The notes under the pieces: model-generated
Seen by the model: only the letters and a program-made list of their open reading frames with translations
Database searches by the model: none
What the model was told of the DNA's origin: nothing
Assembly: GCA_036874045.1 (NCBI GenBank)
Contig: JAZBRI010000003.1
Location: 20,437,501 to 20,501,500 of the forward strand
Direction: 5' to 3'
DNA: 64,000 nt
From: Cymodocea nodosa
Lineage: Eukaryota; Streptophyta; Magnoliopsida; Alismatales; Cymodoceaceae
In this document: piece by piece, positions 1 through 64,000 of the stretch
How positions within the stretch are numbered: the stretch's first letter is position 1
How the letters are laid out: the number at the start of each line of letters is the position of its first letter
Program-made: the position numbers and the translations under genes

Positions 1-635
1 TGTTGTATCGTGATTAATGTTATCTTTGTTAGTGTTGTGATTGTTTTATGTTTATTTTAGTTTTACAATTTACTGAAATTGGTTCGTTCAAAAGATTTAA
101 AGATTTTAATGGTTATTGTTTGAATTATCTGAATGTTAGTATTGCTTAATGATAAATCCAATGTTAACTAACATTAAAGAGCTTAATTGATGTTACTTAC
201 AATCTGTGGAATCGCCCAATGGTTGGCTGAATTCCTTTGTAAATAGTAGTATTAAAAAGAAAAGACAGGCTCGTGGAGTTAACTTAAGTCCACGAGGTTA
301 GTCCGTTGAGTTAGCCATAACTCAACGAACTTAGTCCGTTGAGTTAACTGTAATTCAACAAAGAGCTTATTGAATATATAAATTTGATTGTTAATAAACG
401 AACAGTTCTCAAATTCTTCAGCAATTCCCTATGGGATCGACCTGTACTTGCATACTAATACAATAGACACTGTGCACTTGCAGTTAAAGTATAAATTGGA
501 ATTAATATCTAAATTGTATTAAAGGTTGCTTGTTTACTTCTAAAAGAAAGAATAGGCATAAAGATAAATTAACTAAGTAAAAACAGAAGTAACAAATCCA
601 AGTTTTTCTAGTGTAGTGTTGGGAAAACGCAAACA
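1..635 (+). repeat. 5' LTR of element 1 (3' part only)
   Basis: Aligns with the last 613 bases of the 3' LTR (15968-16580) and ends in the same GCAAACA just before the primer site. The U3 part lies left of the window, so the target duplication of this element cannot be read. It contains the hairpin at 304-327. Confidence 0.93.
304..327 (+). repeat. Perfect hairpin word in U5 of LTR A
   Basis: CGTTGAGTTA, loop GCCA, TAACTCAACG: a 10-bp perfect stem with a 4-nt loop. It recurs in other LTR copies and in front of the 3' ORF modules. Confidence 0.85.
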
Positions 636-642
636 AGTTTTA

Positions 643-660
643 TGGCACTGTTGCCGGGGA
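643..660 (+). other. Primer binding site, tRNA-Asp type
   Basis: TGGCACTGTTGCCGGGGA lies 7 bases after the LTR end and is close to the Athila primer site TGGCGCCGTTGCCGGGGA, known to pair with the 3' end of tRNA-Asp. Confidence 0.85.
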
Positions 661-764
661 ATTGAATTAAATTGAACTGAATAGAATTGAATTGACATAA
701 GTAACTGTTAGAGCTGTTTTGTTTTAATAGCCAGAGTTGTGTGTTTTCTTCTGTAATTAAGAAT

Positions 765-1757
765 ATGGCATAAGCTTATGCTCAAAGATTTCTGAAACCT
801 GTAATTAGCATATGTGAATTCTGCAATTCTGAAGGACACGACATTTCTGACTGTTTGAAACTGAGACGTTTGCAGATGGTTAGATCCCATGAACAACAAA
901 TGAATTATCCTCAGTATAATAGAGTCGAGTATGAGAATCCTATAGTTTACCCAACTAATGGTTAGTATAGAATGTGTAATATGTTGAGAGACACTGAAGT
1001 TTGAGATAGGTATGACAGACTAGAGCATAGTATAGAGAAAAATCTAGATAAATTGGAATACTTTGTGTGTCAACAATAAGAAGTCAACCAATTAAATTAT
1101 AAGGAATCATATTCAGAACCTAAAAAGGATATAATTTACGAAACTGAAAAAACCATAATGAAAATTGATCAAAAATTGAATGCAATGGGATTAGATGATC
1201 TGGAAAGAAAATTAAAAGCATTAGATGAATATACAATGAAAATACAAGTTATGCAATAGGACAACGAAAATTATAATGTTATAAACCTACATAATTTGCA
1301 TAATATACAGCAAACAGAAAATACTAATGCAAGAGAATTTAAACAATGCACTTTAAAACTAAAAACAATTGAAGATCATAATCACAAAAATGATATACAA
1401 AAACATCATGAGAGTAAAGAAAATCTGGAAGATGTATGTATAACATTAAGATCTAGAACTGATATACCACCAAGAACTCAAAATGAAAATGATATGAAGG
1501 TGGATATGAGTAAAAATCAAAATGATAATGAAAATGTAATAGCTGAAAATCTAGAAATCACTAAAGAACAATCTGAATCTACGAATGAAGCTAAAAATGA
1601 TCAGACAAATCAATTGAAAGAAAAAGAGTCTTTGAAATCAAAATCTTTAGCACCCTATCCTGAAAGATTACAACAAACAATTCTTGAAAAACAAGAAAAA
1701 ATCAGAGAAATTTTTGAAAAAGTACAAGTTAACATTCCTTTGTTAGATCTATTGTAG
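765..1757 (+). pseudogene. Zinc-knuckle and linker region of the Athila polyprotein (element 1)
   Basis: The first coding region after the primer site. It has a CCHC knuckle (CEFCNSEGHDISDC, 813-854), then a charged, coiled-coil-like linker, then CITLRSRTDIPPRTQNEN (about 1430-1490), which matches the ITLRSGK stretch that in Athila polyproteins stands between gag and protease. In ordinary Athila elements the globular gag domain comes before the knuckle; here only about 150 bases separate primer site and knuckle, with no room for it. The gag domain is found at 10147-11490 instead. Elements 3 and 4 have the same arrangement. The likely role is nucleic-acid binding. Fossil, broken. Confidence 0.8.
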
Positions 1758-2570
1758 AAAATGCCTCCTTGTGCTAAATTTCTAAAGGATTGGTGTACTA
1801 AGAAAAGAGAGCGAAAAGTTCTTAGAAAGGTCTTTTTAGTTGAGCAAAGTAGTTCCCTATTTCTGCCACAAATTCCTAAAAAGTTATCTGATATTGGAAT
1901 CTCTATTATATCATGCACCATAGGAAATACCATTCTAGAAATAACCTTAATAGACTTAGGTGCAGGTATAAATGTTATGCCAAGTGATATATTTGCATCT
2001 TTAGGATTAGAAGGCTTAACTCCTACTAGTACGGTTATTCAATTAGCTGATAGAAGTATAAGATAACCTAGAGGAAAAATAGAGGATGTCTTAATTAAAA
2101 TTAAAAATTTTATATATCCTATTGATATTGTAATTCTGGATTCCCAACAAATTAAGCATAAAAATAGTGATACATCTTTAATTTTGGGAAGGCCATTTTT
2201 AGCAACATCAAGGGCTGTTATAAATTGTAAAACTAGAGTATTGAAATTAGCATATGGTAATGCAGATACTCAATTAAATATTTTCAAACCAGAAAGGTTT
2301 GAGGAGTTAGAAATGTCCTTACATATCATAGACTTTTTAGAGGATGAAGGAGATATGTTAGATGATGTGATTCAAGAAGAATTAAAAAGGCAAATCAATT
2401 CTAAAATTTTAGAAGAAAGTGAAAGCATAAATATAGAAGAAGATCGGGAAGAAATTAATTTAGAAAATGATGATGTTCAATTAGGAGCTCTAACCTCTGA
2501 TGGGCAGCATTTAGAATTAAAACCTTTACCTCCTGAATTAACCTATATATTTCTAGAAGATAAATGAACC
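1758..2570 (+). pseudogene. Aspartic protease region of element 1
   Basis: Retropepsin-type protease that would cleave the polyprotein. The upstream block MPPCAKFLKDWCTKK matches the pre-protease block of Athila. The active site reads DLGAGINVMP (DLGA codons 1953-1964), followed by LADRSIR and the flap-distal LILGRPFLATSRA (about 2178-2215), both typical of Athila protease. An acidic tail (2310-2560) leads to the RT. Fossil, broken. Confidence 0.88.
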
Positions 2571-4640
2571 TGTCCAATCATTATTGCTTTAGATTTAAAA
2601 GAGGATCAAATAGCTAAATTAAAAGATGTAGTAAAAAGTTATAAAAAAGCAATAGGATGGACTATGATTGATATAAAAGGGTTAAGTTCAACTTTATGTT
2701 GTCACCACATATATTTAGAAGAGAATGCTAAACCTGTTAGAATTCCTGAGAGGAGATTAAATCCAAACCTTAAAGAAGTAGTCAGGAAGGAAATAGTTAA
2801 ATGGTTAGATAATGATATAATTTATCCGATTTCTGATAGCTCGTGGGTTAGTCCAATCCATGTAGTTCCTAAGAAATCAGGATTAACAGTTAGAGCCTAT
2901 TTGTGCACCTAGAATTTGAATTCCGTAGAATTTGAATTTTAACGGAATTTGAATTCTATAGAATTTAATGGAAAGAATTTAAAATCTAGGTGTTTGTGCA
3001 CGTTCAAGAATTTAACAGAAATTGAAATTTAAGTGTTTGTGCACATGACATAATTGAAGGAAATTGAATAGAATTGATTTTTAATAAAGTTAAGTAATGA
3101 ATTAAAGTAATTAGTGAAAATGTAATTAATCAAGAAATGAATTACTTACATTAATAAATGAACATATTATTAAATTAAATGTTTATATATTATTTATCAA
3201 TTAATTAAGTATATCATTATATAAAATAAATCAAAAATTACAAAAATTCATAACTTTTTAGTTATAATACATGTTTAAAACAACAAAAGAATAATTATAA
3301 ATTCTATATTCCTCGTAATGTAATAATAAATAACTTTTATAAAAATATAATTATTATGAAGTGAATAAATGAAAGTAAATAATAAATAATTATTGAAATA
3401 CTTTGATTATAAAAAAATATAATTCTGAACATTTTATTAGCCATAAATGACTTTTAAGACTTCATTTGTGTTAACCACAGAAAGTTAGGAAAATTATATG
3501 GTTTTTGAAAATTTGATATTATATATTAAATAATATAATATAATAAATAAAATAATAATAATAATTGAATTAAATAATATTTATGATTTTAATATTATAA
3601 AATTAAATAATATTAATAATAATAAAATAATTAATATTTTTATTTTTAATAAACAAATATTAAAATAATTAATTAAATAAAAAATATTAACAATATATAC
3701 TTCAACAAAGGAGGGTGAGCGTTGAGCGATCTTTTGGAAAATGAATTCCCAACCTTTACACATGATTGGAATTCAAATTCCTTGGGAATTTGAATTCCAA
3801 AATGCACAAACACCTCATGACTCGGAATCTTATGGAAAAAATTTTCAATTCCGTCAGATTCCGAGTGCACAAACCCCCCCTTATTAGGAATGAAAGTCAA
3901 GACTTGATACCTACTAGAATTCAATCAGGCTGGAGAGTATGTATAGACTATAGAAAGCTGAATGCTGTGACTAGGAAAGATCATTTTCCTTTACCTTTTA
4001 TAGATCAAATGCTAAAAAGATTAGCAGGGCAAGAATATTTTTATTTCTTAGACGGGTATTCAGGATATAATCAAATTCTAGTAGCATTAGAGGATCAAGA
4101 GAAAACAACTTTCACCTATCCTAATGGAACTTAAGCTTTTAAGAGAATGCCATTCCGATTATGCAATGCGCCAACTACCTTTCAAAGGTGCATGCAAGGC
4201 ATATTTACTGGAATGACTAAAGATTTCTTAGAAATATTTATGGATGATTTTACTGTATATGGCAACTTATATGAAGTTTGTTTAAGCAATTTAGACCAAA
4301 TATTAAAACGCTGTGTGGAAAAAAAATCCAGTTTTAAATTGGGAAAAATGTCACTTCATGGTTAAACAAGGAATAGTCTTAGAGCATGTTGTTTCTAAGA
4401 AAGGGTTGGAAGTAGATAAAGCTAAAATAGAAGTAATTTCTAATCTACCAGAACCTAAATCAGTAAAAGATATTAGATCATTTCTAGGACATGCTGGTTT
4501 TTATAAAAGATTTATTAAAGACTTTAGCAAGATAGCTAGACCTTTAACTAATCTATTAAAAGATGTTCTATTTAACTTTGATAAAAATTACAAGGAAGCA
4601 TTTTTCAGACTTAAGACTAACTTAATTTTAACTCCTATAA
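2571..4640 (+). pseudogene. Reverse transcriptase region of element 1, split by a MITE
   Basis: Ty3/Gypsy-type RT. In order: HHIYLEENAKPVRIPERRLN and WVSPIHVVPKKSG before the MITE; after it GWRVCIDYRKLNAVT, FPLPFIDQML, FLDGYSGYNQI, the catalytic FMDDF (4237-4248, the YxDD motif), and the thumb/connection words [38 protein letters not shown] 988-bp DNA element (2893-3880) interrupts it; elements 3, 4 and 5 give the empty site. Fossil, broken. Confidence 0.92.
2893..3880. mobile_element. MITE-like nonautonomous DNA transposon, PIF/Harbinger-like
   Basis: A 988-bp insertion in the RT. The three other RT copies (near 32680, 50118 and 57858) give the empty site CAGTTATTAGG; here it reads CAGTTA, insert, TTATTAGG, so the target duplication is TTA (2890-2892 and 3881-3883). 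TTA or TAA duplications are the mark of PIF/Harbinger. The ends are imperfect inverted repeats: GAGCCTATTTGTGCAC on the left against GGGGGGGTTTGTGCAC on the complement of the right end. The word TTTGTGCAC repeats inward, at about 2900, 2993 and 3036 in one orientation and at about 3803 and 3865 inverted, so the ends look nested. The middle is very AT-rich. No transposase ORF, so it would need a source element elsewhere. Confidence 0.8.
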
Positions 4641-5205
4641 TTCAAGCACCTGATTGGAACCATCCATTTGAATTAATGTGCGATACTTCTGATTTTGCTG
4701 TGGGAGCAGTGTTAGGACAGAAGATAGAAAAATCTCCTAGAGTGATTCATTATGCAAGCAAAACCTTAAATGATGCTCAAGTTAATTACACAACTACTGA
4801 AAAAGAATTATTAGCTGTTATGTTTGCTTTAGAAAAGTTTAGATCATATCTAATTGGAGCTAAAGTAATGGTATACACGGATCATTCAGCTCTAAAACAT
4901 CTAATAAAGAAAAAAGAAACTAAACCTAGATTGATCCGATGGATATTATTATTGCAAGAATTTGATCTAGAAATTAAAGATAAAAAAGGTTGTGAGAATG
5001 TAGTAGCAGATCATTTATCAAGATTACAAATAGAAAAATCAAATATTGAAATTAAGGATAATTTTCCTGATGAACAATTAATGACCATCAATACAATGCC
5101 TTGGTATGTAGACATAGTTAATTACTTAGTTACTAGTCTAACACCTAAGGATTGGAGTAGACAGGATAAGAAATTGTTTTTCTCAAGAGTAAAATATTAC
5201 TATTG
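4641..5205 (+). pseudogene. RNase H region of element 1
   Basis: RNase H of Ty3/Gypsy type, which removes the RNA strand during reverse transcription. Seen: [19 protein letters not shown] with the first catalytic Asp, [36 protein letters not shown] with the catalytic Glu, [11 protein letters not shown] with an Asp, and VVADHLSRL near the end, as usual for Gypsy pol. Followed by the tether to integrase. Fossil. Confidence 0.9.
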
Positions 5206-6402
5206 AGAAGACCCATACTTATTTAAGAAATGTCCTGATTTGGTTTTAAAGAGGTGTGTTCTCGAAACTGAACATCCTAGCATATTGTCTTTCTGTCATG
5301 ACCAAGCTTGTAGAGGGCATTTTGGTTCAGGGAAAACTACTGCAAAAATTCTGCAATGTGGGTTTTATTGGCCAACACTATTCAAAGATGCTCATAAATA
5401 TTGCTTAAGTTGTTTAAGATGTCAACAAATAGGAAGAATATCAAAGAGGAATATGATGACTCTTAATCCTATTGTTGAGGTTGAAATCTTTGATGTGTGA
5501 GGAATAGATTTTATGGGTCCATTTCCTATGTCTAATCAATTTAATTACATATTGTTGGGGGTGGATTATGTATCTAAATGGATAGAAGCTATTCCTACAA
5601 AAACTAATGATAACAAAGTGGTAATACAATTTATAAGAACAAATATATTTGCTAGATTTGGAATACCTAAAGTTATTATCAGTGATAGAGGAACTCATTT
5701 CTGTAATAGAAGTTTTGAAGCCTTAATGAAGAAATATGGAGTAAACCATAAAATTGCAACATCATATCATCCGCAAACAAGTGGACAAGTAGAAAGTGCA
5801 AACAAACAAATTAAATTAATCTTAGAAAAAGTAGTAAATCCTACTAGAACAGATTGGGCTAATAGATTGATAGATGTACTTTGGGCTTATAGAACTACTT
5901 ATAAAACGAGCTTAGATATGTCACCTTTTAGGCTAGTATATGGAAAAAGTTGTCATTTACCTGCTGAAATAGAACATAAAACTTATTGGGCATTAAAAAC
6001 TCTGAACACTAATTTAAATTAAGCTGTTGAAAATAGAAAAATGCAATTAATTGAATTAGAAGAATTTAGAAATGAAGCTTATTCGAAGATTGTAAGAGAA
6101 AAAGAAAAAATTAAATTTTTGCATGATAGAAAAATTATTCCTAAAAGCTTTGAAATAGGACAAGAAGTATATCTTTATATGGATAGACTCCATAATCATC
6201 TAGGAAAATTAAAATCTAGATGGGCAGGACCTTACATAGTTCGAAATATTTATCCGTATGGAGTTATTGAAATTGAAAATCCTAAAAATCAGAATATATT
6301 TAAAGTAAATGGATAAAGACTTAAACCTATTCTGAAAACACCAAAAAGCTCCTTTGAAATTATGGAAGAAGTTAGAGTAGAGGACTACTCGAGCTTTACT
6401 TA
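5206..6402 (+). pseudogene. Integrase region of element 1
   Basis: DDE-type retroviral-like integrase. The N-terminal HHCC zinc domain is visible, with the His pair at 5297 and 5318 (CHDQACRGHFG) and the Cys pair in CLSCLRCQQIGR (about 5405-5435). The catalytic core has Asp at 5507 (GIDFMGPFP), Asp at 5684 (ISDRGTHF) and Glu at 5792 ([10 protein letters not shown]), giving a D-x(35)-E spacing. The C-terminal part has KSRWAGPYIV, the GPY/F-type module of Gypsy integrases. No chromodomain is seen, as expected for Athila. Fossil, broken. Confidence 0.92.
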
Positions 6403-6952
6403 GTAAGAAATTAGTTTTTATGTTTATATATATATAAAAAAAAACATTAAAAATATATATAAAACATAAAAATCATTACGGTTCAACCGACTAGATCCAT
6501 CGGTATGACCGAAACATAAAAATATATGTATATTAATTTTTAGAAAAAATGTTGGTTTTACCGAAACATAGTATTGGTTCAACCGAAAGAAAATATATAT
6601 ATATATTTAGGTCTGACCGAAACATAATATCGGTTAAACCGGTAAAAAAATAGAAAAACTATTCTTTGTAATATTTTTATTATTATATTTGCTTGTACGG
6701 GGAGTCCGTTGAGTTGCGCTTAACTCAATGAGCTTACTCCATTGAGTCTTGAGTTAGTCAACGAGCTTATTCCGTTGAGTTAACTGTAACTCAACGGAGT
6801 ACTGTAGCTAAGACCGCGGATAAAATAGTAATAGTTGGTTCGGGAAATGACCCGATTACTCGCATAAACTTAGGGCTTATTTAAACTAAAACCTAGGGTT
6901 TTGGGGGCATTATCCGGCAAATCATTTAGAATCTAGAATAGTAGAAATCAGA
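6403..6952. other. Noncoding spacer between integrase and the extra ORF (element 1)
   Basis: No gene seen. It holds AT dinucleotide runs (6424-6440, 6597-6606), a cluster of short palindromic words built on GGTTCAACCG and GGTATGACCGAA (6480-6650), then a hairpin cluster (6700-6800) of the CCGTTGAGTTA type. The same order is found at 35210-35849 in element 3, so it is conserved between subfamilies. Confidence 0.75.
6771..6798 (+). repeat. Perfect 12-bp hairpin before the extra ORF
   Basis: TCCGTTGAGTTA, loop ACTG, TAACTCAACGGA. The best stem of its kind in the window, about 160 bases before the next coding region. Confidence 0.85.
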
Positions 6953-9212
6953 GTGATTCTATGCTGTTGTGTAACTCCATGATGAGGAAGATGAAGCCTG
7001 AATTCTGGGAAGAGGTAGTGGACACTGCACAGTTTCTGAAGGAATCTGAAGAATGGCACACACGGTAGAAGATCAAAAATACAACAAGAGAGAAAAAGCT
7101 ACAAAAGGTAGAATTAGAACTCTTTAACTTGAGAAAAATTTTGGTTGAGTTAGAAATACAAATACCACAGATAATGAAGACACGAATTAGAGTGGCAACT
7201 GAAATTGCAATAAGTAAAGAAAGAAAGATACGACCAAACAATGAAGTAGCCCTAGAATTAATCCAATGTAAGTCCCGGCTCTGGTTCAAAAGTTGAATCT
7301 GTAGACGAGCTAAATGGGTGATCTGGGCGCAAGAAAGGAAAGAAAATGAAGAAGAGGCAACTAAAGGACAAGAGGAGCCGACTGTTGAAAGACCTGTTCC
7401 TGAGGAGCAACAGCCTGGACCTTCAAATCTACTTCCTAAACCATTAGAAAGGGTGGTAGTTTTGGGGCCTTCAAACGAAGAATAATTAAGAGAATTTGAA
7501 GAACTTGTTCAAGTTGGGAAAAACCAAGGAGAATCAGAAGATTTGGTAGTGGCTAAAGCACACCTAGTGTTTGATGCACTTTATAAAAAGAGGGCTGCAG
7601 AAAAGTTGAAAGCCCAATATAAAATCAAAGTGGAACAACATCAAGAAGCTACTGCCAAACCTACTGCAAAAGGAGATGAAGCTAGTCCTTCGAGACCAGT
7701 AGTTATAAAAAATGTTAAACAGGAAGAGCTAGTACCTGTGGCTCGAAGGCCTGCAAAGCCTACTTTTGTTGATTTAATTTCAGAAGATGAAGATGAAGAA
7801 CAAGCACAACTAATCAGAAAAAAGAAAGGAAAAGAAAAAGTGCCTGAATATGAAGAAATTAAATCTGAAGTACCAATTTTTACAAGGCCTGTGGAGAAAA
7901 TTTTTATTAACCTACTATCCGATTTTGAGGAGGAGTAGGAGTAGCAGTAGGAGCAAAGAAAAGAAGAAAATCAGGCTGAAATTAGTCTACAGCCTGTACA
8001 AGAAGAAACAAAAATTAGGGCAGAAACTGAATTGCTTGTGACTCCATCCCAATCTGTTACAGAATCAGAAAGAACAGTAACATAACAGATTGGTAGTCAA
8101 GAGGAAAAAGAAAGAGCAGAAAATGAAGAGACTGAAAGAAGCCATTTGGATAAAAATAATTTTATAGATTCTACTGAAGAATAAGAAACTCTTCAGCAAT
8201 TTATGGAGAGAATTCAAGACAGAGTGGAGAGTTCTGCCGGCTCACCACCACAAACAGAAACAGAAATTCAGGAATCTGTAGAAAATATTCAAATGCAGCC
8301 TATAGAAGAGGAAGAGCAAGAGCAAGAGCAAACCCCTCTAGAGCAACAAAGTCACTTTCCTGACCCGACTAAAACAACAATTTTAAATGAAGTACAGTTT
8401 TGTAGTTAGGAAGCTTATACCAAATACCAAGAAATAAGGGGTTACGACATTATTTACAGTAGACCAGTAAATTGGGATGGAATGCAAGAAATCAAAGATT
8501 TATTTGAATTCCAAGGTCTACTGTAATTCATTTCTCAAGAAAGAGGGCATGCAGTATATGAGAATTTAGTACCCTGTTTTTATGCAAATTTAAGAGGAGT
8601 AAGAGGATTAATTTCCAACGTGGAGGAAGTTGATGTACAGATAACACCAGAGCTTCTCCACAACAATTTTGGTTTAAAGAATGAAGGAATAACAATTTTG
8701 GAAGATACAACTGCAGTTGAATGGACTGAACAGCAAATTAAGGATTGTTTAGCTATCAATCCTGGTGTGCCATTATTAAACAGATTGAAGCATTTAAATG
8801 GTAAAGCACACCTGGTAGCTAACATATTGATTAAGAATGTCTATTAACGACAGGGTCATGACATAGAATTAAGTCAATTTGTCAAATGGGCCACATATGC
8901 AGTTGTAAATAAGATCCAAATAAATTGGTCTACAGTTTTTATCTCCAAGTTGAAAATAGTGAAGAAAAAATTATTTTATGGAGGTTTGATTCCACTGCTG
9001 ATGGTGGACTGTATTGATTTCATGAAATGAACATAAAAAAGGATTAGATCTAGAACCATTTCAGTGAAAGAATACAGAAATTTTGTAGTTGTAGAACTAG
9101 CTGTACCTTATGGAGGAATTACAGGAGTAGTAGAGAGGATTAACCAATTAGAGCTTTAATTAGAAAAACTCCAGAAGGAAGTAGATGAACTTAGGCATAG
9201 AGATTATATTGT
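6953..9212 (+). pseudogene. Extra ORF of element 1, putative plant transposon protein type
   Basis: The third large coding region of the family. The N-terminal part is charged and Glu/Lys/Gln-rich, with VVAKAHLVFDALYKKRAAEK (from 7546) and acidic low-complexity runs. The C-terminal globular part (about 8410-9130) has FEFQGLL, LLHNNFGLKNEGI (about 8655-8693), AHLVANILIKN, NKIQINW and KKLFYGG; it ends in a Leu-heptad coiled coil (LEKLQKEVDELR). This resembles what Pfam calls putative plant transposon protein (I recall PF20167), found near Athila and Copia pol genes. Function is unknown; it sits where env-like ORFs lie in other Athila elements, but I see no signal peptide or clear membrane span. 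A related ORF is in the Copia fragment at 23142-25429. Fossil, broken, about six interruptions. Confidence 0.7.
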
Positions 9213-10146
9213 ATTGTTCGTCTACTTGTGTAAAATTGTATGATGTACTTGTAATGTAATTGATTCATATTAATGAATGTAATTTTTTCAGATGCAATTT
9301 TCATACGTGTTTTGGATGTGAAATGAATGGAATTTATTGAATATTATGTAATTTGTGGAACTTTAAGAATGAATATGTAACAGATTTATAATTTGCTGAA
9401 TGACAGGATAACTGCTTAAAATTTTTTGCATGTTGTAAGGTAAAATGTAAATTTTGCATAACATAAAATGACCTACAAGTTAAATCTTTATATAAGGTTC
9501 AGATTTAAATGAATTTTAATCAAAATGATGCATTAATGACATAGATTTAACTTTATTTCAGTTAGCAGAATGGAAAAAAAAAAAAAAAAATAGAGAGGAA
9601 CTTACGAGAGTAAAACTTAGAAGTTGCTAAGTTTTAACTCAACGAAGTAAGTCTGTTGAGTTAAATGTAACGCCACGAGGTCAGTAATATAATATAAGAT
9701 CACTCCGTTGAGTTATCTGTAACTCAACGAAGTTAGTCCGTGGAATTAGCAACAGTAACCAACTGTATTCTGTTGAGTTATTTGTAACTCAACGAGGTTA
9801 GTTCGTGGATTAAGTAGAACGGTTATTCTTTTAACCACGAATAAAACTTCGTCGGTTTAGCGGATACCAAAATTTGAAATTAGTAGTGGTACACGTACCC
9901 ATAAAAATAGGAACCACGATGCAAGTTGCAAGCCACGTTCTTACAATGAGATTTATTCACTTTATGGATGTGTAGTATATATATAAAACAGAATGTTATT
10001 TACGAGTTACCAGTACTTTTAAAAGAAAGGAGAATGCGTTGGAGGAACTGGAAGGAGAAGCAGCTGATTCAACTTCATCCGACAACAAATATTTACTAAA
10101 TGGAAAGCTTTAGACTGGTATGTAATTAATCTTTTGCTATTTATTT
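9213..10146. other. Noncoding spacer before the displaced gag (element 1)
   Basis: No gene seen. It has an AT-rich stretch, an A-run (9574-9590) and a dense cluster of hairpin words (about 9630-9830) on the CCGTTGAGTTA / TAACTCAACGA theme. Element 3 has the matching cluster at 42690-42930. It may be a leader or internal promoter for the gag-like ORF; that is inference. Confidence 0.7.
9706..9729 (+). repeat. Perfect 10-bp hairpin before gag
   Basis: CGTTGAGTTA, loop TCTG, TAACTCAACG. The same stem as at 304-327 with another loop. Confidence 0.85.
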
Positions 10147-11490
10147 ATGAGCACATGGACTCATTCTCTAAGTACTAAACAATTAGTAAGAACACCTACC
10201 TAGGAATTTTCATTGCAGAGGAGTACTAAAAGATTTTCTGAACTGAACTTTAATGAAATTCTTTGAGGTGTATCTAACCTTTCTTTAAAAGAGAACGTAG
10301 AGATGACTACTCTAGTAGAAAAACCATTAGGAGAGATTCTGTATCCTGAATTAGTTGATGAACCTTCATGTATTCAATTGCCAAATTTTGAGGGAGATAG
10401 GTTTGAACTGAAATCTAATTATATTAGTCAATTGCCACATTTTCATGGATTAGAAAGAAAAGATGCCTATTATTTCCTTAGAGAATTTAACGAAGTTTGT
10501 CAAATGATGAAAATGCCGAACATGAGTATAGATGCTATTAAACTTAGATATATTCCTTTTTCTTTAAAAGACACAGCTAAGAGATGGTTATATACTCTAT
10601 CGCTTGATTTAATTGCTACATGGACTGAATTTTGCTCTATTTTTTTGGAAAAATATTATCCAACACATCAAACAATTAAAAAGAAGAAAGAAATATTAAT
10701 GTGTAGCCAAAAACAAGGTGAATCATTCTGGAAATATTTTGAAAGATTTAAAGATTTATTGACTCAATGTCCACATTATGCAATGAGTAAAGCACAATTA
10801 ATAGGTATAATTTATGAAGGCATAGATGTTTCAACAAAATCTTTATTAGAATCTACTTGTCAAAATGGATTTTTAAAGTTATGTAGTGAAGTAGCATGGG
10901 CATATTTAGAAAACTTTGCAAAAAGAACTACACAGTGGGAAAATTCTGCTGAAGCTATTGCAGATAAAAAAATATTGCCAAGAGGAATGCATGAAATAGA
11001 CTCAAACACTATGCTTGAGGTGAAATTAAATGAATTAACAAAGAAAATAGAAGAGTTATCATTAAATCAAAGGCTAGCAGAAAAGAATGCAAACATAAAT
11101 GATTTAGATATTATTTATGCTAGAAACCAGAGAGATAACTTGGGAAATTCTTATCATCCTAATTGGAGAAATCACCCGAATTTATCTTGGAGAAACAACA
11201 ATTTTCAGGGAGGAGAAAATATAAATGAGAAGAACATAAGTTATGAAGTATTAATTGAACAAGGATCTAGAATAGAGAAATTAGAAAAGATAATCCAACA
11301 ATTAAACAATCGTCTAGATTTTGTATTTGGAAATGTTGCAATTCAAAATCAAAATAGAAATATACCACTTAGATAGAAGGAACCAATGGAAGTTAGACCT
11401 ACTAGAGGATTGCCAATACAAGCTATACCTAATCCTGTCAATAGAACTGTTCATGAAATTGATACCTCTTCTAGGAGGGTAGTTGAATGA
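10147..11490 (+). pseudogene. Athila-type gag lying downstream of integrase (element 1)
   Basis: Capsid-type gag of the plant retrotransposon gag family (PF03732 type). The stretch from 10303 is open for 357 codons: IQLPNFEGDRFELKSNYISQ, FHGLERKDAYYFLREFNEVC, LRYIPFSLKDTAKRWLYTL, TWTEFCSIFLEKYYPTHQT, QGESFWKYFERFKDLLTQCP, all standard Athila gag words in the standard order; then GMHEIDSNTMLEVKLNELTK and the late gag block YHPNWRNHPNLSWRNNNF. In usual Athila gag a CCHC knuckle stands between these last two blocks; it is absent here and instead lies at the 5' end of the element (813-854). Similarity to element 3 begins at the ATG near 10147. It would form the particle shell. The odd point is position: it follows pol and the extra ORF. 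Element 3 has the same order (43281-44628). Confidence 0.88.
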
Positions 11491-11679
11491 AGCAGCATAT
11501 CTGAAGCAATTATCTATATGTATATATTTTTTTTATTTTTAGTTAATAGTATCGTAGAGTTAATTTTTAACTCAACGAACTTAGTCCATTGAGTTATGCC
11601 TTAACTCCACGAGGGTGTGTAGTAGTATGTTAATTTTTGTCTCTACTTAATTTTTGTTTGTGTTTTACATAATCGACAA
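11491..11679. other. Spacer between gag and F-box ORF with hairpin words
   Basis: Contains imperfect copies of the TTGAGTTA / TAACTCAACGA pair (11555-11612). The matching spacer in element 3 (44629-44850) has the same pair at about 44713-44780. Confidence 0.65.
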
Positions 11680-12819
11680 ATGGAATTGATGTAATTACCG
11701 TGGGATGCACTAAGGGAAGTACTAAGTAACTTGTCAGCTAAAGATCTCTGCAGACTGTGTTGTATATCAAAGGAAATTAAAAACTGTATTGAAGAAAAAT
11801 ATTTTCAGGGACTACAAGCTACAAAAATGACTAAGATTAGAGATGGATTCATATGGAGGTCATTTAATTGTAGTTCAATTAACCATGAATATCTGGCTAT
11901 GGAAGAAACTACCAGAATTCCACCCAATGCATTAGAAGGAATAAATCATATTATGGGGATAGATGAAGGATTAATCATATACAAGACGAGACCAAGGTAT
12001 GCAATTTTATTATCACCTGATATTTTGATAAGAAATCCTATAATAGGAGAAGAATGGAATATAGGAAGACCTAATAAATTTGAAGCACCAATTGTAAATT
12101 GTGGGTCAACTTTAATATTTTTTGATAAAAATTCTGCAATTCCTGAAAAATTATATTATTGGAGACCTATAGGAAATTGGGGTGAAGATTTACGCTTAAG
12201 TGTGTATAATTTTCTGAACAGATCTTGGAATGAAAATATTATGATATATCTAGGACAGAAATCATTAATTAACCAAACACATGTCATACTTGATGGATAT
12301 ATATATCTAGTCATAGAGATATCAATAGCATATGGATCTGATTTATACATAGTGAGCATAGACAGTTATGATGAATATATAGAAATTTTACCTGTACCGA
12401 GTGAAATAGCTAAACCACCATCTGTAGAATTTAATAAAATTCAAATAGGAATGTGGTATAATGAAGAAGATGATCCTACTTTATGTTTGATAAGAAGGTG
12501 GGATGAACTGATGAAATTTCAAAAATGGATTATGGAAGACATAAATGAATGGAAGTGGCAAGAGGAGTATATTGAAATAGATGTAGAAATAGAAACTGCT
12601 ACATTACCTTGGAACCAAAAAGGATCCCTTTCTGCATTGTATATCATTAATGGTAATACACTTGTATTTGGAATTTATAATATATTACATGTTTACAAAT
12701 TAAGAAGGAACAAGAAATGCATTAAAACAGAATTAATAGCAAGAAGAACTATACCTAAAAAGTTTGCTTGGATTGATACATTTATTCCATTTGTTTCTAC
12801 TTTTCAATCTTGTTCTTAA
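11680..12819 (+). CDS. F-box protein gene carried inside the retrotransposon (element 1)
   Basis: F-box proteins are substrate receptors of SCF ubiquitin ligases; the F-box binds SKP1. The N-terminus lines up with the element 3 copy, whose first residues include LPLDALREVLSNLSTK, a clear F-box, followed here by LCRLCCISKEIKNCIEEKYF. Open over 362 codons from 11731. The rest looks like an F-box-associated domain: DGLIIY-like DEGLIIYKTRPRYAIL, IRNPIIGEEWNIGRPN (the NPxTREW theme), repeated beta-rich stretches such as YIYLVIEISIAYGSDLYIVS. It lies between gag and the 3' purine tract, in the same sense as the element. A second copy is in element 3 and an inverted piece at 62027-62370. Best read as a captured host gene now part of the family. 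I saw no intron. Its substrate cannot be told. Alternative: a host F-box gene trapped between insertions, made unlikely by the two independent copies in the same place. Confidence 0.78.
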
Positions 12820-14510
12820 GCTATGATTTTGTGTGTTTAATGTTGTGTGTATTTTGCATTTATTTTTAGAAAAAAAAAGGAATTTTAAAGTTTTCATGTT
12901 CATTTTATAATAAAAAAATAAATAAAACAAAATATCAATCCAGTTTGTTGGTATCTGTTCTGGGAAACCAACTAGCTTGCTTGTGAGCCACCAAAGGCAT
13001 AGGAGCCTAGGTTCCACACAAGACACTGATTTATTAATATCTGTTAAATGTTATTTTGTTTTATATTTTGCTTTTATCTATGAATGAAAAGTTTTTCAGA
13101 ATCAAAAATCGAAATATGTAGAAGGAGATACAAATGAAACAAGGTATGCAACTAATTACTCATCCTAAATTTTAAATCAAACAAAACTGTATTCATGCCT
13201 ACTACAATTACTATACTTATTGTCAAATCTTTTACATTGAGGACAATGCAAAATGTAGGTATGGGGGGGAGGTAATTAAAGTAACAGCCATGTAAGTTTG
13301 TTAATTAAAGAAATTAAAATAGTATTGTAAAGTTTTGAGGAAATTGAAAATTTTTATGAACTTGCCGTAACTATCCGATAAATAAGACTGTAAAATTTTT
13401 ATAAAAACTACTTGAATGTTATATTTAGAAGGCTATATAAGATGCTATTGAATTTGCTAGTTATGCAAATCTAGATATAGTATCTTATGTTTTTTCTGAA
13501 TTTCATGAGTTTAACAGTTTCACGATTTTAAAATGAAATCATAATGCTTAATGAAAAAATCAGTAAATTATTTGAAGTCCTGAAAGAGCTGAGATGTGAA
13601 TTCTAGATTAAATGAAACACATATGATTAAAAATACATTTAATTTGACTGATTGAACTTGTAGAATGATTTATGTGTAGATCTTATTAAACTATAGAAAA
13701 AGTATGAGCTTATTGTTATGGATTCATATTTTCAATAAATGATACAAGCAGAACTATATGAGATTGGTGTTTTACTACATCTGTATTAATGAAATACATA
13801 CAAGTAAATGATAGTATGTGATTAATGTTTTGTTTTATGTTTGTATATAAATAAAAAAATAAAAAAAAATGGAAAAATTTTGAGAGTTTATTGACTTGTT
13901 TGATCACGAGCCTTTTGTACTTAAGCAAATAGGTATGTAAGGATTATTGACTGAAAGCTCGTTACATGGGTACATTAGAAAACTCTTGTATGATTCAAGC
14001 TTGTCAAATTAACTTTTAAAGTACAAAAAATATATATATATATATACTGTTCTGAAAAGATACAAGTGTTTTGTGAAATACAGATATCTTATGAATTGAG
14101 TATATTTTCTGTTATCTAGAATTGCTGTAATATGAATCTAGAATTGACTTTTGAAGTTGTTTAATGGAGATACAATTTTTTATTCTACTTGTCTTAATCA
14201 AATTGAATTGGATTGTACTTTGATTCGTATGTTGTTGAAATTTCTTCTAGAAATCTTATTGGAAAATTCAAGATAGCAGATGATGAAAAGAAGAACAAAC
14301 GATAATATAATTAACACTTATGTGATGATGATATACTTTGTATGTAATTTGCATATATTCTAAGTATATTTGCAGGTTGATTACTGAAACATATAGAATA
14401 TATTTTTATGCTAAACAGAAGAAAAACAAAGGGGAAGAATTATTTCTAGCACTTTTAGAAAGACCAATTAATTAGATCTTAGTTTGCTAAGGGACTAGCA
14501 AAATTTAGGT
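12820..14510. other. Long 3' noncoding region of element 1
   Basis: No supportable gene. It has an internal purine tract ATGGGGGGAGG (13261-13271), a TATA-repeat run (about 14028-14045) and a conserved stretch (about 13590-14400) including GTTTGATCACGAGCC, which has a close relative inside the Sirevirus-like fragment (21840-22650). A further copy of the earlier part (about 13395-13675) is at 62400-62700. Confidence 0.75.
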
Positions 14511-14520
14511 ATGGGGGAAG
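14511..14520 (+). other. 3' polypurine tract of element 1
   Basis: ATGGGGGAAG directly abuts the 3' LTR start TGTTTAG, the usual position for the plus-strand primer. Confidence 0.8.
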
Positions 14521-15036
14521 TGTTTAGAATGAAAAAGTGCATATTATTAACGGTTAAATGATGGTTAATTGCATAATATTTAGCTTATCATATGAGAATT
14601 AAGCCATTATGTTATAATTGCACTGCTATATACTTTAATTGAAGAATCTACTTAATTTGGGGGAATTAATGTTAATTTAGTACATTTCTAAATTGTCGGT
14701 AAGTTGCAGGCTATGAAATTCTTAAGTATCCAAGTTTTCTGATATTTCGAACAGTTATGTTTAACAGATTGAACATGTATCGGATATTTATGTTTAAATT
14801 GCCGAACAGTTATGTTTTGAAAGAATATTTTATTATTTTTTGAAGTACACGTGTCGAAACCATAATGAATGACTTAAGTGGATTTTCGGTGAGTTATCTG
14901 TAACTATCCGAAATGCATCTAAGCATCGGATAGTTAGTTTTGTAACTCTCCGAAATGTTATTTTATGATTAAACTACTGCTAACACGTGTTGAGATCTGA
15001 TAGATTTACTTAAGTTATATATCGGTGAATTATTTG

Positions 15037-15072
15037 TAACTATCCGAAATGCATCTAAGCATCGGATAGTTA
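15037..15072 (+). repeat. Perfect 11-bp hairpin in U3 of LTR A
   Basis: TAACTATCCGA, 14-nt loop, TCGGATAGTTA. A second copy with the same loop lies at 14901-14936. The word recurs in Copia LTRs of this window. Confidence 0.85.
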
Positions 15073-15416
15073 AATTTATAAGTATCAGAAATGCACCTGA
15101 GCATCGGATAATTAAATTTATGCACATGTTGAATTTAAATGCTTTAGTATATCATGTGAGATGCACATGTTTAACTCGTTAAGTTAGCATAACTGTACGT
15201 GTTAAGTTACATGAATACACACTAAGGCAACACGTTATGTTAGCAGATTATTTCTTTATATTTTCTAATATGCCACTGTAGCGGTTGCAAGAACAGACAG
15301 TTGGAAGAGAAAAACCACATTTGCAAATATCGCGTAGGGAAAGAAATCATCGCCGTTGATACAAATGAAGGAAATTCAACCAACCATTCAAGCAGAAGTA
15401 GTTACTACTGAAGAAA

Positions 15417-15424
15417 TATAAAAG
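15417..15424 (+). promoter_or_regulatory. Candidate TATA box of LTR A
   Basis: TATAAAAG inside GAAATATAAAAG. The word is kept at the same place in all A and B LTRs (for example 19786, 27702, 38527, 46671, 62956). U3 would then be about 0.9 kb and R-U5 about 1.1 kb. Confidence 0.5.
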
Positions 15425-16580
15425 AAAAGAAGAAAAAAGAAGAATGGTGTGATTGATGGGCGGACAGTGTGTGTAGAGGAGGATGAGCATCACAATTCTC
15501 TGAAGTTCCACACCAACCATCATCATCACCACCATAATCACCAACCATCGAAGGTCTGTGAGGATACTTGCCTGATGTCGGGTCGATTCTGAGCCAAACA
15601 CAGTGCTTGACAACCACTGTGAGGAGTGATCACGTTGCGGGAAGGGAAGTCATTTTCACCAAGCGTCGACTCATATTTCAGGAGATTGTAAAGCTTTTAG
15701 CCTTGGCTTCGAGTTGATGCCTATATGCTGAAGAGGAGATCATCTTGGAATTCTGGACTCACGATTCTATAGGGAGAGGAGACAGAATTGTAAGTGGTTT
15801 AATTTTCAATGGTGTAATCATATTGCAAGTAGTGTCAGAAGTATTTACTGTCAAGTGAGATTACTTTACATTTCACCTTTCGCCCATTTCCATGTTCATA
15901 TTAAAACAAAAATACCAAAAACAATTTATCTATGTTTGTATGTTGTATTTGAGTGTTGTATTGTTTGTGTTGTATCGTGATTAATGTTATCTTTGTCAAT
16001 GTTGTGATTGTTTTATGTTTATTTTAGTTTTACAGTTTACTGAAATTGGTTTGTTCAAAAGACTTAAAGATTTTAATGGTTACTGTTTGAATTATCTAAA
16101 TGTTAGTATTGCTTAATGATAAATCCAATGTTAACTAACATTAAAGAGTTTAATTGATGTTATTTACAATCTGTGGAATCGCCTAATGGTTGGCCGAATT
16201 CCTTTATAAATAGTAGTATTAAAAAGAAAAGACAGGCTCGTGGAGTTAACTTAAGTCCACGAGGTTAGTCCGTTGAGTTAGCCATAACTCAACGAACTTA
16301 GTCCGTTGAGCTTATTGAATATATAAATTTGATTGTTAATAAACGAACAGTTCTCAAGTTCTTTAGCAATTCCCTGTAGGATCGACCTATACTTGCACAC
16401 TGATACAATAGACATTGTGCACTTGCAATTAAAGTACAAATTGGAATTAATATCTAAATTGTATTAAAGGTTGTTTGTTTACTTCTAAAAGAAAGAATAG
16501 GCATAAAGATAAATTAACTAAGTAAAAACAGAAGTAACAAATCCAAGTTTTTCTAGTGTAGTGTTGGGAAAACGCAAACA

Positions 16581-16687
16581 TGTACTCTACATGCTTAGTC
16601 ATGACAGAAAGATAATATGCTTTCATATTCAATTTTAGGAACACACCTTCTTATGACTAAATCAAAACATTCCTTAAATAAGTAAGG
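16581..16687. other. Short unassigned flank between element 1 and a solo LTR
   Basis: A 107-bp stretch with no recognised feature. It resumes at 18659-18710 on the far side of the solo LTR. Confidence 0.5.
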
Positions 16688-18653
16688 TGTTGGGACCCTA
16701 GTATTTTTATAATGTAGAAACCTATGTAAGGAAACCAAATTGTATTTCACAGATATGATAGCTCAGCAAAAGATTAGAAAGTAGACGAACAAATGGAGAA
16801 AGTTCCAGAAGATACTACTATAGAGCTACAGGAAAATCGGACAGTTACAGGTCTAAGTATCCAAAGAGCAAGTTTAAAGTAGCAGCAATTCTATCAAACA
16901 GTTAGAAGAATAACTATCTGAAATTATAAAGCCTTCGGAGAGTTATGAAAGGCAGTTGGTTGAATGATCAAAGAGTTAAGGAGTTAACTATCCGGAAGCA
17001 AAAGGAAAATCGAAAAGTTAGAAAGGCTAACTATCCGAAACTTAAGTCATTCAATTAACCACGTGTAGAAAGTCAGAACAGAAGCTTAAAAGAGTTTTTG
17101 GAGAGTTGGAAAGATAACTATCCAAAATTTGAAGGATTTCGGTGAGTTACAGGTATAACTTTTCGAAACTTAAGTATTTCTATTACACACGTGCAGAATG
17201 GAGAAAGACGGTAGTTAAAAGCTTAAAGGGAAAAATTAGAGAGTTAGATAACTATTCGAAATTTCAAGAGAGTTTCGGTGAGTTACAATTTAACTATTCG
17301 AAACTTAGGTCATTGAATTTCCCACGTGTAGAATGGAGAAGACGACAGTTAAAAGCTTAAAAGGAAAAATCAGAGAGTTAGATAACTATCTGAAATTTCA
17401 AAAGAGTTTCGATGAGTTACAGTTTAACTATCCGAAACTTAAGTCATTGAATTTCCCACGTGCAGAAATCCAAACAGAAGCTTAAATGAGTTTTCAGAGA
17501 GTTAGAAAGCTAACTATCTGAAAAAATAGGAAGTTTCGGTGAGTTACAACTTTAACTATCCGAAACTTAAGTTATTCTATTATGCACGTGCAAAAATGAG
17601 AAGACAGCTGTCGGAAGCTTAGAAGAAGAAAATCGGAGAGTTACTGTAGCTAACTATCCGATAGTCAGGAAAATTTTAGTGAGTTACAACTACAGGTATC
17701 CGAACTTTAAGTACTTCACTTGTATGACTTAAAACTCACGTGACAAATAAACTTAAGTGGATTTTCAATGAGTTACGATCATCCTTCAGAGAGTTACACT
17801 ACTAACCATTTGAAAGTTTGAGAAGATCGGAAGGTTGTCTTGAGATACCTTTCTAAACGGTAACTTACCATATTTGGATCTGCAAACTCAGCAAGTACAG
17901 TAGAATAAATCCGTTAAGGAGAAAATATGATCGTTGGATATTCAAGCATATATATAGTCAGATCATTCAATATTGAACAAGAGATAAGATGTGAGATTAC
18001 AGATACAATTACATACAGAGATACAGTATACATTGCAGATCAATTACTGATATAGAAGAAAACTTAAATTCAATTCAACAAAGAATCGATTGAAAGCTGG
18101 ATTTACAAGAAGATTCTTAAAGCTCTCCATGTGCTGAAAGTCTGATCCAAGAAGGCTCATTTGGTTCGTGGCTTCAACCTTAAAGCTTCATTCAGTTATT
18201 GGTTTGAGTTTCGACTTGAAAACTCAAGAAGTTGGTTTTCTAGACTTTATACCTGAAAACTTCTAAGTGTTGGATTTCTGGAGTTTATACCTAAAAACTT
18301 CTAAGTGTTGGTTTCTGGAGTTTATACCTAAAAACTTCTAAGTGTTGATTTTCTAGAGTTTATACTTGAAAACTTCTGTGTGGTTGGTTCTTGCTTTGAC
18401 CTGAAAGCAAGTGTTTTAGTGTTGAGACACTTAGTGAAGCCCATGTGACCCTTGGGGGTGGACTAGCCGAGTTGGTGAACCACCTAAAATTCTCTCGTGT
18501 TTCTTACCTTTATTTCCGCTGTGCATGATATTTTTATCTGATTATTACTTGTGCAAACTGATTAATCAAATTAATTAGTAAAGTAAAAAATAGGCTTAAA
18601 TTTACACTATTTTCCATTCACCCCTCCTTTGGTGAAGCCATTCGTTCCTAACA
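16688..18653 (+). mobile_element. Solo Copia LTR (type Y) with TAAGG target duplication
   Basis: Starts TGTTGGGA and ends TCCTAACA (inverted ends). TAAGG flanks both sides (16683-16687, 18654-18658). The right end has the CATTCACCCCTCC block usual at the 3' end of Sirevirus and related Copia LTRs. No coding region inside. A related LTR lies in reverse at 60085-61682. It marks a former full element reduced by LTR-LTR recombination. Confidence 0.88.
17130..17760 (+). repeat. About 130-bp tandem repeat inside the solo LTR
   Basis: The word GGTGAGTTAC, followed by AACTATCCGAAACTTAAG-like text and an ACGTG word, recurs with starts near 17142, 17278, 17410, 17538 and 17682, a spacing of about 128-144 bases. 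Copies are diverged. Confidence 0.8.
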
Positions 18654-18710
18654 TAAGGGTCTTCCTAATAGTAATATTTTTCTCTAGAAAAGAACAATTT
18701 CTTATCCTAT

Positions 18711-19985
18711 TGTTTAGAATGAAAAAGTGCATAATATTAATGGTTAAATAATGGTTAATTGCATAATATTTAGTTTATCATATGAGAATTAAGCTATTAT
18801 GCTATAATTACACTATTATATGCTTTAATAGAAGAATCTGCATAATTTAAGGGATTTAGTGTTAATTAAGTACATTTCTACACTATCGGTGAGTTACAGG
18901 CTTTGAAATTTTTAAGTATCTGAATTGTCTATTATTTTGGAGAGTTACATTTCATATACTGAACAGTTATGTTTTAAATGCTTAAAGAATATTTTATTAT
19001 CTCCTAAAGTACACGTGTTGTAACCTTAATACATGACTCAAGTGGATTTTCGGTAAGTTAGATGCTAACTATCCAAATTATGTCTAATCATCGAATGTTA
19101 GGTTTGCAAGTGTTTGAAATATCTTTTTATCATAAAACTTACTGAGTACACGTGTCGTGATCTGAAAACTTGATTTAAGTGTGGTTTTATAGTATTAAGC
19201 ATGATCTATTTTATTTGCACATATTTATATCATGTATAGGTGCACAATAACAACTTGTTAAGTTACTATTCTTTTTATTGAAAGATCACGTGTCAACTCG
19301 TTAAGTTACAAGTTTAAAGGTGTAAAAAGATCACGTGAGAACTCGTTGAGTTAGTGAGTAAAAACTGTAAGTTGTATATCTGAATTTGTTAAGTTAGAAT
19401 TATGCACGTGTTGAATTTAAATGTTTTATTATGTCACGTGAACTACACATGTTTAACTTATTAAGTTAGCATAACTATACGTGTTGAGTTACTTGAATAT
19501 ACACTAAGGTAACGTGTTGTGTTAGTGTTATAAGCTTATTTCTTTATTGCACGTGTTTTATAGTTAAGTCAACGAAGTAAGTCTGTTGAGTTACACTAAC
19601 TCCACAGACTATTTATTTTATAACATGACATTGTAGCAGTTGCAGAAATAGAAAATACGAAGGAAAACCACGATTGCACGTATCACGTAGGAATTAACTC
19701 GTGGAATAAAGAAGAAATCACCATCGTAGATACGAATGAAGGAAATCCAACTGATCATTTAAGTAGAAGTAGTTATTATTGAAAGAAATATAAAAGAAGA
19801 GAAAAAAAATGTGTGTGAAGGGGGTGGAGGATCGCGCTAACTACAGGAAGCGTTAGAAGTTCCCTGAAGCTCCACAACATCACCAAAATCACCAACCATC
19901 GGAGGTCTATGAGGATACTTTCTGGATGTCGGGTCGATTCCGAGTCAAACACGGTGACTAACAACCATTGTGAGGAGTGATCGCA
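18711..19985 (+). repeat. Athila-like LTR B, 5' part
   Basis: Starts TGTTTAGAATG like LTR A but is clearly diverged from it. It ends abruptly against the Copia fragment. Its last 295 bases (19691-19985) are homologous to 27607-27905 on the other side of that fragment, so the two flanks are different LTR copies rather than one LTR simply split. Confidence 0.82.
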
Positions 19986-20890
19986 TCATTTGTGATTTGT
20001 CAAGTTGTACTTCTAACATGACTATAAATGTTTCTAAAAATCTTGTTTCTTGTTCTGGAAATTCAGTTTCTAATGTTTCTAAAATTTCAGACAATTGTCG
20101 TAAATTGAAAATTCAGAAACCTGAGCATGTAATTCAATACACTAGTATTAGACCAATTACTCATTCTACATGTAATAAAACTAAAAATTCTTGTGTAGAA
20201 AAAGATTTTGTATGTATAGAAAATGTTAATACAAGTACAAAATCTTGGTATGAACTTACTGAAATGTATAAGCATGACCAAAATAAATTAACATTTGATA
20301 AAAATCTGTTTGGTCTTGATTATACTACATCTGAAAAGAAAAAGAATGATTGTAAAAGTAATAATGCTATATGTGAGTATCAAGCTAATGATAAATCAAT
20401 AGTACTTACAACTAATAAGAATATAAATGATAATGTTAAACTATTTTTAAACAAAAAGAAGAAATATGCGTTTAATGAACTTGGTCCTCAACAACATTGG
20501 GTACCAAGAAAAAGTTTTTCTTAATTTGTGTTGCAGGAGGAAACAACATTAAAATGGATCTTGGACAGTGGAGCGTCAAGTCACATGACCGGACAGAAAA
20601 GTCTATTACAAAATTTTACAAATACCATGAAAGGAAGTGTAACATTTGGAAACAAAAGCAAAGATAAAATCATAGGTATGGGCAATGTTCAAATAACTCC
20701 TACTTGTGTTATTTCGAATGTACTATATGTAGAAAACCTAGGATTTAATTTGCTGAGTGTCATAAAAGATAAAGGTATATTTTTAAATCAAGAAAAATAT
20801 GCAGATGAAATGCTTAAGAAATTTAATTTTAATGATACAAGGATTTGCGGAACTCCTATGAGTACTACTTTAAAGTTAGATATTGATGAC
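19986..20890 (+). pseudogene. Copia gag end and aspartic protease
   Basis: The first part is rich in Asn, Lys and Ser and ends in GPQQHWVPRKSFS, the usual text before Copia protease. The protease active site reads LKWILDSGASSHMTG (DSGAS from 20564), followed by NVLYVENLGFNLLSV, a standard Copia late-protease word. It would cleave the Copia polyprotein. Fossil. Confidence 0.82.
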
Positions 20891-21579
20891 AGGTAAATCT
20901 ATAGATCAAAGAAAATACAAAAGTATGATTGGTTCTTTACTTTATTTGACTGCTAATAGACTTGATATTATGTTTGCTGTGTGTTTGTGTTAGATTTCAA
21001 TCTAATCCTAAAGAATCACACTTAATTACAGTCAAAAGAATATTTAGATATATACAAGGAACTAAAAATTTCGGACTGTATTATTCTAAGGATAGTTCAA
21101 TAGATCTTATAGGATATACTGATGCTGATTATGTAGGATCTAAATTTGATAGAAAGAGTACCAGTGGCACATGTTAATTATTGGGAAATAATTTGGTGTC
21201 ATGGTTTAGTAAAAAGCAAAACTATGTAGCACTTTCTAGTAGAGAAGCTGAATATGTTGCTGCTGCACTGTGTTGCACTTAGATTCTGTGGATAAGGCAA
21301 ACTTTAGAAGATTTTGTATTATCTTATGATACAATTGAGATTTATTGTGACAATAGTTCTGTAATAAATCTTTCTAAAAATCCTATATTACATTCAAGAG
21401 CAAAGCATATAGAGGTTAGACATCATTTTCTAAGAGATAATGTAATTAAAGGAAAAATTAAATTAGAATTTGTGTCTAGTAAAAATCAATTAGTTGATAT
21501 ATTTACAAAACCTCTAGACGAAAATACATTCTGCAACATTAGATTAAATTTAGGTATTTGTAGGCTATGTGATGTGTAA
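20891..21579 (+). pseudogene. Copia RT end and RNase H
   Basis: Seen: HLITVKRIFRYIQGTKNFGL, IGYTDADYVGSKFDRKSTSG (first RNase H Asp), SWFSKKQNYVALSSREAEYV (Glu), IYCDNSSVINLSKNP (Asp), HSRAKHIEVRHHFLRD, and the terminal QLVDIFTKPLDENTF. These are textbook Ty1/Copia RNase H words in order, ending with the pol stop at about 21577. Fossil. Confidence 0.9.
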
Positions 21580-23141
21580 AATGCTTAAACTCCACATAAA
21601 AAGATAAATATTATTGATGACGTTGTTCACCTCATAGATATTATATACTTATTATAAATATCTAAAGTAATATCTAAACTACTACTTAAGATACTATGTA
21701 TTTATTGTAAAATCATAGTAGTATCTTATTGATTTTAAGTAGTTTATCAATTTTAATGGTTTTTACGATTTTAAGTGGAAATGTAAATGAAAAACATTAA
21801 ATACTTCTGACATTCTAAAATTTTGATTAAATGTTTTCTTTGAATCAAGGAAAATGCATATGATCATGCATAAATTTGACTTAATTGATTAAACTTGTAG
21901 AATAAGTTATATGTAACTCATTTTAAACTGTTAATCAAAATTATAAGCTTATTGAAACTTATTCATATTTTCAATACAATCATAGAAGTAAAAATTGTAT
22001 GAGATTTGTGTTTTATTGCATCTGTATTAATGGAATACATATATATTGTGCTTAAAATGAAAAGTTCTTACAAAGTGAAAATCTTTGAGAGTTTATTGAT
22101 CAGTTTGATCACGAGCCTTTTGTACTTGAGCAGATAGGTATGTAAGGATTGTTGTCTTGAAAAAGGATTCTTTAAATCTGGCAACCTAAGGTCCTGATCA
22201 GATCTGGGATTGTTGACTAAAAGCTCATTACATAGGTACATTAGAAAGCTCTTGTATGATTCAAGCTTTTCAAACTAACTTTTAAAGAAAATTATCAATA
22301 TTTACTGTTTTGAAAAGAAAAAGTTGTTTCATTAATTATAGATATCTTCGAATCACATATAGTTTCTACCAATATGACTACTGATTTATTGAATCAACAT
22401 TAGTACTTTTCAAAACGTTTATTTGAGATACATTCTTTTATTCTCCTTGAATTAATCACATTAAGTTCAAAGTTGTGTTTTGATTCATATACAGTAGGAA
22501 TTGATTCTGGAAATCATTTTTGATGATGTGAGGATAATGAAAGTCTCCGAAAAGAAAATTTAAAAGTATAGTTATACTTAACATCTATTGTCACTACATG
22601 TATATTTTGTATGTTGATTGAATATATTTGAAGTATATTTGTAGGGGGAGGATTAACAATGTCGAAAACAAATTAATATAATTTAGAATACAAATCTTAG
22701 TTAATTTGAATTAATGTCCTCTTAAAATCTTGATGAAATAATTTAAAAAGACAAATAAACTATTTTAGATTCAAAGGACAAAATGTTCAAATAGTTTACA
22801 ATGTTCTCAAGATAATGTTAAGTTTAGCATGTGTGTTGTTTTCAGAATGTTTCAGTTGGAAGCATCCGAAAATTGTTTAGTGTACTAACTAGACGTTATG
22901 TTAGATAAGGTAACGTGTAAAAAAGCCTCTAGACAATGTTTTACTCGTTAGGTTAGTTAACTCAATGAGTTATACTTGAATATTTCGGGTACCTTGATTG
23001 AATAAACTTTATTCAATATTTATTTAATTTCTAAACCCGACTTCTCTTCACGTTAAGTTATACGCCTAAAAACCCTATTTAAACACTTATTACACGGGCA
23101 CTTAGGTTATTTGTAAACTTTGTCAAGAAAATCTTTCCCGC
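21580..23141. other. Noncoding block between Copia pol and its extra ORF, partly shared with Athila
   Basis: No gene. From about 21840 to 22650 it matches the 3' noncoding region of Athila element 1 (about 13590-14400), including GTTTGATCACGAGCC and GGTATGTAAGGATT, with indels. It is followed by GTAGGGGGAG (22641-22650), a purine tract. The last part holds GTTAGGTTAGTTAACTC words. Confidence 0.75.
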
Positions 23142-25429
23142 TTGTTGCTGTTACAACCTACGACGATGGTCTCCAAGTTCTACAAAGGTCGTGGCAGAGG
23201 AAAAGGCAAAAGTAGAGGAGATGCAAAAGGAAAAGAAATAGAGAATGATGAAGTTCCACGTACTTGGTTCAAGAAAATATTTCGAGTGGACAAAAGGTTA
23301 GCAAAAATTTATAGTGAATATTTCTTTCCTGAAGGTATAGTAAATGAAGTTAGACTAGAACTCCAAAATACTGATGCTAGTATTACATACATGGGTATTC
23401 GTAGTAAATTTGATAGAGAATACAGAATGAAATTTGCTGAGATTGCATTTTTGGAATAGTATGCAAAATATTTGGAAAAATGTTTAGGTTCATCAAATAG
23501 AACTCCTCAAACTCCTATAAACGGTACAAGACTACATGCATTTGAGGAAGAGCATGAATCAGCTATCCCTACTCCTTTATATTCAAAACAAGTAGAATCA
23601 GATATTGCTGTAGACAAAACAAAAGTTTACAGTCTTTGAAAGGCTGTTGCAATAGAAAGTGCCTTAGAAGAATTAATGTAGAAAACTTTTATGGAGCAAT
23701 TTGAAAAGAAAACAGCAATACTTGAAAAGGAGAAAAAGAAATGTTATAGAAGAAGGAAAGTCAGAAAAATTATGTCTAAGGAAATAAAGTCTATTGAAAA
23801 AGGAAAATCAGACGAAAATTTATTTCCAAAGGACAATGTATGTCTAGACATTGTACCTTATTGTGCATCTGATAAACTCATCAGTTCCGAACACACTGAA
23901 ACTGATGAAGATAATGAGACTTTATTTTCCCTTGCTAGAAAGCTTGAGAAGAAATACAAGTCAAATATGTGCTCAAGTTTTTCTATTAGTACAAGTCCTG
24001 ATGATGCAGAAATTAACAAATTAAAGCATCAAGCACCTGACATTGAACAAGTTATTGCAGATATAATTGACAATGTTGAAGTAGTAACTAGTTCACAGGC
24101 TGAATTGTTTGGAGTAGCAGATATTGAAAATGTTAAGACTCTAGAAGAGTTAAAAGTTAACCAGCCTTTTATAGAATCTATAGAAGCAGAGTTTGAGAAT
24201 TCACAACATGAATCAATGGAATTATCTGTTGAACAAAATGAACAATTACAGACAAATACACCAGCTGTAGAATTTATGGAAAAATTAAACTCTGAACATT
24301 CTATAAAGACTGAACAGATGAATGTTGAGCATATTGACAATGTTCCTAACACTGTTGAAGCTGAAGAATCAAGCTTACTTGAGCAGCTTCAAGATAATAT
24401 TTTGGAAGAGCAACAACATGACATTCATTTTGAAGAAGAGGTTCCTGAAGATAAATTAAACTCTGAATCACGGCTTCAGGTATCACCTTCTTTGTATACA
24501 ATATTAAAAATTCAAGGTAATGTAATTCATTTCAGATTTGAAGAAGCATTGCGGAAATACAATAATCTGATTACATGTCAGATTCTACATGCTCATCCAA
24601 TAAAATTCAGAAATTTGATGGAAATAAGAGATCGTTTGAGTTTCAAGGCCTCATTAAATTCTTGCTAGTAGGAACGAAATGGAAGCAATACACAGAGCTT
24701 ATTGCAGCTTTTTATAGCAATCTGGTCAAGAATGGAAATTTTCTGAAAACTCAAATAAATGAACAGGAGTTTATATTCTCTCTTGAGTTAATTTTTGAAG
24801 TTTTAGGATTAAAGAATGAAGGTGTTGTTGTTACCAACAGATTTGACATGATAATACAACTGGAATGGAACATTCAGTCTTTATCAAAAATTCCAGATGT
24901 ATATTCTGAAATGAGATTAATGGAAAATCTGAATGTAGAGGCAAGGTTTATTGCAAATATATTGCATGCAAATTTATTTCAGAGAGTTGGACATAATTTG
25001 GAAGTCAGCAGAAGCTATTTATATGCAACTTATGGCCTGCTGAATAGAATTCAAATAAATTGGTTTGATGTTTTTATGTCTCAACTACAACATATGAGTT
25101 CAAAGTTATTTTATAGTGATGCTGTATGTAGAATCCTTGCAAGCTAATTGACTTTATCCGACTGGCCCTCTGAAACTAAAGGCATGAGAGCATTTAGTGT
25201 CAAAGATTTGCAAAAATTCCAAGCTATGCATAAACCTCAATGACAACAACAACAACCTGATACAGACCATATACAACAACAACAACAAAGTTATTCAGTT
25301 CAAGTAGAATAGCAAACTCAGCTACCTCCTGACTTAGATGTAGTGTTTAACGACATCAGAAATGATATTAGGCATCTAGGAGATAAAATATGTAATGCTA
25401 TAAGTGATATACTTAGGAGGGGTCGATAA
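23142..25429 (+). pseudogene. Extra ORF of the Copia element, related to the Athila extra ORF
   Basis: The N-terminus is basic (MVSKFYKGRGRGKGKSRG), followed by a region with WFKKIFRVDKRLAKIYSEYF, then a long Glu-rich acidic stretch (about 23830-24480). The C-terminal domain (about 24590-25200) has FEFQGLIKFL, IFEVLGLKNEGV (GLKNEG from 24806), RFIANILHANLF, NRIQINWFDVFMSQL and SKLFYSDA. These line up in order with FEFQGLL, GLKNEGI, HLVANILIKN, KIQINW and KKLFYGG of the Gypsy ORF at 6953-9212. A Gln-rich tail follows. Function unknown; some Sireviruses have an env-like ORF here, but no membrane span is evident. Fossil, several interruptions. Confidence 0.75.
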
Positions 25430-25849
25430 CTGTTTTTGTTTGTTTCTGAATACAAAATGTAATGTTTGTATTACTTGTTTGATTCATTGAATAATACATT
25501 TTTTTGTAAATGTGTTCAATTATTATTCTTGTTTACAGAAATCGTTGTAGTAATTCTCTTATATATGTATATATATTCTCTGTAATTATCTTTTTGATTA
25601 ATGACAAAAAGGGGGAGAAATATTATAAAAAGATGATTATGATCTTAATGGCATATATATATTATAAAAGGAGATGCTATTTAAATGGTTATTGTAATCT
25701 GACAGATGATAATTAGAAAATTGATACTTATATAATTATTGACATTGGAGAGTTTTAGTTCTCAAAGGTAAAATTTACACAAACAATAGAAATAAGCTTA
25801 AGTCATAATTGATTTAATATGGTTTTGTCATCATCAAAAAGGGGGAGAT
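25430..25849 (+). other. 3' noncoding region of the Copia element with two purine tracts
   Basis: CAAAAAGGGGGAGAAA at about 25605-25620 and AAAAAGGGGGAGAT at 25836-25849; the second abuts the LTR. Repeated purine tracts of this form are a known Sirevirus mark. Confidence 0.85.
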
Positions 25850-27605
25850 TGTTGAGTATTTTTGTTTTGATGATGTGTGCTGAATGAAAATAATCATATT
25901 TGCTCAATTACTATTGCTTGTGAAAAGAAATTAAAATCATCAATTAATACAGAAAAAGCTTACTGATATAAATACTTGTCTGTATTGGATCTGAAGTTAA
26001 TAACTAGTTGTTTCGTTGCATTAATTTCTCATTTAGCTAAACGTTAAATTAACGTGTGTTTTTATTGAAAAGCATGATATGTTTTAAAGTTATATCTTCT
26101 GTATCATGAATAGTGCACGTTTAGACAACTCGTTAAGTTAGAGTTTTGTTTGTATAGAGGTCACGTGAGAACTCGTTAAGTTAGAGGCTTAAAGGTTAAA
26201 ATAGGTCACGTGATAACTCGTTAAGTTAGTGAGTAAAAGAAGAGACGAACTCGTTAAGTTAGTGTTATACATGTGGTGAAATTATAAGTTACGAATGTTG
26301 TATTGTATCACGTGAGGTGCACATGTTTAACTTGTTAAGTTAACATAACTAAACGCGTTGAGTTGCTATATTGAACACTAAGGCAATGCGTTAGGTTAGC
26401 GTTATAAACTTAAGTTGTTACTTTTGCACGTGGTAAAATTCTTATTATAAAAACATTTGTTTATTACTGAATCGGTGAGTTAAAGTTTTTCGGAGACTTA
26501 CAGTCATAACTATCCGAAAGGTAACTTAAGTCATGTTTTCAGGTCTTGGCACGTGTCTCACTAGTTTTATAATATAAAGAGTTTTTCGGTGACTTGCATC
26601 TGTAACTATCCAAAACTTAAACTGTTTTTGGTGAGTTATCGTTTAACCTTCCGAAAGAAAGGTTAAGCTGGTTCGTTGAATTAGCATAACACCACAGACT
26701 TAGTTCGTTGAGTTAGCTACAGTACTTGTCACGTGAAATGGCACATGAGGAACTTGTTAAGTTAGAAATGTTAAGTTATATATATATACTTGTGCTACTC
26801 GTTTAGTTAACATTAAAGTAACGACTTCTTATTACACTGATGAAAAATTTTTGGACGAGAAAGTTTATTTTGCAAGAAATTTTTCAGAGATCCAAGACTA
26901 ATGATTAAAGGAAATTTGAAATATAAACGTGGGTTGGAACGTGTGTGTTTCGATGAAGGAAAAAGAAAAGACGTGAAGAAGTGGAAAACTGGTAGTGATT
27001 AAATGTGGAGGATATGCATGTAATGAAGATACAGTATAAAAGGCATAGAGTTCTCGTTGATCAAACCATCCTTGCACACAAAACGAAAAATCTTTTCAAG
27101 GATCAAACCATTCCTACACACCAAAAGAAAAATCTTTTTCAAGGATCAAAAACACCTCTTCTGGCAAAATCTCTCAAGTGGAAGAAAATTCAGTGAAGCA
27201 TAAAAAGGTAAGATTTTCGTCACTAAAGATTTGAAGTATCAGAAGAAAGCAAATTCGGTGAAGCATAAAAAGACAAGATATTCATCACTGAAGAATTGCT
27301 GAAGAAGAAAGAAGAAGAAGAAGAAGAAAGATCTCAAACAAGGAGAAATGTTTTAAATTCCGCAAATTAGTTTTCTCTATTTGTAGTTATGAAATTGTAT
27401 AGATGAAACATGGTATCGAAATATAATTGCATCTTCAATTCCTGAGGAGAATTGAATTGTATATTGTAATTGAAACCTTGAATAAAAATGATTTTATGAA
27501 AACAATATCTCGACTTGTTTTTGAGTTTTAAAGTTTCAATTATATTTCAGAAAATATTAAAAATACACAATTCACCCCCCTCTTGTGTAGCCATACGATC
27601 CTACA
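25850..27605 (+). repeat. 3' LTR of the Copia element (type X, 1756 bp)
   Basis: TGTTGAGTATTTTTG to CGATCCTACA, directly after the purine tract. It has the TTCACCCCCCTC block near its 3' end. Many CTCGTTAAGTTA, CACGTG and AACTATCCGAAA words are inside. The solo LTR 30781-32360 is the same type. Confidence 0.9.
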
Positions 27606-28858
27606 AATTCACTCGTGGAATGAAGAAGAAATCACCATCATTGATATGAATGAAGGAAATTCAACTGATCATTTAAGAAGAAACAGTTATTATTGAAAGA
27701 AATATAAAAGAAGATGAGAAAGATGAAAAAAAAAGTGTGTGAGGTGGAGAACCGCGCTAACTACAGGAAGCGTCGAAAGTTCACTAATGCTCCACACCAC
27801 CACCAAAATCACTAACCATCGGAGGTCTATGAAGATACTTTCTAGATGTCGAGTCGATTTCAAGCCAAACACGATGACTGACAACCACTGTGAGGAGTGG
27901 TCGCGTCGTAGGAAGGAAAGCCATTTTCACCAAGCACCAACTCATATCTCAAGAGATCGTAAAGCTTCTAGCCTTGGTTTCGGGTTGATGCCAATATACT
28001 ATAGAGGAGATCAACTTATAAGTCTTGGTTCACGATTCTATAGGGAGAGGAGGCAAGACTGTAAGTGGTTAAGTTTTCAGTGGTGCAATCGCATCACATG
28101 TAGTAACGGAAGTTCTTATGATTGATAAAGATTTTTACATTTCACCTTTCGCTCATCTTCAGGAGCATATCAAAACAAAAATACCAAAAATAATTAATTA
28201 TTTGTGTTTACATTTAGCATTAAAGTGTTGTATTGTTTATTTTGTATTGTGATTAATGTTATCATTATAAGTAATGTGAATGTTTTATATTTGTTTGATT
28301 TAGAAAAGAGAAAATAGTTTTATTGTTTACTGAACTTGATTCGTATAGAATACTAAAAATCCTATTGGTTACTATTTGAAATATCTGAATATTATTATTT
28401 CTTAATGACAAATCTTAGATTAACTAACATTAAAGAGCTTAATTGATGTTATTTACATTCTGTGAAACCACCCAATGGTTGGTCGAATTCCTTAGTGAAT
28501 AACAATATTTAACTAGAAAGGTAGGCTTGTGGAGTTAACTTAAGTCTACAATGTTATTCTGTTGAGTTAACTATAACTCCACGAACTAAGTCTATTGAGT
28601 TAACTACAACTCAACGAAGTACTTAACTGAACACATATAAACTCCAATATAAAAATAAAAAAATAGTTCACAATTCTTACTCAATCTCTATGGTATCGAC
28701 TTGTACTTGTACACAAATACAATAGACTCTATGCACTTGTAGTAAAAATACAAATTGGACTTAATATCTAATTTGAGTAAAAAGTTGTTTGTTTACTTCT
28801 AAAAGAATTTATTAATACAAGCATAAAAACAAATCAAACAAGATTTTCACACTGAACA
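27606..28858 (+). repeat. 5' LTR of element 3 (LTR B, 3' part)
   Basis: Begins abruptly after the Copia 3' LTR and ends CTGAACA just before the primer site. Contains the TATAAAAG word (about 27702) and U5 hairpin words (28530-28620). Confidence 0.88.
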
Positions 28859-28865
28859 AGTTTTC

Positions 28866-28883
28866 TAGCGCCATTGCTAGGGA
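28866..28883 (+). other. Primer binding site of element 3
   Basis: TAGCGCCATTGCTAGGGA, 7 bases after the LTR end, a diverged form of the tRNA-Asp-type Athila site. Confidence 0.75.
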
Positions 28884-28965
28884 TTGAGAAGCTAAGCAAC
28901 TGTGAGTGCTATTTTGTTTTAATATTAGAGGGAGTGTTATGTGTTTTTATTATATAATTGAGAAT

Positions 28966-29870
28966 ATGGCATATGCTTATGCTCAAAGATTTTTGAAACC
29001 TATAGTTAGCATATGTGAATTCTGCAATTTGAAAGGTCATGCCATTTCTGATTGTTTTAAACTGAGACGATTGTAAATGGTTAGATCACATGAACAACAA
29101 ATGAATTATATTTAATATAATATAACTGAGTATGAGAATCCTATAGTTTACCCAACTAATGGTCAATTTAGAACAAGTAATATGTTGAGAGATAAGGAAG
29201 TTTGGGATAGGTATGATAGACTTAAGCATAGTTTAAAGTGAAATATGGACAAACTGGAACAATACATGTGTCAGCAACAAGAAGTCAACCAATTGAATTA
29301 TAGGGAAGAATATTCAAAACCTAAAATTGATATCACATATGAAACGGAAAAAATCATAATGAAAATTAATCAAAAATTGAATGCAATGAGACTAGATGAT
29401 CTTGAAAGAAAGCTAAAAGTACTTGATGAATTTACAAAGAAATTACAAGTTATGTAATAAGAAAACACAAATGAAAACTTTAATGTTACAGATTTGCATA
29501 AGTTGCAAGACATATAGACAAAAGAAAATACTAAAGAAATAGAATTTAAAGAATGTAAGTTAAAACTGAAAACAATTGAAGATCAGAATTATGAAATGAA
29601 ATACAAGAACATCATGAAAGTAAGGAAAATCTGGAAGATGTATGTATAACATTAAGATCTGAAATTGATATACCACCAAGAATTCAAAAAGAAAGTAATG
29701 TGAAGGTGGATAAGAACAAAATTCAAAATCATAATGAACATGTAATGACTGAAAACTTAGAAATCAATGAAGAAAAATTTGAATTTGAAAATGAGATTAA
29801 AAATGATCAAATGAATGAAATGAAAGAAAAAGAATCTTGTAAATCACAATAATTAGCAACCTATCTTGAA
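28966..29870 (+). pseudogene. Zinc-knuckle and linker region of element 3
   Basis: The CCHC knuckle CEFCNLKGHAISDC lies about 130 bases after the primer site, followed by the charged linker (EVNQLNYREEYSKPK, QKLNAMRLDDLERKLK) and the ITLRS word. As in elements 1 and 4, no gag capsid domain precedes it. Fossil, broken. Confidence 0.78.
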
Positions 29871-30775
29871 AGATTACAACAAACATTTCTTGAAAAATAA
29901 GAAAAAATTAGAGAAATTTTTGAAAAAGTACAAGTTAACATTCCTTTGTTAGACTTATTGTAGAAAATGCCACCTTGTGCTAAATTTCTTAAGGATTGGT
30001 GTACTAAGAAAAGAGAGTGAAAAGTTTTAAGGAAAGTATTTTTAGCTGAGCAAAGTAGTTCTTTGTTTCTGCCACAAATTCCTAAAAAGTTATCTGATCT
30101 AAGAATCCTTGTTATATCATGCACCATAGGAAATACTATCCTAGAAAGAACCTTAATAGACCTAGGTGCAGGTATAAATGTTATTCCTAGTGATATAGTT
30201 GCATCCTTAGAATTAAAAGGCTTAATCCTTATTAGGACTGTCATTCAATTAGTTGATAGAAGTATAAAATACCCTAGAGGAAAAATAGAAGATATCTTAA
30301 TTAAAATCAAAAACTTCATATATCCTATCGATATTGTGATATTGGATTTCCAACAAATTAAGTATCAGAATCATGATACATCTTTAATTTTGGGAAGACC
30401 ATTTTTAGCAACATCAGGGGCTGCTATAGATTGTAAAACTGGAGTGATGAAATTAGCATATGGTAATGAGGATACCCAATTAAACATTTTCAAACTAGAA
30501 AAGTTTGAGGAGTTAGAAATGTCCTTACATACTATAGACTTTTTAGAGGATGAAGGAGATACGCTAGATGATGTGATTCAAGAAGAATTAAATAGGCAAC
30601 TAGATTCTGAAACTTTAGAAGTAAGTGAAACCATAGATGTAGAAGGAGATCAAGAAGAGTTTAACATAGAAGATGAAAATGTTCAATTAAGAGCTCTAGC
30701 TTCTAATGGTCAACATTTAGATTTAAAACCTTTACCTCCTGAATTAACTTATATATTTTTGGAAGAAAAATGAAC
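29871..30775 (+). pseudogene. Protease region of element 3
   Basis: LPQIPKKLSDLRI, LIDLGAGINVIPSDIV (active site), LVDRSIKYPRGKIEDILIK, SLILGRPFLATSGA and the acidic tail EELEMSLHTIDFLEDEGD match element 1. A 236-codon stretch from 30063 is open. Fossil; a solo Copia LTR follows immediately. Confidence 0.88.
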
Positions 30776-30780
30776 ATGTC

Positions 30781-32360
30781 TGTAGGATCGTATGGCTACA
30801 CAAGAGGGGGGTGAATTGTGTTTTTCAACATTTTCGAATATAATTGAAACTTTAAAACTCAAAAACAAGTCGAGACACTATTTTCATAAAATCATTTTTA
30901 TTCAAGGTTTCAATTACAATATACAATTCAATTCTCCTTAGAAATTGTAGATGTAGTTATATATTGATACCATATTTCATCTATACAATTTCATAACTAT
31001 AAACAAAGAAAACTAATATGCAAAATTTAAAACATTTCTCCTTGTTTGAGATCTTTCTTCTTCTTCTTCTTTTTCTTCTTCAACAATTCTTCAGTGACGA
31101 ATATTTTGTCTTTCTCTGCTTCATCGAATTTGCTTTCTTTTGATACTTCAGATCTTCAGTGACATATATCTTACCCTTTTATGCTTCAATGAATTTTCTT
31201 CCACCTGAGAGCTTTTCCATGAAGAGGTGTTTTTGATCCTTGAAAAATTTTTTCTTTTGGTGTGCAAGGATAACTGATCAACGAGAATTCTATGCCTTTT
31301 ATATTGTATTTTCATTTCATACATATCCTCCATGTTTAATCACTACCAGTTTTCCACTTCTTCACTTCTTTTCTTTTTTCTTCATCGAAATACACACGTT
31401 CTGACCCATGTTTACATTTTGAATTTTCTTTAATCATTAATCCTGGATCTTTGAAAAATTTCCTACAAAATAAACTTTCTCTTCCAAAATTTTTCATCAA
31501 GTATAATAAGAAGTCGTTACTTTAATGTTAACTAAACGAGTAACACAAATAGATATAAAACTTAACGTTTCTAACTTAACGAGTTCCTCATGTGCCAACT
31601 CACGTGACAAGTACTGTAGCTAAATCAACGAACTAAGTCTGTGGTGTTACGCTAACTCAACGAACCATCTCCATGATATTACGATAACTCAACGAACCAT
31701 CTCCGTTGTGTTACAAATAACTCAACGAACCAATAATAAACAAATATTTTTATAATAAGAATTTTACCACGTGCAAAAGTAACAACTTAAGTTTTCAAAT
31801 GCTAACCTAATGCGTTGCCTTAGTGTTCAATATAGCAACTCAACACGTTTAGTTATGTTAACTTAATGAGTTAAACATGTGCACCTCATGTGATACAATA
31901 TAACATTCGTAACTTATAATTTCACCACGTGTATAATACTAACTTAATGAGTTCTTCTCTTCTTTTACTCACTAACTTAACGAGTTCTCACGTGACTTAT
32001 TTTAACCTTTAAGCCTTTAACTTAACGAGTTCTCACATGACCTCTGTACAAACAAAACTCTAACTTAACGAGTTGTCTAAACGTGCACTATTCATGATAT
32101 AGAAAATATAACTTTAAAACATATCATGTTTTTCAATAAAAACACATGTTAACTTAACGTTTAGTTAAATGAGAAATTAATGCAACGAAATGACTAGTTA
32201 TTAACTTAGTATAGTTTCAGATCCAATACAAACAATTATTTATATCAGTAAACTTTTTCTATATTAATTGATGATTTTAATTTCTTTTCACAAGCAATAG
32301 TAATTGAGCAAATATGATTATTTTCATTTAGCACACATCATCAAAACAAAATACTCAACA
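30781..32360 (-). mobile_element. Solo Copia LTR (type X), reverse, ATGTC target duplication
   Basis: Left end TGTAGGATCG and right end ACTCAACA are the complements of the type X LTR ends (27605 and 25850). ATGTC is duplicated at 30776-30780 and 32361-32365. The uninterrupted text in element 4 (about 49792-49805) reads straight through. At 1580 bp it is slightly shorter than the 25850-27605 copy. Confidence 0.92.
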
Positions 32361-32365
32361 ATGTC

Positions 32366-33850
32366 CAATCATTATTGCTTCAAATTTGAAAGAGCATCAA
32401 ATTTCTAAATTAAAAGATGTAGTAAAAACTTATAAAGAAGTAATAGGATGGACTATGATTGTTATAAAAGGGTTAAGTGCCACTTTATGTTGTCACCACA
32501 TATATTTAAAAGAGAATGCTAAACTAGTTAGAATTCTTGAAAGGAGATTAAATCCAAACCTTAAAGAAGTAGTCAGGAAGGAGATAGTGAAATGGTTAGA
32601 TAATGATATAATTTATCTGATTTTTGATAACTCATGGGTTAGTCTAATCCATGTACCTAAGAAACCAGAATTAACAGTTATTAGGAATGAAAGTCAGGAC
32701 TTGATATCTACTAGAATTCAATCATGCTGGAGAGTGTGTATAGACTATAGAAAGTTGAATGCTGTGACTAGGAAAGAATATAGAACATTTTCCCTTACCT
32801 TTTATAGATCAAATACTAGAGAAATTAGTTGGGCAAGGATATTTTTGTTTCCTAGATGGTTATTCAAGATATAAGCAAGTTCTAATAGCATTAGAGGATC
32901 AAGAGAAAATAACTTTCACATGTCCTAATGGAACTTATGCTTTTAAGAGGATGTCATTCAAATTATGTAATGCACCAACTACCTTTCAAAGGTGTATGCA
33001 AGGCATATTCACTAGAATGACTGAAGATTTTTTAGAAATATTTATGAATGATTTTACTGTATATGGAACTTCATATGAAATGTATTTAAACAATTTAGTC
33101 TAAGTATTAAAACGCTGTGTGGAAAAAAATTTGGTTCTAAATTGGGAAAAATGTCACTTCATGGTTAAACAAGGAATAGTCTTGAGACATGTTGTTTCAA
33201 AAAAAGGGTTAGAAGTAGATAAAGCTAAAATAGAAGTAATTTCTAATCTACCAGAACCTAAATCAGTAAAAGATATTAGATCATTTCTAGGACATGCTGG
33301 TTTTTATAAAAGATTTATTAAAAACTTTAGCAAGATAGCTAGACCTTTAACTAATCTATTAAAAGATGTTCTATTTAACTTTGATAAAAATTACAAGGAA
33401 GCATTTTTCAGACTTAAGACTAACTTAATTTTAACTCCTATAATTCAAGCACCTGATTGGAACCATCCATTTGAATTAATGTGCGATACTTCTGATTTTG
33501 CTATAGAAGTAGTGCTAGGACAAAAGATAGAAAAATCTCCTAAAGTAATTCATTATGTAAGCAAAACTTTAAATGATGCTCAAGTTAATTATACAACTAT
33601 TGAAAAAGAACTATTAGCTATTGTATTTACCTTAGAAAAGTTTAGATCATATTTGATTGGAGCTAAAGTGTTAGTATACATGGATCATTCATCTTTAAAA
33701 CACTTAATAGGAAAGAAAGAGACTAAACCTAGATTGATCTAGTGGATATTATTATTGCAAGAATTTGATCTAGAAATTAAAGATAAAAAAGGTTGTGAGA
33801 ATGTAGTAGTAGATTAGTTATCAAGATTACAAATAGAAAATTCAAATATT
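32366..33850 (+). pseudogene. RT and RNase H region of element 3
   Basis: Same words as element 1: CCHHIYLKENAK, RVCIDYRKLNAVTRK, then [56 protein letters not shown] and the RNase H words [20 protein letters not shown] and [21 protein letters not shown] 207-codon stretch from 33119 is open. Fossil, broken. Confidence 0.88.
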
Positions 33851-33959
33851 GAAATTAAGGATAATTTTCTTGATGAACAATTAATGACTTTAAACACGAT
33901 GCCTTGGTATGCAGACATAATTAATTACCTAGTTATTGGTTTAACACCTAAAGATTGGA

Positions 33960-35209
33960 ATAGATAGGATATGAAATTGTTCTTTTCAAGAGTGAAATAT
34001 TACTATTGGGAAGACCCATACTTATTTATGAAATGTCCTAATTTGATTTTAAGAAGGTGTGTTCTAGAAACTAAATATCAAAGCATATTGTCTTTCTACC
34101 ATGACTAAGCATGTGGAGGACATTTTGGTTCAGGGAAAACTACTACCAAAATTCTGTAATGCGGATTCTATTAGCCAACACTATTCAAAGATGCTCATAA
34201 ATACTATTTAAGTTATTTAAGATGTCAACAAATAGGAAGGATATCAAAGAGGAATATGATGCCTCTGAATTCTATTGTTGAAGTTGAAATCTTTAATGTG
34301 TGGGGAATAGATTTTATGGGTTCATTTCCTATGTCAAATCAATTTAATTATATATTGTTAGGGTTGGATTATGTATCTAAATGGATAGAAGTTATTCCTA
34401 CAAAAACTAATGACAACAAAGTGGTAATACATTTTATAAGAACTAATATAATTGCTAGATTTGGAATACCTAAAGCTATTGTTAGTGATAGAGTAACTCA
34501 TTTCTATAATAGAAGTTTTGAAGCCTTAATGAGGAAATATGGAGTAAATCATAAAATTGCAACATCATATCATCTACAGACAAGTGAACAAGTAGAAAGT
34601 GCAAACAAACAAATTAAGTTAATCTTAGAAAAAGTAGTAAATCCTACTAGAAATGATTGAGCTAATAGATTAATAGATGCACTGTGAGCTTATAGAACTG
34701 TTTATAAAACAAGCTTAGGTATGTCACCTTTTAGGATAGTATATGGAAAAAGTTACCATCTACTAGCTGAAATTGAACATAAAGGTTATTAGGCATTAAA
34801 AACTCTAAACACTAATTTAAATCAAGCTGCTAAAAATAGAAAAATACAATTGATTGAATTAAAAGAATTTAGGAATGAAGCTTATTTGAAAACTGTAAAA
34901 GAAAAAGAGAAAATGAAGTTTTGGCATGATAAAAAAATTATTCCAAAAACTTTTGAAATAGGACAAGAAGTATATCTTTACATGACTAGACTTCATAACC
35001 ATCTAGGAAAATTGAGATCTAGATGGGCAGGACCTTACATAATTCGAAATATTTATTCCTATGGAGTTATTAAAATTGAAAATCCTAAAGGTCAAAGTAT
35101 ATTTAAAGTAAATGGACAAAGACTTAAACTTATCCTAAAAATTCCAAAAAGTTTCTTTGAAATTATAGAAGAAGTAAGAGTAGAGGACTACTTGAGCTTT
35201 ATTATGTAA
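33960..35209 (+). pseudogene. Integrase region of element 3
   Basis: Core words GIDFMGSFPMSNQFNYILLG, VDYVSKW-like [14 protein letters not shown] and [20 protein letters not shown], and the C-terminal RSRWAGPYIIRNIYSYGVIK (GPY/F module), ending in EEVRVEDYLSFIM. Same domain order as element 1, no chromodomain. Fossil, broken. Confidence 0.88.
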
Positions 35210-35849
35210 GAAATAGATATATGTTTTGATATATATATATATATATTGTTACGGTCACACCAAAAGGATCCATCGGTTTGACCGAAATATAAAAACATAA
35301 ATATATATATATATATATATTAAGTAAAAGTGTCGATTTTGCCGAACACATGGCATCAGTTCAACCGGAAGAAAAAGAAATATTTTGTGTAATTTTGGTT
35401 CAATCATGGAAATATAACGATTGGACCAAAATTCTAAAATATTGAAAAATTAAGAGTCAATCAGATTGGAGATTCTTTAGTCTTGACCGAATTAAAAATT
35501 ATTACTATAAATATTTTTATTAGTTAAAACTTTACAGGAAGTCTATTGAGTTAAGCTTAATTCAACGAACTTACTTCGTTGAGTCTAAGATAAGTTAACG
35601 AACTTACTCCATTGAGTAAATTGTAATTCAACGAAGTACTTAAGGTAAGACCATAAACTTAGTCTGTGGAGTTAACCGTAACTCCACAAAGTAGTAGTGA
35701 TAGTTTACGCGAGAAAAAGACTCGATTACCTGCCAAAAACTTAGGGTTTCTTTATACTAAAACTTAGAATTTGGGGGCATTATCCACATAAATCATTTAG
35801 AACTTAGAATAGTAGAGATCAGAGTGATTCTGTTCCATTCTGTTACGCC
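35210..35849. other. Noncoding spacer after integrase, element 3
   Basis: TA repeats (35228-35247, 35300-35322), GGTTTGACCGAA / GGTTCAACCGG words (35255-35500) and the CCATTGAGT / AATTCAACGAAG hairpin cluster (35545-35690). This parallels 6403-6952. Confidence 0.75.
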
Positions 35850-37458
35850 ACGAAGGTCAAGATGACGCTAGACTTCTAGGATCAAATCAACACTACAGAA
35901 TTCCTTAGACAGTCGAAACAATGACATTCAAGGTAGAAGATCAGAAATACTACTAGAGAAAAGTAGCTTGAAAAGGTAGAGGACAACCTCTTTTTCTTTA
36001 CAAGAAGACTCGTAAATCTAAATGTTAGAATACCTAAAATAATGGAAACAAGAATACGAGTAGCAACTGAAGCTGCTATAAGTAGAGAAAGAAAAATCAA
36101 GCCAAATAATGAAGTTGCCCTAGAATTGATAAGAAGGAAATCACAGCTATGATTTATAAGAAAGATAACTATAGAAGCAACTTATCAACAATTTAAAGAA
36201 TAGAGAGAGCTAGAAGAACAAAAGTAATAGCTGGAACCTTTACAGCAATAGTTAGAAGAGCAAGTTGAAATGCCAACTATAGCAACAGAACAAGCAGGAC
36301 CTTCAATTCCACTACCTAAACTACTAGAAAGGGCGGTAGTTATGGGGCCATCAATTGAAGAAGAGTTAAGAAAGTTTGAAGAACTAGTTTGAGTTGGGAA
36401 AAGCCAAGGAGAATCAGAAAATTTGGTAGTAGCTAAAGCGCATCTGGTGTTTGATGCACTTCACAAAAGAAGGGCTGTAGAAAAGTTGAGGGCCCAATAC
36501 AAAGTTAAAGTTGAACAGCATCAAAGAGCCACTGCCATACCTATTACAAGAGAGGTTGAAGCTGGTCATTCGAGACCAGCAACTATAGAAAAAGTGAAAC
36601 AGGAAGAGCCAGTACCTATAACTCGAGGGCCTCAAGAGCCCATTTTTGTTGACTTAATGTTAGAAGAAGAAGAAGAAGAAGATTAGGTATAACTATTTAG
36701 AAAAAGAAAAGGAAAAGAGATAGTGCTTGAGGCTCAAGCAAAAATTAAATCTGAACCTATAATGTCTACAATAGGGCAGGAAGAGCCCATTTATGTAGAT
36801 TTGCTATCAGAAGAAGAAGTAGATCAACAATAGGAGCAAATAGGAGAAAAAAATAGGCTGAAATTAGTTTGCAACCTGAAGAATTAGAAACTGAAGTTAG
36901 GGCAGAATATACTATACCCGAGACTCCATCCTAATCTACCACAAAATCAGAAAGAACAGTAACAATGCAGATTGGTAGTCAAGAGGAAGAAGAAACTAGG
37001 CAAAAAGTTGAACAAGAAGAAAAAAATTCGACAGATTCCTTTGAAGAGAAAGAAACTCTTCAGCAACTTATAGAGAGAATTCAAGATAAATATGTGGAAA
37101 GTTCTGTACGTTCTCCACAACAATTCAGAGCAGAAGAATAAGAATCTCTAAATTATTTTCAACAACAATTACAACAACAAGCTCAGCAAATTGAAGAGGA
37201 AATTCAAGAACAAATCCCTTTAAAGCAACAAATCCAAATTCCTGACCCTATAGAAGCAACTATTTTGAATGAAATTCATTTTTGGAGTCAAGAAGCTTAT
37301 GATAAGTATCAAGAGATAAATGAATATGATATTATTTACTATAGGCTAATAGATTGGATTGAAATGGAGTAGATTAAAGAATTATTCAAATTCCAACGCC
37401 TACTGCAATTTATTCTAAGAGCAAAAGGGCATGTAATTTATGAAAATTTAGTGCCCTG
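35850..37458 (+). pseudogene. Extra ORF of element 3, N-terminal part
   Basis: Matches 6953 onward of element 1: VVAKAHLVFDALHKRRAVEK (from 36426), acidic runs, Gln/Glu-rich stretches with short CAACAA repeats near 37150-37190, then the start of the globular domain up to the solo LTR. The remainder lies at 41609-42244. Function unknown. Fossil, broken. Confidence 0.72.
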
Positions 37459-40400
37459 TGTTCAAGTTGCTTAGGGTGCACCAAAGAACTTGTATTGGTT
37501 TCCAGGCAACAACACTAAATAACTTGTATTTGTTAACTTCTGTTTTTAACTTAGTTAATTTGTCTTTATGCTTATTGTTTAAAATGAAAAAGTGCATATT
37601 ATTAACGATTAAATGATGGTTAATTGCATAATATTTAGCTTATCATATGAGAATTAAGCCATTATGCTATAATTGCACTGTTATATGCTTTAATTGAAGA
37701 ATCTGCTTAAATTGGGGGAATTAATGTTAATTTAGTACATTTATGAACTGTCGGTAAGTTGCAGGCTGTGAAATTCTTAAGTATCTGAATTTTCTGATAT
37801 TTCGGACAGTTATGTTTAACATACCGAACATATTCGGACAATTATGTTTAATAGACCGAACATGTATCAGATAGTTATGTTTAAATTGCCGAACAGTTAT
37901 GTTTTGAGAGAATATTTTATTATTTCCTGAAGTACATGTGTCGAAACCATAATGAATGACTTAAGTGAACTTTCGGTGAGTTATCTATAACTATTTGAAA
38001 TGCAACTGAGCATTGGATAGTTAGCTTTGTAACTCTCCGAAATGTTATTTTATTATTAAACTACTGTTGACACGTGTCGAGATCTGGTAGATTTACTTAA
38101 GTTATATATTGGTGAGTTATTTCTAACTATCCGAAATGCATCTAAGCATCGGATAGTTAAATTTATAAGTATCTGAAATGCACCTGAGCATCGGATAGTT
38201 AAATTTGTGCACGTGTTGAATTTAAATGCTTTAGTATATCACGTGAGATGCACATGTTTAACTCGTTAAGTTACCATAACTGTACACATTGAGTTACATG
38301 AATACACACTAAGGTAACGTGTTATGTTAGCGGCTTATTTCTTTATTGCACGTATTTTATAATTAAATCTATTTTCTAATATGCCACTATAGCGGTTACA
38401 GGAACAGACACTTGGAAGAGAAAAACCACGTTTGCACGTATCGTGCAGGGAAAGAAATCATCGCCGTTGATACGAATGAAGGAAATCCAACCGACCATTC
38501 AAGCAGAAGCAGTTACTACTGAAGAAATATAAAAGAAAAGAAGAAGTGTGTGATCGATGGGCGGACAATGTGTGTAGATGAGGATGAGCGTTGCAATTCT
38601 CTGAAGTTTCACACCAACCATCATCATCACCACCATAATCACTAACCATCGGAGGTCTGTGAGGATACTTGCCTGATGTTGGGTCGATTCTGAGCCAAAC
38701 ACAGTGCCTGACAACTACTGTAAGGAGTGATCGCGTCACGGCAAGGGAAGCCATTTTCACCAAGCGTCTACTCATATTTCAGGAGATTTTAAAGTTTTTA
38801 GCCTTGGCTTCAGGTTTATGCCTGTATGCTGAAGGGGAGATCATCTTGCAATTCTAGACTCGCGATTCTATAGGGAGAGGAGACAGAATTGTAACTGGTT
38901 TAATTTTCAGTGATGTAATCGCGTTGCAAGTAGTGTCAGAAGTATTTACTATCAAGTGAGATTACTTTACATTTCACCTTTCGCCCATTTCCATGTTCAT
39001 ATTAAAACAAAAATACCAAAAACAATTTATCTATGTTTGTATGTTGTATTTGAGTGTTGTATTGTTTATGTTGTATCGTGATTAATGTTATCTTTGTCAA
39101 TGTTGTGATTGTTTTATGTTTATTTTAGTTTTACAGTTTATTGAAATTGGTTCGTTCAAAAGACTTAAAGATTTTAAAGGTTACTGTTTGAATTATCTGA
39201 ATGTTAGTATTGCTTAATGATAAATCCAATGTTAACCAACATTAAAGAGCTTAATTGATGTTACTTACAATCTGTGGAATCACCCAATGGTTAGCTGAAT
39301 TCCTCTGTAAATAGCAGTATTAAAAAGTAAAGACAAGCTCGTGGAGTTAACTTAAGTCCATGAGGTTAGTCCGTTGAGTTAGCCATAACTTAACGAACTT
39401 AGTCCGTTGAGTTAACTGTAAGTCAACGGAGAGCTTATTGAATATATAAATTTGATTGTTAACAAACGAATAGTTCTCAAGTTCTTCAGCAATTCCTTGT
39501 GGGATTGACCTGTACTTGCACACTGATACAATAGACACTATGCACTTGCAGTTAAAGTACAAATTGGAATTAATATCTAAATTGTATTAAAGGTTGTTTG
39601 TTTACTTCTAAAAGAAAGAATAGGCATAAAGATAAATTAACTAAGTAAAAACAGAAGTAACAAATCCAAGTTTTTCTAATGTAGCGCTGGGAAAACGCAA
39701 ACACTTATTAGTAATTCCTTTTTAAAAGTAAACAAACAACCTTTCATAGAAATTAGATATTAATTCCAATTTGTATTTTAACTGCAAGTACATAGTGTAT
39801 ATTGTATTTGTGTGCAAGTACAGGTCGATCCCATAGAGAAATTGAGTAAGAATTGTGTATTGTTCTATTTTTATAATATACTTAATGTGTTCAGTAATCC
39901 CTCCGTTGAGTTACAATTAACACAACAGACTAATCTCGTAGACTTAAGTAAACTCCACGAGCCTATCTTTTCAGTTTAATACTGCTATTTACAAAGGAAT
40001 TCGGCCAACCATTGGGCGATTCCACAAATTGTAAATAACATCAATTGAGCTCTTTAATGCTAGTGAATATTAGATTTATCATTAAGCAACACTAACGTTC
40101 AAATATTTCAAACAGTAACTATTAAAATCTTTAAGTATCTGGAATAATCGATTTCAGTAAACTGTGATACTATTTTCTATTTTCTAAATCAAACAAACCC
40201 AAAACATTCACAATAATAACTTTAATCACAATACAACACTTAAACACTAAACATAAACTCAGACAAGTTGATATTTTTGGTATTTTTGTTTTGAGATATT
40301 CATGAAAATGGGTGAAAGGTGAAATGTAAAAATCTCTATCGACAGTAAATACTTTCATCACTACATGCTACACGATTACTCCACTAAAAACTTAATCACT

Positions 40401-41608
40401 TACAATTCTGCCTCCTCTCCCTATAGAATCGCGAGTCTAGAATTGCAAGATGATCTCCTCTTCTGCATACTAACATCAACGCGAAACCAAGGCTAGAAGT
40501 TTTATGATCTCTTGAGATATGAGTCAGTGCTTAGTGAAAATGGCTTCCCTTCCCGCGATGTGATCACTCCTCACAGTGGTTGTCAAGCACCGTGTTTGGC
40601 TCGGAATCGACCTGACATCAGGAAAGTATCCTCACAAACCTCCGATGGTTGGTGATTATGGTAATGTTGGTGATGTTGGTGAATTATTGGTGATGGTGTG
40701 GATGCTTCAATGAACTTTCGACGCTACCTGTAGTTAGCATGGTCCTCCACCTTTACACACACTACTACACACCTCCAACCACACCTTCTTCGTTTTTTCT
40801 CTTCTTTTATATTTCTTCAGTAGTAACTGCTTCTACTTTAAATGATCAGTTGGATTTCCTTCATTCAAATCAATGATGGTGATTTCTTCTTCCTTCCACG
40901 AGTGAATTCCTGTGTGATACATGCAATCATGGCCTTCCTTTGAATGTCTTATTTCTGTAACCGCTACAGTGGCATATTAAAAAATAAATGGTCTGTGGAG
41001 TTACAGATAACTCAACGGACTTACTTCGTTGATTTAACTATAAAACACGTGCAATAAAGAAATAAGCTGCTAACATAGCGTGTTACCTTAGTGTGTATTC
41101 ATATACTCAACGCATACAGTTATGCTAACTTAACGAGTTAAACAAGTGCATCTCACGTGATATACTAAAGCATTTAAATTCAACACGTGCATAATTCTAA
41201 CTTAACAAGTTCAAATATTTCGGACACTTACGAACCTAACTATCCGATGCCTAGATGCATTTCGAATAGTTAATAGATAACTTACCGAAAATCCACTTAA
41301 GTCATGCATTATGGTTTTAACATGTGTACTTTAGGAAATAATAAAATATTCTTTAAAACATAACTGTCTGGTACATTAAACATAACTCTTTGAAATAACA
41401 GAAAATTCGGATACTTAAGAATTTCACAGCCTGCAATTTACCGACAGTCCAGAAATGTACTAAATTAACATTAATTTCCTGAAATTATGTAGATTCTTTC
41501 ATTAAAGCATATAATAGTACAATTATAACATAATGGCTTAATTCTCATATGATAAGCTAAATATTATGCATTTAACCATTATTATTATGCACTTTTTCGT
41601 TCTAAACA
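37459..41608 (-). mobile_element. Solo LTR B, reverse, inserted in the extra ORF of element 3 and itself interrupted
   Basis: On the minus strand it starts TGTTTAGAACG (41608) and ends CTTGAACA (37459). Flanks are CCCTG and CCTTG, a likely target duplication with one change. Element 1 runs through here without interruption (about 8570-8590). A solo LTR A sits inside (37576-39703). Without it the length is about 2.0 kb. Confidence 0.85.
37576..39703 (+). mobile_element. Solo LTR A with CTTAT target duplication, nested in solo LTR B
   Basis: TGTTTAAAATG to GCAAACA, 2128 bp; CTTAT at 37571-37575 and 39704-39708. Internal layout equals 14521-16580, including TATCCGA hairpins (about 38129-38170), the TATAAAAG word and the U5 hairpin words (39345-39430). 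Confidence 0.93.
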
Positions 41609-42244
41609 CCTTGCAAATTTAAGAGAGGAAGAAGGAAATGTAAATTCTAACGTAGAGGAAGTTAATATTCAAATAACAATTGAGCTTCTCCACAACATTT
41701 TTGAACTAAAAAATGAAGGGATTGAAATTTTGGAAAATACAATTGCAATTGAATGGGTAGAACAAGAAATCAAGAAATGTTTGGTCATCAACCCTAGTGT
41801 GCCATTACTAAATAAACTGAAGTACTTGAATGGAAAAGCACACATGGTGTCAAACATTTTAGTTAAAAATGTTTATTAGAGGTATGACCATGATATAGAA
41901 TTGAGTCAATTTATCAAATGGGTCATGTATGCAGTTGTAAACAAAATTCAAGTTAATTAGTGCCAAGTCTTCCTCTCAAAGATAAGTTTTCAAAGAAGAA
42001 ACTATTTTATGGGGACTTGATACGAGTATTAATGATTGAAGGAGTTGACTTCACAAAATGGACATCTAAGAGGATAAGATCTAGAGCCATTTCAGTGAAG
42101 GAGTACATAAATTATAATACTGTTGTTGTTTCTATTGCTGGACCTTCTAGAGACTTTACAAGAGATGTAGAATGTATAAATCAATTAGAGCAACAATTAG
42201 AAAAGCTCCAAAAGGAAGTAGATGAATTAAGGAAGAAAGACTAA
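41609..42244 (+). pseudogene. Extra ORF of element 3, C-terminal part
   Basis: Continues the globular domain after the solo LTR: FELKNEGIEILENT, LNGKAHMVSNILVKNVY, KLFYGDLIRVLMI, SRAISVKEYINYN, ending in a coiled coil with Leu heptads (INQLEQQLEKLQKEVDELRK) and a stop at the same point as element 1. Fossil, broken. Confidence 0.75.
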
Positions 42245-43280
42245 ATGTATTATTCATCTACTTGTACTGAAAAATGTTTGATTGTATGTAAATGTAAACT
42301 ATTTATATATATAAATGTTTGAATAGCAAGATGTTTTTGAATTAATGTGTGTGAATGAATAATTTAAAGTTGTATTGAATATTATATATATTTGTTTAAA
42401 GCTTTGTAGGACTATTTTACAAGTTTTACAATTTTATTAATGATGTGGTTAAATGCACGATGATTTGATAATGTTTGAATATATCTACATACTAAAAAGT
42501 AAAATGTAATTTCTACATAATAGGAAATGAACTGTAAGTTAAATGTGCATATAATGTTTAGATTTAAGTGAGTTTAAATTGGAACACTACATTAATGTAA
42601 TATATTTAACTATATTTAAAATGCTGGAGAAAAAAATATAGAAGTTAAGATGAGAAGGAAGTTTTTTAGAAAAATTTGCTAAGTGTTAACTCAACGAAGT
42701 TAGTTTGTGGAGTTAACCTTAACTACACGAGGTCAATAATAAAATATAAGGTCACTCCATTGAGTTATCTGTAACTCAACGAAGTTAGTCTGTGGAGTTA
42801 GCAAATAGGCAACAAAACTAGTCCGTTGAGTTAGCTGTAACTCAATGAGATTAGTTCGTTGAGTTAGAAATAGTAACCAGAGCTAGTTCATTGAGTTATT
42901 TGTAACTCAACGAGGTTAGTTCGTGGAGTTAGTGTAACAGTTATTCTTTTAGCCTCGAACGAAACTTCGTGGGTTTAGTAGTTATTGAAATTTGAAATTA
43001 GAAGTGGAACATGTATCCATAAAAATAGGAACCATACTACACGTTACAAGACACGTTCTTCCAACGAAATTCATTTGCCTTATGGACGTGCATTATAAAT
43101 ATAGAACAAAATGTTATTTACTGGTTACCAGTAATTGAGAAGAGAAAAGAAAATTCGTTAGGGAACTAGAAGGAGAAGCAGTTGATTCAACTTCATCCGT
43201 CAACAACTATTTACTAAGAACAAAGCTTCAGACTGGTATGTAATTAATTTTCTGCACTTATTACTTTATGTTAAGAGTTT
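42245..43280. other. Noncoding spacer before gag, element 3
   Basis: AT-rich first half, no gene. Hairpin-word cluster at 42690-42930 with pairs such as CGTTGAGTTA, loop GCTG, TAACTCAATG (about 42823-42846). Parallels 9213-10146. Confidence 0.75.
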
Positions 43281-44628
43281 ATGAGTGCATGGACTCGTTC
43301 TTCTAGCACTAAACAATTAATAAGAACACCTACACAGGATTATTCAATATAGAGTCGTACTGAAATATTTTTTGAATTGGACTTTAACGAAATCCTTAGA
43401 GATGTGGCTAACCTTTCTTAAAGGAGAATGACGATATGGCTGCTCTAGTAGAAAACCCATTAGGGGAAACTCTGTATCCTGAATTAATTGATGAACATTC
43501 ATGTATTCGATTGCCAAACTTTGAGGGAGATAGGTTTGAACTGAAATCTAATTATATAAGTCAATTACCTTTCTTTCATGGATTAGAAAGAGAAGATGCC
43601 TATTATTTCCTTAAAGAATTTAATGAAGTTTGTCAAATGATAAAAATGTCGAGCATGAGTATTGATGCTATTAAATTTAGATATATTCCTTTTGCTTTAA
43701 AAGACACAGCTAAGAGATGGTTATATACTCTGTCACCTGATTCAATTTCTACTTTGACTGAATTTTACTTTGTTTTTCTAGAAAAATATTATTCAACACA
43801 TCAAACGATTAAAAAGAAAAAGGAAATATTAATGTGTAGCCAAAAATAGGGAGAATCATTTTGGAAATATTTTGAATGATTTAAAGATTTACTAACTCAA
43901 TGTCTACATCATGCAATGAGTAATGCATAATTAATAGGTATAATTTATGAAGTCATCGATGTTTCAACTAAATCTTTATTAGAATCTACTTGTCAGAATG
44001 GATTTTTAAAACTATATAGTGAAGAAACATGGGCATACTTAGAAAACTTTGCAAAAGAACTACTTAGTGGGAAAACTTGGCTGAAGTTATTACAGATAAA
44101 AGAGTATTGTCAAGGGGAATGCATGAAATAGATTCAAGCACTATGCTTGAAGTTAAATTAACTAAGTTAACAAAGAAAATAGAGGAGTTATCATTAAATC
44201 AAAAGCTAGCAAAAAAGAATGCAAATATCAATGACTTAGATATTATTTATGCTAGAAACCAGAAAGATAACTTTGGAAATTCTTATAACCCTAATTGGAG
44301 AAATCACCCGATCCTAACTTGGAGAAATAACAATTTCTTGGGAGGAGAAAATATAAATGACAAAAATATAAGTTATGAAGCATTAATTGAATAAGGATCT
44401 AGAATATAGAAGTTAGAAAAGATAATTCAACAATTAAACAATTGTCTAGACCATGTATTTGGAAATGCTGCCATTCAGAATCATAATATGAATAGAAATA
44501 TACCCCCTTGACAGAAGGAATTAATAGAAGTTAGACCTACTAGAGGATTGCCAATGCAAGTAGTGCCTTACCCTATTGATAGAATTGTTAATGAAATTGA
44601 TAGCTCCTATAGGAGGGAAACTGAATAA
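43281..44628 (+). pseudogene. Athila-type gag lying downstream of integrase (element 3)
   Basis: Second copy of the displaced gag. Words: SCIRLPNFEGDRFELKSNY, FFHGLEREDAYYFLKEFNEV, FRYIPFALKDTAKRWLYTL, FVFLEKYYSTHQTIKKKKEI, then GMHEIDSSTMLEVKLTKLTK and YNPNWRNHPILTWRNNNF. The start region reads MSAWTRSSSTKQLIRTPTQ. Position, flanks and end match 10147-11490, so the 3' location of gag is shared by subfamilies A and B. Fossil, broken. Confidence 0.87.
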
Positions 44629-44850
44629 AGTAGCACAATTATTAGCAACTATGTATAATATAATAAGTAGAAAAATATAAAAAGAAAAGAAAATGTAAGT
44701 TTACTTATAGTAGTAGTATCGTAGAGTTATTACTTAACTCAACGAATTTAGTTTGTTGAGTTATGACCTAACTCCACGAAGGTATGTAAGTAGCTATGTT
44801 AATTTCATCTCTGTTTAAAATTTTGTTTATGTTATATAGAGTCACAATAG

Positions 44851-45589
44851 ATGGAATTGATGAAATTACCACTAGATGCACTAAGAGAAGTATTGAGTAA
44901 TTTATCAACTAAAAATTTGTGCAGATTGTGTTATGTATTAAAAGAAATTAAAGAATGTATCAGAGAAAAATATTTTCATAGACTACAAGCTGCAAAGATG
45001 ACTAATATTAGAGATGGATTTTTATGGAAGTCATTTAATCATAGTTCAATCAACTATGAATATCTGAATGTAAAGGAAACTACTAGAATTCCACCCAATA
45101 CATTAGAAGGAATCAATTATATTATGGGGATAAATGAAGGATTAATTATTTATAGAACCAAACCAAGGTATGAAATTCTGTTACTCAATATTTTGATTAG
45201 AAATCCTATCACTAGAGAAGAATGGAATATAAGAAGGCCTAATAGATTTGAAGTACCAACTAAAAATTGTGGGTCAGTTTTAACATTTTTTGATAAAAAT
45301 TTGACCATTCCTGAAAAATTGTATTACTAGAGACCAACTGAAAATTGGGATGAGAATTTATGCTTAAGTGTGTATAATTTTCTGAATAGATCTTGTGCTA
45401 AAAATACTATGATATGTCTAGGACAGAAAGCATTAATTAACAACATATATGTCATACTTGATGGATATATATATCTAGTCATCGATATATTAGTTGCATT
45501 TAGATCTGATTTATACATAGTAAGCATAGATAGTTATGATGATGACTTTATAGAAATATTGCTTGTACCTAGTGATATAGCTAAACCAC
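44851..45589 (+). pseudogene. F-box gene of element 3, cut by element 4
   Basis: Starts MELMKLPLDALREVLSNL, a clear F-box start, then STKNLCRLCYVLKEIKECIR. The C-terminal domain follows: GLIIYRTKPRYEILL, IRNPITREEWNIRRPN, ILDGYIYLVIDILVAFRSDL. It is roughly three-quarters identical to the element 1 protein by eye. The 5' LTR of element 4 begins where the element 1 copy continues with KPPSVEF. As in element 1 it lies right after gag. Substrate unknown; family role is SKP1 binding in SCF ligases. Confidence 0.8.
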
Positions 45590-47860
45590 TATTTAGAATG
45601 AAAAAGTGCATATTATTAACGGTTAAATGATGGTTAATTGCATAATATTTAGCTTATCATATAAGAATTAAGCCATTATGTTATAGTTGCACTATTATAT
45701 GCTTTAATTAAAGAATTTGTTTAATTTTAGGGAATTAATGCTAATTTAGTACATTTATGAACTGTCGGTAAGTTGCAGGTTGTGAAATTCTTAAGTATCC
45801 AATTTTTTGATATTTCAAACAATTATGTTTAACATACCGAACATATTCGGATAGTTATGTTTAACAGACCGAACATGTATCAGATAGTTATGTTTAAATT
45901 GCCAAACAGTTATGTTTTGAGAGAATATTTTATTATTTCCTGAAGTACACGTGTCGAAACCATAATGAATGACTTAAGTGAACTTTCGGTGAGTTATCTA
46001 TAACTATCTGAAATTGCAGCTGGGCATTGGATAGTTATCCTTGTAATTCTTCGAAATCTCTTTTTATTTATAAAATAGTTGAGGACACGTGTCCTGTTCT
46101 AGGAAAGTGACTTAAGTGGATTTTTGATGAGTTAGCTGTAACTATCCGAAATGCATCTGAGCATCGGATAGTTAGACCTGTAACTCTTCGAAATGTTATT
46201 TTATGATTAAACTACTGCTAACATGTGTCGAGATCTGGTAGATTTACTTAAGTTATATATCAGTGAGTTATTTATAACTATCCGAAATGCACCTAAGCAT
46301 CAGATAGTTAAGTTTATAAGTATCCGTAATGCACCTGAGCATCGGATAGTTAAATTTATGCACGTGTTGAATTTAAATGCTTTAGAATATCACATGAGAT
46401 GCACATGTTTAACTCGTTAAGTTAGCATAATTGTACGCATTGAGTTACATGAATATTACACTAAGGTAACACATTATGTTAGCAGCTTATTTCTTTATAT
46501 TTTCTAATATGCCACTGTAGCGGTTACAGGAATAGATAGTTGGAAGAGAAAAACCACGTTTGCACGTATCATGCAAGAATTCAATCGCGTAGGGAGAAGA
46601 GAGCATCGCCGTTGATATGAATGAAGGAAATCCAACCGACCATTCAAGTAGAAGTAGTTACTATTGAAGAAATATAAAAGAAAAGAAGAAAAAAAGAAGA
46701 AAGTGTGTGATCGATGGGCGGACAGTATGTGTAGAGGAGGATGAGCGTCGCAATTCTCTGAAATACCACACCAACCATCATCATCACCACCATAATCACC
46801 AACCATTGGAGGTCTGTGAGGATACTTGCCTGATGTCGGGTCGATTTTGAGCCAAACACAGTGCCTGACAACCACTGTGAGGAGTGATCGCATCACGGGA
46901 AGGGAAGCCATTTTCACCAAGCGCCGACTCATATTTCAAGAGATCGTAAAGCTTTTAGCCTTGGCTTCGTGTTGATGCTTGTATGCTGAAGAGGAGATCA
47001 TCTTGCAATTCTGGACTCGCGATTCTATAGGGAGAGGAGACAGAATTGTAAATGGTTTAATTTTCAGTGGTGTAATCGCTTTGCAAGTAGTGTCAGAAGT
47101 ATTTACTATCAAGTGAGATTACTTTACATTTCACCTTTTGCCCATTTCCATGTTCATATTAAAACAAAAATACCAAAAACAATTTATCTATGTTTGTATG
47201 TTGTATTTGAGTGTTGTATTGTTTGTGTTGTATCGTGATTAATGTTATCTTTGTTAGTATTGTGATTGTTTTATGTTTATTTTAGTTTTACAGTTTACTG
47301 AAATTGGTTCGTTCAAAAGACTTAAAGATTTTAATAGTTACTGTTTGAATTATCTGAATGTTAGTATTGCTCAATGATAAATCCAATGTTAACTAACATT
47401 AAAGAACTTAATTGATGTTATTTACAATTTGTGGAATCGCCCAATGGTTGTCTGAATTCCTCTGTAAATAGCAGTATTAAAAAGAAAAGACAGGCTCGTG
47501 GAGTTAACTTAAGTCCACGAGGTTAGTCCGTTGAATTAGCCATAACTCAACGAACTAAGTTCGTTGAGTTAACTGTAATTCAACGGAGAGCTTATTGAAT
47601 ATATAAATTTGATTTTTAACAAGCAAACAGTTCTCAAGTTCTTCAGCAATTCCCTATGGGATCGACCTGTACTTGCACACTGATACAATAGACATTGTGC
47701 ACTTGCAGTTAAAGTACAAATTGAAATTAATATCTAAATTGTATTAAAGGTTGTTTGTTTACTTCTAAAAGAAAGAATAGGCATAAAGATAAATTAACTA
47801 AGTAAAAATAGAAGTAACAAATCCAAGTTTTTCTAGTGTAGTGGTGGGAAAACCCAAACA
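45590..47860 (+). repeat. 5' LTR of element 4 (LTR A, 2271 bp)
   Basis: Begins TATTTAGAATG where other copies have TGTTTAG, and ends CCAAACA. Longer than other A LTRs because of extra copies of the TATCCGA...TCGGATAGTTA hairpin unit (about 45985-46350). TATAAAAG word near 46671. Confidence 0.9.
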
Positions 47861-47867
47861 AGTTTTA

Positions 47868-47885
47868 TAGTGCCGTTGCCGGGGA
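47868..47885 (+). other. Primer binding site of element 4
   Basis: TAGTGCCGTTGCCGGGGA, tRNA-Asp type, 7 bases after the LTR. Confidence 0.85.
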
Positions 47886-47989
47886 ATTGAATTGAACTGA
47901 ATTGAATTGAATTGAATAGATATAAGCAACTATTAGAGTTGTTTCGTTTTAATAGCCAGAGTTGTGTGTTTTCTTCTGTAATTGAGAAT

Positions 47990-48925
47990 ATGGCATATGC
48001 TTATGCTCAAAGATTTCTGAAACATGTAATTAGCATATGTGAATTCTGCAATTCTGAAGGACACGACATTTCTGATTGTTTAAAATTGAGACATTTACAA
48101 ATGGTTAGATCCCATGAACAACAAATGAATTATCCTCAATATAATAGAGTTGAGTATGAGAATCCTATAGTTCACCCAATTGATGGTCAGTATAGAATGT
48201 GTAATATGATGAGAGACACTAAAGTTTGGGATAGCTATGATAGACTAGAGTATAGTATAGAGCAAAATCTGAACAAACTGGAATACTTTGTGTGTCAACA
48301 ACAAGTAGTCAACCAATTAAACTATAAGGAAGCATATTCAGAACCTAAACAGGATATAATTTACGAAACTGAAAAAACCATAAAGAAAATTGATCAGAAA
48401 TTGAATGCAATGAAATTAGATGATTTGGAAACAAAATTAAAAGCATTAGACGAAAATGTAATGAAAATACAAGTTATGCAATAGGACAATGAAAATTATA
48501 ATGTTATCAACCTGCATAATTTGCAAAATATACAGCAAACAGAAAATACTAATGCAAGAGAATTTAAAGAATGCACTTTAAAACTAAAAACAATTGAAGA
48601 TCCTAATCACGAAAATGATATACAAAAACATCATGAAAGTAACGAAAATCTGGAAGATGTATATGTAACATTAAGATCTGGAACTGATATACCACCAAGA
48701 ACTCAAAATGAAAATGATATGAAGGTGGATAAGAGTAAAAATCAAAATGATAATGAAAATGTAATAGTTGAAAATCTAGAAATCACTGAAGAACAATCTG
48801 AATCTGCGAATGAAGCTAAAAATGATCAAACAAATCAACTAAAAGAAAAAGAGTCTTTGAAATCAAAATCTTTAGCACCCTATCCTGAAGGATTACAACA
48901 AACAATTCCTGAAAAAGAAAAATAA
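47990..48925 (+). pseudogene. Zinc-knuckle and linker region of element 4
   Basis: MAYAYAQRFLKHVISICEFC begins it; the knuckle is CEFCNSEGHDISDC. Linker words QVMRSHEQQ-like and KLNAMKLDDLETKLKALDE follow, then VTLRSGTDIPPRTQNEN, the Athila ITLRSG word. It is the best-preserved copy of this region. No capsid gag domain lies before it. Fossil. Confidence 0.82.
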
Positions 48926-49885
48926 ATTAAAGAAATTTTTGAAAAAGTACAAGTTAATATTCCTTTGTTAGATCTATTGCAGAATATGCCACCTTGTGCT
49001 AAATTTCTGAAGGATTGGTGTACTAAGAAAAAAAAGCGAAAAGTTCTTAGAAAGGTCTTTTTAGCTGAGCAAAGTAGTTCCCTATTTCTACCACAAATTC
49101 CTAAAAAGTTATCTGATCTTGGAATCCCTATTATATCATGCACCATAGGAAATACCAATCTAGAAAGAACCTTAATAGACTTAGGTGCAGGTATAAATGT
49201 TATGCCAAATGATATATTTGCATCCTTAGGATTAGAAGGCTTAACTCCTACTAGTACAGTTATTCAATTAGCTGATAGAAGTATAAGATACCCAAGAGGA
49301 AAAATAGAGGATGTCTTAATTAAAATCAAAAATTTTATATATCCTATTGATATTATAATTTTGGATTCCCAACAAATTAAGCATAAAAATAGTGATACAT
49401 CTTTAATTTTGGGAAGGCCATTTTTAGCAACATCAAGGGCTGTTATAAATTGTAAAACTGGAGTAATGAAGTTAGCATATGGTAATGAGGATACTCAATT
49501 AAATATTTTCAAACCATAAAGGTTTGAGGAGTTAGAAATGTCCTTACATACCATAGACTTTTTAGAGGATGAAGGAGAAATGTTAGATGATGTGATTCAA
49601 GAAGAATTAAATAGGCAAATCAATTCTGAAACTTTAGAAGAAAGTGAAAGCATAAATATAGAAGGAGATTGGGAAGAAATTAATTTAAAAAATGATGATA
49701 TTCAATTAGGAGCTCTAGCTTCTGATGGGCAGCATTTAGAATTAAAACATTTACCTCCTAAATTAACCTATATATTTCTGGAAGATAAACGAACCTGTCC
49801 AATCATTATTGCTTTAGATTTAAAAGAGGATCAAATAGCTAAATTAAAAGTTGTAGTAAAAAGTTATAAAGAAGCAATAGGATAG
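48926..49885 (+). pseudogene. Protease region of element 4
   Basis: MPPCAKFLKDWCTKKKKRK, then LIDLGAGINVMPNDIF (active site), LADRSIRYPRGKIEDVLIK, SLILGRPFLATSRA, then the acidic tail and RTCPIIIALDLKEDQIAKLK leading to RT. Fossil, broken. Confidence 0.9.
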
Positions 49886-51390
49886 ATTATGACTAATATA
49901 AAAGGGTTAAGTTCAACTTTATGCTGTCACCACATATATTTAGAAGAGAATGCTAAACCTGTTAGAATTCCTAAGAGGAGATTAAATCCAAACCTTAAAG
50001 AAGTAGTCAGGAATGAAATAGTTAAATGGTTAGATAATGATATAATTTATCTGATTTCTGATAGCTCGTGGGTTAGTCCAATTCATGTTGTTCCCAAGAA
50101 ATCAGGATTAATAGTTATTAGGAATGAAAGTCAAGACTTGATACCTACTAGAATTCAATCAGGCTGGAGAGTATGTATAGACTATAGAAAGCTGAATGCT
50201 GTGACTAGGAAAGATCATTTTCCCTTACCTTTTATAGATCAAATGTTGGAAAGATTAGCAAGGCAAGAATATTTTTATTTCCTAGACGGGTATTCAGGGT
50301 ATAATAAAATTCCAATAGTATTAGAGGATCAAGAGAAAACAACTTTCACCTGTCCTAATGGAACTTATGCTTTTAAAAGAATGCCATTCAGATTATGCAA
50401 TGCGCCAGCTACCTTTCAAAGGTGTGTGCAGGGCATATTTACTAGAATGATTGAAGATTTTTTAGAAATATTTATGGATGATTTTACTATATATGGCAAC
50501 TCATATGAAGTGTGTTTAAGCAATTTAGACCAAATATTAAAACGTTGTGTGGAAAAAATCTAGTTTTAAATTGGGAAAAATGTCACTTCATGATTAAACA
50601 AGGAATAGTCTTAGGGCATGTTGTTTCTAAAAAAGGGTTGGAAGTAGATAAAGCTAAAATAGAAGTAATATCTAATCTACCAGAACCTAAATCACTAAAA
50701 GATATTAGATCATTTCTAGGACATGCTGGTTTTTATAGAAGATTTATTAAAGACTTTAGCAAGATAGCTAGACCTTTAACTAATCTATTAAAAGATGTTC
50801 TATTTAACTTTGATAAAAATTGCAAGGAAGCATTTTTCAGACTTAAGACTAGCTTAATTTCAACTCCTATAATTCAAGCACCTGATTGGAACCATCCATT
50901 TGAATTAATGTGCGATGCTTCTGATTTTGTTGTAGGAGTAGTGTTAGGATAGAAGATAGAAAAATCTCCTAGAGTGATTCATTATGCAAGCAAAACCTTA
51001 AATGATGTACAAGTTAATTACACAACTATTGAAAAAGAATTATTAGTTGTTGTGTTTGCTTTAGAAAAGTTTAGATCATATCTAATTGGAGCTAAAGTAA
51101 TAATATACACGGATCATTCAGCTCTAAAACATCTAATAAAGAAAAAAGAAACTAAACCTAGATTGATCCGATGGATATTATTATTGCAAGAATTTGATCT
51201 AGAAATTAATGATAAAAAAGGTTGTGAGATTGTAGTAGCAGATCATTTATCAAGATTACAAATAGAAAAATCAAATAGTGAAATTAAGGATAATTTTCCT
51301 AATGAACAATTAATGACCATCAACACAATGCCTTGGTATGCAGACACAGTTAATTACTTAGTTACTGGTTTAACACCTAAGGATTGGAGT
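49886..51390 (+). pseudogene. RT and RNase H region of element 4
   Basis: Full set of RT words including GWRVCIDYRKLNAVTRK, FLDGYSGYNKIPI, FRLCNAPATFQRC, catalytic FMDDF and [20 protein letters not shown], then RNase H words [44 protein letters not shown] and VVADHLSRL. It provides the empty site for the MITE of element 1 (about 50115-50122). Fossil, broken. Confidence 0.92.
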
Positions 51391-51399
51391 AGATAAGAT

Positions 51400-52410
51400 A
51401 AGAAATTGTTTTTCTCAAGAGTAAAATATTATTATTGGGAAGACCCATACTTATTTAAGAAATGTCATGATCTGGTTTTAAGGAGGTGTGTTCCAGAAAT
51501 TGAATATTTGAGCATATTGTCTTTCTGTCATGACCAAGCTTGTGGAGGACATTTTAGTTCAAGGAAAACTACTGCAAAAATTCTGCAATGTGGGTTTTAT
51601 TGGCCAACACTATTCAAAGATGCTCATAAATATTGCTTAAGTTGTTTAAGATGTCAACAAATAGGAAGAATATCAAAGAGAAATATGATGTCTCTTAATC
51701 CTATTGTTGAGGTTGAAATCTTTGATGTGTGGGGAATAGATTTTATGAGTCCATTTCTTATGTCTAATCAATTTAATTACATATTGTTGGAGGTGGATTA
51801 TGTATCTAAATGAATAGAAGTTATTCCTACAAAAACTAATGATAACAAAGTGGTAATACAATTTATAAGAACAAATATATTTGCTAGATTTGGAATACCT
51901 AAAGCTATTATCAGTGATAGAGGAACTCATTTCTGTAATAGAAGTTTTGAAGCCTTAATGAAGAAATATGGAGTAAACCACAAAATTGCAACATCATATC
52001 ATCCGCAAACAAGTGGACAAGTAGAAAGTGCAAACAAACAAATTAAATTAATCTTGGAAAAAGTAGTAAATCCTACTAGAACAGATTGGGCTAATAGATT
52101 GATAGATGCACTTTGGGCTTATAGAACTACTTATAAAACGAGCTTAGGTATGTCACCTTTTAGGCTAGTATATGGAAAAAGTTGTCATTTACCTGCTGAA
52201 ATAGAACATAAAGCTTATTGGGCATTAAAAACTTTGAACACTAATTTAAATCAAGCTATTGAAAATAGAAAAATGCAATTAATTGAATTAGAAGAATTTA
52301 GAAATGAAGCTTATTTGAAGACTGTAAGAGAAAAAGAAAAAATTAAATTTTGGCATTATAGAAAAATTATTCCTAAAAGCTTTGAAATAGGACAAGAAGT
52401 ATATCTTTAC
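51400..52410 (+). pseudogene. Integrase region of element 4, incomplete at the 3' side
   Basis: Zinc domain (FCHDQACGGHF, CLSCLRCQQIGRISK), core [25 protein letters not shown] and [17 protein letters not shown] with the DDE residues, [17 protein letters not shown] and the start of the C-terminal domain. The GPY/F module is not present before the junction at 52410. Fossil. Confidence 0.88.
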
Positions 52411-52930
52411 AATTTCTATCAAAGTTAAATGAGGCATCCTTTAACAAATTAGTCAATGGTCTAGCTATTTTGCTAAAATCTTTGATAAATCTCCTATAAA
52501 ATCCTGCATATCCTAAAAATGATCTAATATCTTTTATCAATTTAGCTTCTAGTAAATTTGAAATAACCTCTATTTTGGCTTTATCTACCTCTAGTCCTTT
52601 CATTGAAACAACATGCCTTAAGACTATTCCTTGTTTCACTATAAAATGACATTTTTCCCAATTCAAAATCAAATTTTTCTCTACATGATGGCTCAACACT
52701 AGATCTAAGTTCTTTAACATACTTCAAATGAAATTTCATATATTATAAAGTCATCCATAAATATTTCCAGAAAATCTTTAGTCATTCCAGTAAAATACCC
52801 TACATACACCTTTGAAAAATAGTTGGTGCATTGCATAATCCAAATGACATTCTTTTAAAAGCATAAGTTCCATTAGGACTCACGAAAGTTGTTTTTTCTT
52901 AATCTTCTAATGCTATTGGAACTTGGTTAT
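52411..52930 (-). pseudogene. Inverted Athila RT piece
   Basis: On the minus strand: [57 protein letters not shown] different, more diverged copy than the neighbouring elements. Its 5' side meets the Copia LTR at 52931. Fossil. Confidence 0.85.
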
Positions 52931-54679
52931 TGTTAGTTCAATTAGTTTTATCAGTTAATTTTGATGATGAAAAACGTGTGATTTAATTATTTCTGCAATA
53001 ATTTTACCAATCATTTTACTAAAATGAAAATTGTCTAACTGTTATGTACTTAGAACTTTTTAAATTAGATTTCAGTAGGTTGTTATTTCTATACAATGAT
53101 TGATCAGAGAGTTAATATATAAATCACCAAACAAAATAGGACAAATCGGATGATTAATCTTCTCTCTTGGTTTTTCGGATCTCTTGGTTTTTCGGACAGT
53201 TATATCGGTAACTATCTTAAAACTATTTATCTTCGATGAGTTAAGAAACCTTTTTATGTCTAGATATATTTTTTTATGTTAAGTATTCGAAATCCCTTCA
53301 GTTTCAGATAGTTAAGGGTTTACATTTTGGATAGTTAGCTGTTTTTCTTATTTAATGTATTTTCGGTTACTTTCTTCTGAAGAACATGTGTCATGCTCTC
53401 ATCGCTTGACTTAAGTGTTTTTTCGACAAGTTACAATGTAACTATCCAAAAACTCTTAAGAATCAGAGAGTTACCTTCTGTAAGTATCTGATATTTATTT
53501 TAAGCTTCGGATAGTTGATTTTTTTATTATTTCTGACTTAAGTGTCTTTTCGAAAGGTTACATGTGTAACTATCTGAAATGCCTTAAGGTTTGGAGAGTT
53601 ATTTTTGTAAGTATCTGAAACGCATTTTCTTAATCGGATAGTTTATTCTTAATATTTTATGCGACTGTTTTGGAAGGACACATGTCTTTATTTAAATACA
53701 TAACTTAAGTGATCTTTCTGATTGTTAGCTTTAACTATCCGAAATGTTTTTGAATTTCGAATGGTTAGCCTTCTAAGTCTCCTATTTTCTAAAATCCTCC
53801 AAAGATTTTATTTTTATAGAATCTGCAATTATTATTGATTAACTAACTGTTTTGGCAAGATATCTTTTGATTGCAAATCTCGACTTTATTATGATTGAAT
53901 GTTGCTAGAAATGAATTATTGCATAAGGCATCTGACCATTTTAGAATTCTTTTCATCTATGCAAATCTCGAAGGAAGAACAAAAAGGTTTTGCAGAAAAC
54001 TGAAACATACACACATAGATTTTTTAACACATGAAAAGAGAAATTTCAGCAATTCTGTAAACATTCTGGAGATTCATCTGCAATAAGGTTTAGAAGATTA
54101 AAAGGCTACAAATCAATCAGGATTTCTCCTTAAAGTTTCATAAATCAACTCTTCATAGGAGTTGACCTTATGTTGTGTGTCTTCTTCATTTTGAGTTAGT
54201 GACTCCTGGTTTTAAACTGTTTTCTCGTTTACTTCAAAACCCTAACTCACAAGGGTGTTTTGAGTATACCTTCATTAAGTTAGGGCCTTGGTGAAGAGAG
54301 TAAAGTGTGATACTTCATTTGCTCAAGATTAGGGTCTTAAGTACACAAAGTTGGTACTTTGTGTAAGGTTTTTGTTTAGCATTTTAAAAACATATGTAAG
54401 ATTGTTGCTTAGCCTGCAAAAGCAACTTAATTAAAGTTTGTACTTAGCCTTAAAAGCACTTAGTGGAATTCTCAAGGTTGTGGCCTTGAGAAGTGGACTA
54501 CCTAGTTTGGGGAACCACTATAAATCCTTTGCCATTTACTTTCTGCACTACATTTTATAATTACAAAATCAATTAATTAGGGTTCATTAGTGTCAACAGC
54601 TTCCAAAAAATTTAAAAGCAAAATAAATTTTATTAGGACACTATTCACCCCCCCTCTAGTGTGCCATTTGATCCTTTCA
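52931..54679 (+). repeat. 5' LTR of Copia type Z
   Basis: TGTTAGTTCAATTAG to ATCCTTTCA, 1749 bp, with the TTCACCCCCCCTC block near the end. Contains AACTATCCGAAA / TCGGATAGTT words at about 53200-53770. The first four bases and the last few are inferred by comparison with the other Copia LTRs. Confidence 0.8.
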
Positions 54680-54681
54680 AG

Positions 54682-54693
54682 TGGTATTAGAGC
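54682..54693 (+). other. Primer binding site, tRNA-iMet type
   Basis: TGGTATTAGAGC, one change from the common Copia site TGGTATCAGAGC. Confidence 0.88.
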
Positions 54694-54728
54694 TGGTTAT
54701 CTCTATAATAGATTTAATCAATTTGAGA

Positions 54729-55095
54729 TCAATGATAGAGGGTCAGCATGCACACTGACATCCACTGTTTGATGGCAATAACTATAGTTTTTGGAAAAAC
54801 AAAATGACTAACTTTTTAAAATCTATGGATATGAAGGTATGGAGAGTAGTGATTTGTGGAATACAACTTTCAAATGTTCCTAAAGATATGTGGAATGATG
54901 AAGATGAGAAGAAAATACAAATGGATGCAAAAGGAATGAATGTACTAACTTGTGCAACCACTACTGATATATACAACAAGATTTCTACATGTTCTACTAC
55001 ACATGAAGCTTGGCATGCATTAGAAATTACATTGAGTGAACCAATGAGGTGAAGGATACAAAAATAAGTATCCTACTGAGAAAATATGAGATGTT
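54729..55095 (+). pseudogene. Copia gag, N-terminal part
   Basis: NYSFWK-like text then MTNFLKSMDMKVWRVVICGI, DEDEKKIQMDAKGMNVLTCA and TCSTTHEAWHALEITLSEP, standard Ty1/Copia gag (UBN2 type). It ends where a reverse LTR B begins. Fossil. Confidence 0.85.
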
Positions 55096-57028
55096 TGTTT
55101 GGGTTGTAAAAAGGTTAAATCAGAAAACTGACTTGAATTTTTTTATGCCTATATTAATAAATTCTCTTAGAAGTAAACAAACAACCTTTCACACAAATTA
55201 GATATGAAGTCCAATTTGTATTTTAAACTACAAGTGCATAGTGTATATTGTATTTGTGTGCAAGTACAGGTCGATCCCACAGAGATTGATTTAGAATTGT
55301 GTACTGTTCCGATTTTTATATTAGAGTTTATATGTGTTCAGTAAGCACTCCATTGAGTTATAGTTAACACAACGGACCTAGTTCGTGGAATTATGGTTAA
55401 CTCAACAAACTAACCTCGTGGATGTAAATTAACTCCATGAGCTTATGTTTTTGTTAAATACTATTATTTACAAAGGAATTCGGCCAACCATTGGGTGGTT
55501 CCATAGAATGTAAATAACATCAATTAAGTTCTTCAATGTTAGTTAATATTAGATTTATCATTAAACAACACTAACATTCAGATATTTAAATCAGTAACCT
55601 TTAAAATCTTTAAGTATTTGGGACAATTCAATTTCAGTAAACTGTAAAACTATTTTCTATTTTCTAAATTAAACAAATATAAAACATTCAAAATATTGAC
55701 AATGATAATATTAATCACGATATAAAACAAACAATACAACACTTTAATACTAAATACAAACACATATAATTTGTTGTTCTTGGTATTTTTGTTTTAATAT
55801 GTTCTTGAAGATGAGCGAAAGGTGAAAGGTAAAAATCTCTATCGATAGTAAAAACTTCTATTACTACATGCGACGCGATTACACCACTGAAAACTTAATC
55901 ACTTACAATCTTGCCTCCTCTCCCTATAGAATCGCGAATCAAGAATTGTAAGATGATCTCCTCTTCAGCATATTGGCATCAACTCGAAACTAAGGCTAGA
56001 AGCTTTACGATCTCCTAAGATATGAGTCGGTGCTTGGTGAAAATGACTTCCCTTCCTACGACGTGATCACTCCTCACAATGGTTGTCAGTCACCGTGTTT
56101 GGCTTAGAATCGACCCGACACTTGGAAAGCATCCTCACAGACCTCTGATGGTTAGTGATTCTGGTGGTTTTGGTGGTGGTGTGGAGCTTCAGGGAACTAC
56201 CGACACTTCCTGCAATTAGCGTGATTTTCCACCTACACATACACACTTTTCGTCTTTCTCCTCTTCTTTTATATTTCTTTCAGTAGTAACTACTTTTGCT
56301 TAAATGATCGGTTGGATTTCCTTCATTCATATCAACGATGGTAATTTCTTCTTCATTCCATGAGTGAATTCCTACATGATACGTGCAATCGTGGTTTTCC
56401 TTTGAATTTCCTGTTTCTACAACTGCTATAGTGGCATATTAGAAAATAAATAGTCCATGGAGTTACAGATAACTCAACGGACTTACTTCATTGATTTAAC
56501 TATAAAACATGTGCAATAAAGAAATAACTTATAAGCTTATAACACTAACACAACGCGTTACCTTAGTGTATATTCAATTAACTTAATGCGTATAGTTATG
56601 CTAACTTAATGAGTTATACATGTGTAGTTCACGTGATATAATAAAGTATTTAAATTCAACACGTGCATAATTCTAACTTAACAAGTTCAGATACTTCAGA
56701 TACTTCAGATACTTACGACCCTAACTATCCGATGTTCAGATGCATTTCAGATATTTACTGAACATTCACTTAAGTCATGCATCAAGGTTATAACACGTGT
56801 ACTCTAGAAAATAATAAAATATTCTTTAAGCATTTAAAATATAGCTATCTAGTACATGCAATATAATTCTCCGAAATAACAGAAAATTCAGAGACAAGAA
56901 TTTCAAAGCCTATAACTTACCGACAGTTTAGAAATGTACTTAATTAACGTTAATTTCCTAAATTTATACAAATTCTTTCATTAAAGCATATAATAGTGCA
57001 ATTATAACATAATGGCTTAATTCTCATA
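55096..57028 (-). repeat. Athila-like LTR B, reverse, lacking its U3 end
   Basis: Minus-strand end at 55096 (CCCAAACA), U5 hairpin words at 55345-55440, TATAAAAG complement near 56270, TATCCGA words near 56715. The first roughly 80 bases of the LTR are not present at the 57028 junction, where protease text of another copy starts. Confidence 0.85.
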
Positions 57029-57499
57029 AGATATCTAAATTAAAGTAAAAAACTTCATATATCCTATTGATATTGTTGTTTTGGATTCTCAACAAATTAA
57101 ACATCAAAATCATGATACATCTTTAATTTTGGGAAGGCCATTTCTAGCAACATTAGGGGTTATTATAAATTGTAAAAATGGAAGATGAAATTAGCATATG
57201 ATAATGAGGATACTCAATTAAATATTTTCAAATTAGAAGGAAATGAAGAGTTAGAAATGTCCTTACATACTGTAGACTTTCTAGAGGATGAAGGAGATAT
57301 GCTAGAAGATGTGATTCAAGAAGAATTAAATAGGCAATTAGATATTGAAAATTTAGAAGTAAGTGAAAATATAGATGGAGACTTAAACATAGATATAGAA
57401 GGAGATTAAGAACAGTTTAATATCAAAGATGAAAATGTTAAATTAGGAGCTTTAGGTTCTAATGGTTAACACTTAGATTTAAAGCCTTTACCTCCTGAA
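57029..57499 (+). pseudogene. Late protease and acidic tail, element 5
   Basis: SLILGRPFLATLG-like text (57120-57155), then MSLHTVDFLEDEGDMLEDVI and a longer acidic tail than in other copies (NLEVSENIDGDLNIDIEGD). Fossil. Confidence 0.8.
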
Positions 57500-59110
57500 T
57501 TGACCTATATATTTCTAGAAGATGAAAGGACTTGTCCAATCATTATTGCATCAAATTTAAAAGATGATCAAATATCTAAATTAAAAGATGTAGTAAAGAC
57601 ATATAAAGAAGCAATAGGATGGACTATGGCTAACATAAAAGGGTTAAGTTCTACTTTATGCTGTCATCATATATATTTAGAAGAGAATGCTAAACTAGTT
57701 AGAATTCCTGAAAGGAGATTAAATCCAAACCTTAAAGAAGTATTGAGGAAGGAAATTGTGAAATGGTTAGATAATGACATAATATATTCGATTTTTGATA
57801 GCTCATGCGTTAGTCCAATCCATGTAGTTCCTAAGAAATCAAGGTTAATTGTTATTAGGAATGAAAGTCAAGACTTGATACCTACTAGAATTCAATCAGG
57901 CTGGAGAGTGTGTATAGATTATAGAAAATTGAATCTTATGACTAGGAAAGATCGTTTTCCCTTACCTTTTATAGATCAAATGCTAAAAAAATTAGTAGGT
58001 CAATAATATTTTTATTTCCTAGACAGGTATTCAGGATATAACCAAATCTCAATAGCATTAGAGGAACAAGACAAAATAACTTTCACATGCCCTAATGGAA
58101 CTTATGCTTTTAAAAGGATGTCATTCAGATTATGCAATGCACCAGCCACCTTTCAAAGGTGTATGCAAGGCATATTCACTAGAATGATTGAAGATTTTTT
58201 AGAAATATTTATTGATGATTTTACTGTATATGGAACTTCATATGAAGTATGTTTAAACAATTTAGACCAAGTATTAAAACGTTATGTGGAAAAGAATCTA
58301 GTTCTAAATTAGGAAAAATGTCACTTCATGGTTAAACAAGAAATAGTCTTGGGACATGTTTCAATGAAATGGATGGAGGTAGACAAAGCTAAGATAGAAA
58401 TAATTTCTAATCTCCCAAAACCTAAATCAGTAAAAGATATTAGATCATTTCTAGGACATGCAGGATTTGATAGGAGATTTATTAAAGACTTTAACAAAAT
58501 AACTAGACCTTTAACTAATCTATTAAAAGATGTTTCATTTAACTTTGATAAGAATTGCAAAGAAGCCTTCTTTAAGCTTAAAACTAGCTTAATTTCAACT
58601 CCTATAATACAAGCACCTAATTGGAGCCATCAATTTGAGTTAATGTGCGATGCATCTAATTTTACTGTAGGAGTAGTGTTGGGACAGAAGATAGAAAAAT
58701 CTCTTAGAGTGATTCATTATGCAAGTAAAACTTTAAATGATACTTAAGTTAATTATACAACTATTGAAAAAGAATTATTAACTGTTATGTTTACCTTAGA
58801 AAAATTTAGATCATATCTAATAGGAGCTAAAGTAATAGTATACACAAATCATTCAACTTTAAATCACTTAATAGCAAAGAAAGAAACTAAACCTAGACTA
58901 ATCTGATGGATATTATTATTACAAGAATTTGATTTAGAAATTAAAGATAAAAAAGAATGTGAAAATGTAGTAGCAGACCATTTATCAAGGTTACAAATAG
59001 AAAAATCAAACATTGAAATTAAAGATTATTTTCCTAATGAACAATTAATAACCATACAAACAATGCCTTGGTATGTAGACATAGTTAATTACTTAGTTAC
59101 AGGTTTAACA
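57500..59110 (+). pseudogene. RT and RNase H region of element 5
   Basis: [78 protein letters not shown] and RNase H words [20 protein letters not shown]. Shares the empty MITE site. Fossil, broken. Confidence 0.87.
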
Positions 59111-59129
59111 CTTAAAGAGTGGAATAGAC

Positions 59130-60084
59130 AAGATAAGAAATTGTTCTTTTCAAGAGTGAAATATTACTTTTGGGAAGACCCATACTTATTTAAGAAATGT
59201 CTTGATTTAGTTATAAGGAGGTGTGTTCCAGAAATTGAATAACAGAGCATATTATCTTTCTACCATGACCAAGCATGTGGAGGACATTTTGGTTCAGGGA
59301 AAACTGTTACCAAAATTTTGTAATGTAGATTCTACTAGCCAACATTATTTAAAGATGCCTATAAATATTGTTTAAGTTATTTGAGATGTCAACAAATATG
59401 AAGAATATCAAAGAGGAATATGATGCCTCTGAATCTTATTGTTGAGGTTGAAATTTTTGATGTGTGGAGAATAAATTTTATAGGTCTATTTCCTATGTCT
59501 ATTCAGTTTAGTTATATATTCTTAGGGGTGGACTATGTATCTAAGTGGATAGAAGCTATTCCTACAAAAACTAATGACAACAAAGTGGTAATACATTTTA
59601 TAAGAATTAATATAATTGTTAGATTTGGAATACTTAAAGCTATTAGTAGTGATAGAGGAACTCATTTTTGTAATAAAAGTTTTGAAGCCTTAATGAAGAA
59701 ATATGGAGTCAATCATAAAATTGCAATATCATATCATCTACAAACAAGTGGACAAATAGAAAGTCCAAATAAACAAATTAAGTTAATCTTAGAAAAAGTA
59801 GTAAATCCTACTAGAAAAGATTAGACTAATAGATTAATAGATGCACTTTGGGCTTATAGAACAACTTATAAAACAAGCCTAGGTATGTTACCTTTTAGGA
59901 TAGTATATGGAAAAAGTTGTCACTTACTAGTTGAAATTGAATATAAAGCTTATTAGACATTAAAAACTCTAAACATTAATTTAAATTAAGCCGAAAATAG
60001 AAAGATACAATTAATTGAGTTAGAATAATTTAGAAATGAAATTTATTCAAAAACTATAATAGAAAAAGAGAAAATGAAGTTATA
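59130..60084 (+). pseudogene. Integrase region of element 5
   Basis: [60 protein letters not shown]. Its last 230 bases (about 59852-60084) are homologous to 61695-61930 beyond the Copia LTR, so two integrase copies flank that LTR. Fossil, broken. Confidence 0.85.
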
Positions 60085-61682
60085 GCTCACTAGAGGGGGG
60101 TGAATGGTGATCTATGTGTATTTTAAACTTTTTCTAATTTAACTATCTGACATTGAATAATCAATATGCATAAGTATTAAGCTAGTAAGTAAATCATGCA
60201 CAACGAAAATATAAATAAAAACACAAGGTAATTTTTAGGTGGTTCACCAATTAGGCTAGTCCACCCCCAAGGTTCACTTAGGCTTCACTAAGTGCTTCAA
60301 TACTTACATACACTTGCTTTCAGGTCGAAGCAAGAACCAACCATTCACTTGACCTTTCTGGTCGTAACTCTAACCAACCACTTAGAAGTTTTCAAGTTAA
60401 AACTTCAATAAACCAACTTGTTGAGTTTTCAGGTTGAAACTCAAACCAACAACTTGAGTGTAGCTTTTAGGTTGAAGCCACAAACCAAATGATCCTTCTT
60501 AGATTAGACTTTCAGCACTTGGAGAGCTTTTATTATCTTCTAGTATTTCTAGCTTTCAATCTATTCTCTATTGCATTGAATCTGAATTGAACTTTCTTCT
60601 ATAACAGTGGCTGATCTACAATCCGTACTTTATCTCTATATGTGATTGTATATGTAATCTCTCTCTTATTAGCTCTACTAATATTGAATGATCTGTTTGT
60701 ATTTATACTTGTAAGTCCAATGATCATATTTTCCCTTCAACGAATTGATTTTGCTATACGTACTGAATTTCTAAGTCCAAATATGGTAAGTTACTATTCT
60801 GTATATTATCCTTTATGTAACCTTTCGATTCTCTTTGATTTTCAGATAGTTAGCTATTGTAACTTTCCGAAAATTGAAATGATTGATTTGTAACTTTCCA
60901 ATGGATAGAGATCGCTCCTTATATCTGTCACGTGAATACTTAAGTTATGCATGTGAAGTTCCTTAAGTTCAAATGCTTTAACAAATGTAACTCATCGAAA
61001 AGTCTCACTTTTCGAATAGTTACGTTCTAAGCCTTCCGAAGCCTCTTTTTAAAACTTCTGATTGCCTGTCACGTGAGTATTTAAGTTCCTCACGTGTGTC
61101 TTTAAGTTTGAATGGTTATAAGTGTTAACTTTTTGAAATATCTTAACTTTTGGATAGTTAGCTATCTTAACCTTCTGATTTTCCCTTTAAGATTTCAACT
61201 ACTAATTTCTACACATGCAACTTAAGTTCAAACAATTAGTTTTTATAACTCTCTGATTCTATTTTATTTTTGGATAGTTACCTGTTGTAACTTACCAAAT
61301 CCAAAAAGCTCAAACAGTTATCTTTTAACATTTCTGACTTTTACCACGTGTGTATTTAAATGACTTAACTATTCAGATAGTTATTCTAGTTAACTTTCCG
61401 ATTCTCTTGTATTTTCAGATAGTTAGCTCTTTAACTCTCCATAAACTCAAACAGTTATTTTTCTAACCTTCCAATGAACTTCCTATTTCGGATAGTTAGC
61501 TTTCCTAACTTTTTGAAAATCCTTTCAAACTTCCGATTGGATTTCTTGTGTAGTAATCATCTAGTCTATTTGGCTACAATTTGCTTTAACTCTTTCATTT
61601 ATATCTATTCATCCTCTAGCTTGTGAAATACATAAACTTCTCACATGGATATTTGCATTATCAAAACACAAGGGTTTTATCA
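60085..61682 (-). mobile_element. Copia LTR (type Y relative), reverse, one end incomplete
   Basis: Complement of the TTCACCCCCC end block at about 60096-60104, the AGGCTAGTCCACCC block shared with 16688-18653, and TTTTGATAATG at the far end. TATCCGA-type words at 60840-61520. No clean target duplication found. Ends approximate. Confidence 0.75.
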
Positions 61683-61683
61683 C

Positions 61684-62023
61684 TCTAGGCTTATAGAGTA
61701 GCTTATAAAATAAGCCTAGGTATGTCACCTTTTAGGATAGTATATAGAAAAAGTTATCACTTACCAACTGAAATTGAACATAAAGCTTATTGGGCATTAA
61801 AAACTCTAAACACCAATTTAAATCAAGTTGCTGAAAATAGAAAGATACAATTAATTGAGTTAGAAGAAATTAGGAATGAAGCTTATTTGAAAATTGTAAT
61901 AGAAAAAGAGAAGATGAAGTTATGGCATGACAAGAAAATTATTCCAAAAGCTTTTGAAATAGGCCAAGAAATATATCTTTACATGACTAGACTTCATAAC
62001 CATCTAGAGAAATTAAGATCTAC
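61684..62023 (+). pseudogene. Late integrase piece of a further Athila copy
   Basis: [58 protein letters not shown]. Homologous to, but not the same copy as, 59852-60084. Joined at 62023 to an inverted F-box piece. Fossil. Confidence 0.83.
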
Positions 62024-62026
62024 TAG

Positions 62027-62370
62027 ACATAAAGTAGGATCGTCATATTCATTATACCATACTCCTAATTGAATTTTATCATATTTTACAAATGGTGGTT
62101 CAACTTAGCTTGAGGTATAGGTAATATTTCTATACATTCATCATAATTGTCTATGCTTACTATATATAAATTAAATCTAAATGTAACTGATATATCTGAA
62201 ACTAGATATATATATCCATCAAGTATCACACATATACTGTTAACTAATTCTTTCTCTCCAAGATATATCATAAAATTTTCCTTCCAAGATCTATTCATAA
62301 AATTATACACACTTAAACGTAGTCCTTCTCCCCAATTTCCAATTGGTCTCCAATAAAACAATTTATCTGT
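62027..62370 (-). pseudogene. Inverted piece of the retrotransposon F-box gene
   Basis: On the minus strand: FYWRPIGNWGEGLRLSVYNF, MNRSWKENFMIYLGEKELVN, ILDGYIYLVSDISVTFRFNL, YIVSIDNYDECIEILPIP. It corresponds to the middle of the element 1 F-box ORF (about 12150-12480). This is a third copy, so the gene has spread with the family. Too short to judge function. Confidence 0.85.
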
Positions 62371-62714
62371 TGAATTTCCAATAAAACAATGATAGCTAAA
62401 ACTATAAAGAAATTTTTTTTTTAATGTAATTGCTTGAATGTTATATTTAGAATTTTATATAAGATGCTACAATACTTTGTTATTAATACAAATTTGGTAT
62501 ATTATCTTCTGTTTTTATTGAATTTTATGAGTTTAACAGTTTTATGATTTTAAAGGGAAATCAGAATGCTTAACAGAAACTCAAAAAATTGCTTGAAATC
62601 CTGAAAAAGTTGAAATGTTGATTTTTGGATTAAATAAAATGCACATGATCAAGGATACATTTAATTTGATTGATTAAACTTGTAGAATGATATATTATTA
62701 TTATTTTATATCAA
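62371..62714. other. Piece of Athila 3' noncoding region
   Basis: 62400-62700 matches about 13395-13675 of element 1 in the forward sense (GCTTGAATGTTATATTTAGAA, AAACTTGTAGAATGA words). No gene. Confidence 0.7.
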
Positions 62715-64000
62715 GTTCGTTGAGTTAACAGTTAAGTCAATGAAGTAAGTCCGTTGAGTTACACTAACTCCACAGACCAGTTATTTTCTAATATGCCACT
62801 ATGATCTGTTGTAGGAATAGGAAATTTGAAGGAAAACCACGATTGCACGTATCATGTAAGAATTAACTCGTGGAATGAAGAAGAAATCACCATCGTTGAT
62901 ATGAATGAAGGAAATTCAATCGATCATTTAAGCAGAAGCAGTTACTATTGAAAGAAATATAAAAAGAAGAGGAGAAAAACGAAGAGAGGAGGTGGAGAAC
63001 CGCACTAACTGTAGGAAGCATCAAAAGTTCCCTAAAGCTCCACAACACCACCACAATCACCAACCATCGGAGGTTTGTAAGGATACTTTCCAGATGTCAA
63101 GTCGATTTCGAGCCAAACACGATGACTAACAACCATTGTGAGGAGTGATCATGTTGCAAGAAGGAAAGTCATTTTCACCAAGCACTGACTCATATCTCAA
63201 GAGATCATAAAACTTTTAGCCTTGGTTTCAGATTGATGCCAATATACCGAAGAGGAGATCAACTTACAAGTCTTAGTTTGCTATTCTATAGGGAGAGGAG
63301 GCGAGACTATAAGTGATTAAGTATTCAGTGGTATAATTGTGTCACATGTAGTAACAGAAGTTCTTACTATTGATAGAGAATTTTTACATTTCACTTTTCG
63401 TTCATCTTCAGGAACATATCAAAACAAAAATCCCAAAAACAAACTAATTATCTATGTTTGTATTTAGCATTTATGTGTTGTATTGTTTGTTTTGTACCGT
63501 GATTAATGTTATTATTGTTAGTATTGTGAATGCTTTATATTTAGTTGATTTAAAAAATAGAAAATAGATTTATTGATTACTGAAATTGATTCGTATAGAA
63601 TACCAAAAATCTTAATGGTTATTGTTTGAAATATCTGAATGTTAGTGTTGATTAATGATAAATCTTAGATTAATTAACATTAAAAAGTTGAATTGATGTT
63701 ATTTACATTCTATGGAACCACTTAATCGTTGGCCGAATTCCTTTGTGAATAGCAATAGTTAATTGGAAATTACTAGTTAGGCTCATAAAATTAACTTAAG
63801 TCCACAAGGATGGTCCGTTGAATTAACTACATCTCAACAAACTAAGTCCGTTGAGTTAGCAGTAACTCAACAAGGTGCTTAATTGAACACATAAAAAACT
63901 CTAGTTATAAAAATCAAAATAGTACATAATTCTTACTCAATCTCTATAGGATTGATCTGTACTTGCACATAAATACAACAGACATTGTGCACTTGTAGTT
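62715..64000 (+). repeat. Athila-like LTR B, 3' part, running to the window end
   Basis: Matches 19560-19985 and 27606-28740. TATAAAAAG near 62956, U5 hairpin words at 63815-63870. Its junction with the noncoding piece on the left is abrupt. The LTR end and what follows lie outside the window. Confidence 0.87.

Follow-up and report, generated by a model that had tools for sequence, protein, structure and literature searches.

What does an F-box gene do inside a retrotransposon? Cells normally use such genes to mark proteins for destruction, and in the 64,000-nucleotide stretch of Cymodocea nodosa DNA analysed here (the window) an F-box ORF at 11680-12819 on the forward strand belongs to the regular gene set of an Athila-like LTR element. 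We hold it fairly probable that four features belong together in this Athila-like Ty3/gypsy element, namely an F-box as standing 3' gene, a split gag, splicing that yields capsid or F-box, and a role for the F-box protein in an SCF complex. If this is true, a plant retroelement exploits host ubiquitination by means of a selected gene of its own, and from the target of the F-box protein one could trace a host factor that restricts retroelements.

The original prediction, that the frame begins with an F-box, is confirmed by the PF00646 profile, which matches the ORF at 11695-12816 (E 3.9e-8, 33.3 bits) and the second-subfamily copy at 44851-45327 (E 1e-5, 25.7 bits), exceeding the curated cut-off of 20.5 bits in both subfamilies. 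An F-box-associated domain had also been proposed; no profile for it matches at E ≤ 10, nor does any other second or substrate-binding C-terminal Pfam domain at that threshold. The ORF lies, as described, between the gag capsid ORF and the 3' purine tract, and all three copies expected in the window are present: the first at 11680-12819, a second-subfamily copy at 44851-45588 (forward strand; one stop, cut by a later LTR at about 45590) and an inverted fragment of a third type at 62113-62367 (reverse strand). Protein identity between copies, at 73-75% to the first, agrees with the three-quarters that had been estimated. The 362/374-codon frame is indeed open, but not from its ATG at 11680, since the window copy carries an in-frame stop at codon 5 (11692-11694). 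This site is read through in other copies, and one seven-residue start is common to 24 of 31. Neither a single-sequence protein search nor one with a four-row alignment of the F-box protein gave a match, and a PDB sequence search returned just two weak unrelated matches (E 0.36 and 0.49). For the proposed capture from the host, no parent gene came to light in the protein searches. IMG/VR scans with the F-box, RT and capsid gave no confirmed relative, Rfam and tRNA scans found nothing, and the predicted structure of the F-box protein (pLDDT 31.2) was unusable as a model.

The element around the first copy, element 1, opens with a 5' LTR truncated by the window edge and closes with a 3' LTR ending at 16580, with all its features on the forward strand in the order zinc knuckle-protease-RT-RNase H-integrase, broken third ORF, capsid ORF, F-box, polypurine tract and 3' LTR. 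The 3' part of the 5' LTR (1-635, its start outside the window) differs from 15968-16580 in 3.8% of 613 aligned columns. Seven bases after the LTR end lies a primer-binding site (643-660; a pattern match, with 0 in 100 shuffles), putatively of the tRNA-Asp type. The knuckle-to-integrase region follows at 765-6395 (CCHC at 813), with stops and no capsid domain, and its start is the same in the elements at 29014 and 48038. The RT-RNase H-integrase order is that of Ty3/gypsy elements. A broken third ORF region occupies approximately 6960-9160, and part of it (8494-9009) is 33% identical to 24566-25144, itself an ORF of a different, more distant element with a weak PF20167 match (23.3 bits, below the cut-off of 45). 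At the 3' end, the polypurine tract (14509-14520) adjoins the 3' LTR (TGTTT...AAACA, 14521-16580), which holds a palindrome module at 16272. Two identical polypurine-like tracts, AGGTATGGGGG, stand 1250 bases apart at 13257-13267 and 14507-14517, and the LTR adjoins the second only. Relative to the element at 47.9-52.4 kb, element 1 also has an insertion of about 990 bases in its RT region (2893-3880).

Beyond the window, the host genome (374.6 Mb, 28 contigs) was searched for further copies. All 110 places scored for the F-box, among 6980 loose candidates, match over nearly the whole query, and all 150 places scored for the knuckle region match, among 5497 candidates. As had been predicted, the F-box ORF recurs in other family members, and many copies, from no fewer than two subfamilies, have it within the element. 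For closer comparison 30 F-box copies other than those of the window were fetched from the matches listed by this score-ranked search, a sampling that favours open F-box frames. The ATG of the F-box is kept in all 30. An LTR start lies 3' of the F-box in eight of the ten copies fetched with a long 3' flank.

Read from its domains, gag is divided in this element, with the zinc knuckle joined to pol in the 5' frame and the capsid domain forming a separate gene 3' of pol. The displaced capsid ORF (10303-11376, forward; PF03732, 6.9e-18) has no zinc knuckle, whereas the knuckle-pol frame begins about 100 bases after the primer-binding site, and a zinc knuckle opens the frame after the primer-binding region in all three 5' ends of the window. 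A capsid query finds only 10303-11373 and a frameshifted copy beside the second-subfamily F-box (43436-44505, forward), the next matches in the window having E values of 6.7 and 9.3. A single gag-pol ORF with capsid and knuckle, a feature of the Athila lineage, was not found in element 1. Among capsid relatives, three (P0004, P0006 and P0008) carry a knuckle after the capsid, and in the best (P0001, from Tasmannia lanceolata; 48% identity across 69%) a single protein holds both capsid and protease, with no zinc knuckle seen in it. The amounts of capsid and polymerase are a known problem for elements with one ORF, and a displaced capsid gene would be a way to make the two in different amounts.

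The arrangement recurs outside the window. The capsid gene lies directly 5' of the F-box in 24 of the 30 fetched copies and is absent from L016, L035, L037, L039, L045 and L047. Ten upstream stretches were taken at the distance expected for the 5' end, and two of them (L013 and L017) show an LTR followed by the knuckle, in the element's direction, about 10 kb before the F-box; in L015 an LTR-knuckle pair is inverted. Seven of the ten have neither LTR nor knuckle region, so that a 5' end in register with the F-box is confirmed by two of ten only, and none of the ten gave a capsid match.

How, then, might a gene so far downstream be expressed? In five of the 30 fetched copies, that is, in five of the six without capsid, a 1553-nt GT-AG interval holding the capsid gene (10118-11670, forward) is exactly missing. 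In these processed copies a leader ending in ACTG runs directly into AAT, immediately ahead of the F-box ATG, with the same junction in five of five. The sixth, L047, has another repeat there, which resembles the inverted window sequence at 25.8-27.6 kb and abuts the F-box side at window base 11624. In the 25 other copies the donor reads GTATGT in all 18 that were readable (seven were left unread by the script) and the acceptor ends in AG in 24, while the window copy's own acceptor is non-standard. A search of the genome for the joined junction, with up to three mismatches, found 99 + 108 = 207 places and none with a reversed control, although these places may descend from few splicing events. 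Judging from these genomic copies, the exact loss is best explained by reverse transcription of spliced RNA. Upstream of the interval a leader exon, with a putative start, is placed at 10010-10117, its 3' end being the splice donor. The processed copies L016 and L037 run upstream into ORF3 sequence, which indicates a template RNA longer than one begun at the TATA-like box described below. A putative short GT-AG intron (10118-10218) precedes the capsid ORF, and in the 23 copies keeping the capsid start its donor signal is present in 17 and its acceptor signal in 18. Alternative splicing would most likely give either capsid or an SCF substrate receptor. The original prediction had missed both the capsid gene displaced beside the F-box and its removal, evident from processed copies, as an intron before the F-box.

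Besides the capsid interval, two of the processed copies, L039 and L045, are without pol and the third ORF, and the two sites of this loss are shared between them. We rejected the idea that they are fully spliced copies, the pol and ORF3 junctions being without GT-AG; an intron is therefore claimed for the capsid interval only, and the pol and ORF3 losses look like deletions. The LTRs of L045 differ by 4.5%, a polypurine tract is present, and the 5-base sequence GTGAA stands as a direct repeat at either end; it is this LTR pair, polypurine tract and target-site duplication that indicate that it moved as a unit. In this small derivative the F-box is kept, and capsid, pol and ORF3 were not detected in the fetched sequence, outside which about 1.3 kb of the 3' non-coding part lies. 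The F-box frame is open in L045, and in L039 it stops at once. About 600 bases near the 5' LTR end of L045 match nothing in the window.

Repeated palindromes mark the approaches to the 3' genes. The palindrome GTTGAGTTA-N-TAACTCAAC occurs 30 times in the window, against 0-1 times in 20 shuffles, when up to one mismatch per arm is allowed and with a spacer mostly of 4. As the module GTTGAGTTA-N4-TAACTCAAC, it stands in two forward-strand copies each before ORF3 (6708-6795), before the capsid gene (9707-9793) and before the F-box (11554-11610), and these six are the only internal palindromes of element 1. Elements 2 and 3 repeat those places, and most other occurrences are in LTRs; a few lie elsewhere, at 19585, 26334, 31705 and 62753. 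Among the fetched copies, a palindrome precedes the F-box in 24 of 30 and the capsid in 20 of the 23 with a capsid start. In a looser scan, which itself selects for pairing, two-sided changes kept pairing in 26 cells, broke it in 16 and gave G-T in 2, and one-sided changes broke it in 98 and gave G-T in 16. The palindrome may act as a DNA dyad or as an RNA hairpin. Additionally, a TATA-like box (9976-9988, forward), for which a promoter role is conceivable, precedes the shared leader exon, and the motif is present in 17 of the 23 fetched copies keeping the capsid start. The sequence before it (9701-9990) is more conserved than 9161-9700 (p 3e-6). The TATA-like box and the palindromes before the leader suggest a possible internal promoter.

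The claim that the F-box was under selection while carried holds for two of three pairs of window copies, which fall below neutral expectation, and not for the third, which is not separable from it. Between element 1 and element 3, the truncated element that carries the 44851 copy, F-box dN/dS is 0.35 (243 codons, bootstrap 0.23-0.58). Because AT-rich DNA lowers dN/dS, neutral evolution was simulated with the spectrum of the non-coding neighbours, which gave a mean of 0.80, with none of 1000 runs at or below 0.35. The comparison of element 1 with the 62113 fragment gave 0.37 (18 of 1000 neutral runs), and 44851 against 62113 gave 0.57 (178 of 1000, not significant), with three wrong frames scoring lower than the true frame in this last pair. 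Raw dN/dS below 1 was rejected as evidence at face value, since wrong frames of the main pair gave 0.44-0.66 and neutral values lay near 0.8. Across 31 copies, each compared with element 3, F-box dN/dS ranged from 0.28 to 0.40 (median 0.33). For the neighbouring genes, element 1 against element 3 gave 0.24 and 0.23 in capsid pieces and 0.28 in the third ORF, and the knuckle and pol parts gave 0.17-0.33, except for one very close pair at 0.87.

When elements 1 and 3 are compared, the F-box shows a divergence of 0.161, the capsid 0.110, the spacer 0.274, the stretch 9161-9700 0.327, the non-coding stretch 9701-9990 0.176 and the leader 0.225; F-box DNA is less diverged than the spacer and 9161-9700, the only two regions with which it was compared (p 7e-12). 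Among F-box variants in the 31 copies, N/S is 2.46 for singletons, 2.50 for doubletons and 1.44 for those in three or more copies (singletons against three or more, p 0.038). In-frame stops number none in 12 copies, one in 11 and two in 8. Together, the dN/dS values, the lower divergence and the N/S of commoner variants support purifying selection as the probable reason why the F-box was kept while carried. The same shared-variant test for the capsid, using the 13 of 31 copies without gaps (18 dropped), showed a trend that is not significant (p 0.19). Capsid stops recur at codons 138, 143 and 211 in 4, 7 and 8 of these 13 copies, where other copies read TGG, CAG or CAA, reflecting either recurrent C-to-T/G-to-A change or the spread of capsid-defective copies. 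A capsid frameshift found in six copies was considered as an inherited change and rejected; it falls in a short repeat in the four printed, and the six form no single group on the F-box tree, four being near each other.

From these observations a working model can be proposed. An Athila-like Ty3/gypsy LTR element would have acquired an F-box gene, which became a permanent part of its 3' region. As the processed genomic copies show, the donor at 10117 is joined to the acceptor immediately ahead of the F-box ATG, so that the capsid gene is lost as an intron; the same donor may also be spliced to an acceptor that directly precedes the capsid ORF. The shared leader would then head a capsid or an F-box mRNA, set by the choice of acceptor. 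If it behaves like others of its family, the F-box protein would bind SKP1 and form an SCF ubiquitin ligase, which might remove a host (or element) protein and so favour the element. We give roughly even chances to a broader, retrovirus-like plan in which the capsid was freed from gag-pol to the 3' end, one leader exon serves two acceptors (capsid or SCF substrate receptor), and F-box-keeping satellites spread alongside.

The F-box could instead be a passenger, acquired from the host a single time and multiplied while serving no function, in which case nothing but recent amplification would lie behind its conservation. Captured genes are common in LTR elements of rice and sorghum and, according to the accessible text of one study, those of rice are mostly without purifying selection (PMC3726574); moreover, one or two in-frame stops occur in 19 of 31 copies, and the 44851/62113 pair is inseparable from neutral. 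This explanation is nonetheless unlikely given the dN/dS of 0.35 between the main subfamilies, as low as which none of 1000 neutral runs came, the lower N/S of commoner variants, a start codon present in 30 of 30 fetched copies and the retention of the F-box in derivatives without pol, ORF3 and capsid.

Two further alternatives concern the architecture. Capsid-less elements might be ancestral, the capsid-containing interval having been inserted later without any splicing, and both states are numerous (24 of 30 fetched copies with capsid, against 207 junction places). Yet the interval runs from GTATGT to a pyrimidine-rich AG at exactly the joined bases, an intron-like form that an insertion would take only by chance, and the capsid sits at the same place in the distant second subfamily, making a later insertion quite improbable. 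Element 1 might also be a chimera, made up of two elements by nesting or recombination, which would render the split gag an artefact; this suspicion is raised by the window itself, a nest of related elements, by the left flank of the 5' LTR, which lies outside the window and leaves a target-site duplication uncheckable, and by the seven of ten upstream stretches without an LTR-knuckle start at the expected distance. The junctions of element 1 recur, however, pol-ORF3 in element 2 and ORF3-capsid-F-box in element 3, and LTR-knuckle and capsid-F-box stand about 10 kb apart again in L013/L014 and L017/L018; we regard a chimera as very unlikely.

F-box proteins are also encoded by plant viruses, as in polerovirus P0 and nanovirus Clink, and the element resembles these, by description only, in having an F-box in a viral or mobile genome; an anti-silencing role of the kind originally guessed at would be speculative here. 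The Athila/Calypso/Diaspora lineage shares with element 1 the RT-RNase H-integrase order, long LTRs and a primer-binding site a few bases after the LTR, and in Athila and Calypso, too, a coding region follows pol on its 3' side (PMC1142308). Their consensus elements hold gag, protease, RT and integrase in one ORF (PMC1142308), whereas element 1 has its knuckle separated from the capsid, which lies on the 3' side of pol; the accessible part of that report shows no F-box. A large survey of extra ORFs in plant LTR elements, which found them in 3372 Ty3/gypsy elements, describes forward extra ORFs of more than 250 codons 3' of the polyprotein, as in element 1, and F-box has no occurrence in its main text as accessible (PMC6317226). 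According to the accessible text, elements whose domains came in an unexpected order were treated as probable mispredictions and left out of this survey, so the arrangement of element 1 would have been discarded and could be overlooked elsewhere (PMC6317226). Within the accessible portions of the open-licence literature, no capsid gene 3' of pol was found in plant LTR elements, and no plant LTR element family is described as carrying an F-box among its regular genes. The nearest case is the 'LTR-gene' of Thlaspi arvense, an F-box-family gene linked to an LTR element which, going by its description, differs in being a single host gene, duplicated as its family expanded, and not a gene kept by an element family (PMC8764390). 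BARE, like the proposed capsid mRNA, makes Gag from its own spliced subgenomic RNA, but BARE has one ORF, while element 1 has its capsid in a gene of its own at the 3' end and an F-box protein as the alternative (PMC3735527, as far as accessible). Elsewhere in the window, a reverse-orientation LTR at 39706-41608, directly flanked by a forward LTR on one side and truncated element 3 on the other, marks a nested insertion, and an open frame of 188 codons lies at 19958-20524.
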